NCBI GenBank assembly: GCA_002706765.1
Contig: PAJV01000018.1
Coordinates: 62,001-126,000 of the forward strand
From: Gimesia sp.
GTDB taxonomy: Bacteria; Planctomycetota; Planctomycetia; Planctomycetales; Planctomycetaceae
DNA: 64,000 nt
Direction: 5' to 3'
This document shows positions 1-64,000 of this stretch, one piece after another. The notes beneath the pieces are model-generated. The model was not told the DNA's origin and did no database searches. It saw nothing but the letters and a program-made list of their open reading frames with translations. Position 1 is the stretch's first letter. Each line of letters starts with the position of its first letter. The position numbers and the translations under genes are program-made.

Positions 1-25
1 ATGAAGTGAAAAAAGGCAGTACCGC

Positions 26-421
26 ATGAATCTGAAAGTTCTGTTACCCACTGAAATTCTGATTGACCAGCCTGTCAAAAAGGTGATTGCGGAAGCAGAA
101 AACGGTTCGTTTTGCCTGTTGCCCCGACACGTTGATTTTGTCTCCGCCCTGCTTCCGGGCATCCTGACGTTTGTGGACGAACTGCACAGCGAAAGGTACC
201 TGGGAATCGGTGGCGGAATACTCACTAAAACCGGAGCTGATGTGCGAGTTTCCACAATTTATGCCGTCCAGGGTGAAGACCTGGGCACACTCCGCCAGAA
301 GGTTGCTGATCAGTTTGAAGCGCAGCATGACCGAGAGCGTCTCGTTCGTTCGGCAATCGCCAAGCTGGAAGCTGATATCCTCAGGCACTTTGTCAAACAG
401 GGAGTCGGCAGTGATGTCTGA
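26..421 (+). CDS. atpC: N-type ATPase epsilon subunit
   Basis: Epsilon subunit of the central stalk of a rotary ATPase; it couples the catalytic head to the membrane rotor. The 131-residue protein has the usual N-terminal beta-sandwich start (MNLKVLLPTEIL) followed by the conserved early segment with LLPRHVDFVSALLPG, then a helical C-terminus. An A/G-rich stretch with AAAAAGG lies about 10 bases upstream of the ATG. The gene overlaps atpQ by 8 bases. In the N-ATPase gene order (atpD-C-Q-R-B-E-F-A-G) the beta gene should lie just before the window; only a few bases that may belong to it are present. Identity rests on this gene order as well as on the sequence. Confidence 0.9.
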   Translation: MNLKVLLPTEILIDQPVKKVIAEAENGSFCLLPRHVDFVSALLPGILTFVDELHSERYLGIGGGILTKTGADVRVSTIYAVQGEDLGTLRQKVADQFEAQHDRERLVRSAIAKLEADILRHFVKQGVGSDV

Positions 422-776
422 TAATCAACCCGATCCCGATAATGAAAACGATTTCGACAATCGCGATTTCCAGAGAGGTCCCCTGCACCTGCATGAGCAA
501 TCTCATATTGAACACCGGATTGCCTCGCAGGAAGCACGAAAACTCAAAGCACAACGTGAAAAACACCATACGATCTGGTTCGGATTCGGAATGTTTGGTC
601 TGATTGGCTGGTCCGTTACCATCCCGGCTGTACTGGGAGCGATGCTGGGGGCGTGGATCGACTCCCGCTGGCCTGGTCCGTTTTCCTGGACTTTGATGCT
701 GCTGATTGGAGGAGTCACTCTGGGATGTTTGAATGCCTGGAAATGGATCCATAAAGAAGGAGAAATAAAAAAATGA
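414..776 (+). CDS. atpQ: N-ATPase AtpQ (AtpI/AtpZ-like membrane subunit)
   Basis: Small membrane protein specific to N-type ATPase operons, of the AtpI/AtpZ family, which is thought to help c-ring assembly or Mg2+/Ca2+ handling. The 120-residue product has an acidic, charged N-terminal 50 residues and two hydrophobic helices (about 58-82 and 87-106) containing GFGMFGLIGWSV, GAWIDSRWPGPFSW and GCLNAWKW, typical of the family. The chosen ATG at 414 overlaps the atpC stop, fitting translational coupling; a longer reading frame upstream is only the out-of-frame shadow of atpC. The stop overlaps the atpR start as ATGA. Confidence 0.85.
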   Translation: MSDNQPDPDNENDFDNRDFQRGPLHLHEQSHIEHRIASQEARKLKAQREKHHTIWFGFGMFGLIGWSVTIPAVLGAMLGAWIDSRWPGPFSWTLMLLIGGVTLGCLNAWKWIHKEGEIKK

Positions 777-1090
777 GTTTTACACTGTTGTTACAACTGT
801 TCGCGAGTCTGACTTTCGGCATGCTTCTGGGAACGCTGTTTTTTGGTGGGCTCTGGCTGACTATTCGCAATCTGCAGAAGGTTTCACATCCCGCTTTATT
901 ATTCCTGGCTTCGGCCCTGGCCAGAACCTGTCTGGCCATTTCCGGTTTCTGGTTCATCGGCGTCTGGCTGGATGAATCGTTGCGCTGGCAACGCCTGGCG
1001 GTCTGCCTGGTCGGCTTCATTCTTGCCCGCATGATTTGCACACGCATGATCAGAACAGATCAACCGACTTTCTCAGGAAAATCAGCCTAA
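773..1090 (+). CDS. atpR: N-ATPase AtpR membrane subunit
   Basis: Hydrophobic 105-residue protein with three predicted transmembrane helices (about 5-28, 40-63 and 73-92), matching the AtpR family found only in N-ATPase operons. Its exact task is not settled; it is proposed to interact with the c subunit and carries Arg residues in helices (ALARTCLA, LARMICTRM). A strong Shine-Dalgarno (AAGAAGGAG) sits before the ATG, which overlaps the atpQ stop. atpB begins directly after the stop codon. Identified by size, topology and position rather than by a catalytic motif. Confidence 0.82.
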   Translation: MSFTLLLQLFASLTFGMLLGTLFFGGLWLTIRNLQKVSHPALLFLASALARTCLAISGFWFIGVWLDESLRWQRLAVCLVGFILARMICTRMIRTDQPTFSGKSA

Positions 1091-1798
1091 ATGAATATGT
1101 CGCCCGATGAACCACTCTGGCAGTGGGAATTTCTGATTCTGAACAGAACCATTCTGTTTACCTGGCTGGTCATGGGGCTGTTGACTTGCGGCTCCTGGCT
1201 CATCACGCGCCGGCTGAGTACCAGCACCCGCCTGTCACGTGGTCAGAACCTGCTTGAAGTACTGGTCACAGGTTTGCGGAACCAGATTCAGGAAGTCAGT
1301 CAACAGGATCCTGGTCCCTTCCTCCCTTTTGTGGGCACACTGTTTTTATTCATTGTGGTCTCCAATATTCTATCCATCGTACCCGGTTACCATGCCCCGA
1401 CCAGTTCCATTTCCACTACAGCCGCACTGGCAACCTGTGTGTTTGTTGCCGTCCCCATCTACGGGATAGCCCGACAGGGACTGGCTGATTACCTGAAGCA
1501 GTATATCCGCCCCACTTTTCTGATGTTGCCATTTAATATTATCGGTGAATTGTCGAGGACACTGGCTCTGGCGGTACGTCTTTACGGGAACATCATGAGT
1601 GGCAGTGTCATCGGAGCGATTCTACTGGGCTTTGTCCCCCTGTTTGTCCCGATTCTGATGCAGGCATTTGGTCTGCTCACCGGCATCATCCAGGCTTATA
1701 TCTTTTCGGTACTGGCGATGGTTTACATCGCATCAGCCACACAAGTGACTCATGACTTAAACGAACAACCTGAAGAACATTCAAAACAAAATACTTAA
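1091..1798 (+). CDS. atpB: N-type ATPase subunit a
   Basis: Stator channel subunit of the membrane sector; ions pass between it and the c-ring. The 235-residue polytopic protein has the essential stator arginine at Arg163 in the motif ALAVRLYGNIMSG and the conserved C-terminal helix LTGIIQAYIFSVLAMVYI. The start ATG follows the atpR stop with no gap, so translation is probably coupled. Length is normal for a bacterial a subunit. The C-terminal tail is hydrophilic and ends 11 bases before atpE. Confidence 0.93.
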   Translation: MNMSPDEPLWQWEFLILNRTILFTWLVMGLLTCGSWLITRRLSTSTRLSRGQNLLEVLVTGLRNQIQEVSQQDPGPFLPFVGTLFLFIVVSNILSIVPGYHAPTSSISTTAALATCVFVAVPIYGIARQGLADYLKQYIRPTFLMLPFNIIGELSRTLALAVRLYGNIMSGSVIGAILLGFVPLFVPILMQAFGLLTGIIQAYIFSVLAMVYIASATQVTHDLNEQPEEHSKQNT

Positions 1799-1809
1799 AG
1801 GAGCAGTCT

Positions 1810-2088
1810 ATGGACGCGAACACGGTGATTGCAGCAGTTTCAATTTTCACAGCGGGGATAACCATCGCCATTGGATCCGTTGGTCCGGCGCTGGGTGAAG
1901 GCAGAGCCCTTGCCCAGGCGTTAAGCGCCATTGCACAACAGCCCGATGAAGCCAGCACGATTACACGGACCCTGTTTGTCGGGCTGGCAATGGTGGAATC
2001 GACGGCGATTTACTGTTTTGTGATTTCCATGATTCTGATCTTTGCCAACCCGTTCTGGAATCACTTTCTACAGGCAACCTCCAGATAG
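1810..2088 (+). CDS. atpE: N-type ATPase subunit c (rotor ring)
   Basis: Proteolipid of the rotor ring, 92 residues in two transmembrane hairpin helices. Helix 1 has Glu30 in GPALGEGRALAQAL, at the place where Na+-binding c subunits usually have Gln (GQG). Helix 2 has the ion-carrying Glu63 followed by Ser64, Thr65 and Tyr68 in VESTAIYCF. This double-carboxylate site is characteristic of N-ATPases; sequence alone does not settle Na+ versus H+ (the Burkholderia pseudomallei N-ATPase ring was reported as H+-specific). A clear AAAGGAG ribosome binding site lies 8 bases before the ATG. Confidence 0.94.
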   Translation: MDANTVIAAVSIFTAGITIAIGSVGPALGEGRALAQALSAIAQQPDEASTITRTLFVGLAMVESTAIYCFVISMILIFANPFWNHFLQATSR

Positions 2089-2118
2089 TCTTACTGACAG
2101 ATTCAACAGGAAAACGGA

Positions 2119-2916
2119 ATGTCCATCGACTGGTTTACTTTTACTGCTCAGATTCTTAACTTTCTGGTCCTGGTCTGGCTGTTGTCCCATTTCCTTTATA
2201 AGCCGGTGCTGAATGCGATGGCGGAACGGGAACAACAGATTACAGCAGAACACGAAGCAGCCACCGCTGCGCAACGTGAGGCAGAAACCGAACTGGCCCG
2301 TTATCAACAACAGACCGAAGACCTGGCTCATGCCCGGGAGGAATTACTGGCTGAGGCTGGAAAAGAAATTCAGATCTGGAAGGAACAGCATCTGAAGCAG
2401 GCGCGCTCGGACATCGATCAGGAAAAAACTGAGTGGTTTCGCGCCCTGCACCGCGAACGCGAATCTTTCTTAAAGGAAGCCCGCTTGCGCATGGCAGCAC
2501 ACATGCATCAAATGAGCCACAGAATCCTCAAAGAACTGGCTGACTCCGATCTGCAACAGCAGACGATTGCCGTTTTCATGAATCGTATCAGGCAGATTGA
2601 TGCAACACATAAAAAGGAATTTCTCGCGAAGCTGGAATCGTCAGACCCGCAAATGCTGGTCGAAAGTGCCTTCGAACTGACTCAATCCGACCGCAAGAAG
2701 ATTACGGATTTGATACACGATTATCTCAGCCCGGAAGTGGGAATTCGTTTTCGCGAGAATCCCGAACTGATTTGTGGAATCGACCTACATCTGGCTGGCT
2801 ACAAAATCTCATGGAATCTGCAGGAGTCGCTGGAAGAACTGGAAGAAGAATTTGTTCGTTCTCTCAATGATGTCATTTCAATCGACCCGGAATCAGAGAT
2901 CAAACCGAAAGAATAA
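2119..2916 (+). CDS. atpF: N-type ATPase b-delta fusion stalk subunit
   Basis: Peripheral stalk subunit, 265 residues against about 160 for an ordinary b subunit. Residues 7-28 are the membrane anchor (WFTFTAQILNFLVLVWLLSHF with KPV after it); about 33-125 form a charged, Ala/Glu/Gln-rich coiled coil; the last 90 residues resemble the C-terminal part of the delta subunit/OSCP (HDYLSPEVGIRFRENP, then GIDLHLAGYKISWNL). No separate delta gene exists in the operon, so this fusion presumably supplies both functions, as known for N-ATPases. Start is ATG after AGGAAAACGGA. Confidence 0.9.
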   Translation: MSIDWFTFTAQILNFLVLVWLLSHFLYKPVLNAMAEREQQITAEHEAATAAQREAETELARYQQQTEDLAHAREELLAEAGKEIQIWKEQHLKQARSDIDQEKTEWFRALHRERESFLKEARLRMAAHMHQMSHRILKELADSDLQQQTIAVFMNRIRQIDATHKKEFLAKLESSDPQMLVESAFELTQSDRKKITDLIHDYLSPEVGIRFRENPELICGIDLHLAGYKISWNLQESLEELEEEFVRSLNDVISIDPESEIKPKE

Positions 2917-2949
2917 TATTGTGCGTCGAAAATCACTCAGGCCATATCA

Positions 2950-4494
2950 ATGAATCATAGTCCCGATATTAAATCCTTGATCCACTCCACGTTTGATCAA
3001 TTTGGCAATGTATTAAGTCAGCATGATTTTACACCGCGACTGATCGAAATCGGAAAAGTTACTTATGTCGGTCGCAGCCATGCCCGGATCAGCGGCTTAC
3101 CGAATGTGCAGTCAGAAGAACTGTTGCAGTTCCCCCATCACATCCTGGGCCTGGCCTTAAATCTGGATGAACATGAGGTCGGGGTCGTACTGCTCGACCA
3201 CGGAGAACAACTCACTGCCGGGGATGAAGTCAGGCGAACGCACCGCTTGCTTGATGTACCTGTGGGCGAATCGCTAATAGGTCGTGTCATCGACCCGGTC
3301 GGGCGACCGCTGGATGGTCGTGGTCCGATCACAGCTGCCGAACGCAGACCCTATGAACGCGACCCGGCCCCCATTATCGACCGGGCTCCTGTCACGGTTC
3401 CTCTGCAGACCGGTTTGAAAGTCATCGATGCCCTGATCCCCATCGGCCGCGGTCAGCGTGAACTGATCCTGGGAGATCGACAGACAGGCAAAACAGCGAT
3501 CGCCCTTGATACAATACTCAACCAGAAAAACAAGGATGTCATCTGTATCTACTGCGCGATCGGCCAGCGGAATACAGCCGTCGCCAAAGTGATCGACGAC
3601 CTGCGTACTCACGGCGCATTGGAATACACTACCGTGGTCGTGGGTGAGAGCGACGCCCCGCCGGGACTGCAGTTTGTCGCCCCGTATGCGGCTACCACCC
3701 TGGGTGAATATTTTATGGACCGAGGGCAGGATGTACTCGTGATCTATGATGACCTGACGTCACACGCCCGTGCTTACCGGGAATTATCCCTGCTCCTCAG
3801 ACGCCCACCAGGGCGTGAAGCATTCCCCGGCGACATCTTCTACCTGCATTCACGTCTGCTGGAACGCTCCACGCATTTAGCGGACCGGCTCGGCGGAGGC
3901 TCCCTAACCGCGTTACCCGTTGCCGAAACAGAAGCGCAGAATCTGTCTGCCTATATCCCGACGAATTTAATCTCGATCACCGACGGCCAGATCTATCTTT
4001 CACCGCATTTGTTTCAGAAAGGAATTCTGCCTGCCGTCGATGTGGGTCGCTCTGTTTCCCGCGTGGGAGGCAAAACCCAACTCCCCGCCTACCGGGCTGT
4101 CGCTGGTGATTTAAGACTGTCGTACAGCCAGTTTGAGGAACTGGAAACCTTTTCCCGATTCAGCAGCCGCCTGGATTCAGAAACACTGGCTACCCTGGAA
4201 CGCGGGCGGCGTGTACGTGAAATCTTTAAGCAATCGCAATACCATCCCCTTTCCGTGCCTGAGCAGTTATCCGTATTGATCGGCATGGCTGGTGGTGCGT
4301 TTGACAACACAGGCCTGTCCCAGATTCATCAACTGGAAGATCAGGTACAGCGGATTCTCAGTAATGACTTTCCTGATTTAAGCGAGCAGATCCTCGCAGG
4401 CAAAACCATTACAGAGACCGATCAGCAATCCGTGCTGAATGCTGTCAGCGAGTTGATTCAGCAATCCCAAAATTCACTTTCTGAAACTGACTGA
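2950..4494 (+). CDS. atpA: N-type ATPase alpha subunit
   Basis: Non-catalytic nucleotide-binding subunit of the F1-like head, 514 residues. Domains in order: N-terminal beta-barrel (about 28-96), nucleotide-binding domain with P-loop GDRQTGKT at 175-182 and the segment YCAIGQR after it, then the [19 protein letters not shown] region and C-terminal helical bundle. Other conserved segments include [12 protein letters not shown] and VSRVGGKTQ. Intact and of normal length. It follows atpF by 33 bases and precedes atpG by 4 bases. Confidence 0.96.
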
Positions 4495-4498
4495 TCCT

Positions 4499-5386
4499 AT
4501 GCAGGATTTTGAAACCTTAAAACGCAACATCGAAAGCACCAGGGATCTGGAGTCGGTGGTGCGCACGATGAAAACGCTGGCCGCGGTCAGTATTCGGCAA
4601 TACGAACAGGCAGTCGATTCACTGGAAGACTACTCTAATACCGTTTACTGCGGACTGGAAATGGTTTTATCAAAGACCAGGGCGCACTCGACATTGCCAG
4701 ACGCTCCAGCCGCGGGCACAATCGGCATGATTCTCTTTGGTTCCGACCAGGGCATGTGCGGTCAGTTCAACGAACAGCTGGAAACCTATGCTGCAGAATA
4801 TTTCGTTGACTCTGAGTTAAACAATCGAAACCAGGCCTGGATGGTGGCAGGTTCGCGGATGCTGGGAAAAACCCTGGATTCCGGCAATGTTGTTGATTTC
4901 GACTTCAGCCTGCCGGGCTCAGCCACAGGAATTGCTCCCCTGGTCTCTGAAATGCTCGCCAAGATCGATCAGTGGCGGCACCAGCGACGATTGAGTGAAA
5001 TCTATATTTTCTACAATCAGCGTGAAACGGCTTCGACCTATAAACCGCATGTCGTACAGTTGCTGCCCGTCGACCCGACGAAGTTTCATCGAAAACAGGA
5101 GAGCCCGAACGCATCGCGCTCACTCCCCCTCTATACCATGAATCGCGAGACATTATTATCTCGGCTGATTCAACAGTACCTGTTCGTGTCGCTGTTTCGT
5201 GCCTGCGCGGAATCTCTGGCGGGGGAAAATGCCAGCCGAATCGCCTCCATGCAGGCTGCAGAACGAAACATCAAAGAACGCCTGCTCAATCTACAGGCCG
5301 AATTCAATCAACGCAGACAGACCGCCATCACCGAGGAGCTACTGGATGTCGTTACCGGATTTGAGGCCTTGAAAGAAACAGAATGA
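4499..5386 (+). CDS. atpG: N-type ATPase gamma subunit
   Basis: Rotating shaft of the ATPase, 295 residues. The N-terminal helix (LKRNIESTRDLESVVRTMK) and C-terminal helix (ASRIASMQAAERNIKERLLNL, near residues 245-265) match the family's antiparallel coiled coil, with the Rossmann-like middle region (GMILFGSDQGMCGQFNEQL) between. The middle domain is more divergent than in standard F-ATPases, as usual for N-type enzymes. It begins 4 bases after atpA and is the last ATPase gene; a CBS protein follows on the same strand. Confidence 0.92.
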   Translation: MQDFETLKRNIESTRDLESVVRTMKTLAAVSIRQYEQAVDSLEDYSNTVYCGLEMVLSKTRAHSTLPDAPAAGTIGMILFGSDQGMCGQFNEQLETYAAEYFVDSELNNRNQAWMVAGSRMLGKTLDSGNVVDFDFSLPGSATGIAPLVSEMLAKIDQWRHQRRLSEIYIFYNQRETASTYKPHVVQLLPVDPTKFHRKQESPNASRSLPLYTMNRETLLSRLIQQYLFVSLFRACAESLAGENASRIASMQAAERNIKERLLNLQAEFNQRRQTAITEELLDVVTGFEALKETE

Positions 5387-5432
5387 TTTTCCTGAAATTC
5401 ATCCCGATTACTTATACAGGAGATAAAGAACG

Positions 5433-5939
5433 ATGAATGACCCACAGAAGCTACCATGCGCCGATGATTTCATGAATCAGCATGTAGAAGTTGTAACCCA
5501 GGATATGACGTTGACAGAAGTCATTCGGTTTCTATTAAAACACAAGATCTCGAATGCACCCGTTGTCGATCAACAGGATCAGAAACCTGTTCTCGTCGGC
5601 TTTGTTTCCGAACGGGACTGCCTGTCTGCTCTCTCAAATGAGCTGTTCTTCGGCAACCCCAGCCCGGCACAGACGGTGAAAACCATCATGAGTTCACATC
5701 CCATCTGTATCACTCCCGAAACGGAACTGTTCTCGATCGTTTCCATCTTTGTCAACCACCGCCTGCGCCATCTGCCTGTCGTACAAAACGGTATTCTGCT
5801 GGGGATTGTCAGTCGACGAGAGATTCTGGCAGCCATGGAAACTTATTATAATCACTCACTCCATACCCAGGAACACGAGCGACTTCTGCGAGATACATCA
5901 CAGGCTTTGAACCTCCGGTTTACCATTGACCGCAGTTGA
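5433..5939 (+). CDS. tandem CBS-domain protein
   Basis: A 168-residue soluble protein made of two CBS modules (about 8-70 and 82-140), which as a pair usually bind adenine nucleotides such as AMP, ATP or SAM. Visible CBS signatures are ISNAPVVDQQ, LVGFVSERDCLSA, RHLPVVQNGILLGIVSRREIL. It has a good GGAG site 10 bases upstream of the ATG and lies 46 bases after atpG on the same strand, so it may be co-transcribed with the ATPase and sense energy state for it (inference). It converges with hypE, whose end is 25 bases away; no strong hairpin separates them. Confidence 0.85.
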   Translation: MNDPQKLPCADDFMNQHVEVVTQDMTLTEVIRFLLKHKISNAPVVDQQDQKPVLVGFVSERDCLSALSNELFFGNPSPAQTVKTIMSSHPICITPETELFSIVSIFVNHRLRHLPVVQNGILLGIVSRREILAAMETYYNHSLHTQEHERLLRDTSQALNLRFTIDRS

Positions 5940-5964
5940 ACCACAACTGATCCCTCAAAGCAGG

Positions 5965-7041
5965 TCAACAGATTCGTGGTAGAGGACTGCCCAGCGGGTC
6001 GTGTAGAGGCTGTTCGGGTCCCAGCGTCCGTTTTACTGTCACCGGGGCAACTCCCCGGGCCTTGACGATACCGATCACCCGGGCATCTGCTGTCTTTGAG
6101 AGTGTCTGTAAAACGGAGACGGCTTCGTGTCCGGCTCCCTGCCTGACTGCGATCAGCATGGTCCCTTCATTGGCAATATGCAGTGGATCCAGTCCCAGTA
6201 ATTCGCTCATGCCTCTCACCCCGGGAGAGACGGGCACACGACGTTCATCGATACTCAGTGTCAATCCACTGGACTCTGCCCATTCCTGCAGCACCGCGGC
6301 CACACCGCCCCGGGTCGCATCCCGTATGCAGCAAATCCGGTCCCCGAGTGCTCCCCGCAACTGTTCCACCGCCTTCAAAAGAGAACCACAGTCGCTGTGG
6401 GGCAATGGATCAAACTGCAATTCTTCGCGTGCTGCCAGAACCGCAATGCCATGCTGGCCGATGGGCCCACTGACAACGAGTTCATCGTGCTCTGCCAGGA
6501 ACTCAGGACCGGGAGGAACAGGTTCGGTCAGCTCGCCGACGCCTGCCGTATTGATAAACAGCCCGTCAACGGCGCCCCGGGGGACCACTTTCGTATCACC
6601 GGCCACAATCTTGACCGCCGTACTCGATGCTGCTTCAGCCAGACTCTGCAGCACGCGGTCCAGAATCAGAAGGGGAAACCCCTCTTCAATAATCAATGAG
6701 AGTGTGAGCCAGAGCGGACGTGCCCCGCTGACTGCCAGATCGTTGACGGTGCCATACACGGCGAGACTGCCAATATCTCCCCCCGGAAAAAACAGGGGAG
6801 AAACAACAAAACTGTCCGTCGTCAACGCCAGCGAGCCCGCGATGCGCGGAAGTCGGGCCGCATCACCGGAGACTTCCAGGCATTCATTTTTCAGAACAGA
6901 AACAATGCGTTCCTGAATCAGTTTGCGAGACAGTCTCCCTCCCTCACCATGTGCCAGCGTCACACGGTCTGTTTCAGCCGGAATCTCAACAGGACAATTC
7001 AGTTGCCAGCTGCCGGTCATGTTCTGCTGTTGGTTTTCCAT
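5965..7041 (-). CDS. hypE: hydrogenase maturation protein HypE
   Basis: Carbamoyl dehydratase that converts the HypF-made S-carbamoyl group on its C-terminal cysteine into a thiocyanate, the source of the cyanide ligands of the [NiFe] centre. The 358-residue protein belongs to the PurM/SelD-like ATP-binding fold (HGEGG, LTTDSFVVSPLFFPGGDIG, AGDTKVV) and ends in the required PRIC tail with Cys358 as last residue. Last gene of the hydrogenase operon, 36 bases after hypD. Intact. Confidence 0.96.
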   Translation of the reverse strand: MENQQQNMTGSWQLNCPVEIPAETDRVTLAHGEGGRLSRKLIQERIVSVLKNECLEVSGDAARLPRIAGSLALTTDSFVVSPLFFPGGDIGSLAVYGTVNDLAVSGARPLWLTLSLIIEEGFPLLILDRVLQSLAEAASSTAVKIVAGDTKVVPRGAVDGLFINTAGVGELTEPVPPGPEFLAEHDELVVSGPIGQHGIAVLAAREELQFDPLPHSDCGSLLKAVEQLRGALGDRICCIRDATRGGVAAVLQEWAESSGLTLSIDERRVPVSPGVRGMSELLGLDPLHIANEGTMLIAVRQGAGHEAVSVLQTLSKTADARVIGIVKARGVAPVTVKRTLGPEQPLHDPLGSPLPRIC

Positions 7042-7077
7042 CGTACTCCACAGTCACCTGGAATGATTAATTTTTCT

Positions 7078-8163
7078 TCAGACACCCGCATAGCGATAGT
7101 AGGCAGCACAGGCGCCTTCCGAAGAGACCATCGGGGCTCCCAGGGGTGTTTCGGGGTTACACTGCTTACCAAAATGCGGGCAGTCGGGCGGTTTGAGTTG
7201 GCCGGTCATCACATCGAAGCTGCGGCACTCAGTACTCAGTATCACCGGCAAACCACAATCCGAAAAACGGACGCGTGCATCAAACCTCTTCCACTGCTCC
7301 TGCAGTGAAAGGCCCCCTGCCGGAATGCGACCAAAGCCCCGCCAGCGACGATCTGATATCTGATAAATCGCATGCACGAGATCCCGCGCTGACCGATTAC
7401 CTGCCCCCTGTACAGCCCGGGAATAACAATTCTCCAGTCGCGATTCACCTGCTTCCAGTTGCCTGACACAAGCCAGAATCCCCTCCAGTAAATCGAGCGG
7501 TTCGAATCCGGTCACAACAACTGGCAGTTGATAGCGATCCACAAACCGGCCGTAGGATTCATATCCCATCACCGTGCAGACATGTCCTGCTGCCAGAAAA
7601 GCCTGTACCCGGTTATCCGGTGCTTCTACCAAGGACTCCATTGCAGGTTGGACCCGGACATGCGATACAATCAGACTGAAATTATCGAGCTGATACTGCG
7701 CGGCCTGCTTCACTGCCAGCGCCGTCGCAGGTGCCGTCGTCTCAAATCCGACTGCGAAAAATACTACCTGCTTTCCGGGTTGTTTGCGTGCCAGTTCTAC
7801 CGCATCCAGAGGCGAATAAACAATCCTCACCTGCCCCCCCCTGGTCCGGGCATCCAGCAAAGACCCCTGGCTGCCGGGCACACGCAACATGTCTCCGAAG
7901 CTGGTCACAATCACATCAGGCTGCTCTGCCAGCTGACAGGCAAAATCGATGTCCGCCTGATCGGTCACACAGACCGGACAGCCGGGACCATGAATTAATT
8001 CAACGGTTCCCTGCAACTCGGCAGCGATTCCATGGCGTAACAACCCATGCGTCTGCCCGCCACAGACTTCCATCAATGTCCAGCAACGGGTGGAAACACG
8101 CCGAATTTCATCCAGTAACATCTGTGCTGCTGTTGGATCTCGATATTCATCCAGGTACTTCAT
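7078..8163 (-). CDS. hypD: hydrogenase maturation protein HypD
   Basis: Iron-sulfur scaffold that with HypC assembles the Fe(CN)2CO unit for the [NiFe] site. The 361-residue protein shows the family motifs: CGGQTH near residue 39, GPGCPVCVT near 69, the GFETTAPATA segment, and a C-terminal cysteine region with Cys residues in CRSFDVMTGQ, PDCPHFGKQC and EGACAAYYRY that holds the 4Fe-4S cluster. The start overlaps the hypC stop as ATGA, indicating translational coupling. Confidence 0.96.
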   Translation of the reverse strand: MKYLDEYRDPTAAQMLLDEIRRVSTRCWTLMEVCGGQTHGLLRHGIAAELQGTVELIHGPGCPVCVTDQADIDFACQLAEQPDVIVTSFGDMLRVPGSQGSLLDARTRGGQVRIVYSPLDAVELARKQPGKQVVFFAVGFETTAPATALAVKQAAQYQLDNFSLIVSHVRVQPAMESLVEAPDNRVQAFLAAGHVCTVMGYESYGRFVDRYQLPVVVTGFEPLDLLEGILACVRQLEAGESRLENCYSRAVQGAGNRSARDLVHAIYQISDRRWRGFGRIPAGGLSLQEQWKRFDARVRFSDCGLPVILSTECRSFDVMTGQLKPPDCPHFGKQCNPETPLGAPMVSSEGACAAYYRYAGV

Positions 8164-8435
8164 GATTCGTTCTCTCCCCCCTCAGGCAGAGTTTCATGCC
8201 AGCCTTCATCTTCACCCCACTCCGCCAGGGTCTCAAAAATCCGCTGCGCCTCCCCTTCATCAATCCGGTTGATCGCAATCCCGGCATGGACCAGAATATA
8301 ATCCCCTACTTCCGCCTCTGTCACACAGGCCATATGCACAATCCGGCGAACGCCGTCAAATTCGATCTCTGCCTGCGAAAAGATTCCCTCCCGCTCCACC
8401 CAGCGAACCAGTTGACCAGGTATTCCTAAACACAT
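8160..8435 (-). CDS. hypC: hydrogenase maturation chaperone HypC
   Basis: Small chaperone (91 residues) that carries the iron-ligand unit from HypD to the hydrogenase large subunit. It starts with the diagnostic MCLGIPGQLV, whose Cys2 is the binding residue after Met removal, and has the OB-like fold pattern with GDYILVHAGIAI. The C-terminal tail is acidic. It overlaps hypF by 10 bases upstream and hypD by 4 downstream. Confidence 0.95.
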   Translation of the reverse strand: MCLGIPGQLVRWVEREGIFSQAEIEFDGVRRIVHMACVTEAEVGDYILVHAGIAINRIDEGEAQRIFETLAEWGEDEGWHETLPEGGENES

Positions 8436-10723
8436 GGAACGTTTCCCCTCTGTTTTGAACGGGCAATCGTGACTGCCAGTTGACCGGCTGCCAGACCGCC
8501 ATCGTTAGGCGGGATCCTGCCTGGCAATCCCAGTGGTTGGTTATGCTGTTTCAGTTCTTCCGCCACAAGTTCAACCAGGCAGCGATTCTGAAATACGCCT
8601 CCACCCAACACGACCGGCAGACGGGAAAACAGCCGACACAACCGTGCGGTTCCCCGGGCCAGACCACGATGAAACCGCATTGCAATCAGGCCTGGTGACA
8701 CACCCGCTTCCTGGTCTCGCAGAATCGCGGTAAGACAAGGCCGCCAGTCCAGCTGAATCGGCGTTTCCTGTAATAGAGGCATCTCATAGCTGCCCTCTTC
8801 CGACAGCTCGCAACTCGCTTCCAGCAACATCGCTGCCTGTCCCTCATATTCAGAATGAGTTATCCCCAGAACCAGGGCCGCGACTCCATCAAACAACCGC
8901 CCGACACTGGTTGTTAACGGTGAAATACGGTTTGACTTCACAATTTGCAAAACAGGTCTGACCAGCTCTGCTTTCATTCCTGTCCTCAACGCAGCCTCTG
9001 GTCCCAGTGTTTCTGTGAGTATGGAGACAGCAACACGGTACGGCTCTTTGACGGCTGCTTCTCCTCCCGGCAATCTGAATGGTTTTAAATGGCCTGCCCT
9101 CGTATATTCAGCCGCCGTTGACAGTAAAAACTCTCCCCCCCAGATGGTCTGATCGTCTCCCCAGCCGGTCCCGTCAAAGGCGACTCCCAGTACCTGTCGA
9201 TCCAGCCAGCCCTGTTCCAGCATTCCAGCCACAATATGAGCATGATGATGCTGAACTCTCTCAACGTGTGAACCTTGTTGAGACTTGCGGTTCGAAGTGT
9301 AATAATCGGGATGCTCGTCGCAGATGAAATCTGCCTGTGAAACATCATACAACTGCCTGAGTGATTCCAGCTGCTCCTCGTAACGCTGGCAGGCAGCCAG
9401 GCTTTCCAGATCCCCGATATGGGGTGCAAGAACAGATTGAGATCCATTATGTAAGGCAACGGCTACTTTCTGATGTCCCCCCAGTGCAATAACAGGTCGA
9501 GGATGTTCCAGGTCCAGAGACAAGGGAGCCAGCCCCCGCGCCAGCCGAATGGTTACCAGGCGGCCAGCCATCCAGCGGACGACACTGTCATCGACGGGCC
9601 GCTCGATCGGACGATCATGTTCCAGCCAGCAGTCTGCCAGCCCGCTGATTTGCTCTGAGAGACTTCGATCCTGATAATACAGCGGTTCTCCCTCCCGGTT
9701 GGCGCTGCTGACCACCAGTGGAAAATCGCATTGCTGCAGTAGTAACCAGTGTAACGCTGTCGTGGGCAGCATCACTCCCAGTGTATTTAAGCCGGAATTC
9801 ACGTTACCGGCAATCGGTGAATCCTTGCGAGCCTGGAGCAGCACAATCGGAGCCGCGGGACTTGCCAGCGCCGCTGCCTCCGTATCATTCATCACAGCCA
9901 GCTCGCGGGCCGCAGCGAGGTCTGTCACCATTACTGCCAGTGGTTTCCCCGGGCGGTGTTTCTTCTCTCTTAACACTTGAACGGCTGATTCACTGGTAGC
10001 ATCAACCAGCAGTTGATAGCCGCCCAGTCCTTTCAGTCCAATGGTCTCACCCTGCTGCAGTGCGCGGGTAGCACCCTGGATTGCCTCGGTATCTGTTCCA
10101 GTAACTTCGCCCGCAGCATTGGTACTCCAGACCTGGGGACCACACTTGGGACAGGCAATTGTCTGGGCATGAAAACGGCGATCAACGGGCGAATCATATT
10201 CTCCCTGGCAGCGGGAACAGAGACCGAAATCTGACATGCCAGTTTGCGATCGTTCATAAGGTAGCGAATGCAACAGGGAATACCGGGGACCACATTGCGT
10301 ACAACTGGTGAAAGCATAGCCGAACCGGTGATCCGCTGGATCAGCGACTTCAGCCAGGCAATCCTGACAGACGGCGTTATCCGGCGGAACGCAGACAGCA
10401 AGGGAACCACTGGTCTTTTTTTCGATGATTTCAAACTGTTTCCCTCCGCGATTCACCGTGGTTTCCCTGGTTTTCCGTTGAATCACCGTTTCAACAGGCA
10501 GGTAGGCTTCCAGGTTCTGCTCGAATTCCTGCACGACTTTTGGGGGACCTTCAATCAGCAGTTCAATCCCCTCTGTCGTATTACAGATAGAACCTGCGAG
10601 TCGCAATTGACAGGCGCGCCGCGCGACCGCAGGCCGCAATCCGATCCCCTGGACGCGACCACTCAACGTGATCTTGATCGCGATTGTCGGTTCTGCACTC
10701 TCAACAATTGTCCGCGGGTTCAT
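8426..10723 (-). CDS. hypF: carbamoyltransferase HypF
   Basis: Makes carbamoyl-adenylate from carbamoyl phosphate and ATP and transfers the carbamoyl group to HypE. About 765 residues: acylphosphatase domain (GRVQGIGLRPAVARRA near 20-35), two paired CxxC zinc modules (CQDCLAEV, CTQCGPRYS, CSRCQGEY, CPKCGPQ), YrdC-like domain (GLKGLGGYQL) and a Kae1-like domain with HHHAHI and GVAFDGTGWGDD. The ATG at 10723 is preferred over an in-frame one 45 bases further up, because it gives the normal distance to the acylphosphatase motif. It overlaps the end of hypB. Confidence 0.94.
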   Translation of the reverse strand: MNPRTIVESAEPTIAIKITLSGRVQGIGLRPAVARRACQLRLAGSICNTTEGIELLIEGPPKVVQEFEQNLEAYLPVETVIQRKTRETTVNRGGKQFEIIEKKTSGSLAVCVPPDNAVCQDCLAEVADPADHRFGYAFTSCTQCGPRYSLLHSLPYERSQTGMSDFGLCSRCQGEYDSPVDRRFHAQTIACPKCGPQVWSTNAAGEVTGTDTEAIQGATRALQQGETIGLKGLGGYQLLVDATSESAVQVLREKKHRPGKPLAVMVTDLAAARELAVMNDTEAAALASPAAPIVLLQARKDSPIAGNVNSGLNTLGVMLPTTALHWLLLQQCDFPLVVSSANREGEPLYYQDRSLSEQISGLADCWLEHDRPIERPVDDSVVRWMAGRLVTIRLARGLAPLSLDLEHPRPVIALGGHQKVAVALHNGSQSVLAPHIGDLESLAACQRYEEQLESLRQLYDVSQADFICDEHPDYYTSNRKSQQGSHVERVQHHHAHIVAGMLEQGWLDRQVLGVAFDGTGWGDDQTIWGGEFLLSTAAEYTRAGHLKPFRLPGGEAAVKEPYRVAVSILTETLGPEAALRTGMKAELVRPVLQIVKSNRISPLTTSVGRLFDGVAALVLGITHSEYEGQAAMLLEASCELSEEGSYEMPLLQETPIQLDWRPCLTAILRDQEAGVSPGLIAMRFHRGLARGTARLCRLFSRLPVVLGGGVFQNRCLVELVAEELKQHNQPLGLPGRIPPNDGGLAAGQLAVTIARSKQRGNVPCV

Positions 10724-11390
10724 GGTATGCTGCCAGTTGAAGTTGATGTTGTTCTTCCAGGAAATCACACCATTCCTGAATACCGCTTCCTGCCAGGGAA
10801 CAACAGGGAATGACCTTCAGTGCCGGTTGAATTCTCTGGGCATCTGCAGTCACTGCTTCCACAGAAAATGGTACGTGCGGTAATAAATCCAGTTTCGTAA
10901 TCAGCATGGACTGACTGGTGCGGAACATTTTGGGATACTTTCCCGGCTTATCGTCCCCTTCCGTCGTGCTGAGCAGAACGACACGCAGATGCTCTGCCAG
11001 ATCATGCGAAGCGGGACAGACCAGGTTTCCCACATTCTCGATAAACAGAAAATCGACTGCAGGATCACCCAGCGCGGTCAAACCCCGCTGCACCAGCGGC
11101 AGTTCCAGGTGACAGGCTCCTCCGGTCGTCAGCTGCGCGACCGGAACCAGGGGGGCCAGCCGCTGCGCATCGCGGTCGGTTTCCAGATCACCCACCAGAA
11201 CAGCCATCGAACGGCGACCAGCAAACTGCCGTGCCGTCGCCTCCAGTAAACTCGTTTTTCCCGATCCCGGCGATGACAGCAGATTCACAACCAGAGTGCC
11301 CCGGTGGCCAAGACGCTTTCGTTCCGCCTCGGCATCGGCCTTTTGATCTGCTTGCAGATCGCGTTTGACGATGATCGTTTGCCGACTCAT
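10701..11390 (-). CDS. hypB: hydrogenase nickel-insertion GTPase HypB
   Basis: GTPase that with HypA inserts nickel into the hydrogenase large subunit. The 229-residue protein has the P-loop SSPGSGKT, the LVGDLETDRDA switch region, metal/nucleotide motif TTGGACHL, FIENVGNLVCPA and the specificity region ITKLDLLPHV. It lacks the His-rich or CxxCGC N-terminal nickel-storage extension seen in some HypB proteins. Start ATG overlaps the hypA stop. Confidence 0.95.
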   Translation of the reverse strand: MSRQTIIVKRDLQADQKADAEAERKRLGHRGTLVVNLLSSPGSGKTSLLEATARQFAGRRSMAVLVGDLETDRDAQRLAPLVPVAQLTTGGACHLELPLVQRGLTALGDPAVDFLFIENVGNLVCPASHDLAEHLRVVLLSTTEGDDKPGKYPKMFRTSQSMLITKLDLLPHVPFSVEAVTADAQRIQPALKVIPCCSLAGSGIQEWCDFLEEQHQLQLAAYHEPADNC

Positions 11391-11758
11391 GAAGAGACTC
11401 CTTCGCGCGAATCGATTGTTTCCAGCGTAACACTGATCAGCTGCAGATCATCACCCTGAATGACGTCAACGGTCCCGCTCCCGCATTCAGGACAGTGAAA
11501 CTGAAAATCGAGGACTTCAAACTCATGTTGACAGTGAGTACAAACCGCAGTGACAGGGACCAGATCCAGTTTCAACCGGCATTCCACAGAAAAGACATCC
11601 ACGACCATCTCCTCAAACGCGGCTGCAAATAACAGCGGTTCGACTCCCGACAGGTCACCTGCCTGCACGCAGATTTCAGAAACTCGGCCGCCCCCCTGCG
11701 CCTCGACGATTTGTCTGACCTGCTTTAACAGATTCTGAACCAGGGACCGTTCATGCAT
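11387..11758 (-). CDS. hypA: hydrogenase nickel metallochaperone HypA
   Basis: Nickel-delivery partner of HypB, 123 residues. The start is set at 11758 because HypA needs an N-terminal MHE, whose His2 binds nickel; an in-frame upstream ATG would bury that residue. The zinc loop is seen as CTHCQHEF and CPECGSG. The segment with VSEICVQAGDLSGVEP is typical. It overlaps the protease gene by 8 bases and hypB by 4. Confidence 0.93.
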   Translation of the reverse strand: MHERSLVQNLLKQVRQIVEAQGGGRVSEICVQAGDLSGVEPLLFAAAFEEMVVDVFSVECRLKLDLVPVTAVCTHCQHEFEVLDFQFHCPECGSGTVDVIQGDDLQLISVTLETIDSREGVSS

Positions 11759-12233
11759 GTTCAATCTCCCCCTGACTGACAGAGTTGCTGATATCCTCAC
11801 ACATGGCTTCGACCGCAGCGAATACCCTTGCCTGTACCGCTGCTGATAAACTCTCTCCGGAATGATTTGAATGCAGTTCTATGGCCCAGATCCGAACATG
11901 CTGCGGGAGCCTCCCCAACTGTTCTGCCAGCGCAAGCACACCCGTTAAAGACATCTGGTGCGTCCCCGACCAGCGAATCTCATCCAGCTGACCGCAAGGC
12001 CATTCCCATTGATGAATACTTCCCGGTTCACCGGCTCCCTGGCAGGCATCACAAATCAGCAGGTCCCGCCCAGGTTCGATCCAGTCCAGTAAATCAGCGG
12101 GTGTCCGCGCCAGTTTCACACTCACGTGAGAGTACTTGCGCCGCTCAATCTCCCTGGCCATCTCCCAGCCCGCCTGATCGTCACCATGCGGACTGCCAAT
12201 CCCAGCGACCATGATCTGTACCCCGTTTCTCAA
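11751..12233 (-). CDS. hydrogenase maturation protease
   Basis: Endopeptidase that removes the C-terminal peptide from the hydrogenase large subunit after nickel insertion. Its 160 residues show the family nickel-sensing acid in GIGSPHGDDQAGWEMA (usual form GIGNxLxxDDGxG), a second acid in ICDACQGAG, and a His in SGTHQMSLTGVLALAEQLG. The first in-frame start with a ribosome site is TTG at 12233 (AAGGAAG upstream); an ATG at 12212 would also keep the motif. It lies 23 bases after its presumed substrate gene. Subfamily (HoxW/HycI/HydD type) not resolved. Confidence 0.85.
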   Translation of the reverse strand: MRNGVQIMVAGIGSPHGDDQAGWEMAREIERRKYSHVSVKLARTPADLLDWIEPGRDLLICDACQGAGEPGSIHQWEWPCGQLDEIRWSGTHQMSLTGVLALAEQLGRLPQHVRIWAIELHSNHSGESLSAAVQARVFAAVEAMCEDISNSVSQGEIEHA

Positions 12234-12256
12234 TCTCTCTTCCTTTCTGCTGTCTC

Positions 12257-13549
12257 TCAGTGACGGTCAATTGTGACTTTGAGAAAATGAGTTGAACAAC
12301 TGATACAGGGATCATAGGCTCTTACCAGGTTTTCGCATTTTCGCCCGAGTTCTGCATCTTCCTGACCAGCTGACTCTGTCACCAGGTGTTTGAGGTCGAC
12401 TTCAATTTGTGCCTGATTCTGAGACGTCGGCGGGACAATACAGGCCTCAATGATTTTTCCTTGATCGTCAATCTCATAGCGATGATAAAGCGTACCCCGG
12501 GGAGCTTCGGTCGCAGACTTACCGATCCCTGCCTGCGGGGAATACGATTCCCGTGGTTTGCCTGCAGGATGTTGATCACGCAGAATCGACAACGCTTCTT
12601 CATACGCGTGAACGATTTCCAGGCCTCGCGCAATAATCGCTTTGTGCGGATTGCGACAGACCGGTTCCCATCCGATTTCGTCTGCCAGCTTTCGCGCCTG
12701 CGGAAACAGTTGCTGCCGATTCAAATTGATACGCGATAACGGCCCGAGCAGATAAGGGCGTCCCGTTGACTTACGAAAAGCCTGCAGAGCAGTCGAGTGT
12801 GGCACCTGCCGCTCTTCAAACTCCGCTTCGTACTGATCAACTTCAATCACGTCTCCAAGGCTGGATTTCATCACGCCGTCATTCATGGGATATTCATCCG
12901 GGTGAGACAGCGATATGAATTCGCAATCCGATTCCATTTCCGGAAAATCAAAACCAGCCACCCAGCGTGTGGTTTCCATCGCAGCGTTCAGGCCCCATTC
13001 AAAATCCGGGATCAGTTTCTGAAATTCATTCCGATTGGGAATTCGATAGAAACCACCCACGCAGACATTCACCGGATGAATGGCCCTCCCCCCCAGCAGG
13101 TCGACCAGCTGATTGCCATGTTTTTTCAGCCTCAGCCCACGATTGACCTCTTCGGGAAACTGCTTCGCCATCTCCAGCCCGCTCTCAAAACCCAGAAAAT
13201 CCGGGGCATGCAGTAAATGCATATGCAAGCCATGACTTTCAATCCATTCACCACAATATAACAGCCGACGCAGACGCCGAATCTCTGGGGAAACGGTTAC
13301 TTCCAATGCAGCTTCGAGAGCATGCACGCTACTCATCTGGTATGCCACCGGACAGATGCCACAGATTCGCGCGGTGATATCCGGCGTGTCTTCGAGAGGT
13401 CGTCCCCGCAACAAGGCTTCAAACAGACGGGGCGGTTCGTAAATTTCCAGGCGGACTTCTTCGATCGTGTCACCACTCATGCGGATGAACAGCCCCCCTT
13501 CTCCCTCCACACGGGTCAATGTTTCCACTTTGATCTTGCGGTCACCCAT
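12257..13549 (-). CDS. hydA: [NiFe] hydrogenase group 3b, large (alpha) subunit
   Basis: Catalytic subunit carrying the [NiFe] centre, 430 residues. The N-terminal nickel motif is RICGIC (Cys63, Cys66) and the C-terminal one is DPCISCSTH (Cys415, Cys418, His421); the nine residues after His421 are the tail expected to be removed by the neighbouring protease. The RVEGEGG start and the HydB-G-D-A gene order point to the NAD(P)-linked sulfhydrogenase-like group 3b. The ATG at 13549 overlaps the small-subunit stop by one base; a longer frame upstream runs antisense-free into the small subunit and is not used. Confidence 0.94.
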   Translation of the reverse strand: MGDRKIKVETLTRVEGEGGLFIRMSGDTIEEVRLEIYEPPRLFEALLRGRPLEDTPDITARICGICPVAYQMSSVHALEAALEVTVSPEIRRLRRLLYCGEWIESHGLHMHLLHAPDFLGFESGLEMAKQFPEEVNRGLRLKKHGNQLVDLLGGRAIHPVNVCVGGFYRIPNRNEFQKLIPDFEWGLNAAMETTRWVAGFDFPEMESDCEFISLSHPDEYPMNDGVMKSSLGDVIEVDQYEAEFEERQVPHSTALQAFRKSTGRPYLLGPLSRINLNRQQLFPQARKLADEIGWEPVCRNPHKAIIARGLEIVHAYEEALSILRDQHPAGKPRESYSPQAGIGKSATEAPRGTLYHRYEIDDQGKIIEACIVPPTSQNQAQIEVDLKHLVTESAGQEDAELGRKCENLVRAYDPCISCSTHFLKVTIDRH

Positions 13550-14337
13550 CAGTATGGCTCCCCGTTTCGATCCAGTAAACGTCGGCTTTCCTCGCGAAAG
13601 GCAGGTGCATTGTTGTTGAAATTCTGGAGACTGTTGGAAATTTCCTGCTTCGAGGCACCGTCCTGCTCCATTTGTGATGTCAGGCTCACCAGGTTGGATT
13701 GCGAGGCTGGTCCGAAGCAGCCGTAACAACCCCGGTTGTAGCTCGGACAAAGTGCATTACATCCTGACTGGGTCACGGGGCCCAGGCAGGCAATTCCCTG
13801 TGCCACTGTGATGCAGACCGTACCACGGCGTTTACAATCCAGGCAGACACTGTGTCCGGGGGTGCGTGGCGTCCGTCCTGCCAGCAGCGACTGAATCACT
13901 TCAATCAGCTGATATTGATTGATCGGGCAGCCTCGCAATTCGAAGTCGACGGTTACATGATCTGCGATGGGTGTTGACTGATCTAACACCTCAATGTATC
14001 CGGGACTGGCATACACAGCCCGCATGAACTCAGCAGAATCGGCTCCGTTTCTCAACGCCTGAATTCCACCAGAGGTCGCGCAGGCACCGATGGTCATCAG
14101 AAAGCGGGAATCTCTGCGAACCTGCTGGATCCGGGCTGCATCGTGGGGCGTAGAAATCGATCCTTCAATCAGTGCAATATCATACGGGCCTGCTTCCATA
14201 CGACTCGTGGCCTCGGGGAAATAGACGATCTCTAAGGCATCGGCGACGGACAACAGCTGATCCTCGGCATCCAGCAGGGAGAGCTGACAGCCATCACAGG
14301 AAGCAAATTTGAAAACGGCCAGTCTGGGTTTTTCCAC
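13549..14337 (-). CDS. hydD: [NiFe] hydrogenase group 3b, small (delta) subunit
   Basis: Electron-transfer subunit with iron-sulfur clusters next to the [NiFe] site; 262 residues. The proximal-cluster motif CDGCQ is at Cys14/Cys17, followed by GACATSGG, ELRGCP, CLDCKRRGTVC and the C-terminal GCNALCPSYNRGCYGCFGP. The start is judged to be GTG at 14337: GGAAGG lies about 9 bases upstream, it follows the hydG stop by two bases, and the family's N-terminus begins just before the CDGC motif. An ATG 117 bases further up would add a non-conserved extension overlapping hydG. Confidence 0.92.
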   Translation of the reverse strand: MEKPRLAVFKFASCDGCQLSLLDAEDQLLSVADALEIVYFPEATSRMEAGPYDIALIEGSISTPHDAARIQQVRRDSRFLMTIGACATSGGIQALRNGADSAEFMRAVYASPGYIEVLDQSTPIADHVTVDFELRGCPINQYQLIEVIQSLLAGRTPRTPGHSVCLDCKRRGTVCITVAQGIACLGPVTQSGCNALCPSYNRGCYGCFGPASQSNLVSLTSQMEQDGASKQEISNSLQNFNNNAPAFREESRRLLDRNGEPY

Positions 14338-14339
14338 GT

Positions 14340-15206
14340 TCAGAGTCCTTCCACTTTTAAATAGGGGGAAATCTGATCGTAGCGAAAGACCGGCCCATCC
14401 TTGCAGATGAATTCCGGCCCCAGCTGACAGTGTCCACACAAACCCACCGCGCACTGCATATTCCGTTCGGTCGAAACCCAGATCTGCTCGCTGGTCATTC
14501 CCCGCTGAAGCGCAGCACGGGCAGTAAAACGCATCATCAGATCCGGACCACAGATCAACAGGATCGTCTCCGCAGGATCAAATCCGGTGAGCCGCTCCAG
14601 CAACTGAGGCACAACTCCCACATTCCCGCGCCAACCGGGACTCGACCGATCAACGGTTTCTCTGATCTCCAGCCCCTCTGCTCTCCACCGATCATACTCC
14701 CGCGTGTAGACCCGCATCTCGGGTGTGCGTGCGCCGTACAATAAATGCAGACTCCCATACTCGTCTCTCTGGGCCAGCAGCTGATAAATGAAGGGACGCA
14801 AAGGGGGCAGGCCAATTCCCCCGGCCACCAGAATCACATTTTTTCCCCGACAATCCTCGCGCGGCCAGCTTGTACCAAACGGACCTCGCAGCCCCAGGGT
14901 ATCACCCACTTTCAACGCAGCGATACTGCGCGTCACATTGCCGGCCAAACGAATGGTATGAGCCAGGGTCCCACAGTCAGCAGGATCACCGCTCATCGAA
15001 ATCGCCGATTCGCCCGCACCGGGAATATACAGCATATTAAACTGCCCCGGTTCAAAACGATAAGACTGCGCAGCGGCAGCATCTCTCAGCGACAGCTGAT
15101 ACGTGGCCACCCCGCTGACTTCAGCAGCGATCTCATGAATCACTGCCGTTTTCGCTACCCAGATGCTGTCTGATTTCTCAGCCTGCTTTCCGACTGTCGA
15201 ATTCAT
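14340..15206 (-). CDS. hydG: hydrogenase gamma subunit, FAD/NAD(P)-binding reductase
   Basis: Diaphorase module of a group 3b hydrogenase: a ferredoxin-NADP reductase-like protein passing electrons between NAD(P)H and the iron-sulfur chain. About 288 residues: FAD-binding barrel ([20 protein letters not shown]), NAD(P)-binding domain ([14 protein letters not shown]) and a C-terminal 2Fe-2S-type cysteine set in [17 protein letters not shown]. The ATG at 15206 overlaps the hydB stop as ATGA. Whether it prefers NADP or NAD cannot be read from the sequence with certainty. Confidence 0.92.
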
Positions 15207-16327
15207 GACTCCGATTCCCGAATCGCGTTCACTTCCTGTGTCAGATCGATGCCGACCGGACACCAGGTAATACAGCGGCCACAACCAACGCACCCTGATG
15301 TACCGAACTGATCAATCCAGGTCGCCAGTTTATGGGTTAACCACTGCCGATAACGATTGCGAATGCTGTTTCGGACCAGCCCCCCGTTCATATAACTGAA
15401 ATCCAGATTAAAACAGGAGTCCCACTGTCGTTGCCGTTCCACATGATCTCCCGTCAGATCGCTGACTTCTTCAACCGAACTGCAGAAACAGGTCGGACAG
15501 ACCATCGTACAGTTCGTGCAGGACAGACAGCGCTCTGCCACATCATCCCACCGGGGATGTTCCAGATTGGACATCAGCAGGTCTTTGATATCCGTCGTAT
15601 CAAATCTTCGTTCGATCTGGTCAACAGCCTGCTGTCGCGCCGCGTTTGCCTGTGTATCCTGTTCCGGCGAGACTTTCATGGTTTGCAGATCCGACAGAAT
15701 CTCCGCACCGGCAGCAGTTGCCACCTCAACCAGGAAACCATCGGGCAATTCGGTCAGCGCCAGATCAAAACCCGCTTTGCAGCGAGGCCCCGTTTCCATG
15801 GAAGTGCAAAAACAGGTCGAAGCGGCCTGCGTGCAGTTCACGGCGATGACCAGCGCCTGACTGCGACGCTGCTCATAAATCGAATCAACATAAGGTCCCC
15901 CCGTGAAAACACGATCCTGTATTTTCATCGCAGCCAGTTCACAGGCTCGAACTCCCAGAAACGCATAGCGGGGTGTTTCTTCTTTCGCTTCCTGAAACTG
16001 CCAGCCCTCTTCCGTTCGATCAGCTCTCGCCAGTGTGCTGACCGGCGGAAACAGCTGCTTCTTCCAGGAACTCGGGCCAACCACATAACCAAAGAGCGCA
16101 TTATCATCGCGTCTCACCAGGCGGTATTTTCCGGGTTCCTGTTGATCAGTCCAGCCACGGGGCAAATCATCAATTGATGAGAGTTGACCATACACAATGG
16201 CTTCCTGATCGATCGTAGGACCAATCACCTCGTAACCACGGGAAATCAGCACCTCAAAAAGCCTGGCAAATTCATCCAGTGTTAAAAAACAGGTTTCAGG
16301 ATCGACCGACTGCACGGAATCATTCAT
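15203..16327 (-). CDS. hydB: hydrogenase beta subunit, 4Fe-4S protein
   Basis: Iron-sulfur relay subunit of the group 3b hydrogenase (sulfhydrogenase beta family), 374 residues. Two ferredoxin-like cluster motifs are seen: Cys267-x2-Cys270-x2-Cys273-x3-Cys277 and Cys346-x2-Cys349-x2-Cys352-x3-Cys356 ([12 protein letters not shown]). Additional cysteines at 165, 172, 174 and 183 ([11 protein letters not shown]) match the conserved middle region of this family. First structural gene of the operon, overlapping the cNMP-binding gene upstream by 8 bases. Confidence 0.93.
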
Positions 16328-16823
16328 GGGTACCTCCCTGCTTCAGAGTATGTGCTTCATCAGAAACAGCATACATGTCGAGCACCTGTAGACGACTGGC
16401 AACCAGCCGCTGAGATAACGCCAATGACATCCGCCGCATGATCTGGTAACCGATATCATGATCCTGCTCGCAAACTTGCGCCAGCGCTGCTGCGTCGATG
16501 GCAATCACGCGAGTCTGTTCCACAGCAACCACGGTCGCGGTCATCTCCCCCTGCTTGAGAAGGGACGACCAGCCGAGCAGATCGCCTTCTTCCAATGTCA
16601 AAACGGGTAAACAGCCACGTGCAGGAATGGTCATGCAGATCTCAACGCGACCGCTGAGAATGATATATAGATTCGGATGCTCTGTGCCTTCGGTAAAGAC
16701 CGTCTCGTTGCGGGAAAAATCCTCAAAACGGGAAATGGCAGCCAACTGCTGTTGCTCTCCTGCGGACAAATCGGAAGTGAATCGGAGTTGCTGCATTATT
16801 TCCTGAAGCTGTTGAATCTCCAT
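16320..16823 (-). CDS. cyclic nucleotide-binding domain protein at head of hydrogenase operon
   Basis: A 167-residue protein that is essentially one Crp-type cNMP-binding beta-roll (FTEGTEHPNLYIILSGRVEI, LEEGDLLGWSSLL, ATVVAVEQTRVIAID). No DNA-binding helix-turn-helix follows; the C-terminus is a short helical tail. Such a protein commonly heads group 3b hydrogenase operons, where it may regulate activity rather than transcription (inference). It shares 8 bases with hydB, so is co-translated with the hydrogenase. Confidence 0.85.
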   Translation of the reverse strand: MEIQQLQEIMQQLRFTSDLSAGEQQQLAAISRFEDFSRNETVFTEGTEHPNLYIILSGRVEICMTIPARGCLPVLTLEEGDLLGWSSLLKQGEMTATVVAVEQTRVIAIDAAALAQVCEQDHDIGYQIMRRMSLALSQRLVASRLQVLDMYAVSDEAHTLKQGGTHE

Positions 16824-17129
16824 CGCAGCCTCTCAGTCAAGTTGTTGAAAAACAGTCAGGCAGAACACTTCGATTCTAACCGGCCCGTTCGTACTCGTCC
16901 AGCAACCAGAATTTGTAACGACCGCTTTATGACAACTCCCTGCCAACCTCAGGAATTCCCCTATCAGAAATTACGACTTTATCCTAACAGTAATTCAACA
17001 AATAAAATCGTGAATTGTTCATTAATGTTGGATTCTGAAATTAGCTCTCGTATTGGTACGATATTGATCCTGCAATTCATTACCTGTTTATTGTGCTCAA
17101 ATAGATCAGTCAGGAGTAGATCAGAAATT
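16824..17129 (+). promoter_or_regulatory. divergent intergenic region, hydrogenase operon / usp pseudogene
   Basis: About 306 bases between the head of the hydrogenase operon (reading left) and the usp-like pseudogene (reading right). It is A/T-richer in its right half and holds one copy of the GGG/CCC palindrome described separately at 16948-16964. No open reading frame here looks coding. I infer that it contains the operon promoter; no confident -35/-10 pair was picked. Confidence 0.6.
16948..16964. promoter_or_regulatory. GGG/CCC palindromic operator candidate, copy 1
   Basis: Right half CCCTAT is perfect and the left half is weak (CTCAGG against ATAGGG); the centre reads GGAATTCCCC. It lies about 125 bases upstream of the first hydrogenase-operon gene and about 165 bases before the usp-like pseudogene. 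Weakest of five copies; accepted because its placement matches the other members of the proposed regulon. Confidence 0.4.
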
Positions 17130-17468
17130 ATGCATCGATTCAAAAATATTCTTGTGGGTGTTGACCTGTCATCAGGAGATCACCTCGTTTCCGAAGAAGT
17201 TTAGACTGCCTCCCTGGAAGCAGTAAATCGCGCTATCTGGCTGGCCAGGTCGAATTCTGCAGAACTCACGTTCTTTTTTGCTCTCGATGTTGGCGCTGAA
17301 ACTCAACGGATGATTGAAGAGCCGAATGAGAGGGAATCAAACCTTTCACATCTCATTCGACGCCTGCAAGTCTGCCATCCCAGAGTTTGTCGAATCAATC
17401 CCAGGCAGATACTTAAAATACAATGGCTGAATCGACCTTTCAGGTTGGTTGATTTAGGAGATTTATAA
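17130..17468 (+). pseudogene. universal stress protein (UspA-like) pseudogene
   Basis: The ATG at 17130 opens a typical Usp N-terminus (MHRFKNILVGVDLSSGD), but a TAG stops it after 24 codons (17202-17204). The same frame then continues with clear Usp-like helix and strand sequence (SLEAVNRAIWLARSNSAEL, then TFFFALDV) up to a TAA at 17466-17468. The C-terminal half of the domain, with the usual G-x2-G-x9-GS ATP loop, is missing. I read this as a nonsense-mutated and truncated gene. It stands divergent to the hydrogenase operon, a usual place for such genes in hypoxia loci. Confidence 0.72.
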
Positions 17469-17652
17469 TATCTTATGCGAACGACGGGAAGTCAAAAAAA
17501 GTCAGGGCACTTGCCCGGGACCAGTTCAGCTTTTCTGTGCCGTTTGTTTTTCCTGAATTGTCAATAGGAGAAAAGTTTGAATTCGTGTTAAGCTGTGCAC
17601 GCTTAGGGAATTCAGAAAAGCATTTCCTGAAGGGATGTCAGGCATGGATGCT

Positions 17653-18063
17653 TCACACGCTGATCGGCGCGGGCGGGAAATGCTCTATATGGGATTCTCC
17701 AGTGCGTCCAAAATAGATGACGCGTCGGCCGGTGATTTGAACGAAATACCCCACACACCCAGCGGACATCGTTTTCAGGATGAAATCGAGGTACGTGTGC
17801 TCGTTCCGCTGACTCTGCTGAACAGCGGCCTCAACGGCGGGAGCCGAAAATTCGGTGGCCGTAGGATGAGAAGGATGAGGCGTGGCGATGACTACTGAAT
17901 CGCCATCCGGCAAATAGTAGGTGATTTCCTGACGACTGTAGTCGGCGTGGTAACGCTCGATTCCGATGTGGGCAAGCTTACCCAGGATCTCAGGAAAGGT
18001 AAGTTCCCCGGCCAGCGCTTCGCGTGTGCATTGCTGTATGACCTGTGTATTTTCTGCGTTCAT
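17653..18063 (-). CDS. DUF1398 family protein
   Basis: A 136-residue soluble protein resembling the DUF1398 (YbcV-like) family, whose role is unknown. Family-like features are the N-terminal CTREALAGELTFPEILGKL, the segment GIERYHADYSRQEITYYLPDG, and the C-terminal GCVGYFVQITGRRVIYFGR. A GGAG site lies before the ATG. It stands alone on the minus strand between a pseudogene and a possible regulator remnant; no partner is evident. Confidence 0.75.
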   Translation of the reverse strand: MNAENTQVIQQCTREALAGELTFPEILGKLAHIGIERYHADYSRQEITYYLPDGDSVVIATPHPSHPTATEFSAPAVEAAVQQSQRNEHTYLDFILKTMSAGCVGYFVQITGRRVIYFGRTGESHIEHFPPAPISV

Positions 18064-18093
18064 AATAGCTCCGTTTCAAGTATTGAGTTGAAC

Positions 18094-18261
18094 TCATTTG
18101 ACTCGCAGGTCTTGCCACACGTGTCCGTAAACAATGATCTGAAGTAACCTCACGAACCACGTTTTCTGATCGGGCTTGAGATAACCGAAAAACTCGTGAT
18201 TGATCTGATCGGCAAACTGAGCCAGGACTGGTAAGTGGTCCGTTATTCTACAATGTTCCGT
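18094..18261 (-). pseudogene. possible MarR-type regulator C-terminal remnant
   Basis: An open frame of about 55 codons on the minus strand ends at a TGA (18094-18096) just 30 bases before the DUF1398 gene. Its translation contains LPVLAQFADQINHEFFGYL and then KPDQKTWFVRLLQIIV, which reads like the dimerisation helix and end of MarR-family regulators. A stop lies directly upstream in frame, there is no start codon and no DNA-binding domain can be found further up. I infer a truncated remnant; the family assignment is tentative. Confidence 0.35.
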
Positions 18262-19307
18262 CTAAAATTACAGCGATCCCAGAGTCCCGGTAGCATTACT
18301 CTCGCACGCTGAGTCCTCCGGGAGTCAACTTCCTCCTGCCCTGCCCCTGTTTTCCTCCTCAAAACGTCACCCATCTGTTGAAACACCCACTGAATAAATT
18401 CGACTTGACTCCCCCTTGCCGCCACCCAGAATAAGCACCTAACTGAGTCGCGCGCGTGACCAGTTTACAGTGCACTGAAACACAAGCCACCTGTTCTGAC
18501 TCTGCACTATAAAACAACCTGTTTTTTCCAGATTTGCACTGCCTGAAACTCCACCCGTTCGAGATGTAACCCTGCGGGTCGCCACACATCGCAACGCTTC
18601 GCCCCGGCACCGCCACTGCTCACCCCAGCATCGGTTCGACTTCAACCCGTATCGCCACATGATATGATTCATCCCCCTTGACCTCCTCATGTCTTTCCCG
18701 AAAATAATCCAACACACAACGAAACCACAGATTATAGATACCAGATTGATCAACATATTGAACTCCACAACAATAACAATATTTCCATGTCCTCTCCCCC
18801 GTGCGGGTGCCATCTGTCGGCTTGACCGACAGTGCTTGTATTAACGTCCCCTTACACATATCAAAAAGCATCATAAAAGAAATGCCCCGCTCCCAGCAGA
18901 TGAAAATCCCGAACCACTGGAAGATCAAAACAGTGTGATCTTTTTAATCGCCCCCGTTTATTACCCGGTTCGCAGAAACCGCGGCTCACGCCGTGCGGCT
19001 AATTTTAAGAAAGAAATCTGCAAGAAAGGGACGCCCCGAATGCAATTCAGGGTTGTCAACGACAACAGGAATCTGTCAATACAACCACACAGTCCAAAAC
19101 GACCCATCCCACCAGTTCGTCGCAGGGGCGCGACACACCTGTCCGCCCGTCTGGCAGGGATCAGCCCGACATCGTTCTCCTGCAAAACAGCCATTTTTAT
19201 ATTTTTACAGGGGAACATTTCTGTTTGTAGTGGAACATTTCTGATTCTCTATCCATAATATACTATCAATTTACATTGCGGGTCAGGAATCTGGAACTCA
19301 ATACAGG
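18262..19307. other. gene-poor, probably degraded intergenic stretch
   Basis: About 1 kb without a gene I can support. Reading frames up to 124 codons exist on the minus strand but are rich in Cys, Trp and Arg, and overlap one another in three frames, which argues against coding. One of them (18620-18928) has a CYCCG motif and stays a faint possibility. The stretch includes a perfect hairpin at 18814-18832 (CTGTCGG, 5-base loop, CCGACAG) and a tandem 12-base repeat near the right end. It may be a decayed mobile region; no transposase remnant was recognised. Confidence 0.5.
19212..19243 (+). repeat. direct repeat GGAACATTTCTG x2, 20-base period
   Basis: The 12-mer GGAACATTTCTG occurs at 19212-19223 and again at 19232-19243, exactly 20 bases apart (about two helical turns), 65 bases before the thioredoxin/CcdA-like gene. 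It could be a tandem activator site or the end of an old insertion sequence, since IS21- and IS481-type ends carry similar repeats. Neither reading is proven. Confidence 0.5.
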
Positions 19308-21053
19308 ATGGAGAGGGAAACAGTGTCTGACATGATCTTTAACCCCGGCAAACCACTCCGGCTGCTGGTTATACTCGCATTCAGCCTGCTGGCGCTCTCT
19401 CTGCCTGTATCGGACCTCTTCGCACAGGACGCTGCAGAACCAGCGGCCGCCCAGTGCGCTGTTCTTGAACTCTTTATTCGTAATGACTGTGCCGATTGTC
19501 CCGCAGTCCAGAAACGGCTTGAAGACTATGCCAGTAAACGGGGACGCATCAAACTGCACGTCCATAATCTCGACGAACCGGGAAAACATGTCGAACGGTA
19601 CCAGCAGATTCTGAAATACTTTCAGCTGGAGGATGCCGAACTCCCCGTCGCTTATGGCTGTAATTCCCTGCTGAGAAAGCTCAGGCCTGATAATTCCACA
19701 GACGAACGCATCGATAAGCTGTTGACAGTCGATATCTATGTCCGTTCCGGATGCTCACGCTGTGCTGCCGCCAAAGTCTTTCTTAAAGGATTGAAACAGC
19801 GCTATCCCGTATTTGAATACAATCTGCTCGACGTCGTTTCCGACAGTGCCGCTTCCACCCGGGTCTACGAACTTGCTGATCGCTACGGCAAACAGGCTGT
19901 CAGCGTCCCTGTCTTTCATTTCTGTAACCAGTTGGTGATTGGCTGGATCAGCGACGAAAATACAGGGGCGAAAGTGGAAGACGTCCTCAAATACTGGACC
20001 GCCAACTGCCCCCAACCTGAAAAAGCCGATAACAGTCAGAGCCTCCTGCTGCCACCCGACTTGTCTCAACTGCAGTTTGTTTCGTTCCAGAGTGAATCCG
20101 ATTCCGACAGTCCCGTGCCGAACAGAAATGACGATCCGATTCCCGTCTCCCCGGTTCCCGGAAGAAATTCATCACTCGGGCCACCTCCAGTCGGAGACGA
20201 TGATTCTCTTCCCCCTGTTCCGGGCGGGAATGCCAGTCTTCCTCCACCGCCGGGAGATAAGCCACCTCCACCTGAAGGAGAGTCACTGGCTCCTGTTCCT
20301 TCAGAGGAGGCGGATACCGTTGAAGTTCCCTTTCTGGGAGAGTTGAGCAAAAGCCGGTTAGGAATGCCGGCTTTTACTTTTTTAATCGGCCTGGTGGACG
20401 GCTTTAATCCCTGCGCGATGTGGGTCCTGCTGTTTCTGCTTTCCCTGCTCGTCAACTTGAAGAACCGTGCCAAAGTCCTCGCCGTTGCCGGGACGTTCGT
20501 GCTGATCAGCGGCCTGGCTTATTATGCATTCATGGCGGCCTGGCTCAATGTGTTTCTGCTCATCGGCTATCTGCCTATGGTTCAGTTTCTGCTGGGACTG
20601 TTTGCGGTCATCATTGGACTGATCCATGTCAAAGATTTCTTCGCCTTCAAAAAAGGCATCTCGCTGTCGATCCCGGAATGGGCCAAGCCCGGCCTTTATG
20701 CCCGGGCCCGCAAAATCGTCACCGCCGAAAACCTGACCGGAGCGATCCTCGGTGCCTCCGTCCTGGCTGTGCTGGTGAATATCATCGAACTGCTCTGCAC
20801 CGCGGGCCTCCCGGCGCTCTACACCGAAGTATTAACCATGCAGAACTATCCTGCCTGGAAAACCTATGCCTACCTGGGGCTGTATATTCTCGCGTATATG
20901 CTGGATGACGCCATCATGGTGACCATCGTCGTCGTCACCATGGGCCGCCACAAACTGCAGGAAAAACAGGGACGCTGGCTCAAACTCTTCAGCGGTGTCG
21001 TGATCCTCCTGCTCGGCCTGGTCCTGATCTTCAAACCATCACTGCTCCATTGA
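19308..21053 (+). CDS. double thioredoxin-fold / CcdA-like membrane protein
   Basis: A 581-residue protein probably moving reducing equivalents across the membrane. Order: signal peptide or anchor (about 18-40); thioredoxin/glutaredoxin-like domain 1 with CADC (Cys61, Cys64); domain 2 with CSRC (Cys149, Cys152); a Pro/Gly-rich acidic linker (about 265-350, repeats such as PVPGRN and PPPPGD); then about six membrane helices starting with GFNPCAMWVLLFLLSLL, like CcdA/DsbD. This is a DsbD-like plan with two N-terminal redox domains. The start could also be GTG at 19323 or ATG at 19332. No partner gene adjoins it. Confidence 0.8.
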   Translation: MERETVSDMIFNPGKPLRLLVILAFSLLALSLPVSDLFAQDAAEPAAAQCAVLELFIRNDCADCPAVQKRLEDYASKRGRIKLHVHNLDEPGKHVERYQQILKYFQLEDAELPVAYGCNSLLRKLRPDNSTDERIDKLLTVDIYVRSGCSRCAAAKVFLKGLKQRYPVFEYNLLDVVSDSAASTRVYELADRYGKQAVSVPVFHFCNQLVIGWISDENTGAKVEDVLKYWTANCPQPEKADNSQSLLLPPDLSQLQFVSFQSESDSDSPVPNRNDDPIPVSPVPGRNSSLGPPPVGDDDSLPPVPGGNASLPPPPGDKPPPPEGESLAPVPSEEADTVEVPFLGELSKSRLGMPAFTFLIGLVDGFNPCAMWVLLFLLSLLVNLKNRAKVLAVAGTFVLISGLAYYAFMAAWLNVFLLIGYLPMVQFLLGLFAVIIGLIHVKDFFAFKKGISLSIPEWAKPGLYARARKIVTAENLTGAILGASVLAVLVNIIELLCTAGLPALYTEVLTMQNYPAWKTYAYLGLYILAYMLDDAIMVTIVVVTMGRHKLQEKQGRWLKLFSGVVILLLGLVLIFKPSLLH

Positions 21054-21270
21054 GCATCTCACTGAAGATACGGCGTGACGTCGACTGGCTGCGAAATAGC
21101 TGCGTAGTTGAGAGTCGCGTGCCATCCACTTTTCGGAATAGAGGATTCAGCTTCCGACAGCCCACCTCCTCTTGAAATACGAGAGACCAGAACGTTACCA
21201 TTAATATCTACTAACAGGCAGACTTCCGTTTCTACTTAATTAACCTTAAGCACCGAAAAGGTTTGGCATA

Positions 21271-22521
21271 ATGAGTATCAGACGCGAGAAACTTATACTG
21301 TTGCTGATGGTTCTTATGCCATTCACGGTCTGCACCACAGTCGCGTTTTCACAGAGCCAACTGGAAGAAACACCCTCCTCGATGAGTGTTTCAGCCTTCT
21401 TTCAACTCAATCCCGATCAGCAGCGGCAACATCTGTATGCTGCAGTCAAGCAACGGTTAGAATTGTTCGACAATATCGCCTATTCGACACAAAACGTGGT
21501 TTTTAACCCACAACAAAACTTAATCCTGTTTCCCCTGGACGGTCCCTTTTCCGTGCCGCCCGTTACAGATCCCCCTACCCAGATGAATAAGGAATATTCG
21601 GTCAAACGACTCAACGATTCTTACCACAAACAAATCAGGCAGGTCTGGCCTTACCTGCCACGATTTGATTCAAACCCGGTTCAGGAATCTGAATTCTTCT
21701 ATGATGCTTCACGCGGAAGATACCAGAGAATGACACTCGTCAGGGAACATAAACAGGCCGTCATCGCCCCCTATGAAGACTGGGTCAACCAGGAGGATCG
21801 CCTGGAATACTGGGGATACGGCACTACGAAAACGCGTGGCGTCTACTTCCTCAGCGATGCCGCTCATGCGCTGGAGCGATTGCTCTGGTTCTCAGGCAAC
21901 AGTCAGGCTCCCAACGAATCAATCCTGCCCGGTAAGCTCAACGACTTGGATACGATTACTTTAACCTTCAAATCGGATCTGCCCCGCCAGGTAAACCAAA
22001 GAGGGAGTCTGACAGTACATTTTGACCCGCAGCGCCAGTTCCTTCCGGTTGCTTACCTGCTTGAGCGTATGGAATACAGGGATGGATTTTCTCGTGTTCG
22101 CTGGTTTGAAGCGATGCGGTTACTGGATGCCGTCCAACAACAGGGACACTGGTTTCCATCGCGATTTCAGTGGCTGCAAAGTGGGGGACTCCCAACCGCT
22201 GACGGACTGGTGGCAGCCTACGATGTGAAAGTAGATTCCATCGCATTTGGTTCCGTTTCACAAGACGAACTGGCTTTCACATTCCCGGCGGGAATTGATG
22301 TGACAGACAATATCCGAGGCGTGTCTTTTACTGCAGACGGCAATGGCGGTGCCCAGGGTGAAATCCAGGGGATTCCCTATTTAAACCTGACTTACCTTAG
22401 AGTCCTCCTCCGACGCTATTTCCCTAAAACCGTCATTCCGGTCACGATTGCAGGTCTGTTCTTCATCGGCTGGTGCATGAGACGCCAACGACCGTTAACA
22501 GACTTTGAGCAAGCAGTATAA
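21271..22521 (+). CDS. planctomycete secreted, membrane-anchored protein of unknown function
   Basis: A 416-residue protein with an N-terminal signal peptide (about 1-27, ending TVAFSQSQ) and a single C-terminal membrane helix (about 389-405) followed by a short Arg-rich tail. The middle is beta-rich and resembles in style the large LolA/outer-membrane-lipoprotein-sorting-like proteins of planctomycetes, but I cannot assign it firmly. No catalytic motif is visible. It stands alone, 217 bases after the thioredoxin-like gene and 221 before the next gene. Confidence 0.75.
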   Translation: MSIRREKLILLLMVLMPFTVCTTVAFSQSQLEETPSSMSVSAFFQLNPDQQRQHLYAAVKQRLELFDNIAYSTQNVVFNPQQNLILFPLDGPFSVPPVTDPPTQMNKEYSVKRLNDSYHKQIRQVWPYLPRFDSNPVQESEFFYDASRGRYQRMTLVREHKQAVIAPYEDWVNQEDRLEYWGYGTTKTRGVYFLSDAAHALERLLWFSGNSQAPNESILPGKLNDLDTITLTFKSDLPRQVNQRGSLTVHFDPQRQFLPVAYLLERMEYRDGFSRVRWFEAMRLLDAVQQQGHWFPSRFQWLQSGGLPTADGLVAAYDVKVDSIAFGSVSQDELAFTFPAGIDVTDNIRGVSFTADGNGGAQGEIQGIPYLNLTYLRVLLRRYFPKTVIPVTIAGLFFIGWCMRRQRPLTDFEQAV

Positions 22522-22742
22522 TCTGACCGGGCAGACCTGAATCAGCCAGATCCTGCCCTGGTTACTCATTCGCACACTCCACCGTCTATCGAACCAAACC
22601 TGATTCTGGACAGTCAATCTGCATTTATAGTTGCTTCTGAGCCCGATTTGTTAGATAACAGTAAGTAAACAGTTATCGTTCCGATACATGATATCAATCA
22701 GCAACACACAACATTTTTTTGATTAATAAAGGAAGCGCACCT

Positions 22743-24695
22743 GTGATTCGAACGCCCCGAACTTTTACCCGGTTTCTGATTCCCGCCTGCCTGACGCTGC
22801 TGATAAGTGTTTCAGCAACGCTGGCCGACTCTGATCCGTCGAACAATAAACTCTCAACAGCCGAAAAAAAGAGTGGCTGGAAACTGCTGTTTGACGGCAA
22901 AACCACCGATGGCTGGCGCAACTATCAAAAAGAGGGCATCAGTGACGGCTGGACCATCAAAGACGGCGTCCTCTCCCGCTCCGCGAAAGGAGCCGGCGAT
23001 ATCATTACTGAAGACGAGTTTGGTTTCTTCGAACTCTCGCTGGAGTATCGTATTTCTCCTGAAGGCAACAGTGGCGTGATGTTCCATGTCACTGAAGAAG
23101 AAAAAACGCCGTGGATGACCGGTCCAGAAGTCCAGATCCAGGATAATGTCGACGGGCATGATCCTCAGAAAGCGGGCTGGCTCTACCAGCTTTACAAGCC
23201 GGCCACTCCCAAATGGATGATTGAAGCCGAAAAAGCAGGCAAGAAAATCACCCCGGCCGTCGTCGATGCTACACGGCCCGCCGGTGAATGGAACCACCTC
23301 TTTCTCCGCGTCGGACCCGATCGATCCCAGGTCATCATGAATGGCGTCAAATATTTTCAGTTCGATAAAGGGAGCGCCGACTGGAAGAAACGAGTCGCCG
23401 ACAGCAAGTTTTCCAAGTACCCCCAATTCGGAAAGCCGACCAAAGGACACATCTGTCTGCAGGATCACAACGATCTGGTCTCCTTCCGGAATATCAAGAT
23501 CCGCGAAATACCGGCTGACGGCTCCGTACAGGATCCCAGTGATGGCGAACTGGCGATCAAAGGCGTCCCCGCTTTCCCTAATCTGGAATGGGAAGGCTGG
23601 GAAGCCGTCAATGAGGAAACAGGAAAAGTCGTCCCCCTGCGACCAATGGCGATCACACACGCCAACGATGGCAGCGGACGTATCTTTGTCACCACGCAGC
23701 GCGGCATGATTCAGATCATTGATAAAAAGTCGCCCGAGAGAACAAAACTGTTTCTGGACCTTCGCGACCAGGTCGCGCCCTGGAAAAAGAATAACGAAGA
23801 AGGCCTGTTAGGCCTGGCCTTTCATCCCGACTATAAACAGAACGGGCAGTTCTTCGTCTACTATTCCGCCGAGGGAACACCCCGGAAATCGAAAATTTCC
23901 CGCTTCACCGTCTCTAAAGACGATCCGAATAAAGCCGACCCCCAAAGCGAAACGATCATCATGGAGATCGACCAGCCTTACGGTAATCATAACGGCGGCT
24001 GCATCGAATTCGGCCCGGACGGCTATCTCTATATTGGTCTCGGCGATGGCGGTTCCGGTAACGATCCCCTGGGGAACGGACAGAACCTGGAAACTTTACT
24101 CGGTTCTATTTTACGGATCGATGTCGATAAAAAATCAGACGGAAAGAACTACGCCATCCCTGCTGACAACCCGTTTGTGGATCGTGCGAATGCCAAACCG
24201 GAAATCTATGCTTACGGCCTGCGCAATGTCTGGCGGCTGAGCTTTGATCCCAAAACCAAAACCTTGTACGCCGGCGATGTGGGACAGGATCTCTGGGAAG
24301 AAGTCAACATCATCAAAAAGGGAGGCAACTACGGCTGGAGTGTCCGTGAAGGCACTCACAATTTTGGCAATCGCGCTGAAACCGCGAAAGAAAACCCGAT
24401 CGCTCCCATCTGGGAATACGATCATGGCGTCGGCCGTTCCATTACCGGCGGCATCGTCTACCGGGGACAGCGACTGCCCGAACTGGATGGCCTGTATGTC
24501 TATGCCGACTACGTCTCCGGCAAAATCTGGGCCCTCGAATATGATGAAACTTCAGGCGAAGTAGTCAAAAACCTCCGCCTGGACGCCAGCACGGTCCCCG
24601 TTATGTCTTTCGGCACTGACGAAGACGGCGAACTGTACTACACCGTCCAGACCGTCAAAGGGGGCGAAGGCATCTTCCGCTTTGAGAAGAAATAA
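22743..24695 (+). CDS. DUF1080 / PQQ-type sugar dehydrogenase fusion, secreted
   Basis: A 650-residue exported protein. After the signal peptide (about 1-28) comes a DUF1080 (3-keto-disaccharide hydrolase-like, concanavalin fold) domain, about 40-255 (WKLLFDGKTTDGWRNY, GNSGVMFHV, FRNIKIREI). Residues about 270-650 form a beta-propeller of the glucose/sorbosone dehydrogenase type (EEGLLGLAFHPDY, YLYIGLGDGGSGNDPLGNGQ, YAYGLRNVWRLSFDP, GGNYGWSVREG). The GTG at 22743 is chosen since AAAGGAAG lies 8 bases before it; a TTG further up has no such site. A strong terminator follows. Confidence 0.88.
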   Translation: MIRTPRTFTRFLIPACLTLLISVSATLADSDPSNNKLSTAEKKSGWKLLFDGKTTDGWRNYQKEGISDGWTIKDGVLSRSAKGAGDIITEDEFGFFELSLEYRISPEGNSGVMFHVTEEEKTPWMTGPEVQIQDNVDGHDPQKAGWLYQLYKPATPKWMIEAEKAGKKITPAVVDATRPAGEWNHLFLRVGPDRSQVIMNGVKYFQFDKGSADWKKRVADSKFSKYPQFGKPTKGHICLQDHNDLVSFRNIKIREIPADGSVQDPSDGELAIKGVPAFPNLEWEGWEAVNEETGKVVPLRPMAITHANDGSGRIFVTTQRGMIQIIDKKSPERTKLFLDLRDQVAPWKKNNEEGLLGLAFHPDYKQNGQFFVYYSAEGTPRKSKISRFTVSKDDPNKADPQSETIIMEIDQPYGNHNGGCIEFGPDGYLYIGLGDGGSGNDPLGNGQNLETLLGSILRIDVDKKSDGKNYAIPADNPFVDRANAKPEIYAYGLRNVWRLSFDPKTKTLYAGDVGQDLWEEVNIIKKGGNYGWSVREGTHNFGNRAETAKENPIAPIWEYDHGVGRSITGGIVYRGQRLPELDGLYVYADYVSGKIWALEYDETSGEVVKNLRLDASTVPVMSFGTDEDGELYYTVQTVKGGEGIFRFEKK

Positions 24696-24719
24696 ACCTA
24701 TAGAATAAGGAATGATTGA

Positions 24720-24765
24720 AAAGAGCCAGATGTCTTGCAGCAAAGAGATCTGGCTCTTTCTTTTT
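24720..24765 (+). terminator. intrinsic terminator after the DUF1080/dehydrogenase gene
   Basis: Perfect 12-bp stem AAAGAGCCAGAT / ATCTGGCTCTTT (24720-24731 and 24748-24759) with a 16-base loop, followed by CTTTTT. It lies 24 bases past the stop codon. Confidence 0.88.
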
Positions 24766-24900
24766 AAGCAGCCTTGAGACATACCATGGAAACGAAAGAA
24801 TTATTTTATCAACAGGATGCACAGGGGAAATGAGAATCTATTCGAAATACGAAATACATTCGGAAATTGCAACCGTTATTCCTGTCCGACCGATATCAAT

Positions 24901-25386
24901 CTACTCAATGTCTTCGATCTCCACATCTGAAATCACGGTTCCCTCGGGTAGATCTTTCACCTGTTCATGAATCTGTCCCAGGATGCTGAGGTAGATGCTG
25001 ACGTCGGATGTTTCATAGTTCTCCAGTTCATCACTCCCTCCCAGTACGAGGGGCTGCTGATGACTGTAGACCTCGTTGGGTTCCAGCTCGATACCCGCAT
25101 CTCGTAGTTCCAGTACCCGCGCGGGAAAGAAATGGTCGGTGACAAACTCTGCATCAGACAGCAGTTCCTCAAACGCAGCGCCATCCTCGGCCACCATTCT
25201 GATGTGGCCTTCGATCACATCGACAAAATAAACAGCGCCGTTTTCCCCCTCCGCAAAGACATCACCCAGCGCCGTCAGCAGGACGGGGCGCATCGGTTCG
25301 GGCATGGCCCAGTTCCAGTCCTGAAGTAACTCATCAAGATCGATTCCTTCAGGATTGATTGTCAGATCGTTCAAAGTGATTTCCAT
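24901..25386 (-). CDS. DUF1851 / Tdi1-type protein
   Basis: A 161-residue acidic soluble protein resembling DUF1851, the domain of the type VI immunity protein Tdi1 and of many stand-alone proteins. Family-like segments are LLQDWNWAMPEPMRPVLLTALGDVF, split here as LLTALGDVFAEG, GAVYFVDVIEGHIRMVAEDG, LVLGGSDELENYETSDV and LGQIHEQVKDLPEGT. The ATG at 25386 follows a GAGG site; an in-frame GTG lies four codons earlier. No toxin-like neighbour is visible, so an immunity role is not supported here. Confidence 0.75.
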   Translation of the reverse strand: MEITLNDLTINPEGIDLDELLQDWNWAMPEPMRPVLLTALGDVFAEGENGAVYFVDVIEGHIRMVAEDGAAFEELLSDAEFVTDHFFPARVLELRDAGIELEPNEVYSHQQPLVLGGSDELENYETSDVSIYLSILGQIHEQVKDLPEGTVISDVEIEDIE

Positions 25387-25503
25387 CGTGTACCTCACAT
25401 CGCGAGTCGTATTAATTGATCAATGCCTGAAGTCAGGAAGTTGGGTGATCACGTCAAGTTAACACGTACTATTTCGGAGTGCAAATTACTTTTTCAGATT
25501 CCT

Positions 25504-25644
25504 TCAAGCCTGTGACATGGAATCGATAAAACAAAATAAGGGATCGACAGGACAGCAGCCGCGATCCAGGCGTTTGAGAGGTACTTTCAGAAACTGGACA
25601 CCGTCCCGGTTCATGAAAACCGTGCCCACATGTTTGTCATCCAC
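25504..25644 (-). CDS. possible small ORF or remnant downstream of the esterase/ceramidase gene
   Basis: In the 292-base gap between two minus-strand genes, one minus-strand frame reads coding-like (VDDKHVGTVFMNRDGVQFL, then KVPLKRLDRG) and ends with TGA at 25504. A GTG at 25644 could start a 46-residue peptide, but no ribosome site is seen and the frame stays open back into the preceding gene. It may be a chance frame or the tail of a decayed gene. Confidence 0.2.
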   Translation of the reverse strand: MDDKHVGTVFMNRDGVQFLKVPLKRLDRGCCPVDPLFCFIDSMSQA

Positions 25645-25678
25645 CTTAATCGTACGTGCCGACCCCTTTATTAAGAGT

Positions 25679-28168
25679 TCAATCCGCCTGCTGTCCGGTC
25701 GCCGCTTCCCGCAACAGTTTCAACGCGGCTTCCACCAGCATTTCCCCACTGCCCGGCTGCACGTTTGAGTTCGTTACTTCATAACTCCCCCCTGCATAAG
25801 CAGCACGGTGAGGAATATAAATCGTCTCTACCGTATTGGACAGTTCGACGATCAGCGTAGTTTTGAAAGGAGAAGCCTGTTTGATCGCCAGGCCCAGATC
25901 GACAAATACTTCGCCCGGCAGACAGACAATGGCCACCTCGTTCCCGATCGTCATCACCGTCACATCAACGGGCAGCGTTTCGCCCACACCGGCCAGTGAA
26001 CGACTCAATCCCCAGGTAATATGCTCACTCGTATTGGCATGCGGTTTTTTGTGACGCATCTGATCCAGGATCATTTTTTTGTAGGCGGTGACATGATCAA
26101 AGAAATCAACCTTCCCTCCTTTGTGGGCAATCTCCAGGATTTTAATCGAGCGCGCCACCTCTGCCTGAGAGGCTTCCTGCAGAGGCAGTTTCACGATTTG
26201 AGAACCGACCGTTAATTTGGTATTTTTAACAGGAGTCAATTTCGGTAATTGCTCCGTGATCGAAGTTCCCAGCGAGTTCCCGATGAAATCGACTTTATTG
26301 CGGACCGGCGATGCGGGATTGGCATGATTGATATCGCCACAGCAGCCGGTTCCAAAAATCGAAATCACATCCGGCCCCAGCGCTTCACGCAGGCTGCGTT
26401 CAATGAAATACGGATAGTCGGCACTCCACTTCATACCGCCCACCGTATCCAGATGCAGCGCGAAGTTACTGATGACTCCCCGGCTTGTCCCGTCTTTAGG
26501 ATCGCGAATTGCCAGCAGACCGATTTCGGTATCGATGGGTCCTGCAGCGCGAATGACGTTCGGGTTTTTCAATGACTGCCAGGTTTTCACACTGCCGTCA
26601 CGCATCACAAACCGACGATTGAAAGCAACCGGCGTCTGTTGTGTGGCGCTTCCGGTAGCCAGTACAGCCGGTTTTGCATTCTGATATGCCTGTTCAATCG
26701 CTGTTACCGGGCCGTTGATCAGTTTTTCGATATACTGCTTTCGTAATTCATCCTGCGATTCTTTTCCCAGGTACAGATACAGTTCCTTCATGTAATCGGG
26801 CGCGGTGTGTGAATGTGTGGCCGCGATCACAATATTCTGCGGGGGAATCCCCGTTTTTTCAGCAGCCACCCGACGTACTTCTGTGGATAGATCCGTGGCG
26901 ATGCCAATCAGATCGCAAACCACCAATGCAGCCGCTGTGTCTCCTTCACGAAACACCACCGCTTTGGCTTTCAGTGGATCAATCGTCCCCTCGGCCAGTC
27001 GCTCGTGATAATACCCGGCCATCGGAAAACCGACCGGTGGCGTGATATCAATCTCCGCGATCCCCACCTGGATACCGACACTCTCTGCTGTGGAATCAAG
27101 ATGGTTTCGAACAGCTGTCAGCCACATCGCTGCCGCACGTTTTTGCCCGGTACTGGAAAAGTGACGGCGGGATTTCATGTCTCCCCGATTTTCAGCTTGC
27201 AGGGTGTCTGTATCGGGTCCCGCAGAGAAACCACGTTTTTGGATTAGTTGATCAATCGCCGTTCGAATGCGTAATTCTCCCGCAGGGTCATTGTATACGG
27301 TAGGATGGTGAGTTGACTTAGCCAGTAGCCATTCTGGAGAGAAGCCCCATAGCGGTTCTGCTGACTCCTGAATCACCTGGATATTCTTGATGTACTGTTC
27401 GGTCGAAGTATGCGCAATGACATCCGATTCCCCCTGCTGCCAGAGAACTGCACGAAAACGGCCCACCTTTGCGCCTGAAGCAATCAATTGTGTATGCAGT
27501 TTCCCGCCTGGCAGCCATTGAGTGGATGAGGTCGCACCGACCGCTGCATTGACGAATGCGACCGGGACTCGGAATTCTTTCACCAGCGCATCACCCAGAG
27601 GCGGCCAGATTGATCCTCCATCACTGTTATCGTACACAGGCTGTGGATCATGCGCAATCACCCACTCCTGCTTTGTCGGATCATAGGCCACAACCCGTTG
27701 CAGGGAATCTGTTACTTTCAGTCTTTCATCATTGCAATTTGTCGCATAAGACTGACCGGCCACTACAAAGACTTCACCAACGCCTATCGGACTTACATTC
27801 CCCACAGCCTCTGTTTTATCTTGCATTCGGCATCGCACTTCCAGTCGATACCAGCCTCCCGCTGCGATCCGTGCTGAATAAGAGAATCGTTTTTCAGTTA
27901 CTTTTGGCGTAAAATTGATCCAGAAATCAGATGACGGTGACTGCTCAGGCAACTTGACCAACCGATACTCCCAGGTCGTCTTCGTGATTCCTTCTGGTAC
28001 CATTCCAGAGATGAGAACATCAGCATATCCAGCCCCTGGTGCTACACCGGTTCGCTGAATCACCTGATGCGACTCTGGCGTCGTCAGATCCAGTGCTTCC
28101 GTTGCTTGCGCATCAAGGCTGATCAGCGAAAAAACCAATAAAACGAGTATTCGATAACAGCACGACAT
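25679..28168 (-). CDS. SGNH sialate-O-acetylesterase-like / neutral-ceramidase-like fusion
   Basis: An 829-residue secreted protein (signal peptide about 1-22). Residues about 25-365 form an SGNH carbohydrate-esterase domain: nucleophile Ser in VVAGQSYATNC, block GGSIWPPLGD, WQQGESD, and a late His in HFSSTGQKRAAAMW. Residues about 375-829 resemble neutral/alkaline ceramidase-type proteins of planctomycetes (GIAEIDITPPVGFPMAGYY, IAATHSHTAPDY, ALHLDTVGGMKWSADYP, GTGCCGDINHAN, CLPGEVFVDLG). The substrate is unknown; planctomycetes have many such proteins and true ceramide is unlikely to be the only one. An SGNH hydrolase gene lies just upstream on the same strand. Confidence 0.85.
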   Translation of the reverse strand: MSCCYRILVLLVFSLISLDAQATEALDLTTPESHQVIQRTGVAPGAGYADVLISGMVPEGITKTTWEYRLVKLPEQSPSSDFWINFTPKVTEKRFSYSARIAAGGWYRLEVRCRMQDKTEAVGNVSPIGVGEVFVVAGQSYATNCNDERLKVTDSLQRVVAYDPTKQEWVIAHDPQPVYDNSDGGSIWPPLGDALVKEFRVPVAFVNAAVGATSSTQWLPGGKLHTQLIASGAKVGRFRAVLWQQGESDVIAHTSTEQYIKNIQVIQESAEPLWGFSPEWLLAKSTHHPTVYNDPAGELRIRTAIDQLIQKRGFSAGPDTDTLQAENRGDMKSRRHFSSTGQKRAAAMWLTAVRNHLDSTAESVGIQVGIAEIDITPPVGFPMAGYYHERLAEGTIDPLKAKAVVFREGDTAAALVVCDLIGIATDLSTEVRRVAAEKTGIPPQNIVIAATHSHTAPDYMKELYLYLGKESQDELRKQYIEKLINGPVTAIEQAYQNAKPAVLATGSATQQTPVAFNRRFVMRDGSVKTWQSLKNPNVIRAAGPIDTEIGLLAIRDPKDGTSRGVISNFALHLDTVGGMKWSADYPYFIERSLREALGPDVISIFGTGCCGDINHANPASPVRNKVDFIGNSLGTSITEQLPKLTPVKNTKLTVGSQIVKLPLQEASQAEVARSIKILEIAHKGGKVDFFDHVTAYKKMILDQMRHKKPHANTSEHITWGLSRSLAGVGETLPVDVTVMTIGNEVAIVCLPGEVFVDLGLAIKQASPFKTTLIVELSNTVETIYIPHRAAYAGGSYEVTNSNVQPGSGEMLVEAALKLLREAATGQQAD

Positions 28169-28242
28169 CTTCGGGTAACCTTTAATAAATATATGTCACG
28201 AGATCATAAGCATGAGAACTCTGCGGTAAAACTGGACACAGG

Positions 28243-29223
28243 CTAATCATCACTTAGTGTTTTAAACTGCTGGTAACTCTTCCAGGCAATTCGCTGCAGA
28301 TCGGCTTGATCTCTGGCGGAGAAAGTCGTGGTAATCGGATTACCATCCCGGTCTTTCGTCCGATCTTTATTGTCGAAATAACGAATGTCGGTAATCGAAT
28401 CGACAGGCAGTCCTTCCGGGCTGCGATCAAACAGGGCCGCGTACAGGCAACAGGCCGTCAGGTATGCCATCGTCTGATTCAAGTGCGCATCATTGATGAA
28501 TCGCAACGTGAAATCAGGGCGTTCCGTCTGACAGTAAAAGCCTGCCAGCGACATCGGAGCGGCACTCGCATCGATCTGTTTCGCCAGCGCTGCGATTGCT
28601 TTTACTTTCTGCATCACTGCAGCAGCATCAGGGGGATTTTTTAACGCTTTTGCGTTCTGAGTATTCGGCGTCGTTTCATACAGAATCACGCGAGCACCCT
28701 GTGCTTTCGCCAGTGCTGCAAATTTGGGAGCATACTGAGCATACAGCGAGTCCGCCCCCTTCAAGTCATCCCGGTACGACTGCAGTACGATCACATCCCA
28801 GCTGGGATGCTCCGCGTCCAGTTCTTTGAGTAACTGTTGATGTCGTTTCAAAGCCGCGGCCGCGTAACGGTTTTTGGGGTCTTTCGCATCTTTCTCCAGA
28901 CCGGCAATCGTCTGTTTCTGTTCGTCAGCCGTCAGTTCATGCAGTCTGACAATATTTTGCGAACCCAGATTCCAGTGATCAACCAGACGCCGCCCGCCAT
29001 AGATCACAGTCGTCGGGTTAAATGTCAGATTCGGATTACCGGCTTCTGCCATTTTCTTGACGACCTGCGCCAGATTGTGGCGTGCCGTGTAGCTGTTTCC
29101 GATAAAGAGTACATTCAACTTCTCCTTGTTATCGGTCTCGGCGGCTTCTGTGCGGGAATTCACATGCACGGAGACACAGAACAGACATAAAAAAGCAGAA
29201 AGCAGTCGCAGTTTGATTTTCAT
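28243..29223 (-). CDS. secreted SGNH-hydrolase-like protein
   Basis: About 326 residues with a signal peptide (MKIKLRLLSAFLCLFCVSVH). The SGNH nucleophile block is LNVLFIGNSYTARHNL; later blocks are TVIYGGRRLVDHW, WDVIVLQSYRD and the catalytic Asp/His region NDAHLNQTMAYL. The ATG at 29223 is chosen because it directly precedes the signal peptide; an in-frame start 111 bases earlier adds a non-hydrophobic stretch. It reads towards the esterase/ceramidase gene, 74 bases away, and may share its transcript. Confidence 0.82.
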   Translation of the reverse strand: MKIKLRLLSAFLCLFCVSVHVNSRTEAAETDNKEKLNVLFIGNSYTARHNLAQVVKKMAEAGNPNLTFNPTTVIYGGRRLVDHWNLGSQNIVRLHELTADEQKQTIAGLEKDAKDPKNRYAAAALKRHQQLLKELDAEHPSWDVIVLQSYRDDLKGADSLYAQYAPKFAALAKAQGARVILYETTPNTQNAKALKNPPDAAAVMQKVKAIAALAKQIDASAAPMSLAGFYCQTERPDFTLRFINDAHLNQTMAYLTACCLYAALFDRSPEGLPVDSITDIRYFDNKDRTKDRDGNPITTTFSARDQADLQRIAWKSYQQFKTLSDD

Positions 29224-29330
29224 AATTTGATCTCGTAACCGGTGTGGCAGGATAAAGAGAAAAACGTCTGTTTCATTATGAGCAGACTTTGCTACCGAGT
29301 CAAAGGAATCATCGATGAACGCCAGTTCGC

Positions 29331-29507
29331 TCACTTTTTCCTGGCAGGTTGCCAGGCCGGATCACCGGCATCGACTGGCAGACCCCGGTTCCAGTCCATG
29401 GCTGACTGCTTCAGCCGTGCGACGACCTCCGAATCAGCAGCAGCCCGGTTCTGAGTCTCGGAAACATCTGCAGCAACAAGAGCTCTTTGAAAGAATATTG
29501 CATGGAA
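29331..29507 (-). pseudogene. remnant of a sulfatase C-terminus
   Basis: A 58-codon minus-strand frame, bounded upstream by an in-frame TGA (29508-29510) and without a start codon, ends with TGA at 29331. It reads DVSETQNRAAADSEVVARL, then KQSAMDWNRGLPVDAG and DPAWQPARKK, the pattern of planctomycete sulfatase tails (DxSExxN then a helical end with DW-x-LP). The catalytic part is gone. The rest of the interval to the next gene (29508-29799) holds nothing I recognise. Confidence 0.55.
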
Positions 29508-29799
29508 TCAATTCCCGGATCAACCAATGATTACGATTTCACACTCATGAAAACAGAAAGAAATGATCCATGAGTAGACTCATTTTCATTGTAACACTGG
29601 CTCAGCGGACTTTACATCAGCTTGATTAATTATCTGAATACTGCCGGCACCATTTTTTAATCTCGGTTATTAAATCGAATCATAATCCTGTTTCCCATTC
29701 GAATGTAGTTTCCACCAAACCGTGATGATAGAATATGATTCAAACGGCTTGTTCTTCTCAGTTGACTACCATGCAGCGCTCACGATTCAGAGGGAAATT

Positions 29800-31776
29800 A
29801 TGAAACGATTCCTGATTGTTCTACTTTGTATTACTGCAGTCAGTTCTGCTGATACTTCAGCGGCTGACAGAGCCCCGAATGTTGTCCTGTTTCTCGTCGA
29901 TGACATGGGCTGGATGGACAGTGAGCCGTATGGTTCCCGCTATTACGAAACGCCCCACATGTCGCAATTCGCAAAACAGTCGATGCGTTTCACTAATGCC
30001 TATGCGACGCCCCTCTGTTCTCCCACGCGGGCATCGATCCTGACGGGCCAGTATTCATCCCGGCATGGCATTACAAGTGCCACAGGACATCGTCCGCCGC
30101 ACGCCGCGGATTTCGAGTTCTTACCCAAAACGGCACCCCCGAACCAGAAGTTACGTATGCCTGTCAGCAGGCATTTTCTCGAGCTCGATCAATATACGCT
30201 TGCCGAAGCATTACGCGACGCCGGTTATCGGACGGGTCATTTTGGTAAATGGCACCTGGGTCTGACGGCGCCCCATCGGCCCGACAGGCAGGGGTTTGAA
30301 ACCGTCTGGCATTGCGCACCCGATCCAGGTCCGCCGAGTTATTTTTCCCCGTATGGCGTTACGCCGACAGGTAAGCCGACGGGACAACACCGGGTGGGAA
30401 ATATTACCGACGGTCCGGACGGCGAACACATCACTGATCGGCTGACAAGTGAAGCCATCCAGTTTATGGAAGCACATCGCAGCGAACCTTTCTTTCTGAA
30501 TCTCTGGCATTACTCGGTCCATGGCCCCTGGCAGCATAAAGAAGAATACACTGCGGAATTCGCCAGAAAGCTGGACCCGCGCAATGCACAACGCAATCCC
30601 GTGATGGCCTCCATGCTGCGGAATGTCGATGAAAGCCTGGGACGCATCCTGAGTAAACTGGATGAACTCAAACTGGCCGACAATACGCTCTTCATTTTTT
30701 ATTCCGACAATGGAGGCAATGACCACAGCTGGAGCGGTGATGATCCCAGGCTCCAGAAAATCACTGAAAAACATCCCCTGTATCAAACCATTCAAAGCTA
30801 TCGCAAATGGGCGGGAGGGAACCCACCAACGAACAACGCACCGCTGCGTGAAGGCAAAGGACGCATCTACGAAGGAGGCCAGCGCGTACCACTCATGGTC
30901 CGTTGGCCCGGCCGCATACAGCCTGGCTCCACTTCGGATGCCATTGTAGGCCCGATCGATCTCTACCCGACTATCCTTGAGGCGCTGAAATTGAGTCGCC
31001 CGGCAAATCAAATTATTGACGGGGAATCGTTCCTGCCAGTTCTGGAACAGACGGGACAACTCGAACGCACCGCTTACTTCACCTGGTTTCCGCATCTGAT
31101 CCCCGCCGTCTCCGTTCGCCAGGGAGACTGGAAACTGATCCGTCGCTTCGAACCACATCGACTTTATCCCGAAGTACGCGAACTCTATAACCTGAAAGCT
31201 GACATCTCTGAATCAGAGAATCTCGCCAGCCAGCATCCCGACAAAGTCCGCGAACTTGATGTGCTGATTGACGAGTTCGTGAAGGAGACCGGCGCGCTGT
31301 ATCCACAACCCAACCCCGCCTATCAGCCGCGTCCTGCAAACACGACCGGTAAAGGAGAAGATCCTGCGCGAGGGCTGGTTCCCAAATTCTCGAAAATTAC
31401 TCTTGTAGATGGTGCGCTGCGCATGGAAGCGGATGGGCGCACGCCCTTTTTAGGGACAGCGCAGGTAAAACAGTCCGGGCCTCTCAGACTCACCATGCGA
31501 CTGCGTAGTAACACAGGCGGTGCGGGAAACATTACCTGGAAAACTGCCGATCAGACTGAATTCCCCAGACAGGGACAGACGGTTCCATTTCAGCTCGCAG
31601 CCGGCAAGGACTGGCAGGACCTCACTCTGGACTTACCCGTCGATGGAAAGACGGGCACCGTGAGACTGTATCTACCTGTCGCGTCAGGACCACTCGATAT
31701 CCAGTCCATTCATTTTCAGGCAGCGAAGACAAAGAAAACCGTCCGAGCCTGGGACTTCAGTGGAGCAAAGCCCTGA
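29800..31776 (+). CDS. sulfatase (type I, formylglycine) with C-terminal beta domain
   Basis: Secreted arylsulfatase-like enzyme, about 658 residues; signal peptide about 1-22. The formylglycine site is CSPTR (in ATPLCSPTRASILTGQ), with metal ligands in LFLVDDMGWMD and FYSDNGGN, and conserved GHFGKWHLG. After the sulfatase domain (to about 520) there is an extra C-terminal region of about 130 residues, beta-rich, of unknown role. The ATG at 29800 follows GAGGGAA and starts the signal peptide; the longer frame upstream does not. Substrate unknown, probably a sulfated polysaccharide. Confidence 0.92.
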   Translation: MKRFLIVLLCITAVSSADTSAADRAPNVVLFLVDDMGWMDSEPYGSRYYETPHMSQFAKQSMRFTNAYATPLCSPTRASILTGQYSSRHGITSATGHRPPHAADFEFLPKTAPPNQKLRMPVSRHFLELDQYTLAEALRDAGYRTGHFGKWHLGLTAPHRPDRQGFETVWHCAPDPGPPSYFSPYGVTPTGKPTGQHRVGNITDGPDGEHITDRLTSEAIQFMEAHRSEPFFLNLWHYSVHGPWQHKEEYTAEFARKLDPRNAQRNPVMASMLRNVDESLGRILSKLDELKLADNTLFIFYSDNGGNDHSWSGDDPRLQKITEKHPLYQTIQSYRKWAGGNPPTNNAPLREGKGRIYEGGQRVPLMVRWPGRIQPGSTSDAIVGPIDLYPTILEALKLSRPANQIIDGESFLPVLEQTGQLERTAYFTWFPHLIPAVSVRQGDWKLIRRFEPHRLYPEVRELYNLKADISESENLASQHPDKVRELDVLIDEFVKETGALYPQPNPAYQPRPANTTGKGEDPARGLVPKFSKITLVDGALRMEADGRTPFLGTAQVKQSGPLRLTMRLRSNTGGAGNITWKTADQTEFPRQGQTVPFQLAAGKDWQDLTLDLPVDGKTGTVRLYLPVASGPLDIQSIHFQAAKTKKTVRAWDFSGAKP

Positions 31777-32112
31777 TGCGACCCAGATCTCAATCGTGAA
31801 TGCCCCCGGGCATGAATAAAACTTGAAATTCAGGCTGCATTATTCGAAATAATACCGCACAGACAGATACTATTTTTTTTATCCTGTGCTGCATCCCGCT
31901 TCATTTCTTCTGGCATTCTCTCCTATTTATGTTACAATAAATAAAGTATCCTTTTGAATTGCCAGATAACGATTTATAGAGGGTATTTTTTCCTGCCTTA
32001 AAATCTCGCCGGAATGCGTGGACGAAACTTCCACGACATTCCAGAATTAACAATCCTGATTCCACCAGCGTTCAGTTATTTTGCGATCGCGCAGAACTTA
32101 ATTGGTCTTACT
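31777..32112. other. intergenic region, 336 bases
   Basis: A/T-rich stretch between the sulfatase and the next PSD1 gene. Probably holds the promoter of the latter. I see no gene, repeat or clear hairpin. Confidence 0.6.
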
Positions 32113-34743
32113 ATGAACGGATTTCAGAAATACTTTTCAATCTGCCTGTTGTTCACCGGCAGTCTGATTACCACCCCCGCCTGGGCGAACCCGGCCAATC
32201 GACAGGCCTTCGTCCGTTACTTCGGCGAATACCTGCCTGCGAATCTGAATTCCTGCAGCGTTTGCCATGTGGGTGCGCATGCAGAAGGAGCGGAGTCGCT
32301 TGATGACTTTCCGCACAATCCTTTTGGAAATCAGTTACGCCTGGAAGCCGACAAACTGCTCAAAGCGGATCAGGATCCTGAAATTGATCTGCGACTCAAA
32401 TTACTGTCCGAAGCAGACGCCGACAATGACGGATTTTCAAATCTGCAGGAAATCCTCTTTGGCACTGCTCCCGGCGACAAAACAAAATTCCCGGATGCCA
32501 AAGCGGCTGAGAAATTGCAGCAGCTGACAGCTGACTTTACGGAATATAAAAATCGCTACGCCTGGAAACCGTTCAAACCGGTAAAACGACCTGAAGTCCC
32601 CCTGATCACAGACACGGACTGGGCCCGCAATCCCATTGATCATTTCATTGCCGCGGGACATGAGCAGGAAGGTTTACAACGCGCAGGGGAAGCCAGTCCG
32701 GAAATTCTGCTGCGTCGTGTTTACCTCGATCTCATCGGGCTCAATCCGTCACCGGCAGAAATTCAGGACTTTCTCAAAGAACAGAAATCGAATCCCCAAG
32801 CCTATGAAGAAGTCGTCACGCGGCTGCTGAACCATCCCGCTTACGGCGAGCGGTGGGGACGTCACTGGATGGACGTCTGGCGGTACAGCGACTGGGCCGG
32901 CTACAAAGATGCGCTGCGCGTCAGTCAGCGTCATATCTGGCACTGGCGGGACTGGATCATCGAATCCCTCAATGCCGACAAAGGCTATGATCAGATGCTG
33001 ATCGAAATGCTGGCCGCCGATGAACTCAAACCCGATGACTGGGATACGCTTCGCGCCACTGGTTATCTGGCTCGAAATTATCACGCCGAGCGCGACCAGT
33101 GGATGGACGATGTCGTCAAACATACCTCGCAGGCATTTCTGGGAATTACCGTAGGCTGCGCGAAATGTCACGACCACATGTATGACGAGATTGAACAACG
33201 CGAATATTATGAAATGCGGGCGATCTTCGAAACATATCACGTGCGCACCGACCGTGTGGAAGGTGTGCTGGACACAGCCACCAACGGCATCCCCCGTGCT
33301 TACGATCGATCATTAACGGCCAAAACCTGGTTATTCGAAAAAGGGGACGAACGCCGCCCGGTCAAAGAGGAAGTCATTCCCCCCGGAGTTCCCACCTTCC
33401 TGGGAGGCGAATACAAGGTCGCGCCGGTCTCGCTGCCGATGGTGGCCAGTCAGCCCGCTCGACGCGAATCGGTCAAAGAAGACCTGCTGACTCACGCTCG
33501 AAAAATGATGGAACAGGCGAAAGCCAAAGAACAGCGTCTGGCTGCAGAAAGCGAGCTGGCCGTTCTGGAGGCGCAGTTTGCCATTGAAGATCTGGAAGCA
33601 TCCGGCGATAAGAAATCGGCTGAATGGAAAGACGCTGCCCTGAACCTGGTCAAACTCCAGAGACAGTCTGCCCTTGAGAATGCCAGATGGAATCTGACTG
33701 CCGCAGAGCAGGAACAACAGGCGGCACAACAGGCTCTGGAAAAAGCAGAAGCCAAAAAGAACAAGTCCGTGATCACCAAAGCAAAACAAAGGCTGAAAAA
33801 ATCAGAGCAGCAGCACAAAGCAGCAGAGACGGCTCTCAAAAAAGCGGAAACCGATTCCCAGGCAAAGCTGACAACCAAATACACGCCGCGTAAACAGCCT
33901 GTTTACCCGCAATCCAGTTCAGGTCGCCGTCTCGCTTTTGCCCGCTGGCTGACGAATGCGAACAATCCTCTGACGGCACGCGTCGCCATGAATCATATCT
34001 GGCTGCGTCACTTCGGTCAGCCGATTGTCCCCACCGTGAATGAATTCGGCGGGAATGGTCGCGGTCCCACACATCCGGCGCTGCTCGACTGGCTGGCAGC
34101 AGAACTGGTCAAACAGGACTGGAGCATGAAAGAAATGCATCGCCTGATAGTGACGAGTTCCACTTATCGCATGGCGGGAACAGGATCAGAGGCAAACAGC
34201 AAAATCGATCCTGACAATAAATATTACTGGAAAAAATCAGCCATGCGGATGGAAGGAGAAATTGTCCGTGACAATCTGCTGTACATCCCCGGTCGACTCG
34301 ATCCCCAGAGGGGGGGCCCGGATATTGATAACACCAAAGCCCAGGATTCGGTCCGGAAAAGTATCTATCTCAGGCATGCCCATGAAAAGCTGGTGGAGTT
34401 CGTGCAGATCTTCGATGGTCCCAGTGTTTCGGAATGTTACATGCGCGACATGAGCGTTCAGCCTCACCAGGCGCTCGCCATGGCGAACAGTAAACTGACT
34501 TTTCAGGCGACACAGGCGTTGACTGAAAAACTGCTCAAACAGACCTCAGGCGATGTCGAGCACTTCATTCAGCAGGCGTTCCTCAGCATTTTATCGCGTC
34601 ACCCCGATGCCACAGAGCAGAAAATGTGCCGTCAATTCCTGACGCACTCATCGGAAGCCAGCCAGGTAAAACCGTCTGAAGACCAGTTCCAGCTACTGGT
34701 CACCGTACTGTTCAACCATAATGATTTCGTCACGATCCGTTAA
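32113..34743 (+). CDS. PSD1-type protein (DUF1549-DUF1553) with cytochrome-like N-terminus and coiled coil
   Basis: About 876 residues, exported (signal peptide about 1-25, ending TPAWAN). A haem c-type CSVCH (48-52) and an EF-hand/thrombospondin-3-like DADNDGFSNLQE follow. DUF1549 comes next (LLRRVYLDLIGLNPSP, WGRHWMDVWRYSD, GCAKCHDHMYDEI) and DUF1553 at the end (LTARVAMNHIWLRHFG, EFGGNGRGPTHPALLDWLAA, SVQPHQALAMAN). Between them lies an unusually long Ala/Lys/Glu/Gln-rich coiled coil, about residues 490-625. The function of the family is unknown; it forms pairs with DUF1501, here the next gene, 48 bases away. ATG 32113 starts the signal peptide. Confidence 0.9.
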   Translation: MNGFQKYFSICLLFTGSLITTPAWANPANRQAFVRYFGEYLPANLNSCSVCHVGAHAEGAESLDDFPHNPFGNQLRLEADKLLKADQDPEIDLRLKLLSEADADNDGFSNLQEILFGTAPGDKTKFPDAKAAEKLQQLTADFTEYKNRYAWKPFKPVKRPEVPLITDTDWARNPIDHFIAAGHEQEGLQRAGEASPEILLRRVYLDLIGLNPSPAEIQDFLKEQKSNPQAYEEVVTRLLNHPAYGERWGRHWMDVWRYSDWAGYKDALRVSQRHIWHWRDWIIESLNADKGYDQMLIEMLAADELKPDDWDTLRATGYLARNYHAERDQWMDDVVKHTSQAFLGITVGCAKCHDHMYDEIEQREYYEMRAIFETYHVRTDRVEGVLDTATNGIPRAYDRSLTAKTWLFEKGDERRPVKEEVIPPGVPTFLGGEYKVAPVSLPMVASQPARRESVKEDLLTHARKMMEQAKAKEQRLAAESELAVLEAQFAIEDLEASGDKKSAEWKDAALNLVKLQRQSALENARWNLTAAEQEQQAAQQALEKAEAKKNKSVITKAKQRLKKSEQQHKAAETALKKAETDSQAKLTTKYTPRKQPVYPQSSSGRRLAFARWLTNANNPLTARVAMNHIWLRHFGQPIVPTVNEFGGNGRGPTHPALLDWLAAELVKQDWSMKEMHRLIVTSSTYRMAGTGSEANSKIDPDNKYYWKKSAMRMEGEIVRDNLLYIPGRLDPQRGGPDIDNTKAQDSVRKSIYLRHAHEKLVEFVQIFDGPSVSECYMRDMSVQPHQALAMANSKLTFQATQALTEKLLKQTSGDVEHFIQQAFLSILSRHPDATEQKMCRQFLTHSSEASQVKPSEDQFQLLVTVLFNHNDFVTIR

Positions 34744-34791
34744 CGATCGACGTTAGCAATCGACATTGACTGATAACAGAAAGACATTGAT

Positions 34792-36273
34792 ATGTCACAT
34801 CTACCAAATATGAATCGCCGCCGATTTCTGACCGACACCGGTATGGGTATGACCGGCATGGCCATGACGTCCCTCCTGTTTCAACAGGGTGAACTACAGG
34901 CTTCCGCTCCCGGTTCAGGTCGCCACCTGGCCCCGCGTGCCAAATCTGTGATCTGGATCTTTCTGATTGGCGGTCTCAGTCACCTCGAAAGTTTTGATCC
35001 CAAACCGGCTCTCAACAAGTACGCCGGTAAAACAATTGAAGATACACCGTTTGCAGATGCAGTGCTCAATAAAGACAAAATCAACAAAGTGCTGCTCGAT
35101 CCCTCCAAGCAGAAACGCAAGATTTACAAATCGCTGATGCCGCTGCAGACAGGTTTCAAAAAATACGGGGAAAGCGGTCTGGAAATCAGTGACTGGTTCC
35201 CGCACATGGGCTCCTGTGCCGACGATCTGACGCTGGTTCGCTCGATGTGGACCATCGATAACAACCACGGTGCCCAGCTGACTTATCACACCGGACGTAA
35301 AATTACCGAAGGCGCTTTCCCGACCGTCGGCTCGTGGATCAGTTACGGCCTGGGCACAGCCAACCAGAACCTGCCTCACTACGTCGTACTGGGGAATCCC
35401 AGTGCCGACTGCTGCGGTGCCGCCTGGACGCACGGTTCCTCTTACCTGGGTCCTGAACACGCGGGCGTCCGACTGAAAGTCGATCCCAAAGCACCGCTGT
35501 CATTTGTGCGTTCCGCTGATGAATCACTGACTCCCTCCGAGCAACAGGAAATGTTCGGGCTGCTCGGTAAACTCAATCGGCAGACAGGCATCCATTACCC
35601 CGATGACAAAAACCTGCAGGCCCGTATCAAATCCTACGAACTGGCCTTCCAGATGCAGTCGGCGGTCCCGGAAGTCATGAACTTCCAGGAAGAAACAAAA
35701 CATGTCCAGGACCTCTATGGGCTGGGCGATGCTTTGACCAAGGACTTCGGACAAAAATGCCTGGCAGCGAGACGTCTGAGCGAACAGGGTGTCCGTTTCA
35801 TCCAACTGTTCCACGGCTATCGCGGCAACGCCGGTGCCTGGGACTCGCATCGTGACATCAAACGCCTGCATTCCAGGCTTGCGAAAGAAGTCGATCAGCC
35901 GATTGCCGGTCTCATCAAAGACCTGAAACTGCGAGGGCTATTGGATGAAACGATGGTTGTAGTTGGTTCCGAATTCGGTCGGACGCCGGGAGCCGAATAC
36001 CGCGAAAGCAACAAGACCGTTTCCGGTTCAGGACGCGATCACCATCCGCATGGTTTCAGTATCGCCATGGCAGGAGGCGGCATCAAAGGGGGACACATCC
36101 ATGGCGCCACCGATGAACTCGGCTTCCATGCTGTAGAAGATCGGCATTACGTGACTGACCTGCATGCGACGGTCCTGCATCAGATGGGACTGGATACAAC
36201 CCGCCTGAATTATCCGGGCCGACAACGCCTCGAACGGGATTACGGCGAAGTCATCCACGATATCATCGGTTAA
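34792..36273 (+). CDS. DUF1501 protein, Tat-exported (cassette 1)
   Basis: A 493-residue protein of the DUF1501 family, related to the alkaline phosphatase/sulfatase superfamily. A twin-arginine signal is seen as MNRRRFLTDTGMGM. Family blocks: FLIGGLSHLESFDPKP, YHTGRKITEGAFPTVGSWI, QGVRFIQLFHGYRGN, VVVGSEFGRTPGAEY and the metal-site-like GRDHHPHGFSIAMAGGGIKGG. It pairs with the upstream PSD1 gene and converges with the WD40 gene, whose end is 31 bases away. Enzymatic activity is not known. Confidence 0.92.
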   Translation: MSHLPNMNRRRFLTDTGMGMTGMAMTSLLFQQGELQASAPGSGRHLAPRAKSVIWIFLIGGLSHLESFDPKPALNKYAGKTIEDTPFADAVLNKDKINKVLLDPSKQKRKIYKSLMPLQTGFKKYGESGLEISDWFPHMGSCADDLTLVRSMWTIDNNHGAQLTYHTGRKITEGAFPTVGSWISYGLGTANQNLPHYVVLGNPSADCCGAAWTHGSSYLGPEHAGVRLKVDPKAPLSFVRSADESLTPSEQQEMFGLLGKLNRQTGIHYPDDKNLQARIKSYELAFQMQSAVPEVMNFQEETKHVQDLYGLGDALTKDFGQKCLAARRLSEQGVRFIQLFHGYRGNAGAWDSHRDIKRLHSRLAKEVDQPIAGLIKDLKLRGLLDETMVVVGSEFGRTPGAEYRESNKTVSGSGRDHHPHGFSIAMAGGGIKGGHIHGATDELGFHAVEDRHYVTDLHATVLHQMGLDTTRLNYPGRQRLERDYGEVIHDIIG

Positions 36274-36304
36274 CGATGATGAAGCAGAACCAGGAAACAG
36301 CCAG

Positions 36305-37402
36305 TTAAACCTGTTTCTGTTTCTCTTCTTCTGTCATGCGATAAATATGAACGGCGCCGTGCGAATGCGCCACAATCAGATGCCGCGCATCATTTAAGAG
36401 GTCCAGCCCCCGGGCAGCCGCTGGCAGTTTCATCGTATGATAAAACTCGCTCTCATCCGGCTTTCTGAACCACAGCTCCCCTTTTCCACTCCGGTCGGCT
36501 CCGGCGCCAATCAGGAAACCATCAGGGTGATACCGCACCCCCCAGGCAATTCCCTGGAACGTCTTATCGGGTTTGAGCTTTGCTTTTTCCTGACCGGTTT
36601 TCCAGTCAAACAGCATGATAATCGGGTCTTGCACTCCTGCAAAGGAATTCACCACGTTGGTGATCCCGGCGGTCGCCAGTTCGCTTCCATCTGGGCTGAA
36701 CTGCAGGTCTCGCGCGCCTCCCATATCAGCAGCAAACTTTTTATCGTAACCGGTCATCACACTCGCATCGATACTGCGACTTTTTTTACCAGAATGCAGA
36801 TCCCAGACATGAATCACGCCCATCAGGTCCTGTGATACCAGGTGTTTCCCATCCGGATGAAATTCAACCGCATACACATGTCGCTCATGACCGGCGAAAC
36901 TCTGCAGCAGCTTTCCGTTTTCCAGATCCCAGAGTTTGACCAGCAGATCATTCCCGCAGGTTGCGAGTTTTGTCTGATCCGGAGAGAGGCGAACCCAGCG
37001 TGCTGAACCTTGATGAGCCTGGATCGTCAGTTTTGATTTCGGCTCCGTATCCAGCAGGTTCCAGGCCTTGATGTCTCCCCCCCAGCAGGCCGAATACAGC
37101 GTGTTGCCATCAGCCGAGAAGTCAAACGATCGGACCCAGCTTGTATGTCCCTTTAAGGTACGTTTTGTTTTTGATTCATAGTCCCATACGTGGATATCCA
37201 GATCTTCTGCACCGGCAACGATAAAGCGACCTGTCGGATCGACTCTGCACGAAGTCAGAGGCACCGTATGCTTGAGTTCGGCGACCTTGTGTGTTTTCAC
37301 TGGATCGATGGCATCATAATCGACGCCCGGCTTCCGTGCTTCAACCGCATCATTCAGAACCGGCTTGCTGGCTGCCACGGCTTCGCTGTTGTTGACACTC
37401 AT
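36305..37402 (-). CDS. WD40-repeat protein, cytoplasmic
   Basis: A 365-residue protein with about seven WD40 blades (for example HVWDYESKTKRTLKGHTSWV, split as LKGHTSWVRSFDFSADG; LWDLENGKLLQSFAGHERHV; HVWDLHSGKK). No signal peptide is visible. Its ATG overlaps the stop of the DUF1501 gene upstream (ATGA), so it belongs to the second PSD1/DUF1501 cassette. Such WD40 proteins are frequent companions of PSD1 genes in planctomycetes and may serve as scaffolds. Confidence 0.88.
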   Translation of the reverse strand: MSVNNSEAVAASKPVLNDAVEARKPGVDYDAIDPVKTHKVAELKHTVPLTSCRVDPTGRFIVAGAEDLDIHVWDYESKTKRTLKGHTSWVRSFDFSADGNTLYSACWGGDIKAWNLLDTEPKSKLTIQAHQGSARWVRLSPDQTKLATCGNDLLVKLWDLENGKLLQSFAGHERHVYAVEFHPDGKHLVSQDLMGVIHVWDLHSGKKSRSIDASVMTGYDKKFAADMGGARDLQFSPDGSELATAGITNVVNSFAGVQDPIIMLFDWKTGQEKAKLKPDKTFQGIAWGVRYHPDGFLIGAGADRSGKGELWFRKPDESEFYHTMKLPAAARGLDLLNDARHLIVAHSHGAVHIYRMTEEEKQKQV

Positions 37403-38661
37403 GCTAGCAACTCCTTGATAGGCTGTGCGGCGGGATCGCCGATGGGAACCGAGCGGCCTGCAATCTCGTGATCTCGCGTGGAATCAATTCCCAACGCCTG
37501 CAGGTACGTATGGAACAGATGCCCCGCATCCACTTCACGCTCTGCGACTGCTGTCCCCTTCTCATTCGTTTTCCCGATGATCGCACCGGGTTGAATACCA
37601 CATCCCCCCAATGCAATGGACCAGGCGGTCCCCCAGTGGTCACGTCCATAACGCACATTGATCTTGGGAGTGCGTCCAAACTCGGAATAAATCATGACGA
37701 GTGTGCTTTCCAGCATGCCGCGCTCATGCAGATCGTCCAGCAGCATCGAGAATGTTTTGTCGAACTCACCCAGTTGTTCCAGGTGAAAATTAAAGTTCTC
37801 TGCATGCGAGTCGTATCCGTGGTGTGTCACTTTCACACAGGTCGCGTTATTTTCGAGTAAGGTTCGCGCCAGGAGACAGTTTCGACCAAAATCATGCTTG
37901 CCATAACGTTCCAGATCTTTGTCGGCCGGTGGCTTTTCAAAGAACGTCTTGCGGGACATCAGCTTTTCCGCCTGCTGGAATGATGCATCAAATGTCTCCG
38001 TCATCGCTTTACCATGACCAGCCTGAAACTGACTGTTGAACTGCTGACGCAGCGCCATACGTCGTTCCGCCGCTGTTGGCGGCAGTCCTTTCGGCAGTGA
38101 CAGATTCTTCGGTGGATTGACTCCCAGAAATTTCAATTGCGCATGCCTGGCCCCCAGAAACGCAGCCGTACTGTCATTCAGTCCTCGTGTCGAAATATGA
38201 ATGTACCCGGGTAACTCTGCTTTCGCTGGTGCCAGGTATCTCGAAGCGACAGACCCCACATAAGGATACTCACCTGCCCGCCTCCCCTTCTCCATAAACA
38301 GGCGGCCCTGTGTGTGGTCGTTCGTTTTTAAATTGATACTGCGGACAATCGACAGGTGATGCATCCGCTGCGCCGTATAAGGCAGCAGTTCTGAAATATG
38401 CATACCGGGGACAGACGTCGGAATCGCGCGGAAGGGTCCACCAAATTCGGTACCCGGCTTGGGATCCCAGGATTCCAGCTGGCTGACGCCCCCCTGCAGG
38501 TAAACCTGCAGAATTCGTTTATGCTGACCGTTGACCTGTTCTGCCACTGCCGGTGATCCGGACAGACTGAATGCCAGCGCGCCACCGGCGGCCCCCGCCA
38601 GAAACTGACGCCTCGCTACACGGTGATCAAGCTGTTGACAGCCTTGATTTCTTTGCATCAT
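37399..38661 (-). CDS. DUF1501 protein, Tat-exported (cassette 2)
   Basis: About 420 residues, DUF1501 family. The twin-arginine signal is VARRQFLAGAAGGALAF. Family blocks include LQVYLQGGVSQLESWDPKPG, DHTQGRLFMEKGRRAG, VKVTHHGYDSHAENF and IYSEFGRTPKINVRYGRDHW, and the end GYGG-like motif is ALGGCGIQPGAIIGKT. Start taken as the ATG-ATG pair at 38658-38661; a TTG overlapping the previous stop has no ribosome site. Middle gene of a three-gene minus-strand cassette (DUF1549/1553, DUF1501, WD40). Confidence 0.88.
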   Translation of the reverse strand: MMQRNQGCQQLDHRVARRQFLAGAAGGALAFSLSGSPAVAEQVNGQHKRILQVYLQGGVSQLESWDPKPGTEFGGPFRAIPTSVPGMHISELLPYTAQRMHHLSIVRSINLKTNDHTQGRLFMEKGRRAGEYPYVGSVASRYLAPAKAELPGYIHISTRGLNDSTAAFLGARHAQLKFLGVNPPKNLSLPKGLPPTAAERRMALRQQFNSQFQAGHGKAMTETFDASFQQAEKLMSRKTFFEKPPADKDLERYGKHDFGRNCLLARTLLENNATCVKVTHHGYDSHAENFNFHLEQLGEFDKTFSMLLDDLHERGMLESTLVMIYSEFGRTPKINVRYGRDHWGTAWSIALGGCGIQPGAIIGKTNEKGTAVAEREVDAGHLFHTYLQALGIDSTRDHEIAGRSVPIGDPAAQPIKELLA

Positions 38662-38699
38662 CGGTCTTTCTGTTTTCGAGGTAGACGAGGAGTTGATTC

Positions 38700-40379
38700 T
38701 CAATGATTGAAACGAAATTCATCCGACACCAGCGCCGCCCAGACCAGTTCAGGAATTCCCTTGTGGGTTTCCTGCTGACTTGAGTTTAAATATTCGACTA
38801 CCTGTCGGGTTTCTGACTCGTTCGGAAAGCGGGAAAGGACGGCAAGATACAGTTCTTCGGCGACCGCGGGACCCGACTCAAGTTTTTTAAGCCGTGCTGT
38901 CAGATTATTTCCGCCGGGAACCAGCCAGGACTGAATCAAAGGCCCGTTCAACAGAAATAATGCCTGGTTGGCGGAAGCATCAAACCGGGATGATTGCGCC
39001 CCCACAGTGCCAAACGTGACCGTAAAGGAATCAACGTTTCTCCATAGGGCATCGTGTAACGCTTCTTCCTGCCAGAGTGGCTCCGCTGTAACTTGAGGGC
39101 CATGTTTGGGATCGTCTTTTATTTTTTTTGCCTTCAGACCAGCGAGTGTTCTTTCAGTGACTCCGGTCGCCTGCATCATTGACCAGGCCAGTTGCTCGGG
39201 TGATAAAGGCTTTAACAGGCCGACACGATAATCGGGTTTGTCAGCGGATTTCAAATCCGAGTTATTACGACTGCTGCGTTGATAAACGTCTGTCAGCGCC
39301 AATTCGCGAATCAGATACTTCAGGTCATAGTCCATTTCCTGTAACGCAGTTGACAGCAGTTCGAGAACTTCCGGATGCGTGGGCGGATTATCAGAGTGCC
39401 ACATATCGAGCGGTTCCACCAGGCCGCGGCCCATCATCAACGCCCAGAGACGGTTGACAATATTATTCTGAAAGGCCTGATTCTCGGTACTGGTAATCGC
39501 ATCCGCCAGTTGCAGACGACGACTGTAAACCGGTATCGAACGCACATTTTTGGCAGGTTTGACTCTGTAGGGTTCTTCAGGGATCTCAGGATCAGGAATC
39601 TCAGGCAGATCCAGCACCCGCGGTGCCGTCTTGCCTTCTTCTTTGGTGAAGACGGAAGTAAATGCGACCTGCCCTTCGGCTTTTTCACCAATGGATGTTT
39701 TTTTTGTTTTGGGATCCCGGAACAGGTAGCTGCGACTTAAAAACGCATTCAACCCATGATAGTGACGCTGCAGATAATCATTCACGTTGGGATGGTCATG
39801 GCACTGGGCACACTGAAGATCACGCCCCAGGAACAGGCGTCCCAGATCTCGGGTAACCTGCTCGGCCTTTAATTCCCGATCCAGCAGGAACTTGGCAGCC
39901 GGTCGGGTTTTCTCATCTGTGCCATCGACAGTCAGCATTTCCTGCACCAGGTCATCCCAGCGGCGGTTAGCCAAGAACGACTCTCGCAAATATTTCTGCC
40001 AGTCCTTCGCAGGCACATGTTTATCGGGATGACGTTCCATCAGCATCGTGTCAAACACATACTGCATCCGCCGCGCATATTCGGGAGATGCCAGCAGGCG
40101 ATCAATTTCGTCAACACGTTTGTCAGCGGAGGTATCAGCAACAAATGCCCGCACTTTCTCTGCCGTGGGAATAGTGCCTGTCAGGTCAAGTGTGATGCGC
40201 CGTAAAAACGTCGCGTCATCGGCAGTCGCAACCGCCTGGTTCTCGAACTGCGGGTTGCCGGCTCCCAGCGCCGCATCAATCCGTTCATGGAGTGTTGTTT
40301 CGGCAGACACTGGTGCCGCATAAACAGCGATCAAGATCGCAGAATACGTGAGCAGTTGTGGGATGGAACGTAAGCTCAT
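38700..40379 (-). CDS. DUF1549-DUF1553 protein (cassette 2)
   Basis: About 559 residues with a signal peptide (MSLRSIPQLLTYSAILIAVY). DUF1549 is seen as FLRRITLDLTGTIPTAEKV and CAQCHDHPNVND; DUF1553 as FQNNIVNRLWALMMGRGLVEP and DNPPTHPEVLELL. It is shorter than the other two PSD1-type proteins in the window because it lacks the N-terminal cytochrome-like domain and the coiled coil. The ATG at 40379 starts the signal peptide; an in-frame ATG lies 51 bases upstream. Confidence 0.88.
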   Translation of the reverse strand: MSLRSIPQLLTYSAILIAVYAAPVSAETTLHERIDAALGAGNPQFENQAVATADDATFLRRITLDLTGTIPTAEKVRAFVADTSADKRVDEIDRLLASPEYARRMQYVFDTMLMERHPDKHVPAKDWQKYLRESFLANRRWDDLVQEMLTVDGTDEKTRPAAKFLLDRELKAEQVTRDLGRLFLGRDLQCAQCHDHPNVNDYLQRHYHGLNAFLSRSYLFRDPKTKKTSIGEKAEGQVAFTSVFTKEEGKTAPRVLDLPEIPDPEIPEEPYRVKPAKNVRSIPVYSRRLQLADAITSTENQAFQNNIVNRLWALMMGRGLVEPLDMWHSDNPPTHPEVLELLSTALQEMDYDLKYLIRELALTDVYQRSSRNNSDLKSADKPDYRVGLLKPLSPEQLAWSMMQATGVTERTLAGLKAKKIKDDPKHGPQVTAEPLWQEEALHDALWRNVDSFTVTFGTVGAQSSRFDASANQALFLLNGPLIQSWLVPGGNNLTARLKKLESGPAVAEELYLAVLSRFPNESETRQVVEYLNSSQQETHKGIPELVWAALVSDEFRFNH

Positions 40380-40580
40380 AAGATCACGCGATTCAGGCAG
40401 GAAGTAAAAAGAGGGACCAGTTGACACCATGCATCAACTGGCATTCATATGTTACCTGAATCTGATTGCGATATCAATTATTTTCTGCTTAACCTGAGTT
40501 TTTTCAGGAAGTTCCGCCATAGTATGATATTCATCGGCTGACCGTGTTTTACGGAAAAAACGTCCAGTTTGCCTCTCTTA

Positions 40581-42788
40581 TCAACGCTGCCCATAAACGG
40601 GAGGCTTCCAACCCTTGGGCAGTTTTCCCTGTGGTCTCACGCCATACGCGTCTGCCGGGATCGGATGATCTTTTGCAGCTTGCAGAGGCAGATCATCGGG
40701 AAGATGCTTGATTTTGAAATCTTTGTACTGGATTTTCATCTGCGGTCCCACATGGACCTGCACTGCCAGCACGCCTTCCAGAGCACGCCCTTTTTCATCC
40801 AGGTCGATTAAATCTGCAGTCTTGTGTCCATCAATCCAGTGCTGATGATGATTGCCTTTCACCAGTACCCGGAAATCATGCCATTCATCAGGTGCGAAAG
40901 TTTTGACCGGGATTTTTCCGACAACCCAGGGCTGCCCCTCCGGATCAATAATGACTTTCTCCCCGGTATGCGAGAGGATCCGGCGCCCTTTCTCTTCGTA
41001 CAGCATGCCGTTGTAGTTCGGGTTATTGGCAACCACATCACACTGATATCCGGTCACAATGTCCAGGCCCAGATCGGGCCGGGAGGTGCCCCGGTATTGC
41101 AGGCCACTGTTCCCGCCTGCAGTCACTTTTACTTTGACCCGCAGATCAAAATTACGAATCGTAGAATCGTTCCAGGTGATGAACCGGTTCATCTTCAGAG
41201 TCCCGTCAGTTTTACCCGTCAGTGCCCCTTCTTCGACTGACCAGTACCGGGGATCTCCGCTCCAGTGACGCAGTGTTTTGCCATCAAATACCGAAACGAA
41301 TCCTTCAGGATCTACTTTAGCCCCCACTGCTGCCGAGGCAACCGGATGCGGTTCTGTCGAGTCCGTGAACTTTCCCTTTAACGGATCGAGCGGCCCCCCC
41401 AGTTCTTTGACTCGCGTCGTTGTGCGCTCGCGCATTTCTTTTAAAGTGTCTTGATACTTCGGATGACCGGCCAGGTTCACCAGTTCGTCCGGATCCTGTT
41501 TCAGGTCATGCAGAAACTCATGGTTATCATGATCAAAATATCGTACATATTTGAACCGCTCATTCCGCAGACCTTCAAAGGCAGGAATCCGATTGCGGAC
41601 CGCAAAGTGTTCATGAAAGGCTTCTGTTCTCCAGTCGGCAGGTGTCTTGCCCGCTACGATCGGCTGCAGACTGTGCCCCTGGTATCGCGGGGGAATCGCG
41701 ACTCCCGCCCAGTCAAGAAAGGTCGCCGGCAGGTCCAGATTCAGCGCAGGGGCGCTCGTCGCCTGACCATGCTGCGCCGTGGGGACGCGGGGATCTGCGA
41801 TAATCAAAGGAACATTCAATGCTTCTTCATAATGCGACCATTTCCCGGCAAATCCGCGATTTCCCATGTAATACCCGTTGTCAGCCGAGTAAACGATGAT
41901 TGTATTTTTATCCAGTCCGGCCTCTTTTAAAGCCGCCAGAAAACGACCGATGGCACCATCGATGCCACTCACCATGCGGTAATAGGCCCGCATATTCGTC
42001 TGATATTTATCGTCAGTATTCCAGCGCCAGAAATAACGTTCCCGATTGAGAGTCGTTTTCAGAAAGTCCGGTTGTCCATCAAAAATCTCCGGTGCATTCA
42101 GTCGCGGCGGAGCGATTGTGATATCTTCATACATGCCGTCCACAGCACGCGGCCAGGGGAAGTGACCAATTCCCGGTCGACGGTCACTGTCTTCTGCGTG
42201 ACAGGCGTTAAACCACATATTTAATGCAAACGGTTTCCCCTTTGGTTGTGTTTTGAGAAACTCAATGCCTCGATCAACGATCAGTTCGGTCTCGTGACGC
42301 AGACTGCCGTCCGGCTGTTTTTTGTAATAGGGGTTGCGGCTGATCGCTTCGAATTCATCAAAGTGTTTTTCCCTTTGAAAACCCTTCGGCATCTTCGCGT
42401 GCCATTTCCCAAAGTACCCGACACGATATCCGTTTTCGCGCAACAGATCGGAAAACAGCGTTTCCACGGCTTCAGGTCGGGCCATCTCGGGATTCGCAGG
42501 CGTTCCATAACTGCGGCCGGTCAAGCCGGTCAGAATTGTCGTGCGACTTACCCAGCAGATGGCCTGACTGACACAGGCATTATCAAAGCGAGTTCCCCGC
42601 GCCGCCAGTTCATCGATATTGGGGGTCTTGATCACCTGGTTACCATAACAGCCTAATGTGCTGGTGGTCTGATCGTCGGCGAAGAAAAAGACAATGTTTG
42701 GTTTCTCGTTTGGATTGGGTTTCTCGTCTGCCATCAACGAACCGCAGGAAACGAAAAACAGTACAGTCAGATGCAGGAATAATTTCAT
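40581..42788 (-). CDS. sulfatase / DUF1080 fusion with unusual active-site motif
   Basis: A 735-residue exported protein (signal about 1-20). Sulfatase domain to about 490: FFFADDQTTSTLGCYG, ICWVSRTTILTG, VGYFGKWHAKMP, VYSADNGYYMG. The formylglycine motif reads C-W-V-S-R instead of the usual C-x-P/A-x-R, so recognition by formylglycine-generating enzyme is uncertain. Residues about 495-700 form a DUF1080 domain (FVSVFDGKTLRHWSGD, GGNSGLQYRGTS, IQYKDFKIKHL), perhaps for substrate binding or hydrolysis. It stands alone between two PSD1 cassettes. Confidence 0.9.
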   Translation of the reverse strand: MKLFLHLTVLFFVSCGSLMADEKPNPNEKPNIVFFFADDQTTSTLGCYGNQVIKTPNIDELAARGTRFDNACVSQAICWVSRTTILTGLTGRSYGTPANPEMARPEAVETLFSDLLRENGYRVGYFGKWHAKMPKGFQREKHFDEFEAISRNPYYKKQPDGSLRHETELIVDRGIEFLKTQPKGKPFALNMWFNACHAEDSDRRPGIGHFPWPRAVDGMYEDITIAPPRLNAPEIFDGQPDFLKTTLNRERYFWRWNTDDKYQTNMRAYYRMVSGIDGAIGRFLAALKEAGLDKNTIIVYSADNGYYMGNRGFAGKWSHYEEALNVPLIIADPRVPTAQHGQATSAPALNLDLPATFLDWAGVAIPPRYQGHSLQPIVAGKTPADWRTEAFHEHFAVRNRIPAFEGLRNERFKYVRYFDHDNHEFLHDLKQDPDELVNLAGHPKYQDTLKEMRERTTTRVKELGGPLDPLKGKFTDSTEPHPVASAAVGAKVDPEGFVSVFDGKTLRHWSGDPRYWSVEEGALTGKTDGTLKMNRFITWNDSTIRNFDLRVKVKVTAGGNSGLQYRGTSRPDLGLDIVTGYQCDVVANNPNYNGMLYEEKGRRILSHTGEKVIIDPEGQPWVVGKIPVKTFAPDEWHDFRVLVKGNHHQHWIDGHKTADLIDLDEKGRALEGVLAVQVHVGPQMKIQYKDFKIKHLPDDLPLQAAKDHPIPADAYGVRPQGKLPKGWKPPVYGQR

Positions 42789-43139
42789 GGCTGTAGCTTC
42801 ATTGAATAGAGTGTTGTCTAGTCCGGCTCTTCCATTACAGCCGAATTACAGAATCACGCTGCTTCTTCCGGAGGCGGCATGCTTACCTGACACTGTAACT
42901 GACCGCACGGGCAAAGGCGACTCTACTCTCTGAAAATTCAGAGCTCGTCAAAGCAAAGGCTTGTAACCGGGGGGAATGGGCCTGTAGAATAGTAAATCTA
43001 CTTAATTAACCTGCCAGCCGATTCCGCGCAGTTCGTCGTACATTGTCTTTTGCACTCTGAAGAACTGCCTTCGAACTCAATCGCAATAAATACTGACGCT
43101 ATAAACACTGTGTCTCCAGATTGAAAGCCTGCCTGCATT
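42789..43139. other. intergenic region between divergent genes, 351 bases
   Basis: Lies between the sulfatase/DUF1080 gene (left-reading) and the PSD1 gene of cassette 3 (right-reading), so must hold both promoters. A small palindrome CTCTGAA-AA-TTCAGAG sits at 42928-42943. No gene is seen. Confidence 0.6.
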
Positions 43140-45575
43140 ATGAATGATCAGGGATACCGCAGTCGCTTGATTCCCGTTCTGATGCCCCTGCTGCTGTTCT
43201 CTTCGCCGGCGATCGCTGCGGAAAAAACGGTGGATTTCGAACGTGACATTGCCCCCATTTTAAAAAGCCGCTGCCTGAGCTGTCACCAGGATCGCGTTCG
43301 CCAGGGGGGACTTGCCCTGCATTCTGCCGTAGGAGTACGTAAAGGTGGCGAAAGCGGAGAAATCATTGATCTCGGCGATCCCGACGCGAGTTACCTGATC
43401 GATCTGATTACGGCCTACGACGGGGTGGCGGAAATGCCTCAAGAGGCAGCGCCTCTCACAACAGACGAAGTAGAGACGTTTCGAAGCTGGATCAAACAGG
43501 GAGCACACTGGCCGGAAAACCTGGTACTGGAGCCTCCCGTTTTATGGTCTCTGAGAACATTAACGCAACCACCGGTTCCCACAGTCACTCAGACATCTGC
43601 TAAATTCCCGATACGGAACCCGATCGATGCCTTTGTCGCTGCCCGACATCAGTTGGCCGGTGTGCAACCCGCGCCACCGGCATCGAAGCGCACACTCATT
43701 CGACGGCTCTTCCTGGACCTTACCGGCTTACTGCCGACACCGGAAGAAGTTGCAGGTTTTATCGCAGACGAAGATCCCCGTGCCTATGAAATACTGGTTG
43801 ATAAACTGCTGGCTTCACCGCATTTTGGAGAACGCTGGGGGCGGTACTGGCTGGATCTGGCCCGCTATGCAGACAGTGATGGTTACCTGGGTGACAGTAT
43901 ACGTCCCCATGCCTGGGTCTATCGGGAATGGGTCATCCAGGCGATCAATGATGATTTACCCTTCGATCAGTTCTCCATCGAACAACTGGCGGGAGACCTG
44001 CTGGAAAAACCAACGGATTCACAACTGATTGCCACCGGCTTTCACCGCAACACATTGAGCAATACCGAAGCGGGCGTGGATCTCGAATTATATCGTACGA
44101 AAGAACTCGTCGACCGCGTGAATACCACAGGCATGGTGTGGCTCGGCTTTACACTGGGTTGTGCCGAATGCCATGACCATAAACACGATCCCATCTCACA
44201 GAAAGAGTTCTACCAGTTTTATTCTTTCTTCAATAATGCCGACGATTCGAGCGTGAAAGTCAGCCATGATTGGGACATGGCTGAATACCAGTCAAAACAG
44301 AAACAATGGCAACCCGCGTATGAGAAAGCACTGACTTCACTGCAAGAGTTTGAGAAATCAGACCTCACTGCAGAACAGAAAGCAGAAATCACGAAAACGC
44401 TGGAGAAATATAAAAGGTCCTCCGATCTCAAAAAGATTTCCCCATACTATGAGACGAAACAACCTGGCTGGGACAAACTCTACTCGCAACTGGAATCGCT
44501 GCTGAAAACCCGCCCTTCTCCACCAGCAACCCGGGCTCCCACCTTTAAAGAACGAACCAAAGACCGCCGGGACACCTTCGTGCATGTCCGGGGGATTTAC
44601 AATCAACATGGCGAAAAAGTCGATCCAGGCACTCCCGCTGTCCTGCCTGAATTCAATGCGGGAGAACCACTGAGAGACCGTCTGGATCTGGCACGGTGGC
44701 TGTTTCAGGAGAATAACCCGCTGACGGCCCGCGTTGCCGTCAATCGCATCTGGCAGCATCTGTTTGCCCGCGGGCTGGTCGCGACTCCCAATGACTTCGG
44801 CACGAAAGGGGAACCGCCCACGCACCCACTCCTGCTGGACTGGCTGGCGGCAGAATACAAATCACAAAACTGGAGTCGCAAAACGATGATCCGACTGATC
44901 GTCATGTCCTCGACGTACCGGATGTCGTCCGCGGCGAATGCGAGTCCTGTCCAACATGATGTCAATAATCAGCTACTCTGGCGGCAGAACAGTTATCGGG
45001 TCGAAGCGGAAATTGTCCGCGATATCCATCTCACCGCCAGTAGTCTGCTGGATCGTACGATTGGGCGGCGGGGAATTCGACCTCCTCTACCGGCGTTTGT
45101 CACCGATGTCGGACGCAGCGTCAAATGGCCTGCGACTGAAGGCAGCGCGCGTTATCGCCGGGGAATGTATATTGTCTTTAAACGCACGGTCCCCTATCCG
45201 ATGCTGATGACCTTTGATGCGCCGGATGCCACCGTTTCCTGCAGCCGACGCGAACGCTCGAACACTCCCCTGCAGGCACTCACCCTGTTGAACGGACCCC
45301 TGTTTTTCGAAAGTGCCCAGGCACTGGGAAAACTGATGTGGGAAGAACATCAGGACAATCTGCCCGCCGCGACAGAGGAGATGTTCCTCCGCTGTTTTTC
45401 CCGCCCTCCGGCACCGCGCGAGCAGGAATACCTCAATGCTGCGTATGCCGATCTGCTGTACCTGGCGGAAAACAGCCAAGCGAAAACAAAATCAGCAGAA
45501 GATCCACAACAGACCGCCCTGATTCAGCTGGCGAGAATCGTCATGAACCTGGATGAATTTATCACGCGAGACTGA
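43140..45575 (+). CDS. PSD1-type protein with N-terminal cytochrome-like domain (cassette 3)
   Basis: An 811-residue exported protein (signal about 1-27). Haem c motif CLSCH at Cys45-His49 opens a planctomycete cytochrome domain (PSCyt1-like, with [14 protein letters not shown] and [13 protein letters not shown]). DUF1549 follows ([50 protein letters not shown]), then DUF1553 ([57 protein letters not shown]). First gene of a four-gene plus-strand group, 2 bases before its DUF1501 partner. No enzymatic role is established for the family. Confidence 0.92.
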
Positions 45576-45577
45576 AT

Positions 45578-47029
45578 ATGCAGAACCCACAACACCACGA
45601 TCTCAATGCTTTAAACCGGCGACGTTTTTTCGCTACCGGCGCCAGCGGTCTCGGTACGCTCGCCCTGGCATCGCTCATGAAACAGGATGGTCTGCTGGGG
45701 GCGGGGCAGCAACTGGCCCATTTTGCTCCCCGGGCAAAACGCTGCATCTACCTGTTCATGGAAGGCGGCCCGAGTCAGATGGATCTGTTCGATCCCAAAC
45801 CGCGTCTCAATGAACTCGACGGTCAGCCGATGCCCGAGTCCCTGCTCAAGGACATCAAGTTCGCGTTCATCCAGAAAGAAGCAGCCCGCATCATGGGCAG
45901 TCCCCGCACGTTCAAACGCTATGGCGAGTGTGGCATGGAACTCTCCGATCTGCTGCCTCACCTGAGTACCTGTGTCGATGATATTGCCTTGATTCGCTCC
46001 ATGCACTGTGAGCAGTTCAATCACCTGCCCGGCCAGTTGATGATGCTCTCCGGTTCCGATCTGCAGGGCCGCCCGACGTTGGGTTCCTGGTTGAATTATG
46101 GCCTGGGGAACGAATCAGAAAATCTGCCCGGTTATGTCGTACTGGCCACACTGGGGCGAGGCTTGCCTGGCGGAGCTTCCAGCTGGTCGAGCGGTTTTTT
46201 ACCGTCTCAGTATGCGGGCACGCTGTTTCGGAACCAGGGCAGCCCGGTCCTCAACCTGGCAAACCCGCCTGAAATCTCAAATGCAGCCCAGATGCGCAGC
46301 CTGCAGACGATCAATGAACTAAACGGCCTGCGTTATGAACAGATTGGTAATCCCGAAATCTCCAGCCGCATCAAAGCCTACGAACTTGCCTTCCGGATGC
46401 AGCAGACAGCGCCGGAACTGCTGGACCTTTCAGGAGAGACCAAAACCACGTTAGAGGAATATGGCGTCACGCGCGAAGAAGCATCGAAAAGCAGTACGTC
46501 CGGTTTCATGGGCTCGTATGCCCGCAACTGTCTGCTGGCACGCCGCATGGTGGAACGGGGCGTGCGGTTTGTTTCCCTGTTCCTCTCCACCTGGGATCAT
46601 CACAGTGCGCTCGACAGTGGCCTGGAGCGCTACACGAAAATTTCCGATCAACCCGTCGCGGCGTTGCTGAAGGATCTGAAGCAACGCGGCCTGCTGGACG
46701 AAACGCTGGTCGTCTGGGGAGGCGAATTCGGTCGCACACCCCTGGGCGAGAATCGAGTCAATTTCAAGAAAGTCACCGGCCGCGATCACCATCCCTACTC
46801 CTTCAGCATGTGGCTGGCCGGCGGCGGAATCAAGGGGGGACAGGTGATCGGCGAAACAGATGAAATCGGCTGGGGAGTCACTAAGGACCCGGTCCACGTC
46901 CACGATCTGCACGCCACAATTCTGAAACTGTTCGGACTGGATCACGAAAAACTGACCTACCGGTTCCAGGGTCGCGACTTCCGCCTGACTGATGTTTCCG
47001 GGAATATCGTCGAACAACTACTGGCATAA
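45578..47029 (+). CDS. DUF1501 protein, Tat-exported (cassette 3)
   Basis: A 483-residue DUF1501 protein. Tat signal NRRRFFATGASGLGTLALA; blocks YLFMEGGPSQMDLFDPKP, LMMLSGSDLQGRPTLGSWL, GVRFVSLFLSTWDHH, VVWGGEFGRTPLGEN and GRDHHPYSFSMWLAGGGIKG. It begins 2 bases after the PSD1 stop, and the hydrolase gene follows within 25 bases, so the three are very likely one transcript. Confidence 0.92.
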   Translation: MQNPQHHDLNALNRRRFFATGASGLGTLALASLMKQDGLLGAGQQLAHFAPRAKRCIYLFMEGGPSQMDLFDPKPRLNELDGQPMPESLLKDIKFAFIQKEAARIMGSPRTFKRYGECGMELSDLLPHLSTCVDDIALIRSMHCEQFNHLPGQLMMLSGSDLQGRPTLGSWLNYGLGNESENLPGYVVLATLGRGLPGGASSWSSGFLPSQYAGTLFRNQGSPVLNLANPPEISNAAQMRSLQTINELNGLRYEQIGNPEISSRIKAYELAFRMQQTAPELLDLSGETKTTLEEYGVTREEASKSSTSGFMGSYARNCLLARRMVERGVRFVSLFLSTWDHHSALDSGLERYTKISDQPVAALLKDLKQRGLLDETLVVWGGEFGRTPLGENRVNFKKVTGRDHHPYSFSMWLAGGGIKGGQVIGETDEIGWGVTKDPVHVHDLHATILKLFGLDHEKLTYRFQGRDFRLTDVSGNIVEQLLA

Positions 47030-47054
47030 TGCCAGACAGCAGGAAACCGCGTTC

Positions 47055-48962
47055 ATGCAGAAAATGTTAATCTTCCTGATTCTTTTTACCGGCTGTCTCA
47101 GCACCGCATATGCACAGTCGGAATACCGGGTTCTGCCGCGCGATTTCAACGCAGACAAAACAGAGCAGATGATGCGGGCTTATCTGCGTCAACAGGTCCA
47201 TGCTGCCATGGAGAAACGACGCAGTGAACTCGAGGCGGCATTGAAATCGGATAAAGCACTCGCCGCCTATCAACAACAGCGACGCGAAGCATTACAGCAG
47301 TCACTGGGAATACTGCCCGAACGCACAGCACTTAACCCGCAGACAATGGGTACCATTCAGCAACCCGGATTCACCGTTGAAAAAATTCTCTATGAAAGCC
47401 AGCCCGGCTTTCACGTGACTGCTAACCTGTATCGCCCCGAAGGAACAGGTCCGTTTCCTGCCATCCTGCACCCGGTCGGCCACAGTGAAAATGGAAAAGC
47501 CTACGAATCGTATCAGCGCGCCAATCGCCTGCTGGCACGACACGGGTTTATCGTACTCTGCTTCGATCCCATCGGTCAAGGAGAACGCAAACAGCTCCTC
47601 GATAAAAAGGGAACGCCGCACCATCGGGGAAGTCACGAACATCAGGAGTTGGGCGTTGCTCCGATCCTGCTCGGACGCAGCCTGGGAAGCTATATGCTGT
47701 GGGATGGTGTCCGCGGCATCGATTATCTCTGCAGTCGTCCTGACGTGGATCAATCGCGTATCGGCTGCACCGGGAATTCAGGGGGCGGCAATCTGACCAG
47801 CTACCTGATGGCATTTGATGATCGCATCGTGGCGGCTGCCCCCGGTTGCTTCATGACCACGCATCGCTTCAAAAACGAGAGTCCCGGCCCAGGCGATGCC
47901 GAGCAGAACCTGTATGGACAGATCGGAGCTGGCTTCGATCATCCCGACTATATTCTCACACGTGCCCCCCAACCGACACTGATTCTCTCGGCAACCAGAG
48001 ACTTCGTCCCCATCGACGGCACCTGGGATGCCTATCGCCAGGCTAAACGTGTTTATACCCGGCTCGGTTATCCGGAACGCGTTGATCTGATCGAAGCCAA
48101 CGACAAACATGGATTCAGCCAGCGACTGCGTGAAGGTGCCGTACGGTTCTTTGCCCGCTGGTTGCAGAAGAGACATCTGGAAGCGTTCGAAGTCGACGAC
48201 TCCCCGGTTCTGACTGATCAGGAGTTGCAGGTCACGCTGCAAGGCCAGGTACTCAAGCTGCAACATGAACGCAGCCTGTTTGATCTGTTCACCGACTACG
48301 AAAAACAGTTAGCCGAAAACCGCCCTCCCCTCACACGAGAGCTTGTGCGGCAGGTGACAGGTATCCGCACACTGCAAGATCTGCCGGAGCCTGGTATCAA
48401 GCGATTCGAAAACAAAAAGTCTACAAACTCACCCCAGCGTCTCATTCTGACACCGGAACCTGGCATCCAGTTGCCCGCACTCTACTGGTCTCAGGGGAAT
48501 GAAACACCCATTCTGATCGCACCGTCTGCAGGCATGAATTCCAGCGTCAAAACAGCGGAACAGCTCAACAGCCAGGGACATCCTGTATTGATCGTGGAAG
48601 TGCGAGATACGGGTGAAACCAAAACCAGGAACTGGCGTTTTCCCGGTGCGGACTATTATATATCCCATATGCTGGGACGTTGCTGGCTGGGCATGCAGGC
48701 CGAAGATTTACTTGTTTCCGCCCGCTGGCTGCAGTCACAACACAAGGCGAACCAGGTGGAACTTCATTCGGAGGGCGAACTCGTCCCCGCGGCCCTGCAT
48801 GCTGCGGCACTGGAACCCAAACTGATCTCTCAACTGCAATGGGATGAAGGGCTGAATCCGTGGCATGAACTGCTGACATCACGCGAAGCATTCCCTCACC
48901 TGCATCTTGCCGTTCAGAACGTACTGTCGTACTACGATTTACCTGACCTCAAAAAACTTTAA
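47055..48962 (+). CDS. secreted alpha/beta-hydrolase (acetyl xylan esterase-like)
   Basis: About 635 residues with signal peptide (MQKMLIFLILFTGCLSTAYA). The alpha/beta-hydrolase core (about 90-380) has FPAILHPVGHSENGK, LCFDPIGQGERKQL, nucleophile Ser in CTGNSGGGNLTSYL, acid region ATRDFVPIDGTWD and a late His in NDKHGFSQRLREG. A second half (about 400-635) is hydrolase-like without an evident nucleophile. Deacetylation of polysaccharide is plausible from context. ATG 47055 is used because the signal peptide starts there; a longer frame overlaps the DUF1501 gene. Confidence 0.87.
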   Translation: MQKMLIFLILFTGCLSTAYAQSEYRVLPRDFNADKTEQMMRAYLRQQVHAAMEKRRSELEAALKSDKALAAYQQQRREALQQSLGILPERTALNPQTMGTIQQPGFTVEKILYESQPGFHVTANLYRPEGTGPFPAILHPVGHSENGKAYESYQRANRLLARHGFIVLCFDPIGQGERKQLLDKKGTPHHRGSHEHQELGVAPILLGRSLGSYMLWDGVRGIDYLCSRPDVDQSRIGCTGNSGGGNLTSYLMAFDDRIVAAAPGCFMTTHRFKNESPGPGDAEQNLYGQIGAGFDHPDYILTRAPQPTLILSATRDFVPIDGTWDAYRQAKRVYTRLGYPERVDLIEANDKHGFSQRLREGAVRFFARWLQKRHLEAFEVDDSPVLTDQELQVTLQGQVLKLQHERSLFDLFTDYEKQLAENRPPLTRELVRQVTGIRTLQDLPEPGIKRFENKKSTNSPQRLILTPEPGIQLPALYWSQGNETPILIAPSAGMNSSVKTAEQLNSQGHPVLIVEVRDTGETKTRNWRFPGADYYISHMLGRCWLGMQAEDLLVSARWLQSQHKANQVELHSEGELVPAALHAAALEPKLISQLQWDEGLNPWHELLTSREAFPHLHLAVQNVLSYYDLPDLKKL

Positions 48963-48995
48963 GACCGTCGAATTATTATCTCAGAGGATTTTCCC

Positions 48996-50324
48996 ATGTA
49001 TTTGATAAAACCTGCCTGCTGTTTTCTCACCGGCCTTCTGCTGCTCATGCCTGTCGGTCTGAATGCTGCAGAAACCAAACCGAATATCGTGTTGATCATG
49101 GCCGATGACGTCGGCAGTGATGCCATCGGATGTTACGGGGGGCGCAGCTATCCCACGCCGCACATCGATGCCCTCGCCAAGGGAGGCATGAAATTCAATC
49201 ATGGCTACGCCATGCCCGTCTGCCATCCGACACGGGTCTGCCTGATGACGGGCCGGTATCCCTTCCGCTTTGGCAAAGCCGGTTCGAAATGGGGAGATTA
49301 TCCGAGTGACGCCGAAGGCATTTCCATCGGCAATCGTATGCAGCAGGCCGGCTATGCCACGGCAGTCGCCGGAAAATGGCAGCTCTGTATGATGAAGAAT
49401 GATAAACAGCATCCCAGCCGCGTCGGTTTTGATGAATGGTGTCTTTTCGGCTGGCATGAGGGAGGTCGCTATCATCATCCCCTGATTTATCAGAACGGCG
49501 CTCTGCGGGATGACGCTTCCAGTCTGTACGGCCCTGAAGTCTATGCCGACTTCCTCATTGATTTCATGAAACGCAGCCACAAAGCGGGCAAACCTTTCTT
49601 TGCCTATTACCCGATGGCTCTCTGTCATGATGTGACTGATGATCTGAAGAATGAACATGTCGCATATTATAAATATGGACGCTGGATGACCTATGCTGAG
49701 ATGATGGCTTCGATGGATGATATGGTCGGCAAGGTGGTCGCTTCCCTGAATGAGATGGGTGTGCGTGACAATACGTTAATCATCTTCACCACCGACAACG
49801 GAACTCCGGGAGCCAGTTATCTGACTGTCAACGAGAACGGCAAAATGGTACGTCCCAAAGTAGTCTCGGTACAAAACGATAAAATCGTGCCTGGCGGCAA
49901 GGGGAAACTGGACGATACGGGAACCCGTGTACCGTTAATCGCGAACTGGCCCGGACACATCAAGGCGGGTACCGAGGTCGACGACATGGTGGACATGAGC
50001 GATTATCTGCCCACGGTTGCCGAGATCGCCGGGCTCAAGCAACCAGATGTTCCCCGCGATGGCATCAGTTTTGCGTCGGTTCTGTTTGGGAAACCTGAAC
50101 AGCGTCAGACTCGGGAATGGATCTACATTGAACTCCGAAACAAAAGCTGTGTCCGTTCACCGGAATGGAAACTGTACCAGGATGGACGGTTCTTTAACGT
50201 AGAACAGGATCCCGGCGAAAAGTCTCCGCTGAAATCAGATCAGCTGACCGGAACCGCAAAGCAGAAGCATGCCGCTCTGACAAGCGTCCTGAATGATCTG
50301 CAGGGTCCACTGCCCCAACCCTGA
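48996..50324 (+). CDS. sulfatase (type I, formylglycine)
   Basis: A 442-residue secreted arylsulfatase-like enzyme. Signal about 1-24; metal block VLIMADDVGSDAIGCYG; formylglycine site CHPTR in MPVCHPTRVCLMTGRYPF; AVAGKWQLCM; and IFTTDNGTPG. Length is that of a single-domain sulfatase. It closes the four-gene plus-strand group (PSD1, DUF1501, esterase, sulfatase), which suggests combined desulfation and deacetylation of a polysaccharide (inference). A strong hairpin follows. Confidence 0.93.
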   Translation: MYLIKPACCFLTGLLLLMPVGLNAAETKPNIVLIMADDVGSDAIGCYGGRSYPTPHIDALAKGGMKFNHGYAMPVCHPTRVCLMTGRYPFRFGKAGSKWGDYPSDAEGISIGNRMQQAGYATAVAGKWQLCMMKNDKQHPSRVGFDEWCLFGWHEGGRYHHPLIYQNGALRDDASSLYGPEVYADFLIDFMKRSHKAGKPFFAYYPMALCHDVTDDLKNEHVAYYKYGRWMTYAEMMASMDDMVGKVVASLNEMGVRDNTLIIFTTDNGTPGASYLTVNENGKMVRPKVVSVQNDKIVPGGKGKLDDTGTRVPLIANWPGHIKAGTEVDDMVDMSDYLPTVAEIAGLKQPDVPRDGISFASVLFGKPEQRQTREWIYIELRNKSCVRSPEWKLYQDGRFFNVEQDPGEKSPLKSDQLTGTAKQKHAALTSVLNDLQGPLPQP

Positions 50325-50366
50325 TGACAGGTGATTCTCCGGATTCCCTTGCGGACTGGTGAAATG

Positions 50367-50392
50367 GTCTCCCTGTCATGAGACAGGGAGAC
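50367..50392. terminator. bidirectional hairpin between sulfatase and histidine kinase genes
   Basis: Perfect 11-bp stem GTCTCCCTGTC / GACAGGGAGAC with a 4-base loop (ATGA), between two converging genes. No strong T-tract on either side, so termination may be factor-assisted. Confidence 0.75.
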
Positions 50393-50411
50393 GGTCCTTG
50401 CTGCGATCCGT

Positions 50412-51836
50412 TTAATCGGATTCCCGGGCTGCGATGATATGCGCCTTTGTGCCTTGTCCCGGGCTTGAATCCAGCCAGAACTTTCCATTGATGAGTGAAA
50501 GTCGATATTCAATATTACTCAGGCCCATTCCACCTGGCTCAGTTTTCTGCTGATCAAATTGCTGCAGATCGAAGCCGACCCCATCATCAGAGACCGTGAT
50601 CTCTAATTCCTGGTTCGATATTGAATGCATGCCGACCTGTGCGTGTGTGGCTTGAGCGTGTTTAACAACGTTAAACAGAATCTCGCGCACACATTCATAC
50701 AGGACAATTTTTGTCAGTTCCGCCTGCGGACTGACAGCCTGATCCAGATCCAGCGCGACAGTCAAATTGTACCGTTCCTGCATATTATGCGCCAGCCATT
50801 CCAATGCCATCGGCAGACCTTCTTCATGCAGTACGACCGGGTTCAGCTCAGCCGTCAGGGAACGGGTAACTTCGATACTCTGGTTCAACAGTTCATCCGC
50901 ACGCGCGAGTGTCAGTTTTTCTGATTCTGAATGGACTCCCTTCCTGGCGATTCCCAGATGAATTCGCACGCCGATCAGCAATTGCTGAAGATGGTCATGC
51001 AGAATATTGGCCAGTTGGCGACGTTCCTGCTGTGCAGCGACAGCCACTGCCCGTGACAGTTCGGCCTGCTTCTTTTCGCCCTGCTTTCGCTCGCTGATAT
51101 CAGCAATAATGCCGGCAAAGATCTCAAACTGAGGCAGATCCGTCACCGACAGTTCGATCGGGATCAAAGTGCCATCACGATGAGAGGCCTGCAGTTCTCG
51201 TCGGGCTCCTACAATATAGGAAATCCCTGTTTCGAGGTACTGGGTGATAAACTGATCATGATGTTCGCGGATCGGATGTGGTGTGAGTAAACTGACATTC
51301 TGCCCGATGATTTCAGCAGCCGAATATCCAAACATCTTTTCTGCGGCTGAATTAAATGACTGGATTATTCCCCGGCGGTTTATCGTAATGACCGCTTCGA
51401 TAGCCGATTCGACAATCGCATTCAGTTGAGCCTGTGTCTGACGTAATTTGCTGGAGACAGCCCGCTCGGTTCGAATACGCTGAACGGAATTCCGGAACAG
51501 TTCACGATCGATCGGTTTAATGAAGTAATCAGCAATCTCATTTCGGAATGCGAGAACCATACTCTGCACTTCTGAGCGTGATGTAATGATCATCAACTCT
51601 GCATTCTTCGCCTGTTGCTGAATTTCGGGGAGAAATTCGTCTGTATTTCCATCGGGCAATTCATGTTCCAGAATGATCAGAAAGTAATCCGACCAGTTTT
51701 CCCGGCTCATCAACTGTTCCCGGGTTTCCACAGCATCAACCTGAAATCCTTCGGCTGAAATAATCTGGATGATCTGCAAGCGCGATTCCGGATCAGGCTC
51801 GGCCAGCAGTACAGATAACCTCTCTTGATCTGACAT
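50412..51836 (-). CDS. hybrid histidine kinase: pseudo-receiver, FixL-like PAS, HisKA_3/HATPase
   Basis: A 474-residue cytoplasmic sensor kinase. Residues 1-125 form a receiver fold in which the phospho-acceptor Asp is Glu57 (LIILEHELPDG), with Lys107 kept. Residues about 135-250 are PAS; it has REHHD (His193) and IVGARR (Arg213) where FixL has its haem-binding His and oxygen-sensing Arg. The dimerisation helix has His280 in LANILHDHLQQL (HisKA_3, NarX/DesK type), and the ATPase shows NVVKHA (N389), SDDGVGFD and GGMGLSNI. Likely partner is the NarL-type regulator 1.4 kb upstream. Haem binding is inference. Confidence 0.9.
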   Translation of the reverse strand: MSDQERLSVLLAEPDPESRLQIIQIISAEGFQVDAVETREQLMSRENWSDYFLIILEHELPDGNTDEFLPEIQQQAKNAELMIITSRSEVQSMVLAFRNEIADYFIKPIDRELFRNSVQRIRTERAVSSKLRQTQAQLNAIVESAIEAVITINRRGIIQSFNSAAEKMFGYSAAEIIGQNVSLLTPHPIREHHDQFITQYLETGISYIVGARRELQASHRDGTLIPIELSVTDLPQFEIFAGIIADISERKQGEKKQAELSRAVAVAAQQERRQLANILHDHLQQLLIGVRIHLGIARKGVHSESEKLTLARADELLNQSIEVTRSLTAELNPVVLHEEGLPMALEWLAHNMQERYNLTVALDLDQAVSPQAELTKIVLYECVREILFNVVKHAQATHAQVGMHSISNQELEITVSDDGVGFDLQQFDQQKTEPGGMGLSNIEYRLSLINGKFWLDSSPGQGTKAHIIAARESD

Positions 51837-51890
51837 GATTCTGTCTCTTTAAGCCATTACGGTATCAGGGGTGATTCAGCCTGTGATATA

Positions 51891-52067
51891 TTAATTGTGA
51901 GCGAAGATACTCTGGGGGTTTCCCCTATGAAATAACGGCTGATTCTCCGATTTCACAAATGCCACTGCTTGTATAAGCTGATCATCACTGGCATCCCGTG
52001 ACAAATCAGAGACAGCGAGATTGACAGTCTGTCGAATCTGTATTTTCAGTCTGTTTTCCTGATTCAT
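51891..52067 (-). CDS. doubtful small ORF upstream of histidine kinase
   Basis: A 58-codon frame (MNQENRLKIQIRQTVNLAVS...) with plausible composition, ending 54 bases before the kinase gene on the same strand. No homology is recognised, no ribosome site is clear, and its end overlaps operator copy 2, which speaks against it. Listed so that it can be checked. Confidence 0.2.
   Translation of the reverse strand: MNQENRLKIQIRQTVNLAVSDLSRDASDDQLIQAVAFVKSENQPLFHRGNPQSIFAHN
51912..51928. promoter_or_regulatory. GGG/CCC palindromic operator candidate, copy 2 (histidine kinase)
   Basis: Right half CCCTAT perfect; left half CTGGGG differs from ATAGGG at two positions; core GGGGGTTTCCCC. Located about 76 bases upstream of the histidine kinase start and 290 bases before the BON gene on the other strand. 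Suggests autoregulation of the two-component system. Confidence 0.55.
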
Positions 52068-52217
52068 TATCTCAACAACCCTGATGTTCCTGCAGTCGAA
52101 AACAAGCGTAACGACAATCAGACCACTAAATATCCTGATTTCACGGAAACGACCCTGCCACGATCTTAAAATACCTGTTTTCGTTGCCAGAATCATACTG
52201 CCTGAAAGGAGAATGCG

Positions 52218-52487
52218 GTGAAACTGCAGAACAAACCTCGAATTCCGTTACACTCCCATTCGGACCTGCAGCTCACATCACAGATAAGAAGGAGATTGCA
52301 GTCTACAGGATATGCAGGCCTGACTTCAATCTGGATTGAAGTCCACTCCGGAGAAGTTTTTCTGGAAGGAACAGTTGACTCTTATTTCCTGAAGCAGATG
52401 GCACAGGTGAGAGTCCTGGCAATGAGCGATGTCAGAAAAGTTTATAATACGATCATAGTGAGCTCGCCGGGCCCGTGTCCAAAATAA
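52218..52487 (+). CDS. BON-domain protein
   Basis: An 89-residue soluble protein forming one BON domain (about 18-82): SQIRRRLQSTGYAGLTSIWI, GEVFLEGTVDSYFLKQMA, VRKVYNTIIV. BON domains occur in osmotic and envelope stress proteins and may bind lipids. The start is GTG at 52218: AAAGGAG lies 7 bases upstream, while the nearby ATG at 52213 hits a stop at once. No signal peptide, so it is probably cytoplasmic. It converges with the rhodanese-like gene. Confidence 0.8.
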   Translation: MKLQNKPRIPLHSHSDLQLTSQIRRRLQSTGYAGLTSIWIEVHSGEVFLEGTVDSYFLKQMAQVRVLAMSDVRKVYNTIIVSSPGPCPK

Positions 52488-52554
52488 TATAAGCCACTGC
52501 CCAGCCAGGAACCGCGACTACTCAGAGAGAAAAGTCGCTCATCTGGTTGAGACG

Positions 52555-52648
52555 GCTTCGCATCACCTTTAATCATAGCGACTCTCAAGCTATCATTCTC
52601 GGTCCAATTGATCCTTGAGACGCTACAGTAAATCGAGACACAGTCTAA
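52555..52648 (-). repeat. 94-bp dispersed repeat, copy A
   Basis: Aligns without gaps to 57314-57407 over 94 bases with 67 identical positions. Best conserved blocks are CATAGCGNCTCTCAA, GAGACGCT and GACACAGTNTAA. On the minus strand it begins at the stop codon of the rhodanese-like gene (the stop lies inside the repeat), so it would be the start of that 3' untranslated region. AGCGACTC pairs with GAGACGCT with one mismatch, so a hairpin is possible. Confidence 0.75.
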
Positions 52649-52992
52649 TAACGGATTCTCGATGCGCCATATTCAATCGGCAGTTGAGCAGCCCGCCAGT
52701 CTATTTTTCCCGGCTCATAGTCGAAAACAGTCTGATATCCCAGTTCCAGGAGACACATTGCTGCCTGGCCTGACTGATGGCATTCATAATTCAGGCTGTA
52801 GACCACAATGGTATTGCTGCGATCAGGAATCAGACGCAATACACGCTCATTGAAGAAATCGCTCAGTGGCACATTGATGGCCTGGGGAAGATGATAATCC
52901 TGATATGCAATCTCGGGTAATACCTCGACCAGCTTGAGGTCCAGGCAGGTGTTCAAGAGATCCTGTAACTCATTTCTGCTGATGGTCACCAT
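52645..52992 (-). CDS. rhodanese-like protein lacking the usual first cysteine
   Basis: About 115 residues of rhodanese fold: VEVLPEIAYQDYHLPQAINVP is the substrate-entry segment (LPEIAYQDYHLPQAINVP), followed by NTIVVYSLNYECHQSGQAA and MCLLELGYQTVFDYEPG. The active-site loop has Ser where many relatives have Cys (VVYC), but a Cys four residues on is kept, so sulfur-transfer activity is uncertain. The ATG at 52992 is preferred to a GTG two codons earlier, with AGGA upstream. Operator copy 3 lies about 145 bases upstream and repeat copy A directly 3'. Confidence 0.78.
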   Translation of the reverse strand: MVTISRNELQDLLNTCLDLKLVEVLPEIAYQDYHLPQAINVPLSDFFNERVLRLIPDRSNTIVVYSLNYECHQSGQAAMCLLELGYQTVFDYEPGKIDWRAAQLPIEYGASRIRY

Positions 52993-53135
52993 TAACACGC
53001 GATCCTGATAACTGAAGTGAAGTACCTGAAGAGAATTCCCTCACACTAACTCTGTTTTCAGTTTAACAGCCAGAACTGAAAGCTATCTATCGGGTTAAGG
53101 ATGTGTTAATTACCGGGTAAATTTCGATTGACCCT

Positions 53136-53152
53136 ATCGGGAAATACCCTAT
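53136..53152. promoter_or_regulatory. GGG/CCC palindromic operator candidate, copy 3 (rhodanese-like gene)
   Basis: ATCGGG-AAATA-CCCTAT; left half has one mismatch to ATAGGG. An additional CCCTAT lies just to the left (53132-53137), giving tandem half sites. It sits about 145 bases upstream of the rhodanese-like gene and beyond the 3' end of the response regulator gene. Confidence 0.6.
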
Positions 53153-53208
53153 TGAATCCCCGCCAGCTCCCAACACCCCAGAACAAAAAGCCAGATACAC
53201 TGCAGTTA

Positions 53209-53874
53209 TCAGTTTTTTTCCAGGACCCATTGAATTGCATGGCGAGTCAACGCGGTCGCGTTTTCCAGATTCAGTTTGTGTTTGATGTTCTCCCGATACG
53301 TCTCTACCGTTTTAGCACTTAAGTTCAGTTTCTGAGCAATCGAACGTGTCGTTTCGCCTTCCCCGATCTGCTCAAACACTTCCAGTTCACGATCTGAGAG
53401 TCGTTCGATGGGAGACTGATCGGAATAGTTATCTGAGCCGATAGATCGACAGATCATGCGTTCTGTCGCCTCGGGACTCAAAAATACTTTTCCTTTTAAG
53501 ACCTGGTAAATCGCTTTTATCAACTGTTCCGGTGCCTGCTGCTTGTTTACAAATCCCAGGGCACCAGCGCGCAGTGATCGCTCTGCAAATAAAGTTTCAT
53601 CATGCATAGACACGGTCAGCATCTTAATTTGACTGAACTGGGCTTTGATATCTTTGATTAATTCCAGTCCGCTGCCATCTTTCAGTGAAATATCAATGAT
53701 CATCAGGTCTGGTGGATGCTCCATGATTTGCCGGATGGCATCAACTTTACTGTCGGCCTGTCCACACACTTCCAGGTCATCCTGATGTTCAATCAGTCGT
53801 GAATATCCTTCCCGGACGATGGGGTGATCATCGACGATCATCACCTTTACCTTCTGCTGTTTGGAATGGTTCAT
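53209..53874 (-). CDS. NarL/FixJ-family response regulator
   Basis: A 221-residue DNA-binding response regulator. The receiver (about 8-125) has acidic pair Asp15/Asp16, phospho-acceptor Asp61 (LMIIDISLKDG), Thr87/Ser89 and Lys111. The LuxR-type helix-turn-helix is at about 155-215 (LSDRELEVFEQIGEGETTRSI, split as ELEVFEQIGEGETTR; LSAKTVETYRENIKHKL). It lies in the same locus and strand as the hybrid kinase and is its most likely partner. I propose it binds the GGG/CCC palindromes found here, by analogy with DosR, also of this family. Confidence 0.92.
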   Translation of the reverse strand: MNHSKQQKVKVMIVDDHPIVREGYSRLIEHQDDLEVCGQADSKVDAIRQIMEHPPDLMIIDISLKDGSGLELIKDIKAQFSQIKMLTVSMHDETLFAERSLRAGALGFVNKQQAPEQLIKAIYQVLKGKVFLSPEATERMICRSIGSDNYSDQSPIERLSDRELEVFEQIGEGETTRSIAQKLNLSAKTVETYRENIKHKLNLENATALTRHAIQWVLEKN

Positions 53875-53965
53875 TTACTGATTTCTAATACCAATGCTCG
53901 AACTGTAAAGTGAGGACACTCAACCATGGTTGGCCAGACACAGAAACCAGGCCAGGCTGCATCCG

Positions 53966-53980
53966 AGTGCACTTTGCACT
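53966..53980. promoter_or_regulatory. palindrome upstream of response regulator gene
   Basis: AGTGCA-CTT-TGCACT, perfect 6-bp arms with a 3-base spacer, about 92 bases upstream of the regulator's start. It differs from the GGG/CCC palindrome, so the regulator gene may be controlled by something else. The surrounding gap (53875-54116) holds no gene. Confidence 0.4.
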
Positions 53981-54116
53981 AAATGAGTATACCCGTCGAT
54001 TTGCTGCACCGGGAAGCGCAGGCTCTACCGATTCCGAAGTAAATTCTCTGAAAAAACAACACGCTTAAGATCACGCTTTTGTAGAATCACGCGGAGAGGC
54101 CGAAATCGAATCACAG

Positions 54117-54602
54117 TCATTCGTGAGTGGAAGATTTCTCGAAAGCTTCGCGAACTCGTTCGATTTCACGCTTCTCATTGGTGCGTAAATCGTCCAGAAG
54201 TCCCTGAAATTCCTGCAAAGCTTCATTCCAGCTCCGGAACGGTGGATTCGACAGTTTCAGGCGCGTGCTGAAATCATCAACTCTGCAGAGAAATTCCTTA
54301 TGCTGTTCTTCAAAATCAGGAACCATGATACAGAACCCCGGCTCTTCCTCCATCACCGGTTTAAAGTAGCCTTCCTGTTCTTCGTCTAGAAAATGTTTTC
54401 TCAGAAGATCTCGCAAACCTTCCATTCGCGTTCCCATTTCGCCATATTTGGGCAGGCCATGTTCATACAGTTCGCTCCACCATCGATGCAAATCTTTAAT
54501 GTGAGACAAAATCTGCTCATGTTCATCCAGCAGATACTGCAGATGCTCGTGTGGATTATCTTTAAACTCCTGTGATTGCTTTAATTGATTTCGATGTTTC
54601 AT
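54117..54602 (-). CDS. hemerythrin-like domain protein
   Basis: About 161 residues, all helical, resembling the hemerythrin/HHE cation-binding family: HEHLQYLLDEHEQILSHIKDL, split as LLDEHEQILSHIKDLHRWW; GLRDLLRKHFLDEEQEGYF; DFEEQHKEFLCRVDDF. These give the H-x-E, HFxxEE and H-x4 type ligands of a di-iron site binding O2 or sensing iron/redox. Start at ATG 54602, preceded by AAAAGGGG; a further ATG seven codons up would place that site inside the gene. It fits the oxygen-related theme of the locus. Confidence 0.75.
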   Translation of the reverse strand: MKHRNQLKQSQEFKDNPHEHLQYLLDEHEQILSHIKDLHRWWSELYEHGLPKYGEMGTRMEGLRDLLRKHFLDEEQEGYFKPVMEEEPGFCIMVPDFEEQHKEFLCRVDDFSTRLKLSNPPFRSWNEALQEFQGLLDDLRTNEKREIERVREAFEKSSTHE

Positions 54603-55326
54603 AGCGATATCACCCCTTTTCATTTCTGAAGTCTATAAGACGCTTCCGTGAAATCTTACATCACTGCGATTTGCTCATCACCGTGGATCAAAGGCCTGCA
54701 TCCAACACGAGAGAAAAAAGCTGATCGACGGACGATGCTTAAGCAGCACTACCCAGTGCGAGGTGGAAAGCTTTCGCCGTTGATATTCCGTGGCATGGCT
54801 CCAGCAGAATATCAGAACGCGCTCAGCCCACTTAACCCTGATGTATGAGGAAATACACCTGGAGTGTCGGGGATTGATTCCGGTCTGTGCTGTTTCCGAC
54901 AGAAGAAGAATACCCTTTGCAATTTCCTGACGCAATTTTCTGACGAAGACAAATATCAAAACGCAATGGCTCCACATCACTCTCTCTGTTTCATTTTACA
55001 CATTGATGTCAACAGGGTCCAGCAAATCATTTTTCAGTGAAACCGGATTTCACTATAATAGGATGAGTCTGGAATTCATTTATCCGCACTATGGGGAATT
55101 TCCCTATGCAGTAAACGTAGCCTGGTCCTATATCGGGTCTGTTTGACAAAATGATAGCATTTATGAACTTCACAAACAGACTGAATTCCGGAACAAGATC
55201 AGGAAGGCAGATTACAGCTGCGGGTACGCTTCTGCTCGACCAGTGGAAGTAGCCTGCTGCAGTAGAACTGTCAGTTTCTGTCATGCTTGAAGAATTCAGA
55301 ATTTATTATTCAACAAGGAGTGTTCA
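54603..55326. promoter_or_regulatory. long intergenic region upstream of the baeRF-type gene
   Basis: About 720 bases without a supported gene; frames up to 100 codons have non-coding composition. Near the right end: a promoter-like TTTTCA-17-TATAAT (55031-55036, 55054-55059) whose spacer contains the hairpin AGTGAAA-CCGGA-TTTCACT, and operator copy 4 at 55091-55107. The length is unusual for this compact locus and could hide a small RNA. Confidence 0.45.
55091..55107. promoter_or_regulatory. GGG/CCC palindromic operator candidate, copy 4 (baeRF-type gene)
   Basis: ATGGGG-AATTT-CCCTAT, one mismatch in the left half; core GGGGAATTTCCC. Lies about 220 bases upstream of the baeRF-type gene. Confidence 0.65.
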
Positions 55327-56487
55327 ATGCAGACTTTAACACATGATGAACTGAAAGCGCTGACTGACTGGGAACAGGGTCCCAGTATTTCGATTTACTT
55401 ACCTCGGCACCAGGCTGTTTCGGAGCTGGGGAAAGATGCAATCGTTCTGCGAAATATGCTGGATGAAGCTGAAACCAGACTTCAGAACCAGGGGTTCGGG
55501 ACAGCAGAGTCCCGGAAATTTCTGGAACAGGCACGAAACATACAGAATGATGATTCTTTCTGGGAACTGGGTTCTGCCCAGGGGCTGTGTTTACTGCTGG
55601 CACCAGGTGCCTTTCACCAGTTTGATCTGCCTTACCAGTGTCCGCAAATGCTCACAGTCGATGACGCATTTTATATCAGCCCCTTATTTTATAAAGTGTA
55701 TGAAGATGACCGGTTTGATGTACTGGCCATCAGCCCCAAAGCGGTGCGGATGATTCGACATGAAAATGGATCTGTCTCGGAAATCGACCTGCCTGAAAAT
55801 ATGCCTGCCAGTCTCGAAGAGTATTCGCAGGGGATTGAGCTGGAAGAATCAATACAGCACCACTCCGCCTCGTCCGGTCGAGCCGGGAGAGAAGTCGCGG
55901 GGATCATTCACGGGCATGGTGTAGCAAAAGAACAGACTGAAAAACTGCTGGGTGATTACTACGAGTTTCTTGCCCGGCAACTGGAAAATTCTCAGGGCAG
56001 CGGTTCTCTGCCGTTAATCCTGGCCTGCGCCGAAAAACAGCAGAGTCTGTTTCGGAAACATTTCCATATGAATCATCTGCTACAGGAGGGGATTGCGACT
56101 TCACCAGATCAGCTGAGTGCACAGGAACTGATTGAACTGGCCCGGCCGGTAATTAAATCCCATGCTGAAAATTCACTTCACAAAGCGCAGGAACAGTTTA
56201 AGAATCATCTCGGCACGTCACGTATCTCACACCAGCTCGAAGAAATCCTGCAATCGGCAGATCAGGGTCGTGTCGAAATGCTGTTTGTGCCGATCGGATC
56301 TGAGCGCTGGGGACAGTTACCGCAGGACGGTGAGCTGATTGAAACCCATGACAGCAAGTCGCCGGGAGACACTGCCCTGCATAACCGTGCTATCCGGGAT
56401 ACGTATCGACATGGGGGGACTCCTTATGTCATCAATGCTGAAGACATGCCCGATGACCAGCCACTACTCGCTTATTTCCGCTGGTAA
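55327..56487 (+). CDS. baeRF-type (bacterial archaeo-eukaryotic release factor-like) protein
   Basis: A 386-residue soluble protein of the eRF1-like baeRF group, comparable to Rv2629 of the mycobacterial DosR regulon. Visible blocks: SISIYLPRHQAVSELGKDAI (N-terminal domain), FWELGSAQGLCLLLAPGAFHQFDLP split as GLCLLLAPGAFHQFDLP, YKVYEDDRFDVLAISPKAVR, then RAGREVAGIIHGHG and a C-terminal segment (GRVEMLFVPIGSERWG, DTALHNRAIRDTYRHGG). These proteins are thought to act at ribosomes or on stress-related translation; activity here is not shown. AAGGAG lies 7 bases before the ATG. Confidence 0.75.
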   Translation: MQTLTHDELKALTDWEQGPSISIYLPRHQAVSELGKDAIVLRNMLDEAETRLQNQGFGTAESRKFLEQARNIQNDDSFWELGSAQGLCLLLAPGAFHQFDLPYQCPQMLTVDDAFYISPLFYKVYEDDRFDVLAISPKAVRMIRHENGSVSEIDLPENMPASLEEYSQGIELEESIQHHSASSGRAGREVAGIIHGHGVAKEQTEKLLGDYYEFLARQLENSQGSGSLPLILACAEKQQSLFRKHFHMNHLLQEGIATSPDQLSAQELIELARPVIKSHAENSLHKAQEQFKNHLGTSRISHQLEEILQSADQGRVEMLFVPIGSERWGQLPQDGELIETHDSKSPGDTALHNRAIRDTYRHGGTPYVINAEDMPDDQPLLAYFRW

Positions 56488-56538
56488 TCCAGGGAGCGCA
56501 AGTGGTAAATCATGCGTTGCTGCTGTCGATTTCAAAAA

Positions 56539-56575
56539 AAGGTGTGCCACAATATTTGAATTTGTGGCACACCTT
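56539..56575. terminator. bidirectional terminator between baeRF-type and Hsp20 genes
   Basis: Perfect 14-bp stem AAGGTGTGCCACAA / TTGTGGCACACCTT with a 9-base loop, between two converging genes. An A-run precedes it on the plus strand (a T-tract for minus-strand reading). Confidence 0.85.
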
Positions 56576-56604
56576 GATTTTGATCAGATTCTGCGCCGAT
56601 TCAA

Positions 56605-57138
56605 TCACTTTGCAACCGGTTTCACATTAATTTTGTGCGGTTTGGTTGACTCACACTTCGGCAGCGTGATTGTCAGCACGCCATTGTCACAGCTCGCTTC
56701 AATCTGATCTTCTTCGACTTCACAGGGTAACGTCACCGATCGGGAAAAACTGCCGGAACGTCTTTCAATACGATGATACGTTTTGTTCTTTTCTTCCTGC
56801 TCTTCTTTGCGTTCTCCGGTAATTCGCAGCAGATTCCCGGTAACCTCCACATTGATTTCTTCCGGCTGAATTCCGGGAACGTCCATCCGGACTTCAATAT
56901 GGTTATTGGTTTCCGATAGATCCAGAGTTGCAGCAAACCCCTGTGTCAACCAGCCGTTTCCAAAGTCGTCGGAAAATCGATTCAGCAGATGATCCATCTC
57001 ATCCCGAAACGACAGAAAGGGAAATCGCCCCATCAGAGAGCTCATGTCCTGCGGAAACCGTGACTGTGTCCTGGACGGCACTTCATTCTTTAAATCCTGC
57101 TTTGGTTTTTTCTTCTCTGTAGATACAGTCGTTGCCAT
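56605..57138 (-). CDS. small heat shock protein Hsp20
   Basis: A 177-residue alpha-crystallin-type chaperone that keeps unfolding proteins soluble. The alpha-crystallin domain (about 75-170) shows HIEVRMDVPGIQPEEINVEV (VRMDVPGIQPEEINVEVTG), LLRITGERKEE, FSRSVTLPCEVEEDQIEA and GVLTITLPK, with an I-x-V tail (KINVKP). The N-terminal 70 residues are charged and variable. It lies in the stress locus, as HspX does in the DosR regulon, but has no GGG/CCC palindrome of its own; it could be read from the small gene upstream. Confidence 0.95.
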   Translation of the reverse strand: MATTVSTEKKKPKQDLKNEVPSRTQSRFPQDMSSLMGRFPFLSFRDEMDHLLNRFSDDFGNGWLTQGFAATLDLSETNNHIEVRMDVPGIQPEEINVEVTGNLLRITGERKEEQEEKNKTYHRIERRSGSFSRSVTLPCEVEEDQIEASCDNGVLTITLPKCESTKPHKINVKPVAK

Positions 57139-57313
57139 AAATCATTTTCTCCTATAAAAGATTTTCGTACAGAATACATGGCTGAATTCTCAGCGTGAAT
57201 TTAGAACCGTCTCACCACTCTATGCACGCAATGCGCAATCCAGATCTCCACCTGTCGCTTCTCCCAGGTGTCCTGTGTCTGGATCTGACAAACTTTCCTT
57301 CTCTGCCCCTGCT

Positions 57314-57407
57314 GAAGCGCATCACAGTTCACCATAGCGTCTCTCAATCGATGGCACTCGATCTCTCTGCCCCTGGAGACGCTCCAGTACAACGGGACAC
57401 AGTTTAA
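57314..57407 (-). repeat. 94-bp dispersed repeat, copy B
   Basis: Second copy of the element at 52555-52648 (67 of 94 identical, no gaps). It starts 5 bases past the stop of the small His-rich gene on the minus strand and ends about 175 bases before Hsp20. AGCGTCTC (57336-57343 region) is exactly complementary to GAGACGCT further on, and ATCGA/TCGAT forms an inner hairpin, so the RNA can fold. Confidence 0.75.
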
Positions 57408-57412
57408 ACTGT

Positions 57413-57667
57413 TTAGAAGCAGTCGTTCTGGATGTGCTTTGCCAGAATCTCTTTCAGCCGAGCGATATTTGCTTCTTCCTGAGTCTTAATATCTTTCCAG
57501 AAGCGTTTCAATTCTGCGTGACCGCCCGCATTGGCGATATATTGATCGCAGCGCCATAGTGCATCCAGCCTCTTACTCAATTCATGAATCATATCGTGAT
57601 CATGATCTGCACATCCTTTTGTTTCGCCAATATGTTCCATCTGCCGTTCTGCTACCATTGTCATCAT
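57413..57667 (-). CDS. small His/acid-rich helical protein, unknown function
   Basis: An 84-residue soluble protein, mostly helical, with a His/Asp cluster (CADHDHDMIHELSKRL) and a second charged helix (AELKRFWKDIKTQEEANIARL). No family recognised. The His/Asp/Glu pattern could bind metal (speculation). AAAGGAG precedes the ATG-ATG start, a strong site. It reads left, away from the CBS gene; operator copy 5 lies between, about 115 bases upstream, so both genes might be controlled together. Confidence 0.7.
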   Translation of the reverse strand: MMTMVAERQMEHIGETKGCADHDHDMIHELSKRLDALWRCDQYIANAGGHAELKRFWKDIKTQEEANIARLKEILAKHIQNDCF

Positions 57668-57779
57668 GCACTCCTTTTCTGATCGAGTTCGTTTAATAGA
57701 GATAAGACATACATCACTCTCTTATCAGAATATAAATTCTCGCGCCAGGAAAGAAATCAGGGGGGATTGTGATTCATGG

Positions 57780-57796
57780 ATAGGGATATCCCCTAT
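57780..57796. promoter_or_regulatory. GGG/CCC palindromic operator candidate, copy 5 (CBS gene)
   Basis: ATAGGG-ATATC-CCCTAT: both halves perfect, the best copy in the window. It lies between the divergent small His-rich gene (about 115 bases) and the CBS gene (about 150 bases). Confidence 0.7.
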
Positions 57797-57943
57797 AAAA
57801 GCAGTCGGTTCATTCACCATTCAAACGGTATTTACATCCTGTGCCTGAGCGTATAAGTTGGAATACAGTAAGGGGGAACGGCTTCAATGCCTGCCCATCT
57901 GGTATTCATCTGCAACTTCAACAATCAGAAAAGGAGATAAATC

Positions 57944-58381
57944 ATGACAGTCGGTCGTATTTGCTCAAGAGAAGTTGATCTGGTAGATACCGATGAATCA
58001 GTCCAGGTCGCTGCAGAACGGATGAATTCCCGTAATGTCGGGACTCTGATTGTGCTGGATGAAGAAAAACATCCCATTGGGATGATCACAGATCGCGATC
58101 TGGCATTACGGATTGTCGGAAAAGCACGAGACCCCATTGAGACCCTGGTCTCTGATATCATGACCAGGTTCCCGGATAACGTCAGCGAAGAGACGCCCAT
58201 TGAAATCGCGCTTTCAAAAATGAGAGCAGGCGGTTTTCGCAGACTTCCGGTAGTCGATGATGAAGGAAAACTGATCGGCGTGCTGACTCTGGATGATATC
58301 CTGGAACTGCTCAGTACCGAATTCACAGAAATCGGCAGGTTAATCAAGAAAGAGAGCCCGACCAGTCTGGCAGGATATTAA
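57944..58381 (+). CDS. Hrp1-like CBS-pair protein
   Basis: A 145-residue protein consisting of two CBS domains (about 7-60 and 72-125): VQVAAERMNSRNVGTLIVLD, PIGMITDRDLALRIVG, AGGFRRLPVVDDEGKLIGVL, DDILELLSTE. Size and plan match Hrp1 (Rv2626c), the CBS protein of the mycobacterial DosR regulon. A GGAG site lies before the ATG. The ligand cannot be told from sequence. It differs from the CBS protein beside the ATPase in length and sequence. Confidence 0.9.
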   Translation: MTVGRICSREVDLVDTDESVQVAAERMNSRNVGTLIVLDEEKHPIGMITDRDLALRIVGKARDPIETLVSDIMTRFPDNVSEETPIEIALSKMRAGGFRRLPVVDDEGKLIGVLTLDDILELLSTEFTEIGRLIKKESPTSLAGY

Positions 58382-58446
58382 ACCGGGATGGGATTCCCGA
58401 GTTTGTGAAGCTGTCTCAAGGCCGATCTGATCCAGATAAGTTGCAA

Positions 58447-61400
58447 CTATTTCGGGGTCAGTTCGGTCAGGGCAGATTCCGCCGCGCGTCGATGGCCGTC
58501 AGACACCGATGAATCTTTCAGAAGACCCCGATAGACTCTCACTGCCTGATCACGTTGATCAGACGCAGCGAATACCTGCGCCTGTAACAGCAGCATCTCG
58601 TGACGCCAGAATCCAGTAAGGTCGTCGATCTTCACAAGCTCCAGGACTTTGAATGCTTCCTGGTATTTCTGTTCCCGTATTAGGATTCGGACGGCTCCCT
58701 GAACGGAACGAAACTGATCTGCAGATCCGATACGTCCCGCAGCAAGCAAGTTCTGCTGATAGGCATCCAACGCTGTTTTGTCGTTCTGCAGATTCATTTC
58801 CCGATTATTGCCAAGCATGACCAGAATACTCGCTTTGAGCCTGGAATCAGCCGTTAATTTCAGGGCCTGATTCAGGTCTGCTTCAGCCTTCATACCGTTT
58901 TTCAAACCATAATATGCGCGAGCCCGGGCATAGGCTCCTGCTCCTGTCTGCCAGAATGGCCACTGAGCCAGATCTTCAGTTCCATACTGATCAATCACGG
59001 CCTGGTAGTTTCTCTGGCTCAGGAGGTTCTCCATCTGGACGGTTTTGGCAATTGACTTTTCCGGAATCAGCTCTGCCAGTTGGCTTGCACGTTCATAATC
59101 TTTCGATGCCCGCGCACACTCGGCTGCTTTCTCCAGCGCAGTCGATTTCTGGATTTGCGTGATGTTTTTGTCTTCGCTCAACGCAATATAAGCCACCTCG
59201 GCAGCCTGATACTTTCGTTTTCGCAGCAGTTGATTTGCTGCCTTTTCGGCGATCAGAAAATCAGTCACACTTTCATCTGCCGGAAACTGATGAGATAACC
59301 CTCGATAAAAATGGGCAAATTTCATTGGCTCATGGAAACTGGCTGTTCCTGTGGGGGCAAATGCAGAATACTCAGAACCATTTTCACGAATCCGCTGGCG
59401 ACAGACATTGATATACCAGGGGAGACTCTGAGTCGGTCTGTGACCGATCACCTGGTGCAGCGGATCGTTTTCATCCTGGACGACAGGGATGCGGATCTCG
59501 GCTGTCCAGTATCCATCGCCAATCTGTGTCGCGACTTCCGCCTGGGAATCCCAGCGGAACCAGTTGTTTCTATCTGCACCGCGATCCAGATCAATCAGTG
59601 CTCCCGCCGGGTTGACAGCGAGCTGATAATAACTGTGTGATTCCGTATTCAGCAGAATTTCAACCGCATCACCATACCAGATGGCCTGATCTCCGTTTTT
59701 CGCAGTCGTGCTGATGGGCTTTTCACCCGATGCTTCTTCACAGCGAATCGCAAAATACAGATCTCTGCCAACCCAGCAGCTCTTGATCGATGTACCATAG
59801 ACAGGTTGTCGGCCCGTCTGCAGTTCGCGCAACTGTCCCGTTGAAGCGGTCGGAATTTTCTTCCAGAGATTGTCATCCAGTTTGCCATCGATCCGAATCT
59901 CTCCGCGGGGATCTCCCACCAGTCTCAGGATTGGCACGGGGCCCCGCTTCTGTGCCAGCTGCCTGCTCTTATTTCGCAATCCGTTCAGATAGAGATCAAT
60001 CAATCGAATCCGCTGACCATACACAGACGATTCATCCACTTTGGCTTTGGCAGTGTCAAACAAAGCCAGTGCCTGCTCTGCTTTTCCGCCATCCTTTTCC
60101 ATTTCCCGCCAGTGATTTTCACAGTACGAAAAGAATTCGCGCATCGCGGGCGCAGCCGGTCCATAAAACAACTGGCAGTACTCGTTAAACAGTTCCGCCG
60201 CATCCTGATCCTTGCCTCCCCAGTACATTCGCGCTGTGAAGTAAATGAGGAAATGGTTATAGCCGATGGCATTCTCACCAAAATCCATTGTCAGCCAGAT
60301 ATCTTCACCCTGTGAACTTCCTTTGGTTGCATTAATACTCTCACCTAATACTTGAGGAATATATGCAGGCAGGTAGAAACCACGGCCGGTGAACGGATAG
60401 TTCTCAAAGATAATGACAGGTCGATCCGTCTTCTTCGCCCAGTCCCGGCGCAATTGCGTAATCTCGTCGCGGGACTCGCTCGTTGGTCTGCGTCCGCCGA
60501 CGATGATCACCTGCAGGTTGGGTTCCAGTTTGTCAATCTTCAGAGGGGGTTGCGTATATGTTCCATACGCGCAATTGGAAATCCGTTTTTCGGGATGTGT
60601 TTTGCGAACTTCCTTCGCAACACGGTTCACAAATTCCCAGACATAATCCGAAAAAGCACCACGATAACCTCGCTCCGGTGTATCCTTGCCTTTACATAAT
60701 TCACACTGACAGATCGCCGTATACCCATCCGGCGGCATGACCGAAACTTCGTCCATTTTGAAGTGATCAAACTGGGCACGTACATAACGCACCGTCTCCT
60801 GAAAGAGTTCCTCATTCGAATAGCACAACTGATTCAGGCGTTTTCCCGACTGAGTATCCCGCTGGTCTCCATACAGGGCAAACCATTCCGGATGGTTTTT
60901 TAATGTATAGTCATTGTGGGTCATATGATCCAGCCCATGTGCTGCCTGCCTGCCATAAGGTTGGCGAAGTCCCAACCGCATCCCCCACATGGCCGCATCC
61001 CGACCATAAACGCCGAACCGGAAGTTTAACGTGCGCAGAGGAAAATCAGGTTCAACAACCTGATCGATCTCGGGCAGAGGGATCGTCTTGAGTTCCGGTA
61101 CAATTTCTCCTGATTCGCCAGGCAGATACCAGCGCACACCCAGACTTCTCAGATACCCGCAGACGGCATTAAAAGAGCCGCGTTCATCGAAGCCCCAGAC
61201 ATTGACATTGCCGTTCTTGTCAACCTTCTGCTCCTGAGGCGTGCCGAACAGGCTGGCAGGCCCCATGTAGTGCTTGCGCATCTGGGAATGGGGATACCCC
61301 CAATGCTCACCCGTAATTTCATCCCAGGCAGCCTGCATTTTTCCGCTGGCGATATCATTGTTACTGCGCGGCCAGGGTTCGATGGGTATAAAATCGGTAT

Positions 61401-61752
61401 CATCGCCAATCAGTGTCAGCCAGTTCTTACCGGAAACAATGCGATAGGCTCCATATTTCAAACCATCAGCAGAGATTCCCAGCCTTTGAGTTTCCGCGCT
61501 GCCTCCCACGTAAATTTTGACCGGATACTCCGAGGTTGGCTGATCCACGACCTGCAATTTCGCACCTGATATTTTTTCCAGGTAAGTCTGCAATTCCTGC
61601 GCCGCCAGGCTCGTTGTGCGGGAGGGGCTTGTGGAAATCACGATTTCCGCCCGGGGCTGACCGTCCTGAATGAGCAGTGTTGCTTCAGCCAGTAACGGAA
61701 TCGGAAGGCACAACAGGAAACAGAGAACAGAAAACAGTCTGTAATGGTACAT
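58447..61752 (-). CDS. large secreted DUF4838 glycoside-hydrolase-like protein with CBM9-like and TPR regions
   Basis: An 1101-residue exported protein (signal about 1-22). Residues about 25-140 form the GH20-type N-terminal beta domain (AAQELQTYLEKISGAKLQV); about 180-560 the DUF4838 barrel (FNAVCGYLRSLGVRWYLPGE, EVSVMPPDGY, CQCELCKGKD, DIWLTMDFGENAIGYNHFL); about 640-830 a CBM9-like domain (GEIRIDGKLDDNLWKKIP, WYGDAVEILLNTESHSYYQLAVN); and about 840-1101 TPR-like helices (AEKAANQLLRKRKYQAAEV). The combination suggests polysaccharide binding and processing outside the cytoplasm. Catalysis is not established for DUF4838. Confidence 0.83.
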   Translation of the reverse strand: MYHYRLFSVLCFLLCLPIPLLAEATLLIQDGQPRAEIVISTSPSRTTSLAAQELQTYLEKISGAKLQVVDQPTSEYPVKIYVGGSAETQRLGISADGLKYGAYRIVSGKNWLTLIGDDTDFIPIEPWPRSNNDIASGKMQAAWDEITGEHWGYPHSQMRKHYMGPASLFGTPQEQKVDKNGNVNVWGFDERGSFNAVCGYLRSLGVRWYLPGESGEIVPELKTIPLPEIDQVVEPDFPLRTLNFRFGVYGRDAAMWGMRLGLRQPYGRQAAHGLDHMTHNDYTLKNHPEWFALYGDQRDTQSGKRLNQLCYSNEELFQETVRYVRAQFDHFKMDEVSVMPPDGYTAICQCELCKGKDTPERGYRGAFSDYVWEFVNRVAKEVRKTHPEKRISNCAYGTYTQPPLKIDKLEPNLQVIIVGGRRPTSESRDEITQLRRDWAKKTDRPVIIFENYPFTGRGFYLPAYIPQVLGESINATKGSSQGEDIWLTMDFGENAIGYNHFLIYFTARMYWGGKDQDAAELFNEYCQLFYGPAAPAMREFFSYCENHWREMEKDGGKAEQALALFDTAKAKVDESSVYGQRIRLIDLYLNGLRNKSRQLAQKRGPVPILRLVGDPRGEIRIDGKLDDNLWKKIPTASTGQLRELQTGRQPVYGTSIKSCWVGRDLYFAIRCEEASGEKPISTTAKNGDQAIWYGDAVEILLNTESHSYYQLAVNPAGALIDLDRGADRNNWFRWDSQAEVATQIGDGYWTAEIRIPVVQDENDPLHQVIGHRPTQSLPWYINVCRQRIRENGSEYSAFAPTGTASFHEPMKFAHFYRGLSHQFPADESVTDFLIAEKAANQLLRKRKYQAAEVAYIALSEDKNITQIQKSTALEKAAECARASKDYERASQLAELIPEKSIAKTVQMENLLSQRNYQAVIDQYGTEDLAQWPFWQTGAGAYARARAYYGLKNGMKAEADLNQALKLTADSRLKASILVMLGNNREMNLQNDKTALDAYQQNLLAAGRIGSADQFRSVQGAVRILIREQKYQEAFKVLELVKIDDLTGFWRHEMLLLQAQVFAASDQRDQAVRVYRGLLKDSSVSDGHRRAAESALTELTPK

Positions 61753-62043
61753 CGTTTATCCTATCTGTCTGGCAGGAGGGTTAAGCTTTGAATCTTATTC
61801 TGCATTCCAGGCTGGTAAAACACAAGCACTTTGTTTCCACGATCAGATTCCCTGCCTGAGCCGGAACTAATCAGGCTTGAATCTGGCAAGCCGATTCCCG
61901 GTTGTTTAGAATGAAACTCAGTATAATCATGAGAGCTGCGAATCTCACAAGATTGTACGAACCACCAACCTTCCCGCTTACTTCAAACTTGCGGCAGACT
62001 GAATCCGGTCTCCCGTATCACCTGATTCAATGAAAGAGGCACC
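61753..62043. promoter_or_regulatory. divergent promoter region, DUF4838 gene / ceramidase-like gene
   Basis: About 290 bases between two divergent genes. A TATAAT lies at 61922-61927 on the plus strand without a convincing -35 at the right distance. Nothing else was recognised. Confidence 0.4.
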
Positions 62044-63525
62044 ATGCTAAAATATTGCTTAAAACTTAACGCGTTCATTCTTCTGCTGACCCTGTTCTGC
62101 TTGACCACCACTGCCGGTTTTGCTTCTGATAAAAAGGGCGTCCTGAAAGCTGGTGCTGCGACCAGCAATATTACTCCTCCCCTGGGGCAATTGATCGTGG
62201 GAGGCTGGAAACCAATCCCTGCCACTCAGGTTCATGACGAATTACACGCACGAAGTATCGTACTCGATGACGGGCAGACCCGACTGGCCATCGTATTATG
62301 CGATAATGTCGGCATCCCGGAGTCCGTATTTGATCTGGCAAAGGAACAGGCTCACAAAGCAACCGGCATCCCCAAATCTCACATGCTGCTGGCGTCGACT
62401 CACACCCATTCTGCTACGACGGCACGCGGGCCATCGAAGGTCATTCGTGAAACAGAGCTGACCGAATACCAGAAGTTCCTGGCAAACCGAATTGCCGATA
62501 GTATTCAGCGGGCATTATTTCAACTGGAACCCGCCCGCATCGGCTGGGGCAAAGTTGATGAACCGTCCGAAGTGCATAATCGCCGCTGGTTTGTGAACGA
62601 TACGAGCCTGCTGACCAACCCGTTTGGAGGCATTGATCGCGTACGCATGAATCCACCGCGCGCTCATAAAGCACTCGACCGTCCCGCGGGACCTACCGAT
62701 CCAGAGATCAGCTTTATCTCGATCCAGAGTCTGGATCAACGCCCCATTGCCCTGCTTGCCAATTACTCACTGCACTATGTGGGTGGAGTTCGTTCCGGTG
62801 AAATTTCAGCGGATTACTTTGGTTACTTTGCCCGCATCATTACCAGAAAGCTGAATGCAGAAAACCAATATCCGCCCTTTGTCGGAATTCTGTCCAATGG
62901 AACCAGTGGGGATGTCAACAATATCAATTTCACCGAGAAGAACGGGCGTCGCTACAAACAGTACGAAAAAATGCAGGAAGTAGCGGAAAAGGTGGCCAGT
63001 CGCGTTCAGGAAGCACATCAGAAGATCACTTTCCATGACTGGGTTCCCCTGGGTGCAGCAACCGCCAGCCTGCCTTTGAAACTCAGAAAACCGACGCCGG
63101 AAATGCTGGAACATTTTGCCAAAGTCACGTCGGCACCCAAAGACAAGTCGCAGACTCGTCACTCACGAGAAGAAATCTATGCCGAACGTATCGCCGGCCT
63201 GAAAGACGCGCCTGATGAGATTCAAATCCCCCTTCAGGCCATTCGCATTGGCGACCTGGGCATCACTGCGATCCCATTCGAAACGTTTACGGAAACCGGA
63301 CTGGAACTCAAAGACCGCAGCCCGTTTGCCGAAACCTTCACGATCGAACTGGCAAATGGATCTTTCGGCTACTTACCAACACCCGAACAGCATCGCTGGG
63401 GTGGTTATGAAACGTGGCTGGGTACCAATTTTGTGGAAAAAGATGCTTCGACAAAAATCGTCACAACTTTACTGGACCTGTTTCAGTCTCTTAAAAATGA
63501 GCAACCGTCCACACAGACAAAGTAA
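62044..63525 (+). CDS. neutral/alkaline ceramidase-like secreted protein
   Basis: A 493-residue exported protein (signal about 1-28), a relative of the C-terminal half of the fusion at 25.7-28.2 kb. Family blocks: AGAATSNITPPLGQLIVGGW, VLCDNVGIPESV, ASTHTHSATTARGP, ALLANYSLHYVGGVRSGEIS, GILSNGTSGDVNNINF, TAIPFETFTETGLEL, and FTIELANGSFGYLPTPEQH. His residues in THTHS and LHYVGG are likely zinc ligands. It may act on lipids or other amide/ester substrates; the planctomycete members are not characterised. Confidence 0.85.
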   Translation: MLKYCLKLNAFILLLTLFCLTTTAGFASDKKGVLKAGAATSNITPPLGQLIVGGWKPIPATQVHDELHARSIVLDDGQTRLAIVLCDNVGIPESVFDLAKEQAHKATGIPKSHMLLASTHTHSATTARGPSKVIRETELTEYQKFLANRIADSIQRALFQLEPARIGWGKVDEPSEVHNRRWFVNDTSLLTNPFGGIDRVRMNPPRAHKALDRPAGPTDPEISFISIQSLDQRPIALLANYSLHYVGGVRSGEISADYFGYFARIITRKLNAENQYPPFVGILSNGTSGDVNNINFTEKNGRRYKQYEKMQEVAEKVASRVQEAHQKITFHDWVPLGAATASLPLKLRKPTPEMLEHFAKVTSAPKDKSQTRHSREEIYAERIAGLKDAPDEIQIPLQAIRIGDLGITAIPFETFTETGLELKDRSPFAETFTIELANGSFGYLPTPEQHRWGGYETWLGTNFVEKDASTKIVTTLLDLFQSLKNEQPSTQTK

Positions 63526-63542
63526 TTGTACGTATCATTAAA

Positions 63543-63578
63543 AAACGGAGGATCTGAGCGAATTCAGATCCTCCGTTT
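63543..63578. terminator. bidirectional terminator
   Basis: Perfect 15-bp stem AAACGGAGGATCTGA / TCAGATCCTCCGTTT with a 6-base loop (GCGAAT), between converging genes, 17 bases after the ceramidase-like stop. Confidence 0.92.
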
Positions 63579-63608
63579 GAATAGTCAAATGCTGCTGAGA
63601 AAACTCAA

Positions 63609-64000
63609 TCAGTTGGTTTTGTTTCCATCACCTTCCGGTTCCGGCAACCGCACCAGCATCCAGGTCTGGGTCTTTTCTGCATTGAAGTGTACCAGTACAT
63701 CAGTCTGGTCTTTCGTCAGATTGTAGATCCCTGTCTCCATCACCAGATTGGGATTGGAACCATCTGAGAAATGCCACGATGCCCGTTGATTCTCCTTCTC
63801 AACCATGCCTTCCACTGGATGAGAGACCTGCGTAATATCGTTATAGAAGGTGCCGGCAATGACGCCTTCCTTACTGACGGCCAACTGTAAAATCATGTTG
63901 GTCTCTTCGGAATCCGCATTCGTAATGGCATACACTCCCAGCGGCATCCAGTCGCTCTTGTCATCTGCAGGAGCATTTTCAGGAACCGAGTCTGCGAGAG
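63609..64000 (-). CDS. hypothetical planctomycete protein, 5' end outside the window
   Basis: The reading frame stays open to the window edge, so the true start is upstream. At least 130 residues are seen. A Pro/Ala/Asp-rich segment (SVPENAPADDKSD) leads into a beta-rich domain: WMPLGVYAITNADSEETN, LQLAVSKEGVIAGTFYND, ASWHFSDGSNPNL, WMLVRLPEPEGDG. This resembles planctomycete exported proteins of unknown role with a GVYA-type C-terminal beta domain. No catalytic motif is visible. Confidence 0.7.
   Translation of the reverse strand, partial: LADSVPENAPADDKSDWMPLGVYAITNADSEETNMILQLAVSKEGVIAGTFYNDITQVSHPVEGMVEKENQRASWHFSDGSNPNLVMETGIYNLTKDQTDVLVHFNAEKTQTWMLVRLPEPEGDGNKTN

Follow-up and report, generated by a model that had tools for sequence, protein, structure and literature searches.

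Most descriptions of low-oxygen dormancy regulons come from actinobacteria, with a few from proteobacteria and myxobacteria. The mycobacterial DosR (DevR)–DosS–DosT system and the OsdR–OsdK system of Streptomyces pair a NarL-type regulator with a haem-type sensor kinase, as the planctomycete locus considered here appears to do. DosS and DosT are GAF haem kinases, and several usp genes are under the DosR operator. Hsp20, CBS and Balon-type baeRF proteins are targets shared by the actinobacterial systems and, putatively, this locus. In Mycobacterium smegmatis the dos regulon also includes the hydrogenase Hyh, as a preliminary description of this DNA had claimed and as the available text of PMC8125079 bears out. 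NmpRSTU, the oxygen-utilisation regulon of Myxococcus xanthus, likewise belongs to a two-component system active at low oxygen and has targets of the USP, CBS, hemerythrin and P-type ATPase families, but it uses an NtrC-type regulator and controls a cbb3 oxidase, and neither baeRF nor a group 3b hydrogenase is among the targets described in the accessible part of the source (PMC11841059). The low-oxygen-activated (lxa) locus of Burkholderia cenocepacia reportedly also clusters stress genes, including USPs, that are raised at low oxygen. FixLJ resembles the present system in pairing a sensor kinase of the haem PAS kind with a LuxR-type regulator, and the FixL PAS is the closest solved relative of the domain found here; the present system differs in its HisKA_3 kinase core, a weak match of its regulator to FixJ (3.8e-11) and its other targets. 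No such regulon in Planctomycetota was found among the matches listed in a search of mainly open-licence literature.

Within the window, meaning the whole 64,000-nucleotide stretch analysed, a locus was identified that probably represents a low-oxygen survival regulon working like DosR but with another sensor and another operator. Its best reading is independent assembly, DosR-like in content and not in ancestry. A stress-gene set within about 8 kb had been proposed, and every gene named was recovered at 50412..58381 by ORF calls and Pfam. The cluster includes a sensor kinase (50412..51836, minus strand), a BON-domain protein (52218..52487, plus strand; Pfam 3.2e-13), a rhodanese-like protein (52645..52998, minus; 5.3e-09), a NarL-type response regulator (53209..53874, minus; Pfam) and a hemerythrin-like HHE protein (54117..54623, minus; 6.6e-08). 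It continues with a baeRF protein (55327..56487, plus; baeRF_family3, 3.5e-26), an Hsp20 small heat-shock protein (56605..57138, minus; 3.1e-28), an 84-residue protein from ORF calling (57413..57667, minus) that is conserved in relatives and has no match in Pfam or NCBIfam, and a 145-residue two-CBS protein (57944..58381, plus; 1.8e-28). The overlap with the DosR set, described as a striking one in rare families, exists only at the level of large families, since the database match lists give the Hsp20 and CBS proteins no special likeness to HspX or Hrp1; Rv2626c ranks far down the list for the 145-residue protein (4.2e-08).

The kinase contains receiver, PAS, HisKA_3 and HATPase domains, with no GAF match in Pfam, and FixL heads the PDB list for its PAS domain (8.1e-25). 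A histidine that we take to be the haem ligand is kept in the window kinase and in 14/14 congeneric core kinases. Among 29 loci submitted to a PAS alignment, two gave no match; in the 27 aligned, the histidine occurs in 25 and the arginine at the Arg220 position, presumably the distal arginine, in all 27, the two domains without the histidine belonging to second-copy kinases. A sensor of the oxygen type is supported by the PDB match and the conserved histidine, and the kinase is probably a FixL-type haem PAS sensor, although likeness of the PAS to FixL is no proof that it binds haem.

Profile comparison places the baeRF protein in the Balon superfamily of ribosome-hibernation factors, as a divergent member whose ribosome binding is putative. 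Its profile matches chain B of 8rd8 (E 1.7e-40), a chain labelled methyl-accepting chemotaxis protein in the table that we take to be Balon, and the MSMEG_1130 Balon (7.3e-06). This homology links the protein to the Balon factors Rv2629 and MSMEG_1130; it differs from them in falling far below the curated cut-off of the NCBIfam ribosome hibernation factor (1.8e-31; 110 bits against 330). Neither GGQ nor NIKS was seen in the window baeRF sequence.

Elsewhere in the window, an operon on the minus strand (12257..16823) encodes a cNMP-binding protein and a four-subunit group 3b-type [NiFe] hydrogenase, of the NAD(P)-linked sulfhydrogenase type (Pfam, NCBIfam, PDB). The best PDB match of its large subunit is the archaeal sulfhydrogenase 1, which we take to be the group 3b prototype, and the sulfhydrogenase alpha, beta and delta models top the NCBIfam lists for its subunits, yet below their own cut-offs. 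The maturation (hyp) genes follow at 5965..12233 (minus strand; Pfam). Between them and an alternate ATPase lies a second two-CBS protein, of 168 residues (5433..5939, plus strand; Pfam); it has no operator upstream, and regulon membership is not claimed for it. On the other side of the hydrogenase operon is a usp remnant with an internal stop (17106..17342, plus strand); a two-USP protein from its own genome matches it at 41% across 79 residues. The baeRF gene is present in 10/16 congeners and is divergent from the hydrogenase operon in 10/10 of those; this adjacency indicates that the hydrogenase part of the window and the 50412..58381 part belong together.

One palindrome (about TNGGGRAWTYCCCNA) occurs five times in the window as a putative operator; all copies are given on the plus strand and positioned as contig coordinate minus 62000. 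They lie at 51913..51928 (76-77 bp before the kinase start and 292 bp before BON), 53137..53152 (138-139 bp before rhodanese), 55092..55107 (222 bp before baeRF), 57781..57796 (between the 84-residue gene, at 114 bp, and the CBS gene, at 148-150 bp) and 16949..16964 (125-126 bp before the cNMP gene of the hydrogenase operon). This last site also flanks the usp remnant, so that the palindrome said to be shared by the hydrogenase and the usp pseudogene is a single site between both. No operator was found in the window close upstream of the regulator gene, within 400 bp upstream of the HHE gene, or directly before Hsp20, which lies downstream of the 84-residue gene. A GGG/CCC palindrome is common to these sites and the DosR/OsdR operator, but all five have the form GGG-N5-CCC, whereas the OsdR consensus, AGGGCCGATCGGCCCT, places GGG and CCC eight bases apart in the text available for PMC5069765.

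The pattern TNRGGRWWTHCCCTAT, derived from these same five sites, has 6 exact matches in the 7.9 Mb genome: the five window sites and one inside an ORF. Allowing one mismatch gives 31 rows over the two strands, mostly within ORFs, and 12 with the reversed control. A genome-wide look for the palindrome before usp, CBS, Hsp20 and hydrogenase genes had been suggested; it does stand before CBS and hydrogenase genes, but Hsp20 has no site of its own, and an operator at usp genes is ruled out for this genome (0/5 intact usp matches with the palindrome). DosR differs here, since the operator of this locus adjoins only a usp remnant.

The test on congeneric promoters is independent of the training sites. 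The window-site pattern with up to two mismatches was found in 49/50 orthologous promoters of other congeneric genomes and in 30/458 other upstream regions, while the reversed pattern was found in 0/50 orthologous promoters. The kinase promoter and the hydrogenase promoter each carry the palindrome in 14/14 congeners scored, and two promoters of genome G002 were picked up by a genome-wide palindrome scan before their genes were known. When the kinase, rhodanese, CBS and hydrogenase promoters are aligned with a single genome from each apparent clade, no stretch of 15 columns is better conserved than the palindrome (four values of 84, 74, 86 and 76%, against 43-46%), which ties in two of the four with windows shifted by up to 3 columns. 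Shared control of these genes, previously only supposed, thus appears well supported by comparative genomics for the kinase, rhodanese, CBS and hydrogenase promoters, where one palindrome is kept in relatives; this support does not extend to intact usp genes.

In the proposed mechanism, oxygen leaving the haem would lead the kinase to phosphorylate the regulator, which would then bind the palindromes and raise the target genes. The group 3b-type hydrogenase and its maturation genes would dispose of reducing power, the Balon-type protein would park ribosomes, Hsp20 and the CBS proteins would be raised, and the kinase itself would be under feedback. A less likely version, though one with some weight, keeps the regulon and changes the cue to NO, CO, redox state or energy starvation, making it a general quiescence programme. 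Hsp20, CBS, BON and Balon-type genes are common to many stress operons, as far as PMC10901736 is available, and the receiver domain of the kinase may take other inputs; the FixL-type PAS with its conserved haem histidine and the operator at every hydrogenase promoter scored argue for oxygen. Binding of the palindrome by a different regulator, with the kinase and regulator genes as mere neighbours, is improbable. The regulator gene lacks an operator in the window, and none was found at loci L301, L304 and L306 of the same branch, but the palindrome is constant at the congeneric kinase promoters, and in L193 and L300, where the regulator has the same recognition helix as in the window, the regulator gene itself has exact operators ahead of it.

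Common descent with the DosR regulon, or its transfer from actinobacteria, is very doubtful. The functional families are similar, and the PDB list for the regulator opens with DevR (3.7e-26), but VraR (6.3e-26) and NarL (8.5e-26) score practically the same and the best NCBIfam model is MctR. The sensor has a FixL-type PAS in place of a GAF haem kinase, and the operator spacing is unlike that of OsdR. Descent is unsupported: sensor type and operator spacing differ, the database matches show no special affinity of the regulator to DosR, the intact usp genes lack the site, and the gene set is mostly missing from the wider regulator subfamily; the proposal of a DosR counterpart survives as likeness in content, including the M. 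smegmatis hydrogenase parallel. A chance neighbourhood of common stress genes is scarcely credible: each family is widespread individually, but the cluster genes, with the NarL-type regulator in the same locus, keep their linkage in relatives, two distant loci, L072 and L216, carry a similar set, and the congener motif test disfavours it.

Independent assembly would have wider consequences. We give an even chance to the broader proposal that Planctomycetota have a dormancy regulon of their own, in which a FixL-type sensor and a NarL-type regulator couple oxygen loss to ribosome hibernation by a Balon-type factor and to hydrogenase redox disposal via a dedicated operator, one that changed with the recognition helix in distant relatives. 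If so, the DosR gene set was assembled more than once and would count as a general response of bacteria to the loss of oxygen. A separately built planctomycete regulon, with its operator, sensor and targets named, would show which functions, such as ribosome hibernation, a small chaperone, CBS proteins and 3b hydrogenase, recur each time bacteria meet this problem. It would also allow the part played by Balon-type factors during oxygen loss to be studied in harmless aquatic bacteria.

In distant loci, operator type tracks the recognition helix of the regulator. L193 and L300 have the window-type operator but different neighbour genes. The variant operator TGGYGGAWTYCRCCA, proposed for distant relatives, has exact matches in G040 (3, one before baeRF), G049 (2, both in ORFs), G289 (4, three in the cluster) and G000 (1, in an ORF), the last a genome with another regulator type than the TGGYGGAWTYCRCCA loci. 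One-mismatch matches in G000 number 20 and 18 by strand, while the control has 2 and 4; only placement counts, because such matches are frequent everywhere. It may be that the operator changed together with the recognition helix and that similar control reaches the G289 cluster genes, which encode a P-type ATPase, USP, HPF, phosphoribosyltransferase, baeRF and CBS. The idea that the regulator subfamily marks the gene set outside this phylum was rejected: the set is mostly missing, occurring in 1/80 loci, these being the best 80 of at least 522 confirmed relatives, some on short contigs and not a census.

An even-spaced form of the palindrome, TAGGGGAWWTCCCCTA, was also tried, giving 18 places in 8 genomes at two mismatches against 31 in the reversed control; it was wrongly centred and too strict, and the odd 15-bp form was adopted after alignment. 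Of 13 loci scanned at PEP synthase/alternate ATPase, only those of G000, G008 and G014 have a degenerate site (1-2 mismatches), and an operator is not claimed. A relaxed palindrome gave 35 sites in six genomes against 22 in the reversed control, a modest excess. Ten of these lie at module promoters, or 11 with L326 of G002, a CBS promoter; the remaining 24 comprise 20 in ORFs, as judged by the longest ORF, and 4 elsewhere between genes. One rpsO leader, met in three genomes, accounts for three of the 24.

All of the genes named in the preliminary description are present in the window (C18:62001–126000 of a 7.9-Mb source genome in 78 contigs), and the usp remnant it had read as a pseudogene proved real. 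The kinase has the domain order receiver–PAS–HisKA_3–HATPase, the regulator is of the NarL/LuxR type, and an additional conserved 84-residue gene (57413–57667) adjoins Hsp20. The nearest match of the hydrogenase large subunit is sulfhydrogenase 1. Its operon begins, as in congeners, with a gene (16320–16823) for a protein with a cyclic-nucleotide-binding (cNMP) domain alone; a helix-turn-helix was searched for among the domain matches of this protein, and none was found. Two intergenic regions of the stress cluster share a 90-nt direct repeat (52559–52648 and 57318–57407, 73% identity). Elsewhere, the ORF at 24901–25398 carries a T6SS immunity Tdi1 C-terminal domain (Pfam 1.2e-14), and 26–5386 together with L162, a locus on the same contig left of the window, holds an alternate (N-type) F1F0 ATPase operon scoring above the NCBIfam cut-off. 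Beside this operon are genes for PEP synthase, another HHE protein, and an ADP-forming acyl-CoA-synthetase-like product; in all 11 congeneric loci covering them, the ATPase, PEP synthase, and HHE genes form one unbroken block.

The palindrome that the preliminary description placed at the hydrogenase and the usp pseudogene occurs upstream of the hydrogenase operon and of several stress genes. Predicted operators start at 16949 (125–126 bp upstream of the cNMP gene), 51913 (76–77 bp upstream of the kinase), 53137 (138–139 bp upstream of the rhodanese), 55092 (222 bp upstream of baeRF), and 57781 (148–150 bp upstream of CBS and 114 bp upstream of the 84-residue gene). The pattern built from these five sites, TNRGGRWWTHCCCTAT, has six exact matches in its own genome, a count that is circular for the five defining sites; the sixth lies within an ORF.

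A noncircular test used loci from 15 other congeneric genomes, with the window excluded, and scored 300 bp upstream of orthologues of the kinase (14 genomes), rhodanese (13), cNMP/hydrogenase (14), and CBS (9). With up to two mismatches, the palindrome was found in 49 of 50 orthologous promoters (14/14, 12/13, 14/14, and 9/9, respectively) versus 30 of 458 regions lying upstream of other ORFs of these loci; allowing at most one mismatch gave 28/50 versus 2/458. The reversed pattern, at up to two mismatches, gave 0/50 and 4/458. Because shared ancestry inflates the Fisher significance of these counts, one genome per apparent clade was aligned, the window included and clades judged from identities rather than a tree. 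The palindrome was the best-conserved 15-column stretch in all four promoters, with ties shifted by at most three columns, and its pairwise identity was 84, 74, 86, and 76% versus 43–46% elsewhere in the promoters.

Genome-wide, placement of the palindrome is nonrandom, though the excess over control is modest: TNGGGNANTNCCCNA gave 35 sites in six genomes versus 22 for the reversed control. Module promoters account for 11 of the 35 (G000, 2; G002, 3; G013, 3; G008, 2; G012, 1; G010, 0). Two of the G002 sites came from the scan before their genes were known; one is the hydrogenase promoter and the other that of a CBS orthologue, divergent from a putative alcohol-dehydrogenase-like gene named from a reading of the sequence. 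By longest-ORF gene calls, the other 24 sites divide into 20 within ORFs and 4 in intergenic DNA elsewhere. Three genomes (L321, L334, and L337) also have a GGG..CCC palindrome within the leader of a gene that, from a reading of its sequence, is rpsO-like.

The gene set recurs among relatives, where it is split over two loci. One is the hydrogenase locus: baeRF was detected in 10 of 16 congeners (59–68% identity), each time oriented divergently to the cNMP gene, with a BON gene intervening in G010 and the contig ending within hyhB in G006. Each of these loci has the palindrome upstream of the cNMP gene; CBS and a regulator paralogue occur in seven (one a fragment), and Hsp20 in five. The other is the kinase locus. 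Kinase and regulator were detected in 14 of 16 congeners, four of them without baeRF; in the fragmented assemblies G011 and G015, neither was found at the cut-offs used. Kinase, Hsp20, BON, rhodanese, and regulator stand together in at least eight kinase loci (L131, L132, L133, L136, L137, L139, L140, and L141). In G008, one locus (L127) has the window arrangement minus baeRF, which is placed at the hydrogenase (L061). The hydrogenase (6–17 kb) and the stress cluster (50–58 kb) of the window thus take their genes from a single set, which shifts between two loci with its operator kept.

A baeRF profile from 11 relatives matches 8rd8 chain B (1.7e-40), which is labeled a methyl-accepting chemotaxis protein in the match table and which we take to be Balon, as well as MSMEG_1130 Balon (7.3e-06). 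The NCBIfam ribosome hibernation factor family scores 1.8e-31, under its cut-off. Stress operons frequently contain Balon genes, with Hrp1 found close to one of the mycobacterial copies (PMC10901736).

The kinase PAS domain is nearest to FixL, whose entries fill the top seven rows (best 8.1e-25), with DosP next. The positions of the FixL haem His and Arg220 hold His and Arg in the window kinase and in all 14 congeneric core kinases. Second-copy kinases of G014 and G016 (L143 and L144) have Tyr at the haem His position; in G016 the adjacent regulator copy is broken. Putative CsrA-like small genes, recognized by sequence reading, adjoin the kinase promoter in two families (L131, 10018–10230; L298, 2929–3384). 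The system probably responds to oxygen loss through a haem PAS kinase, the regulator, and operator-bearing promoters; all steps past the sequence are ones we infer. Loss of O2 would empty the haem PAS, the kinase would then phosphorylate the regulator, and the phosphorylated regulator would activate these promoters. Raised hydrogenase would dispose of reducing power, a Balon-type protein would park ribosomes, Hsp20 and CBS proteins would serve protein and energy homeostasis, and the raised kinase gene would provide feedback.

The proposal of a DosR counterpart holds for gene content, in which the two are alike, but not for kinase type, operator spacing, or the usp feature, in which the window system differs. 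The regulator scores about equally against DevR (3.7e-26), VraR (6.3e-26), and NarL (8.5e-26), and its best NCBIfam model is MctR. PMC8125079 assigns Hyh to the dos regulon of M. smegmatis, and PMC2799521 has low-oxygen-induced Hyd3 genes (msmeg_3931–3927) that adjoin, by number, a DosR-type cluster (msmeg_3932–3955). NmpRSTU (PMC11841059) and the lxa locus are other systems of the same general kind.

In distant loci, operator type and regulator recognition helix appear to go together. The more distant regulators of L300 (57%) and L193 (58%) share the helix KTVETYRENIKHKL, and their loci have exact TNGGGRAWTYCCCNA sites (3 in 19.9 kb and 2 in 18.6 kb), one per locus lying no more than 300 bp ahead of the regulator gene. 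The neighbor genes of L193 and L300 are unlike the window set, and the regulator branch does not go with that set in every case. The regulators of L072, L216, and L298 (49–51%) have the helix VHTI(D/E)THREKLR, and a variant, TGGYGGAWTYCRCCA, is exact in L072 and L216 and has one mismatch in L298. It lies ~130 bp upstream of baeRF in L072, L073 (from G021), and G289 (one mismatch). In G289, the 4.6-Mb genome of L216 and, at a guess, a planctomycete, TGGYGGAWTYCRCCA has four exact matches (control 0), three of them within 14 kb of one cluster: P-type ATPase, USP, HPF, SPFH, phosphoribosyltransferase, CBS, baeRF, lactamase-rhodanese, 84-residue protein, regulator, Hsp20, and PAS kinase. Two of these three had suggested the variant; the P-type ATPase site had not. 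Two observations weigh against a strict pairing of helix and operator. With one mismatch, TGGYGGAWTYCRCCA is also frequent in G000 despite the other regulator type of that genome (20 + 18 by strand versus control 2 + 4), and support for the variant therefore comes from placement alone; and L299, L301, and L302 have a matching helix but hardly any sites or none. P-type cation ATPases adjoin operator-like sites in L163 (1499–4324), L294 (4446–7217), and L072 (3202–5919), a parallel to mycobacterial CtpF, which belongs to the DosR regulon.
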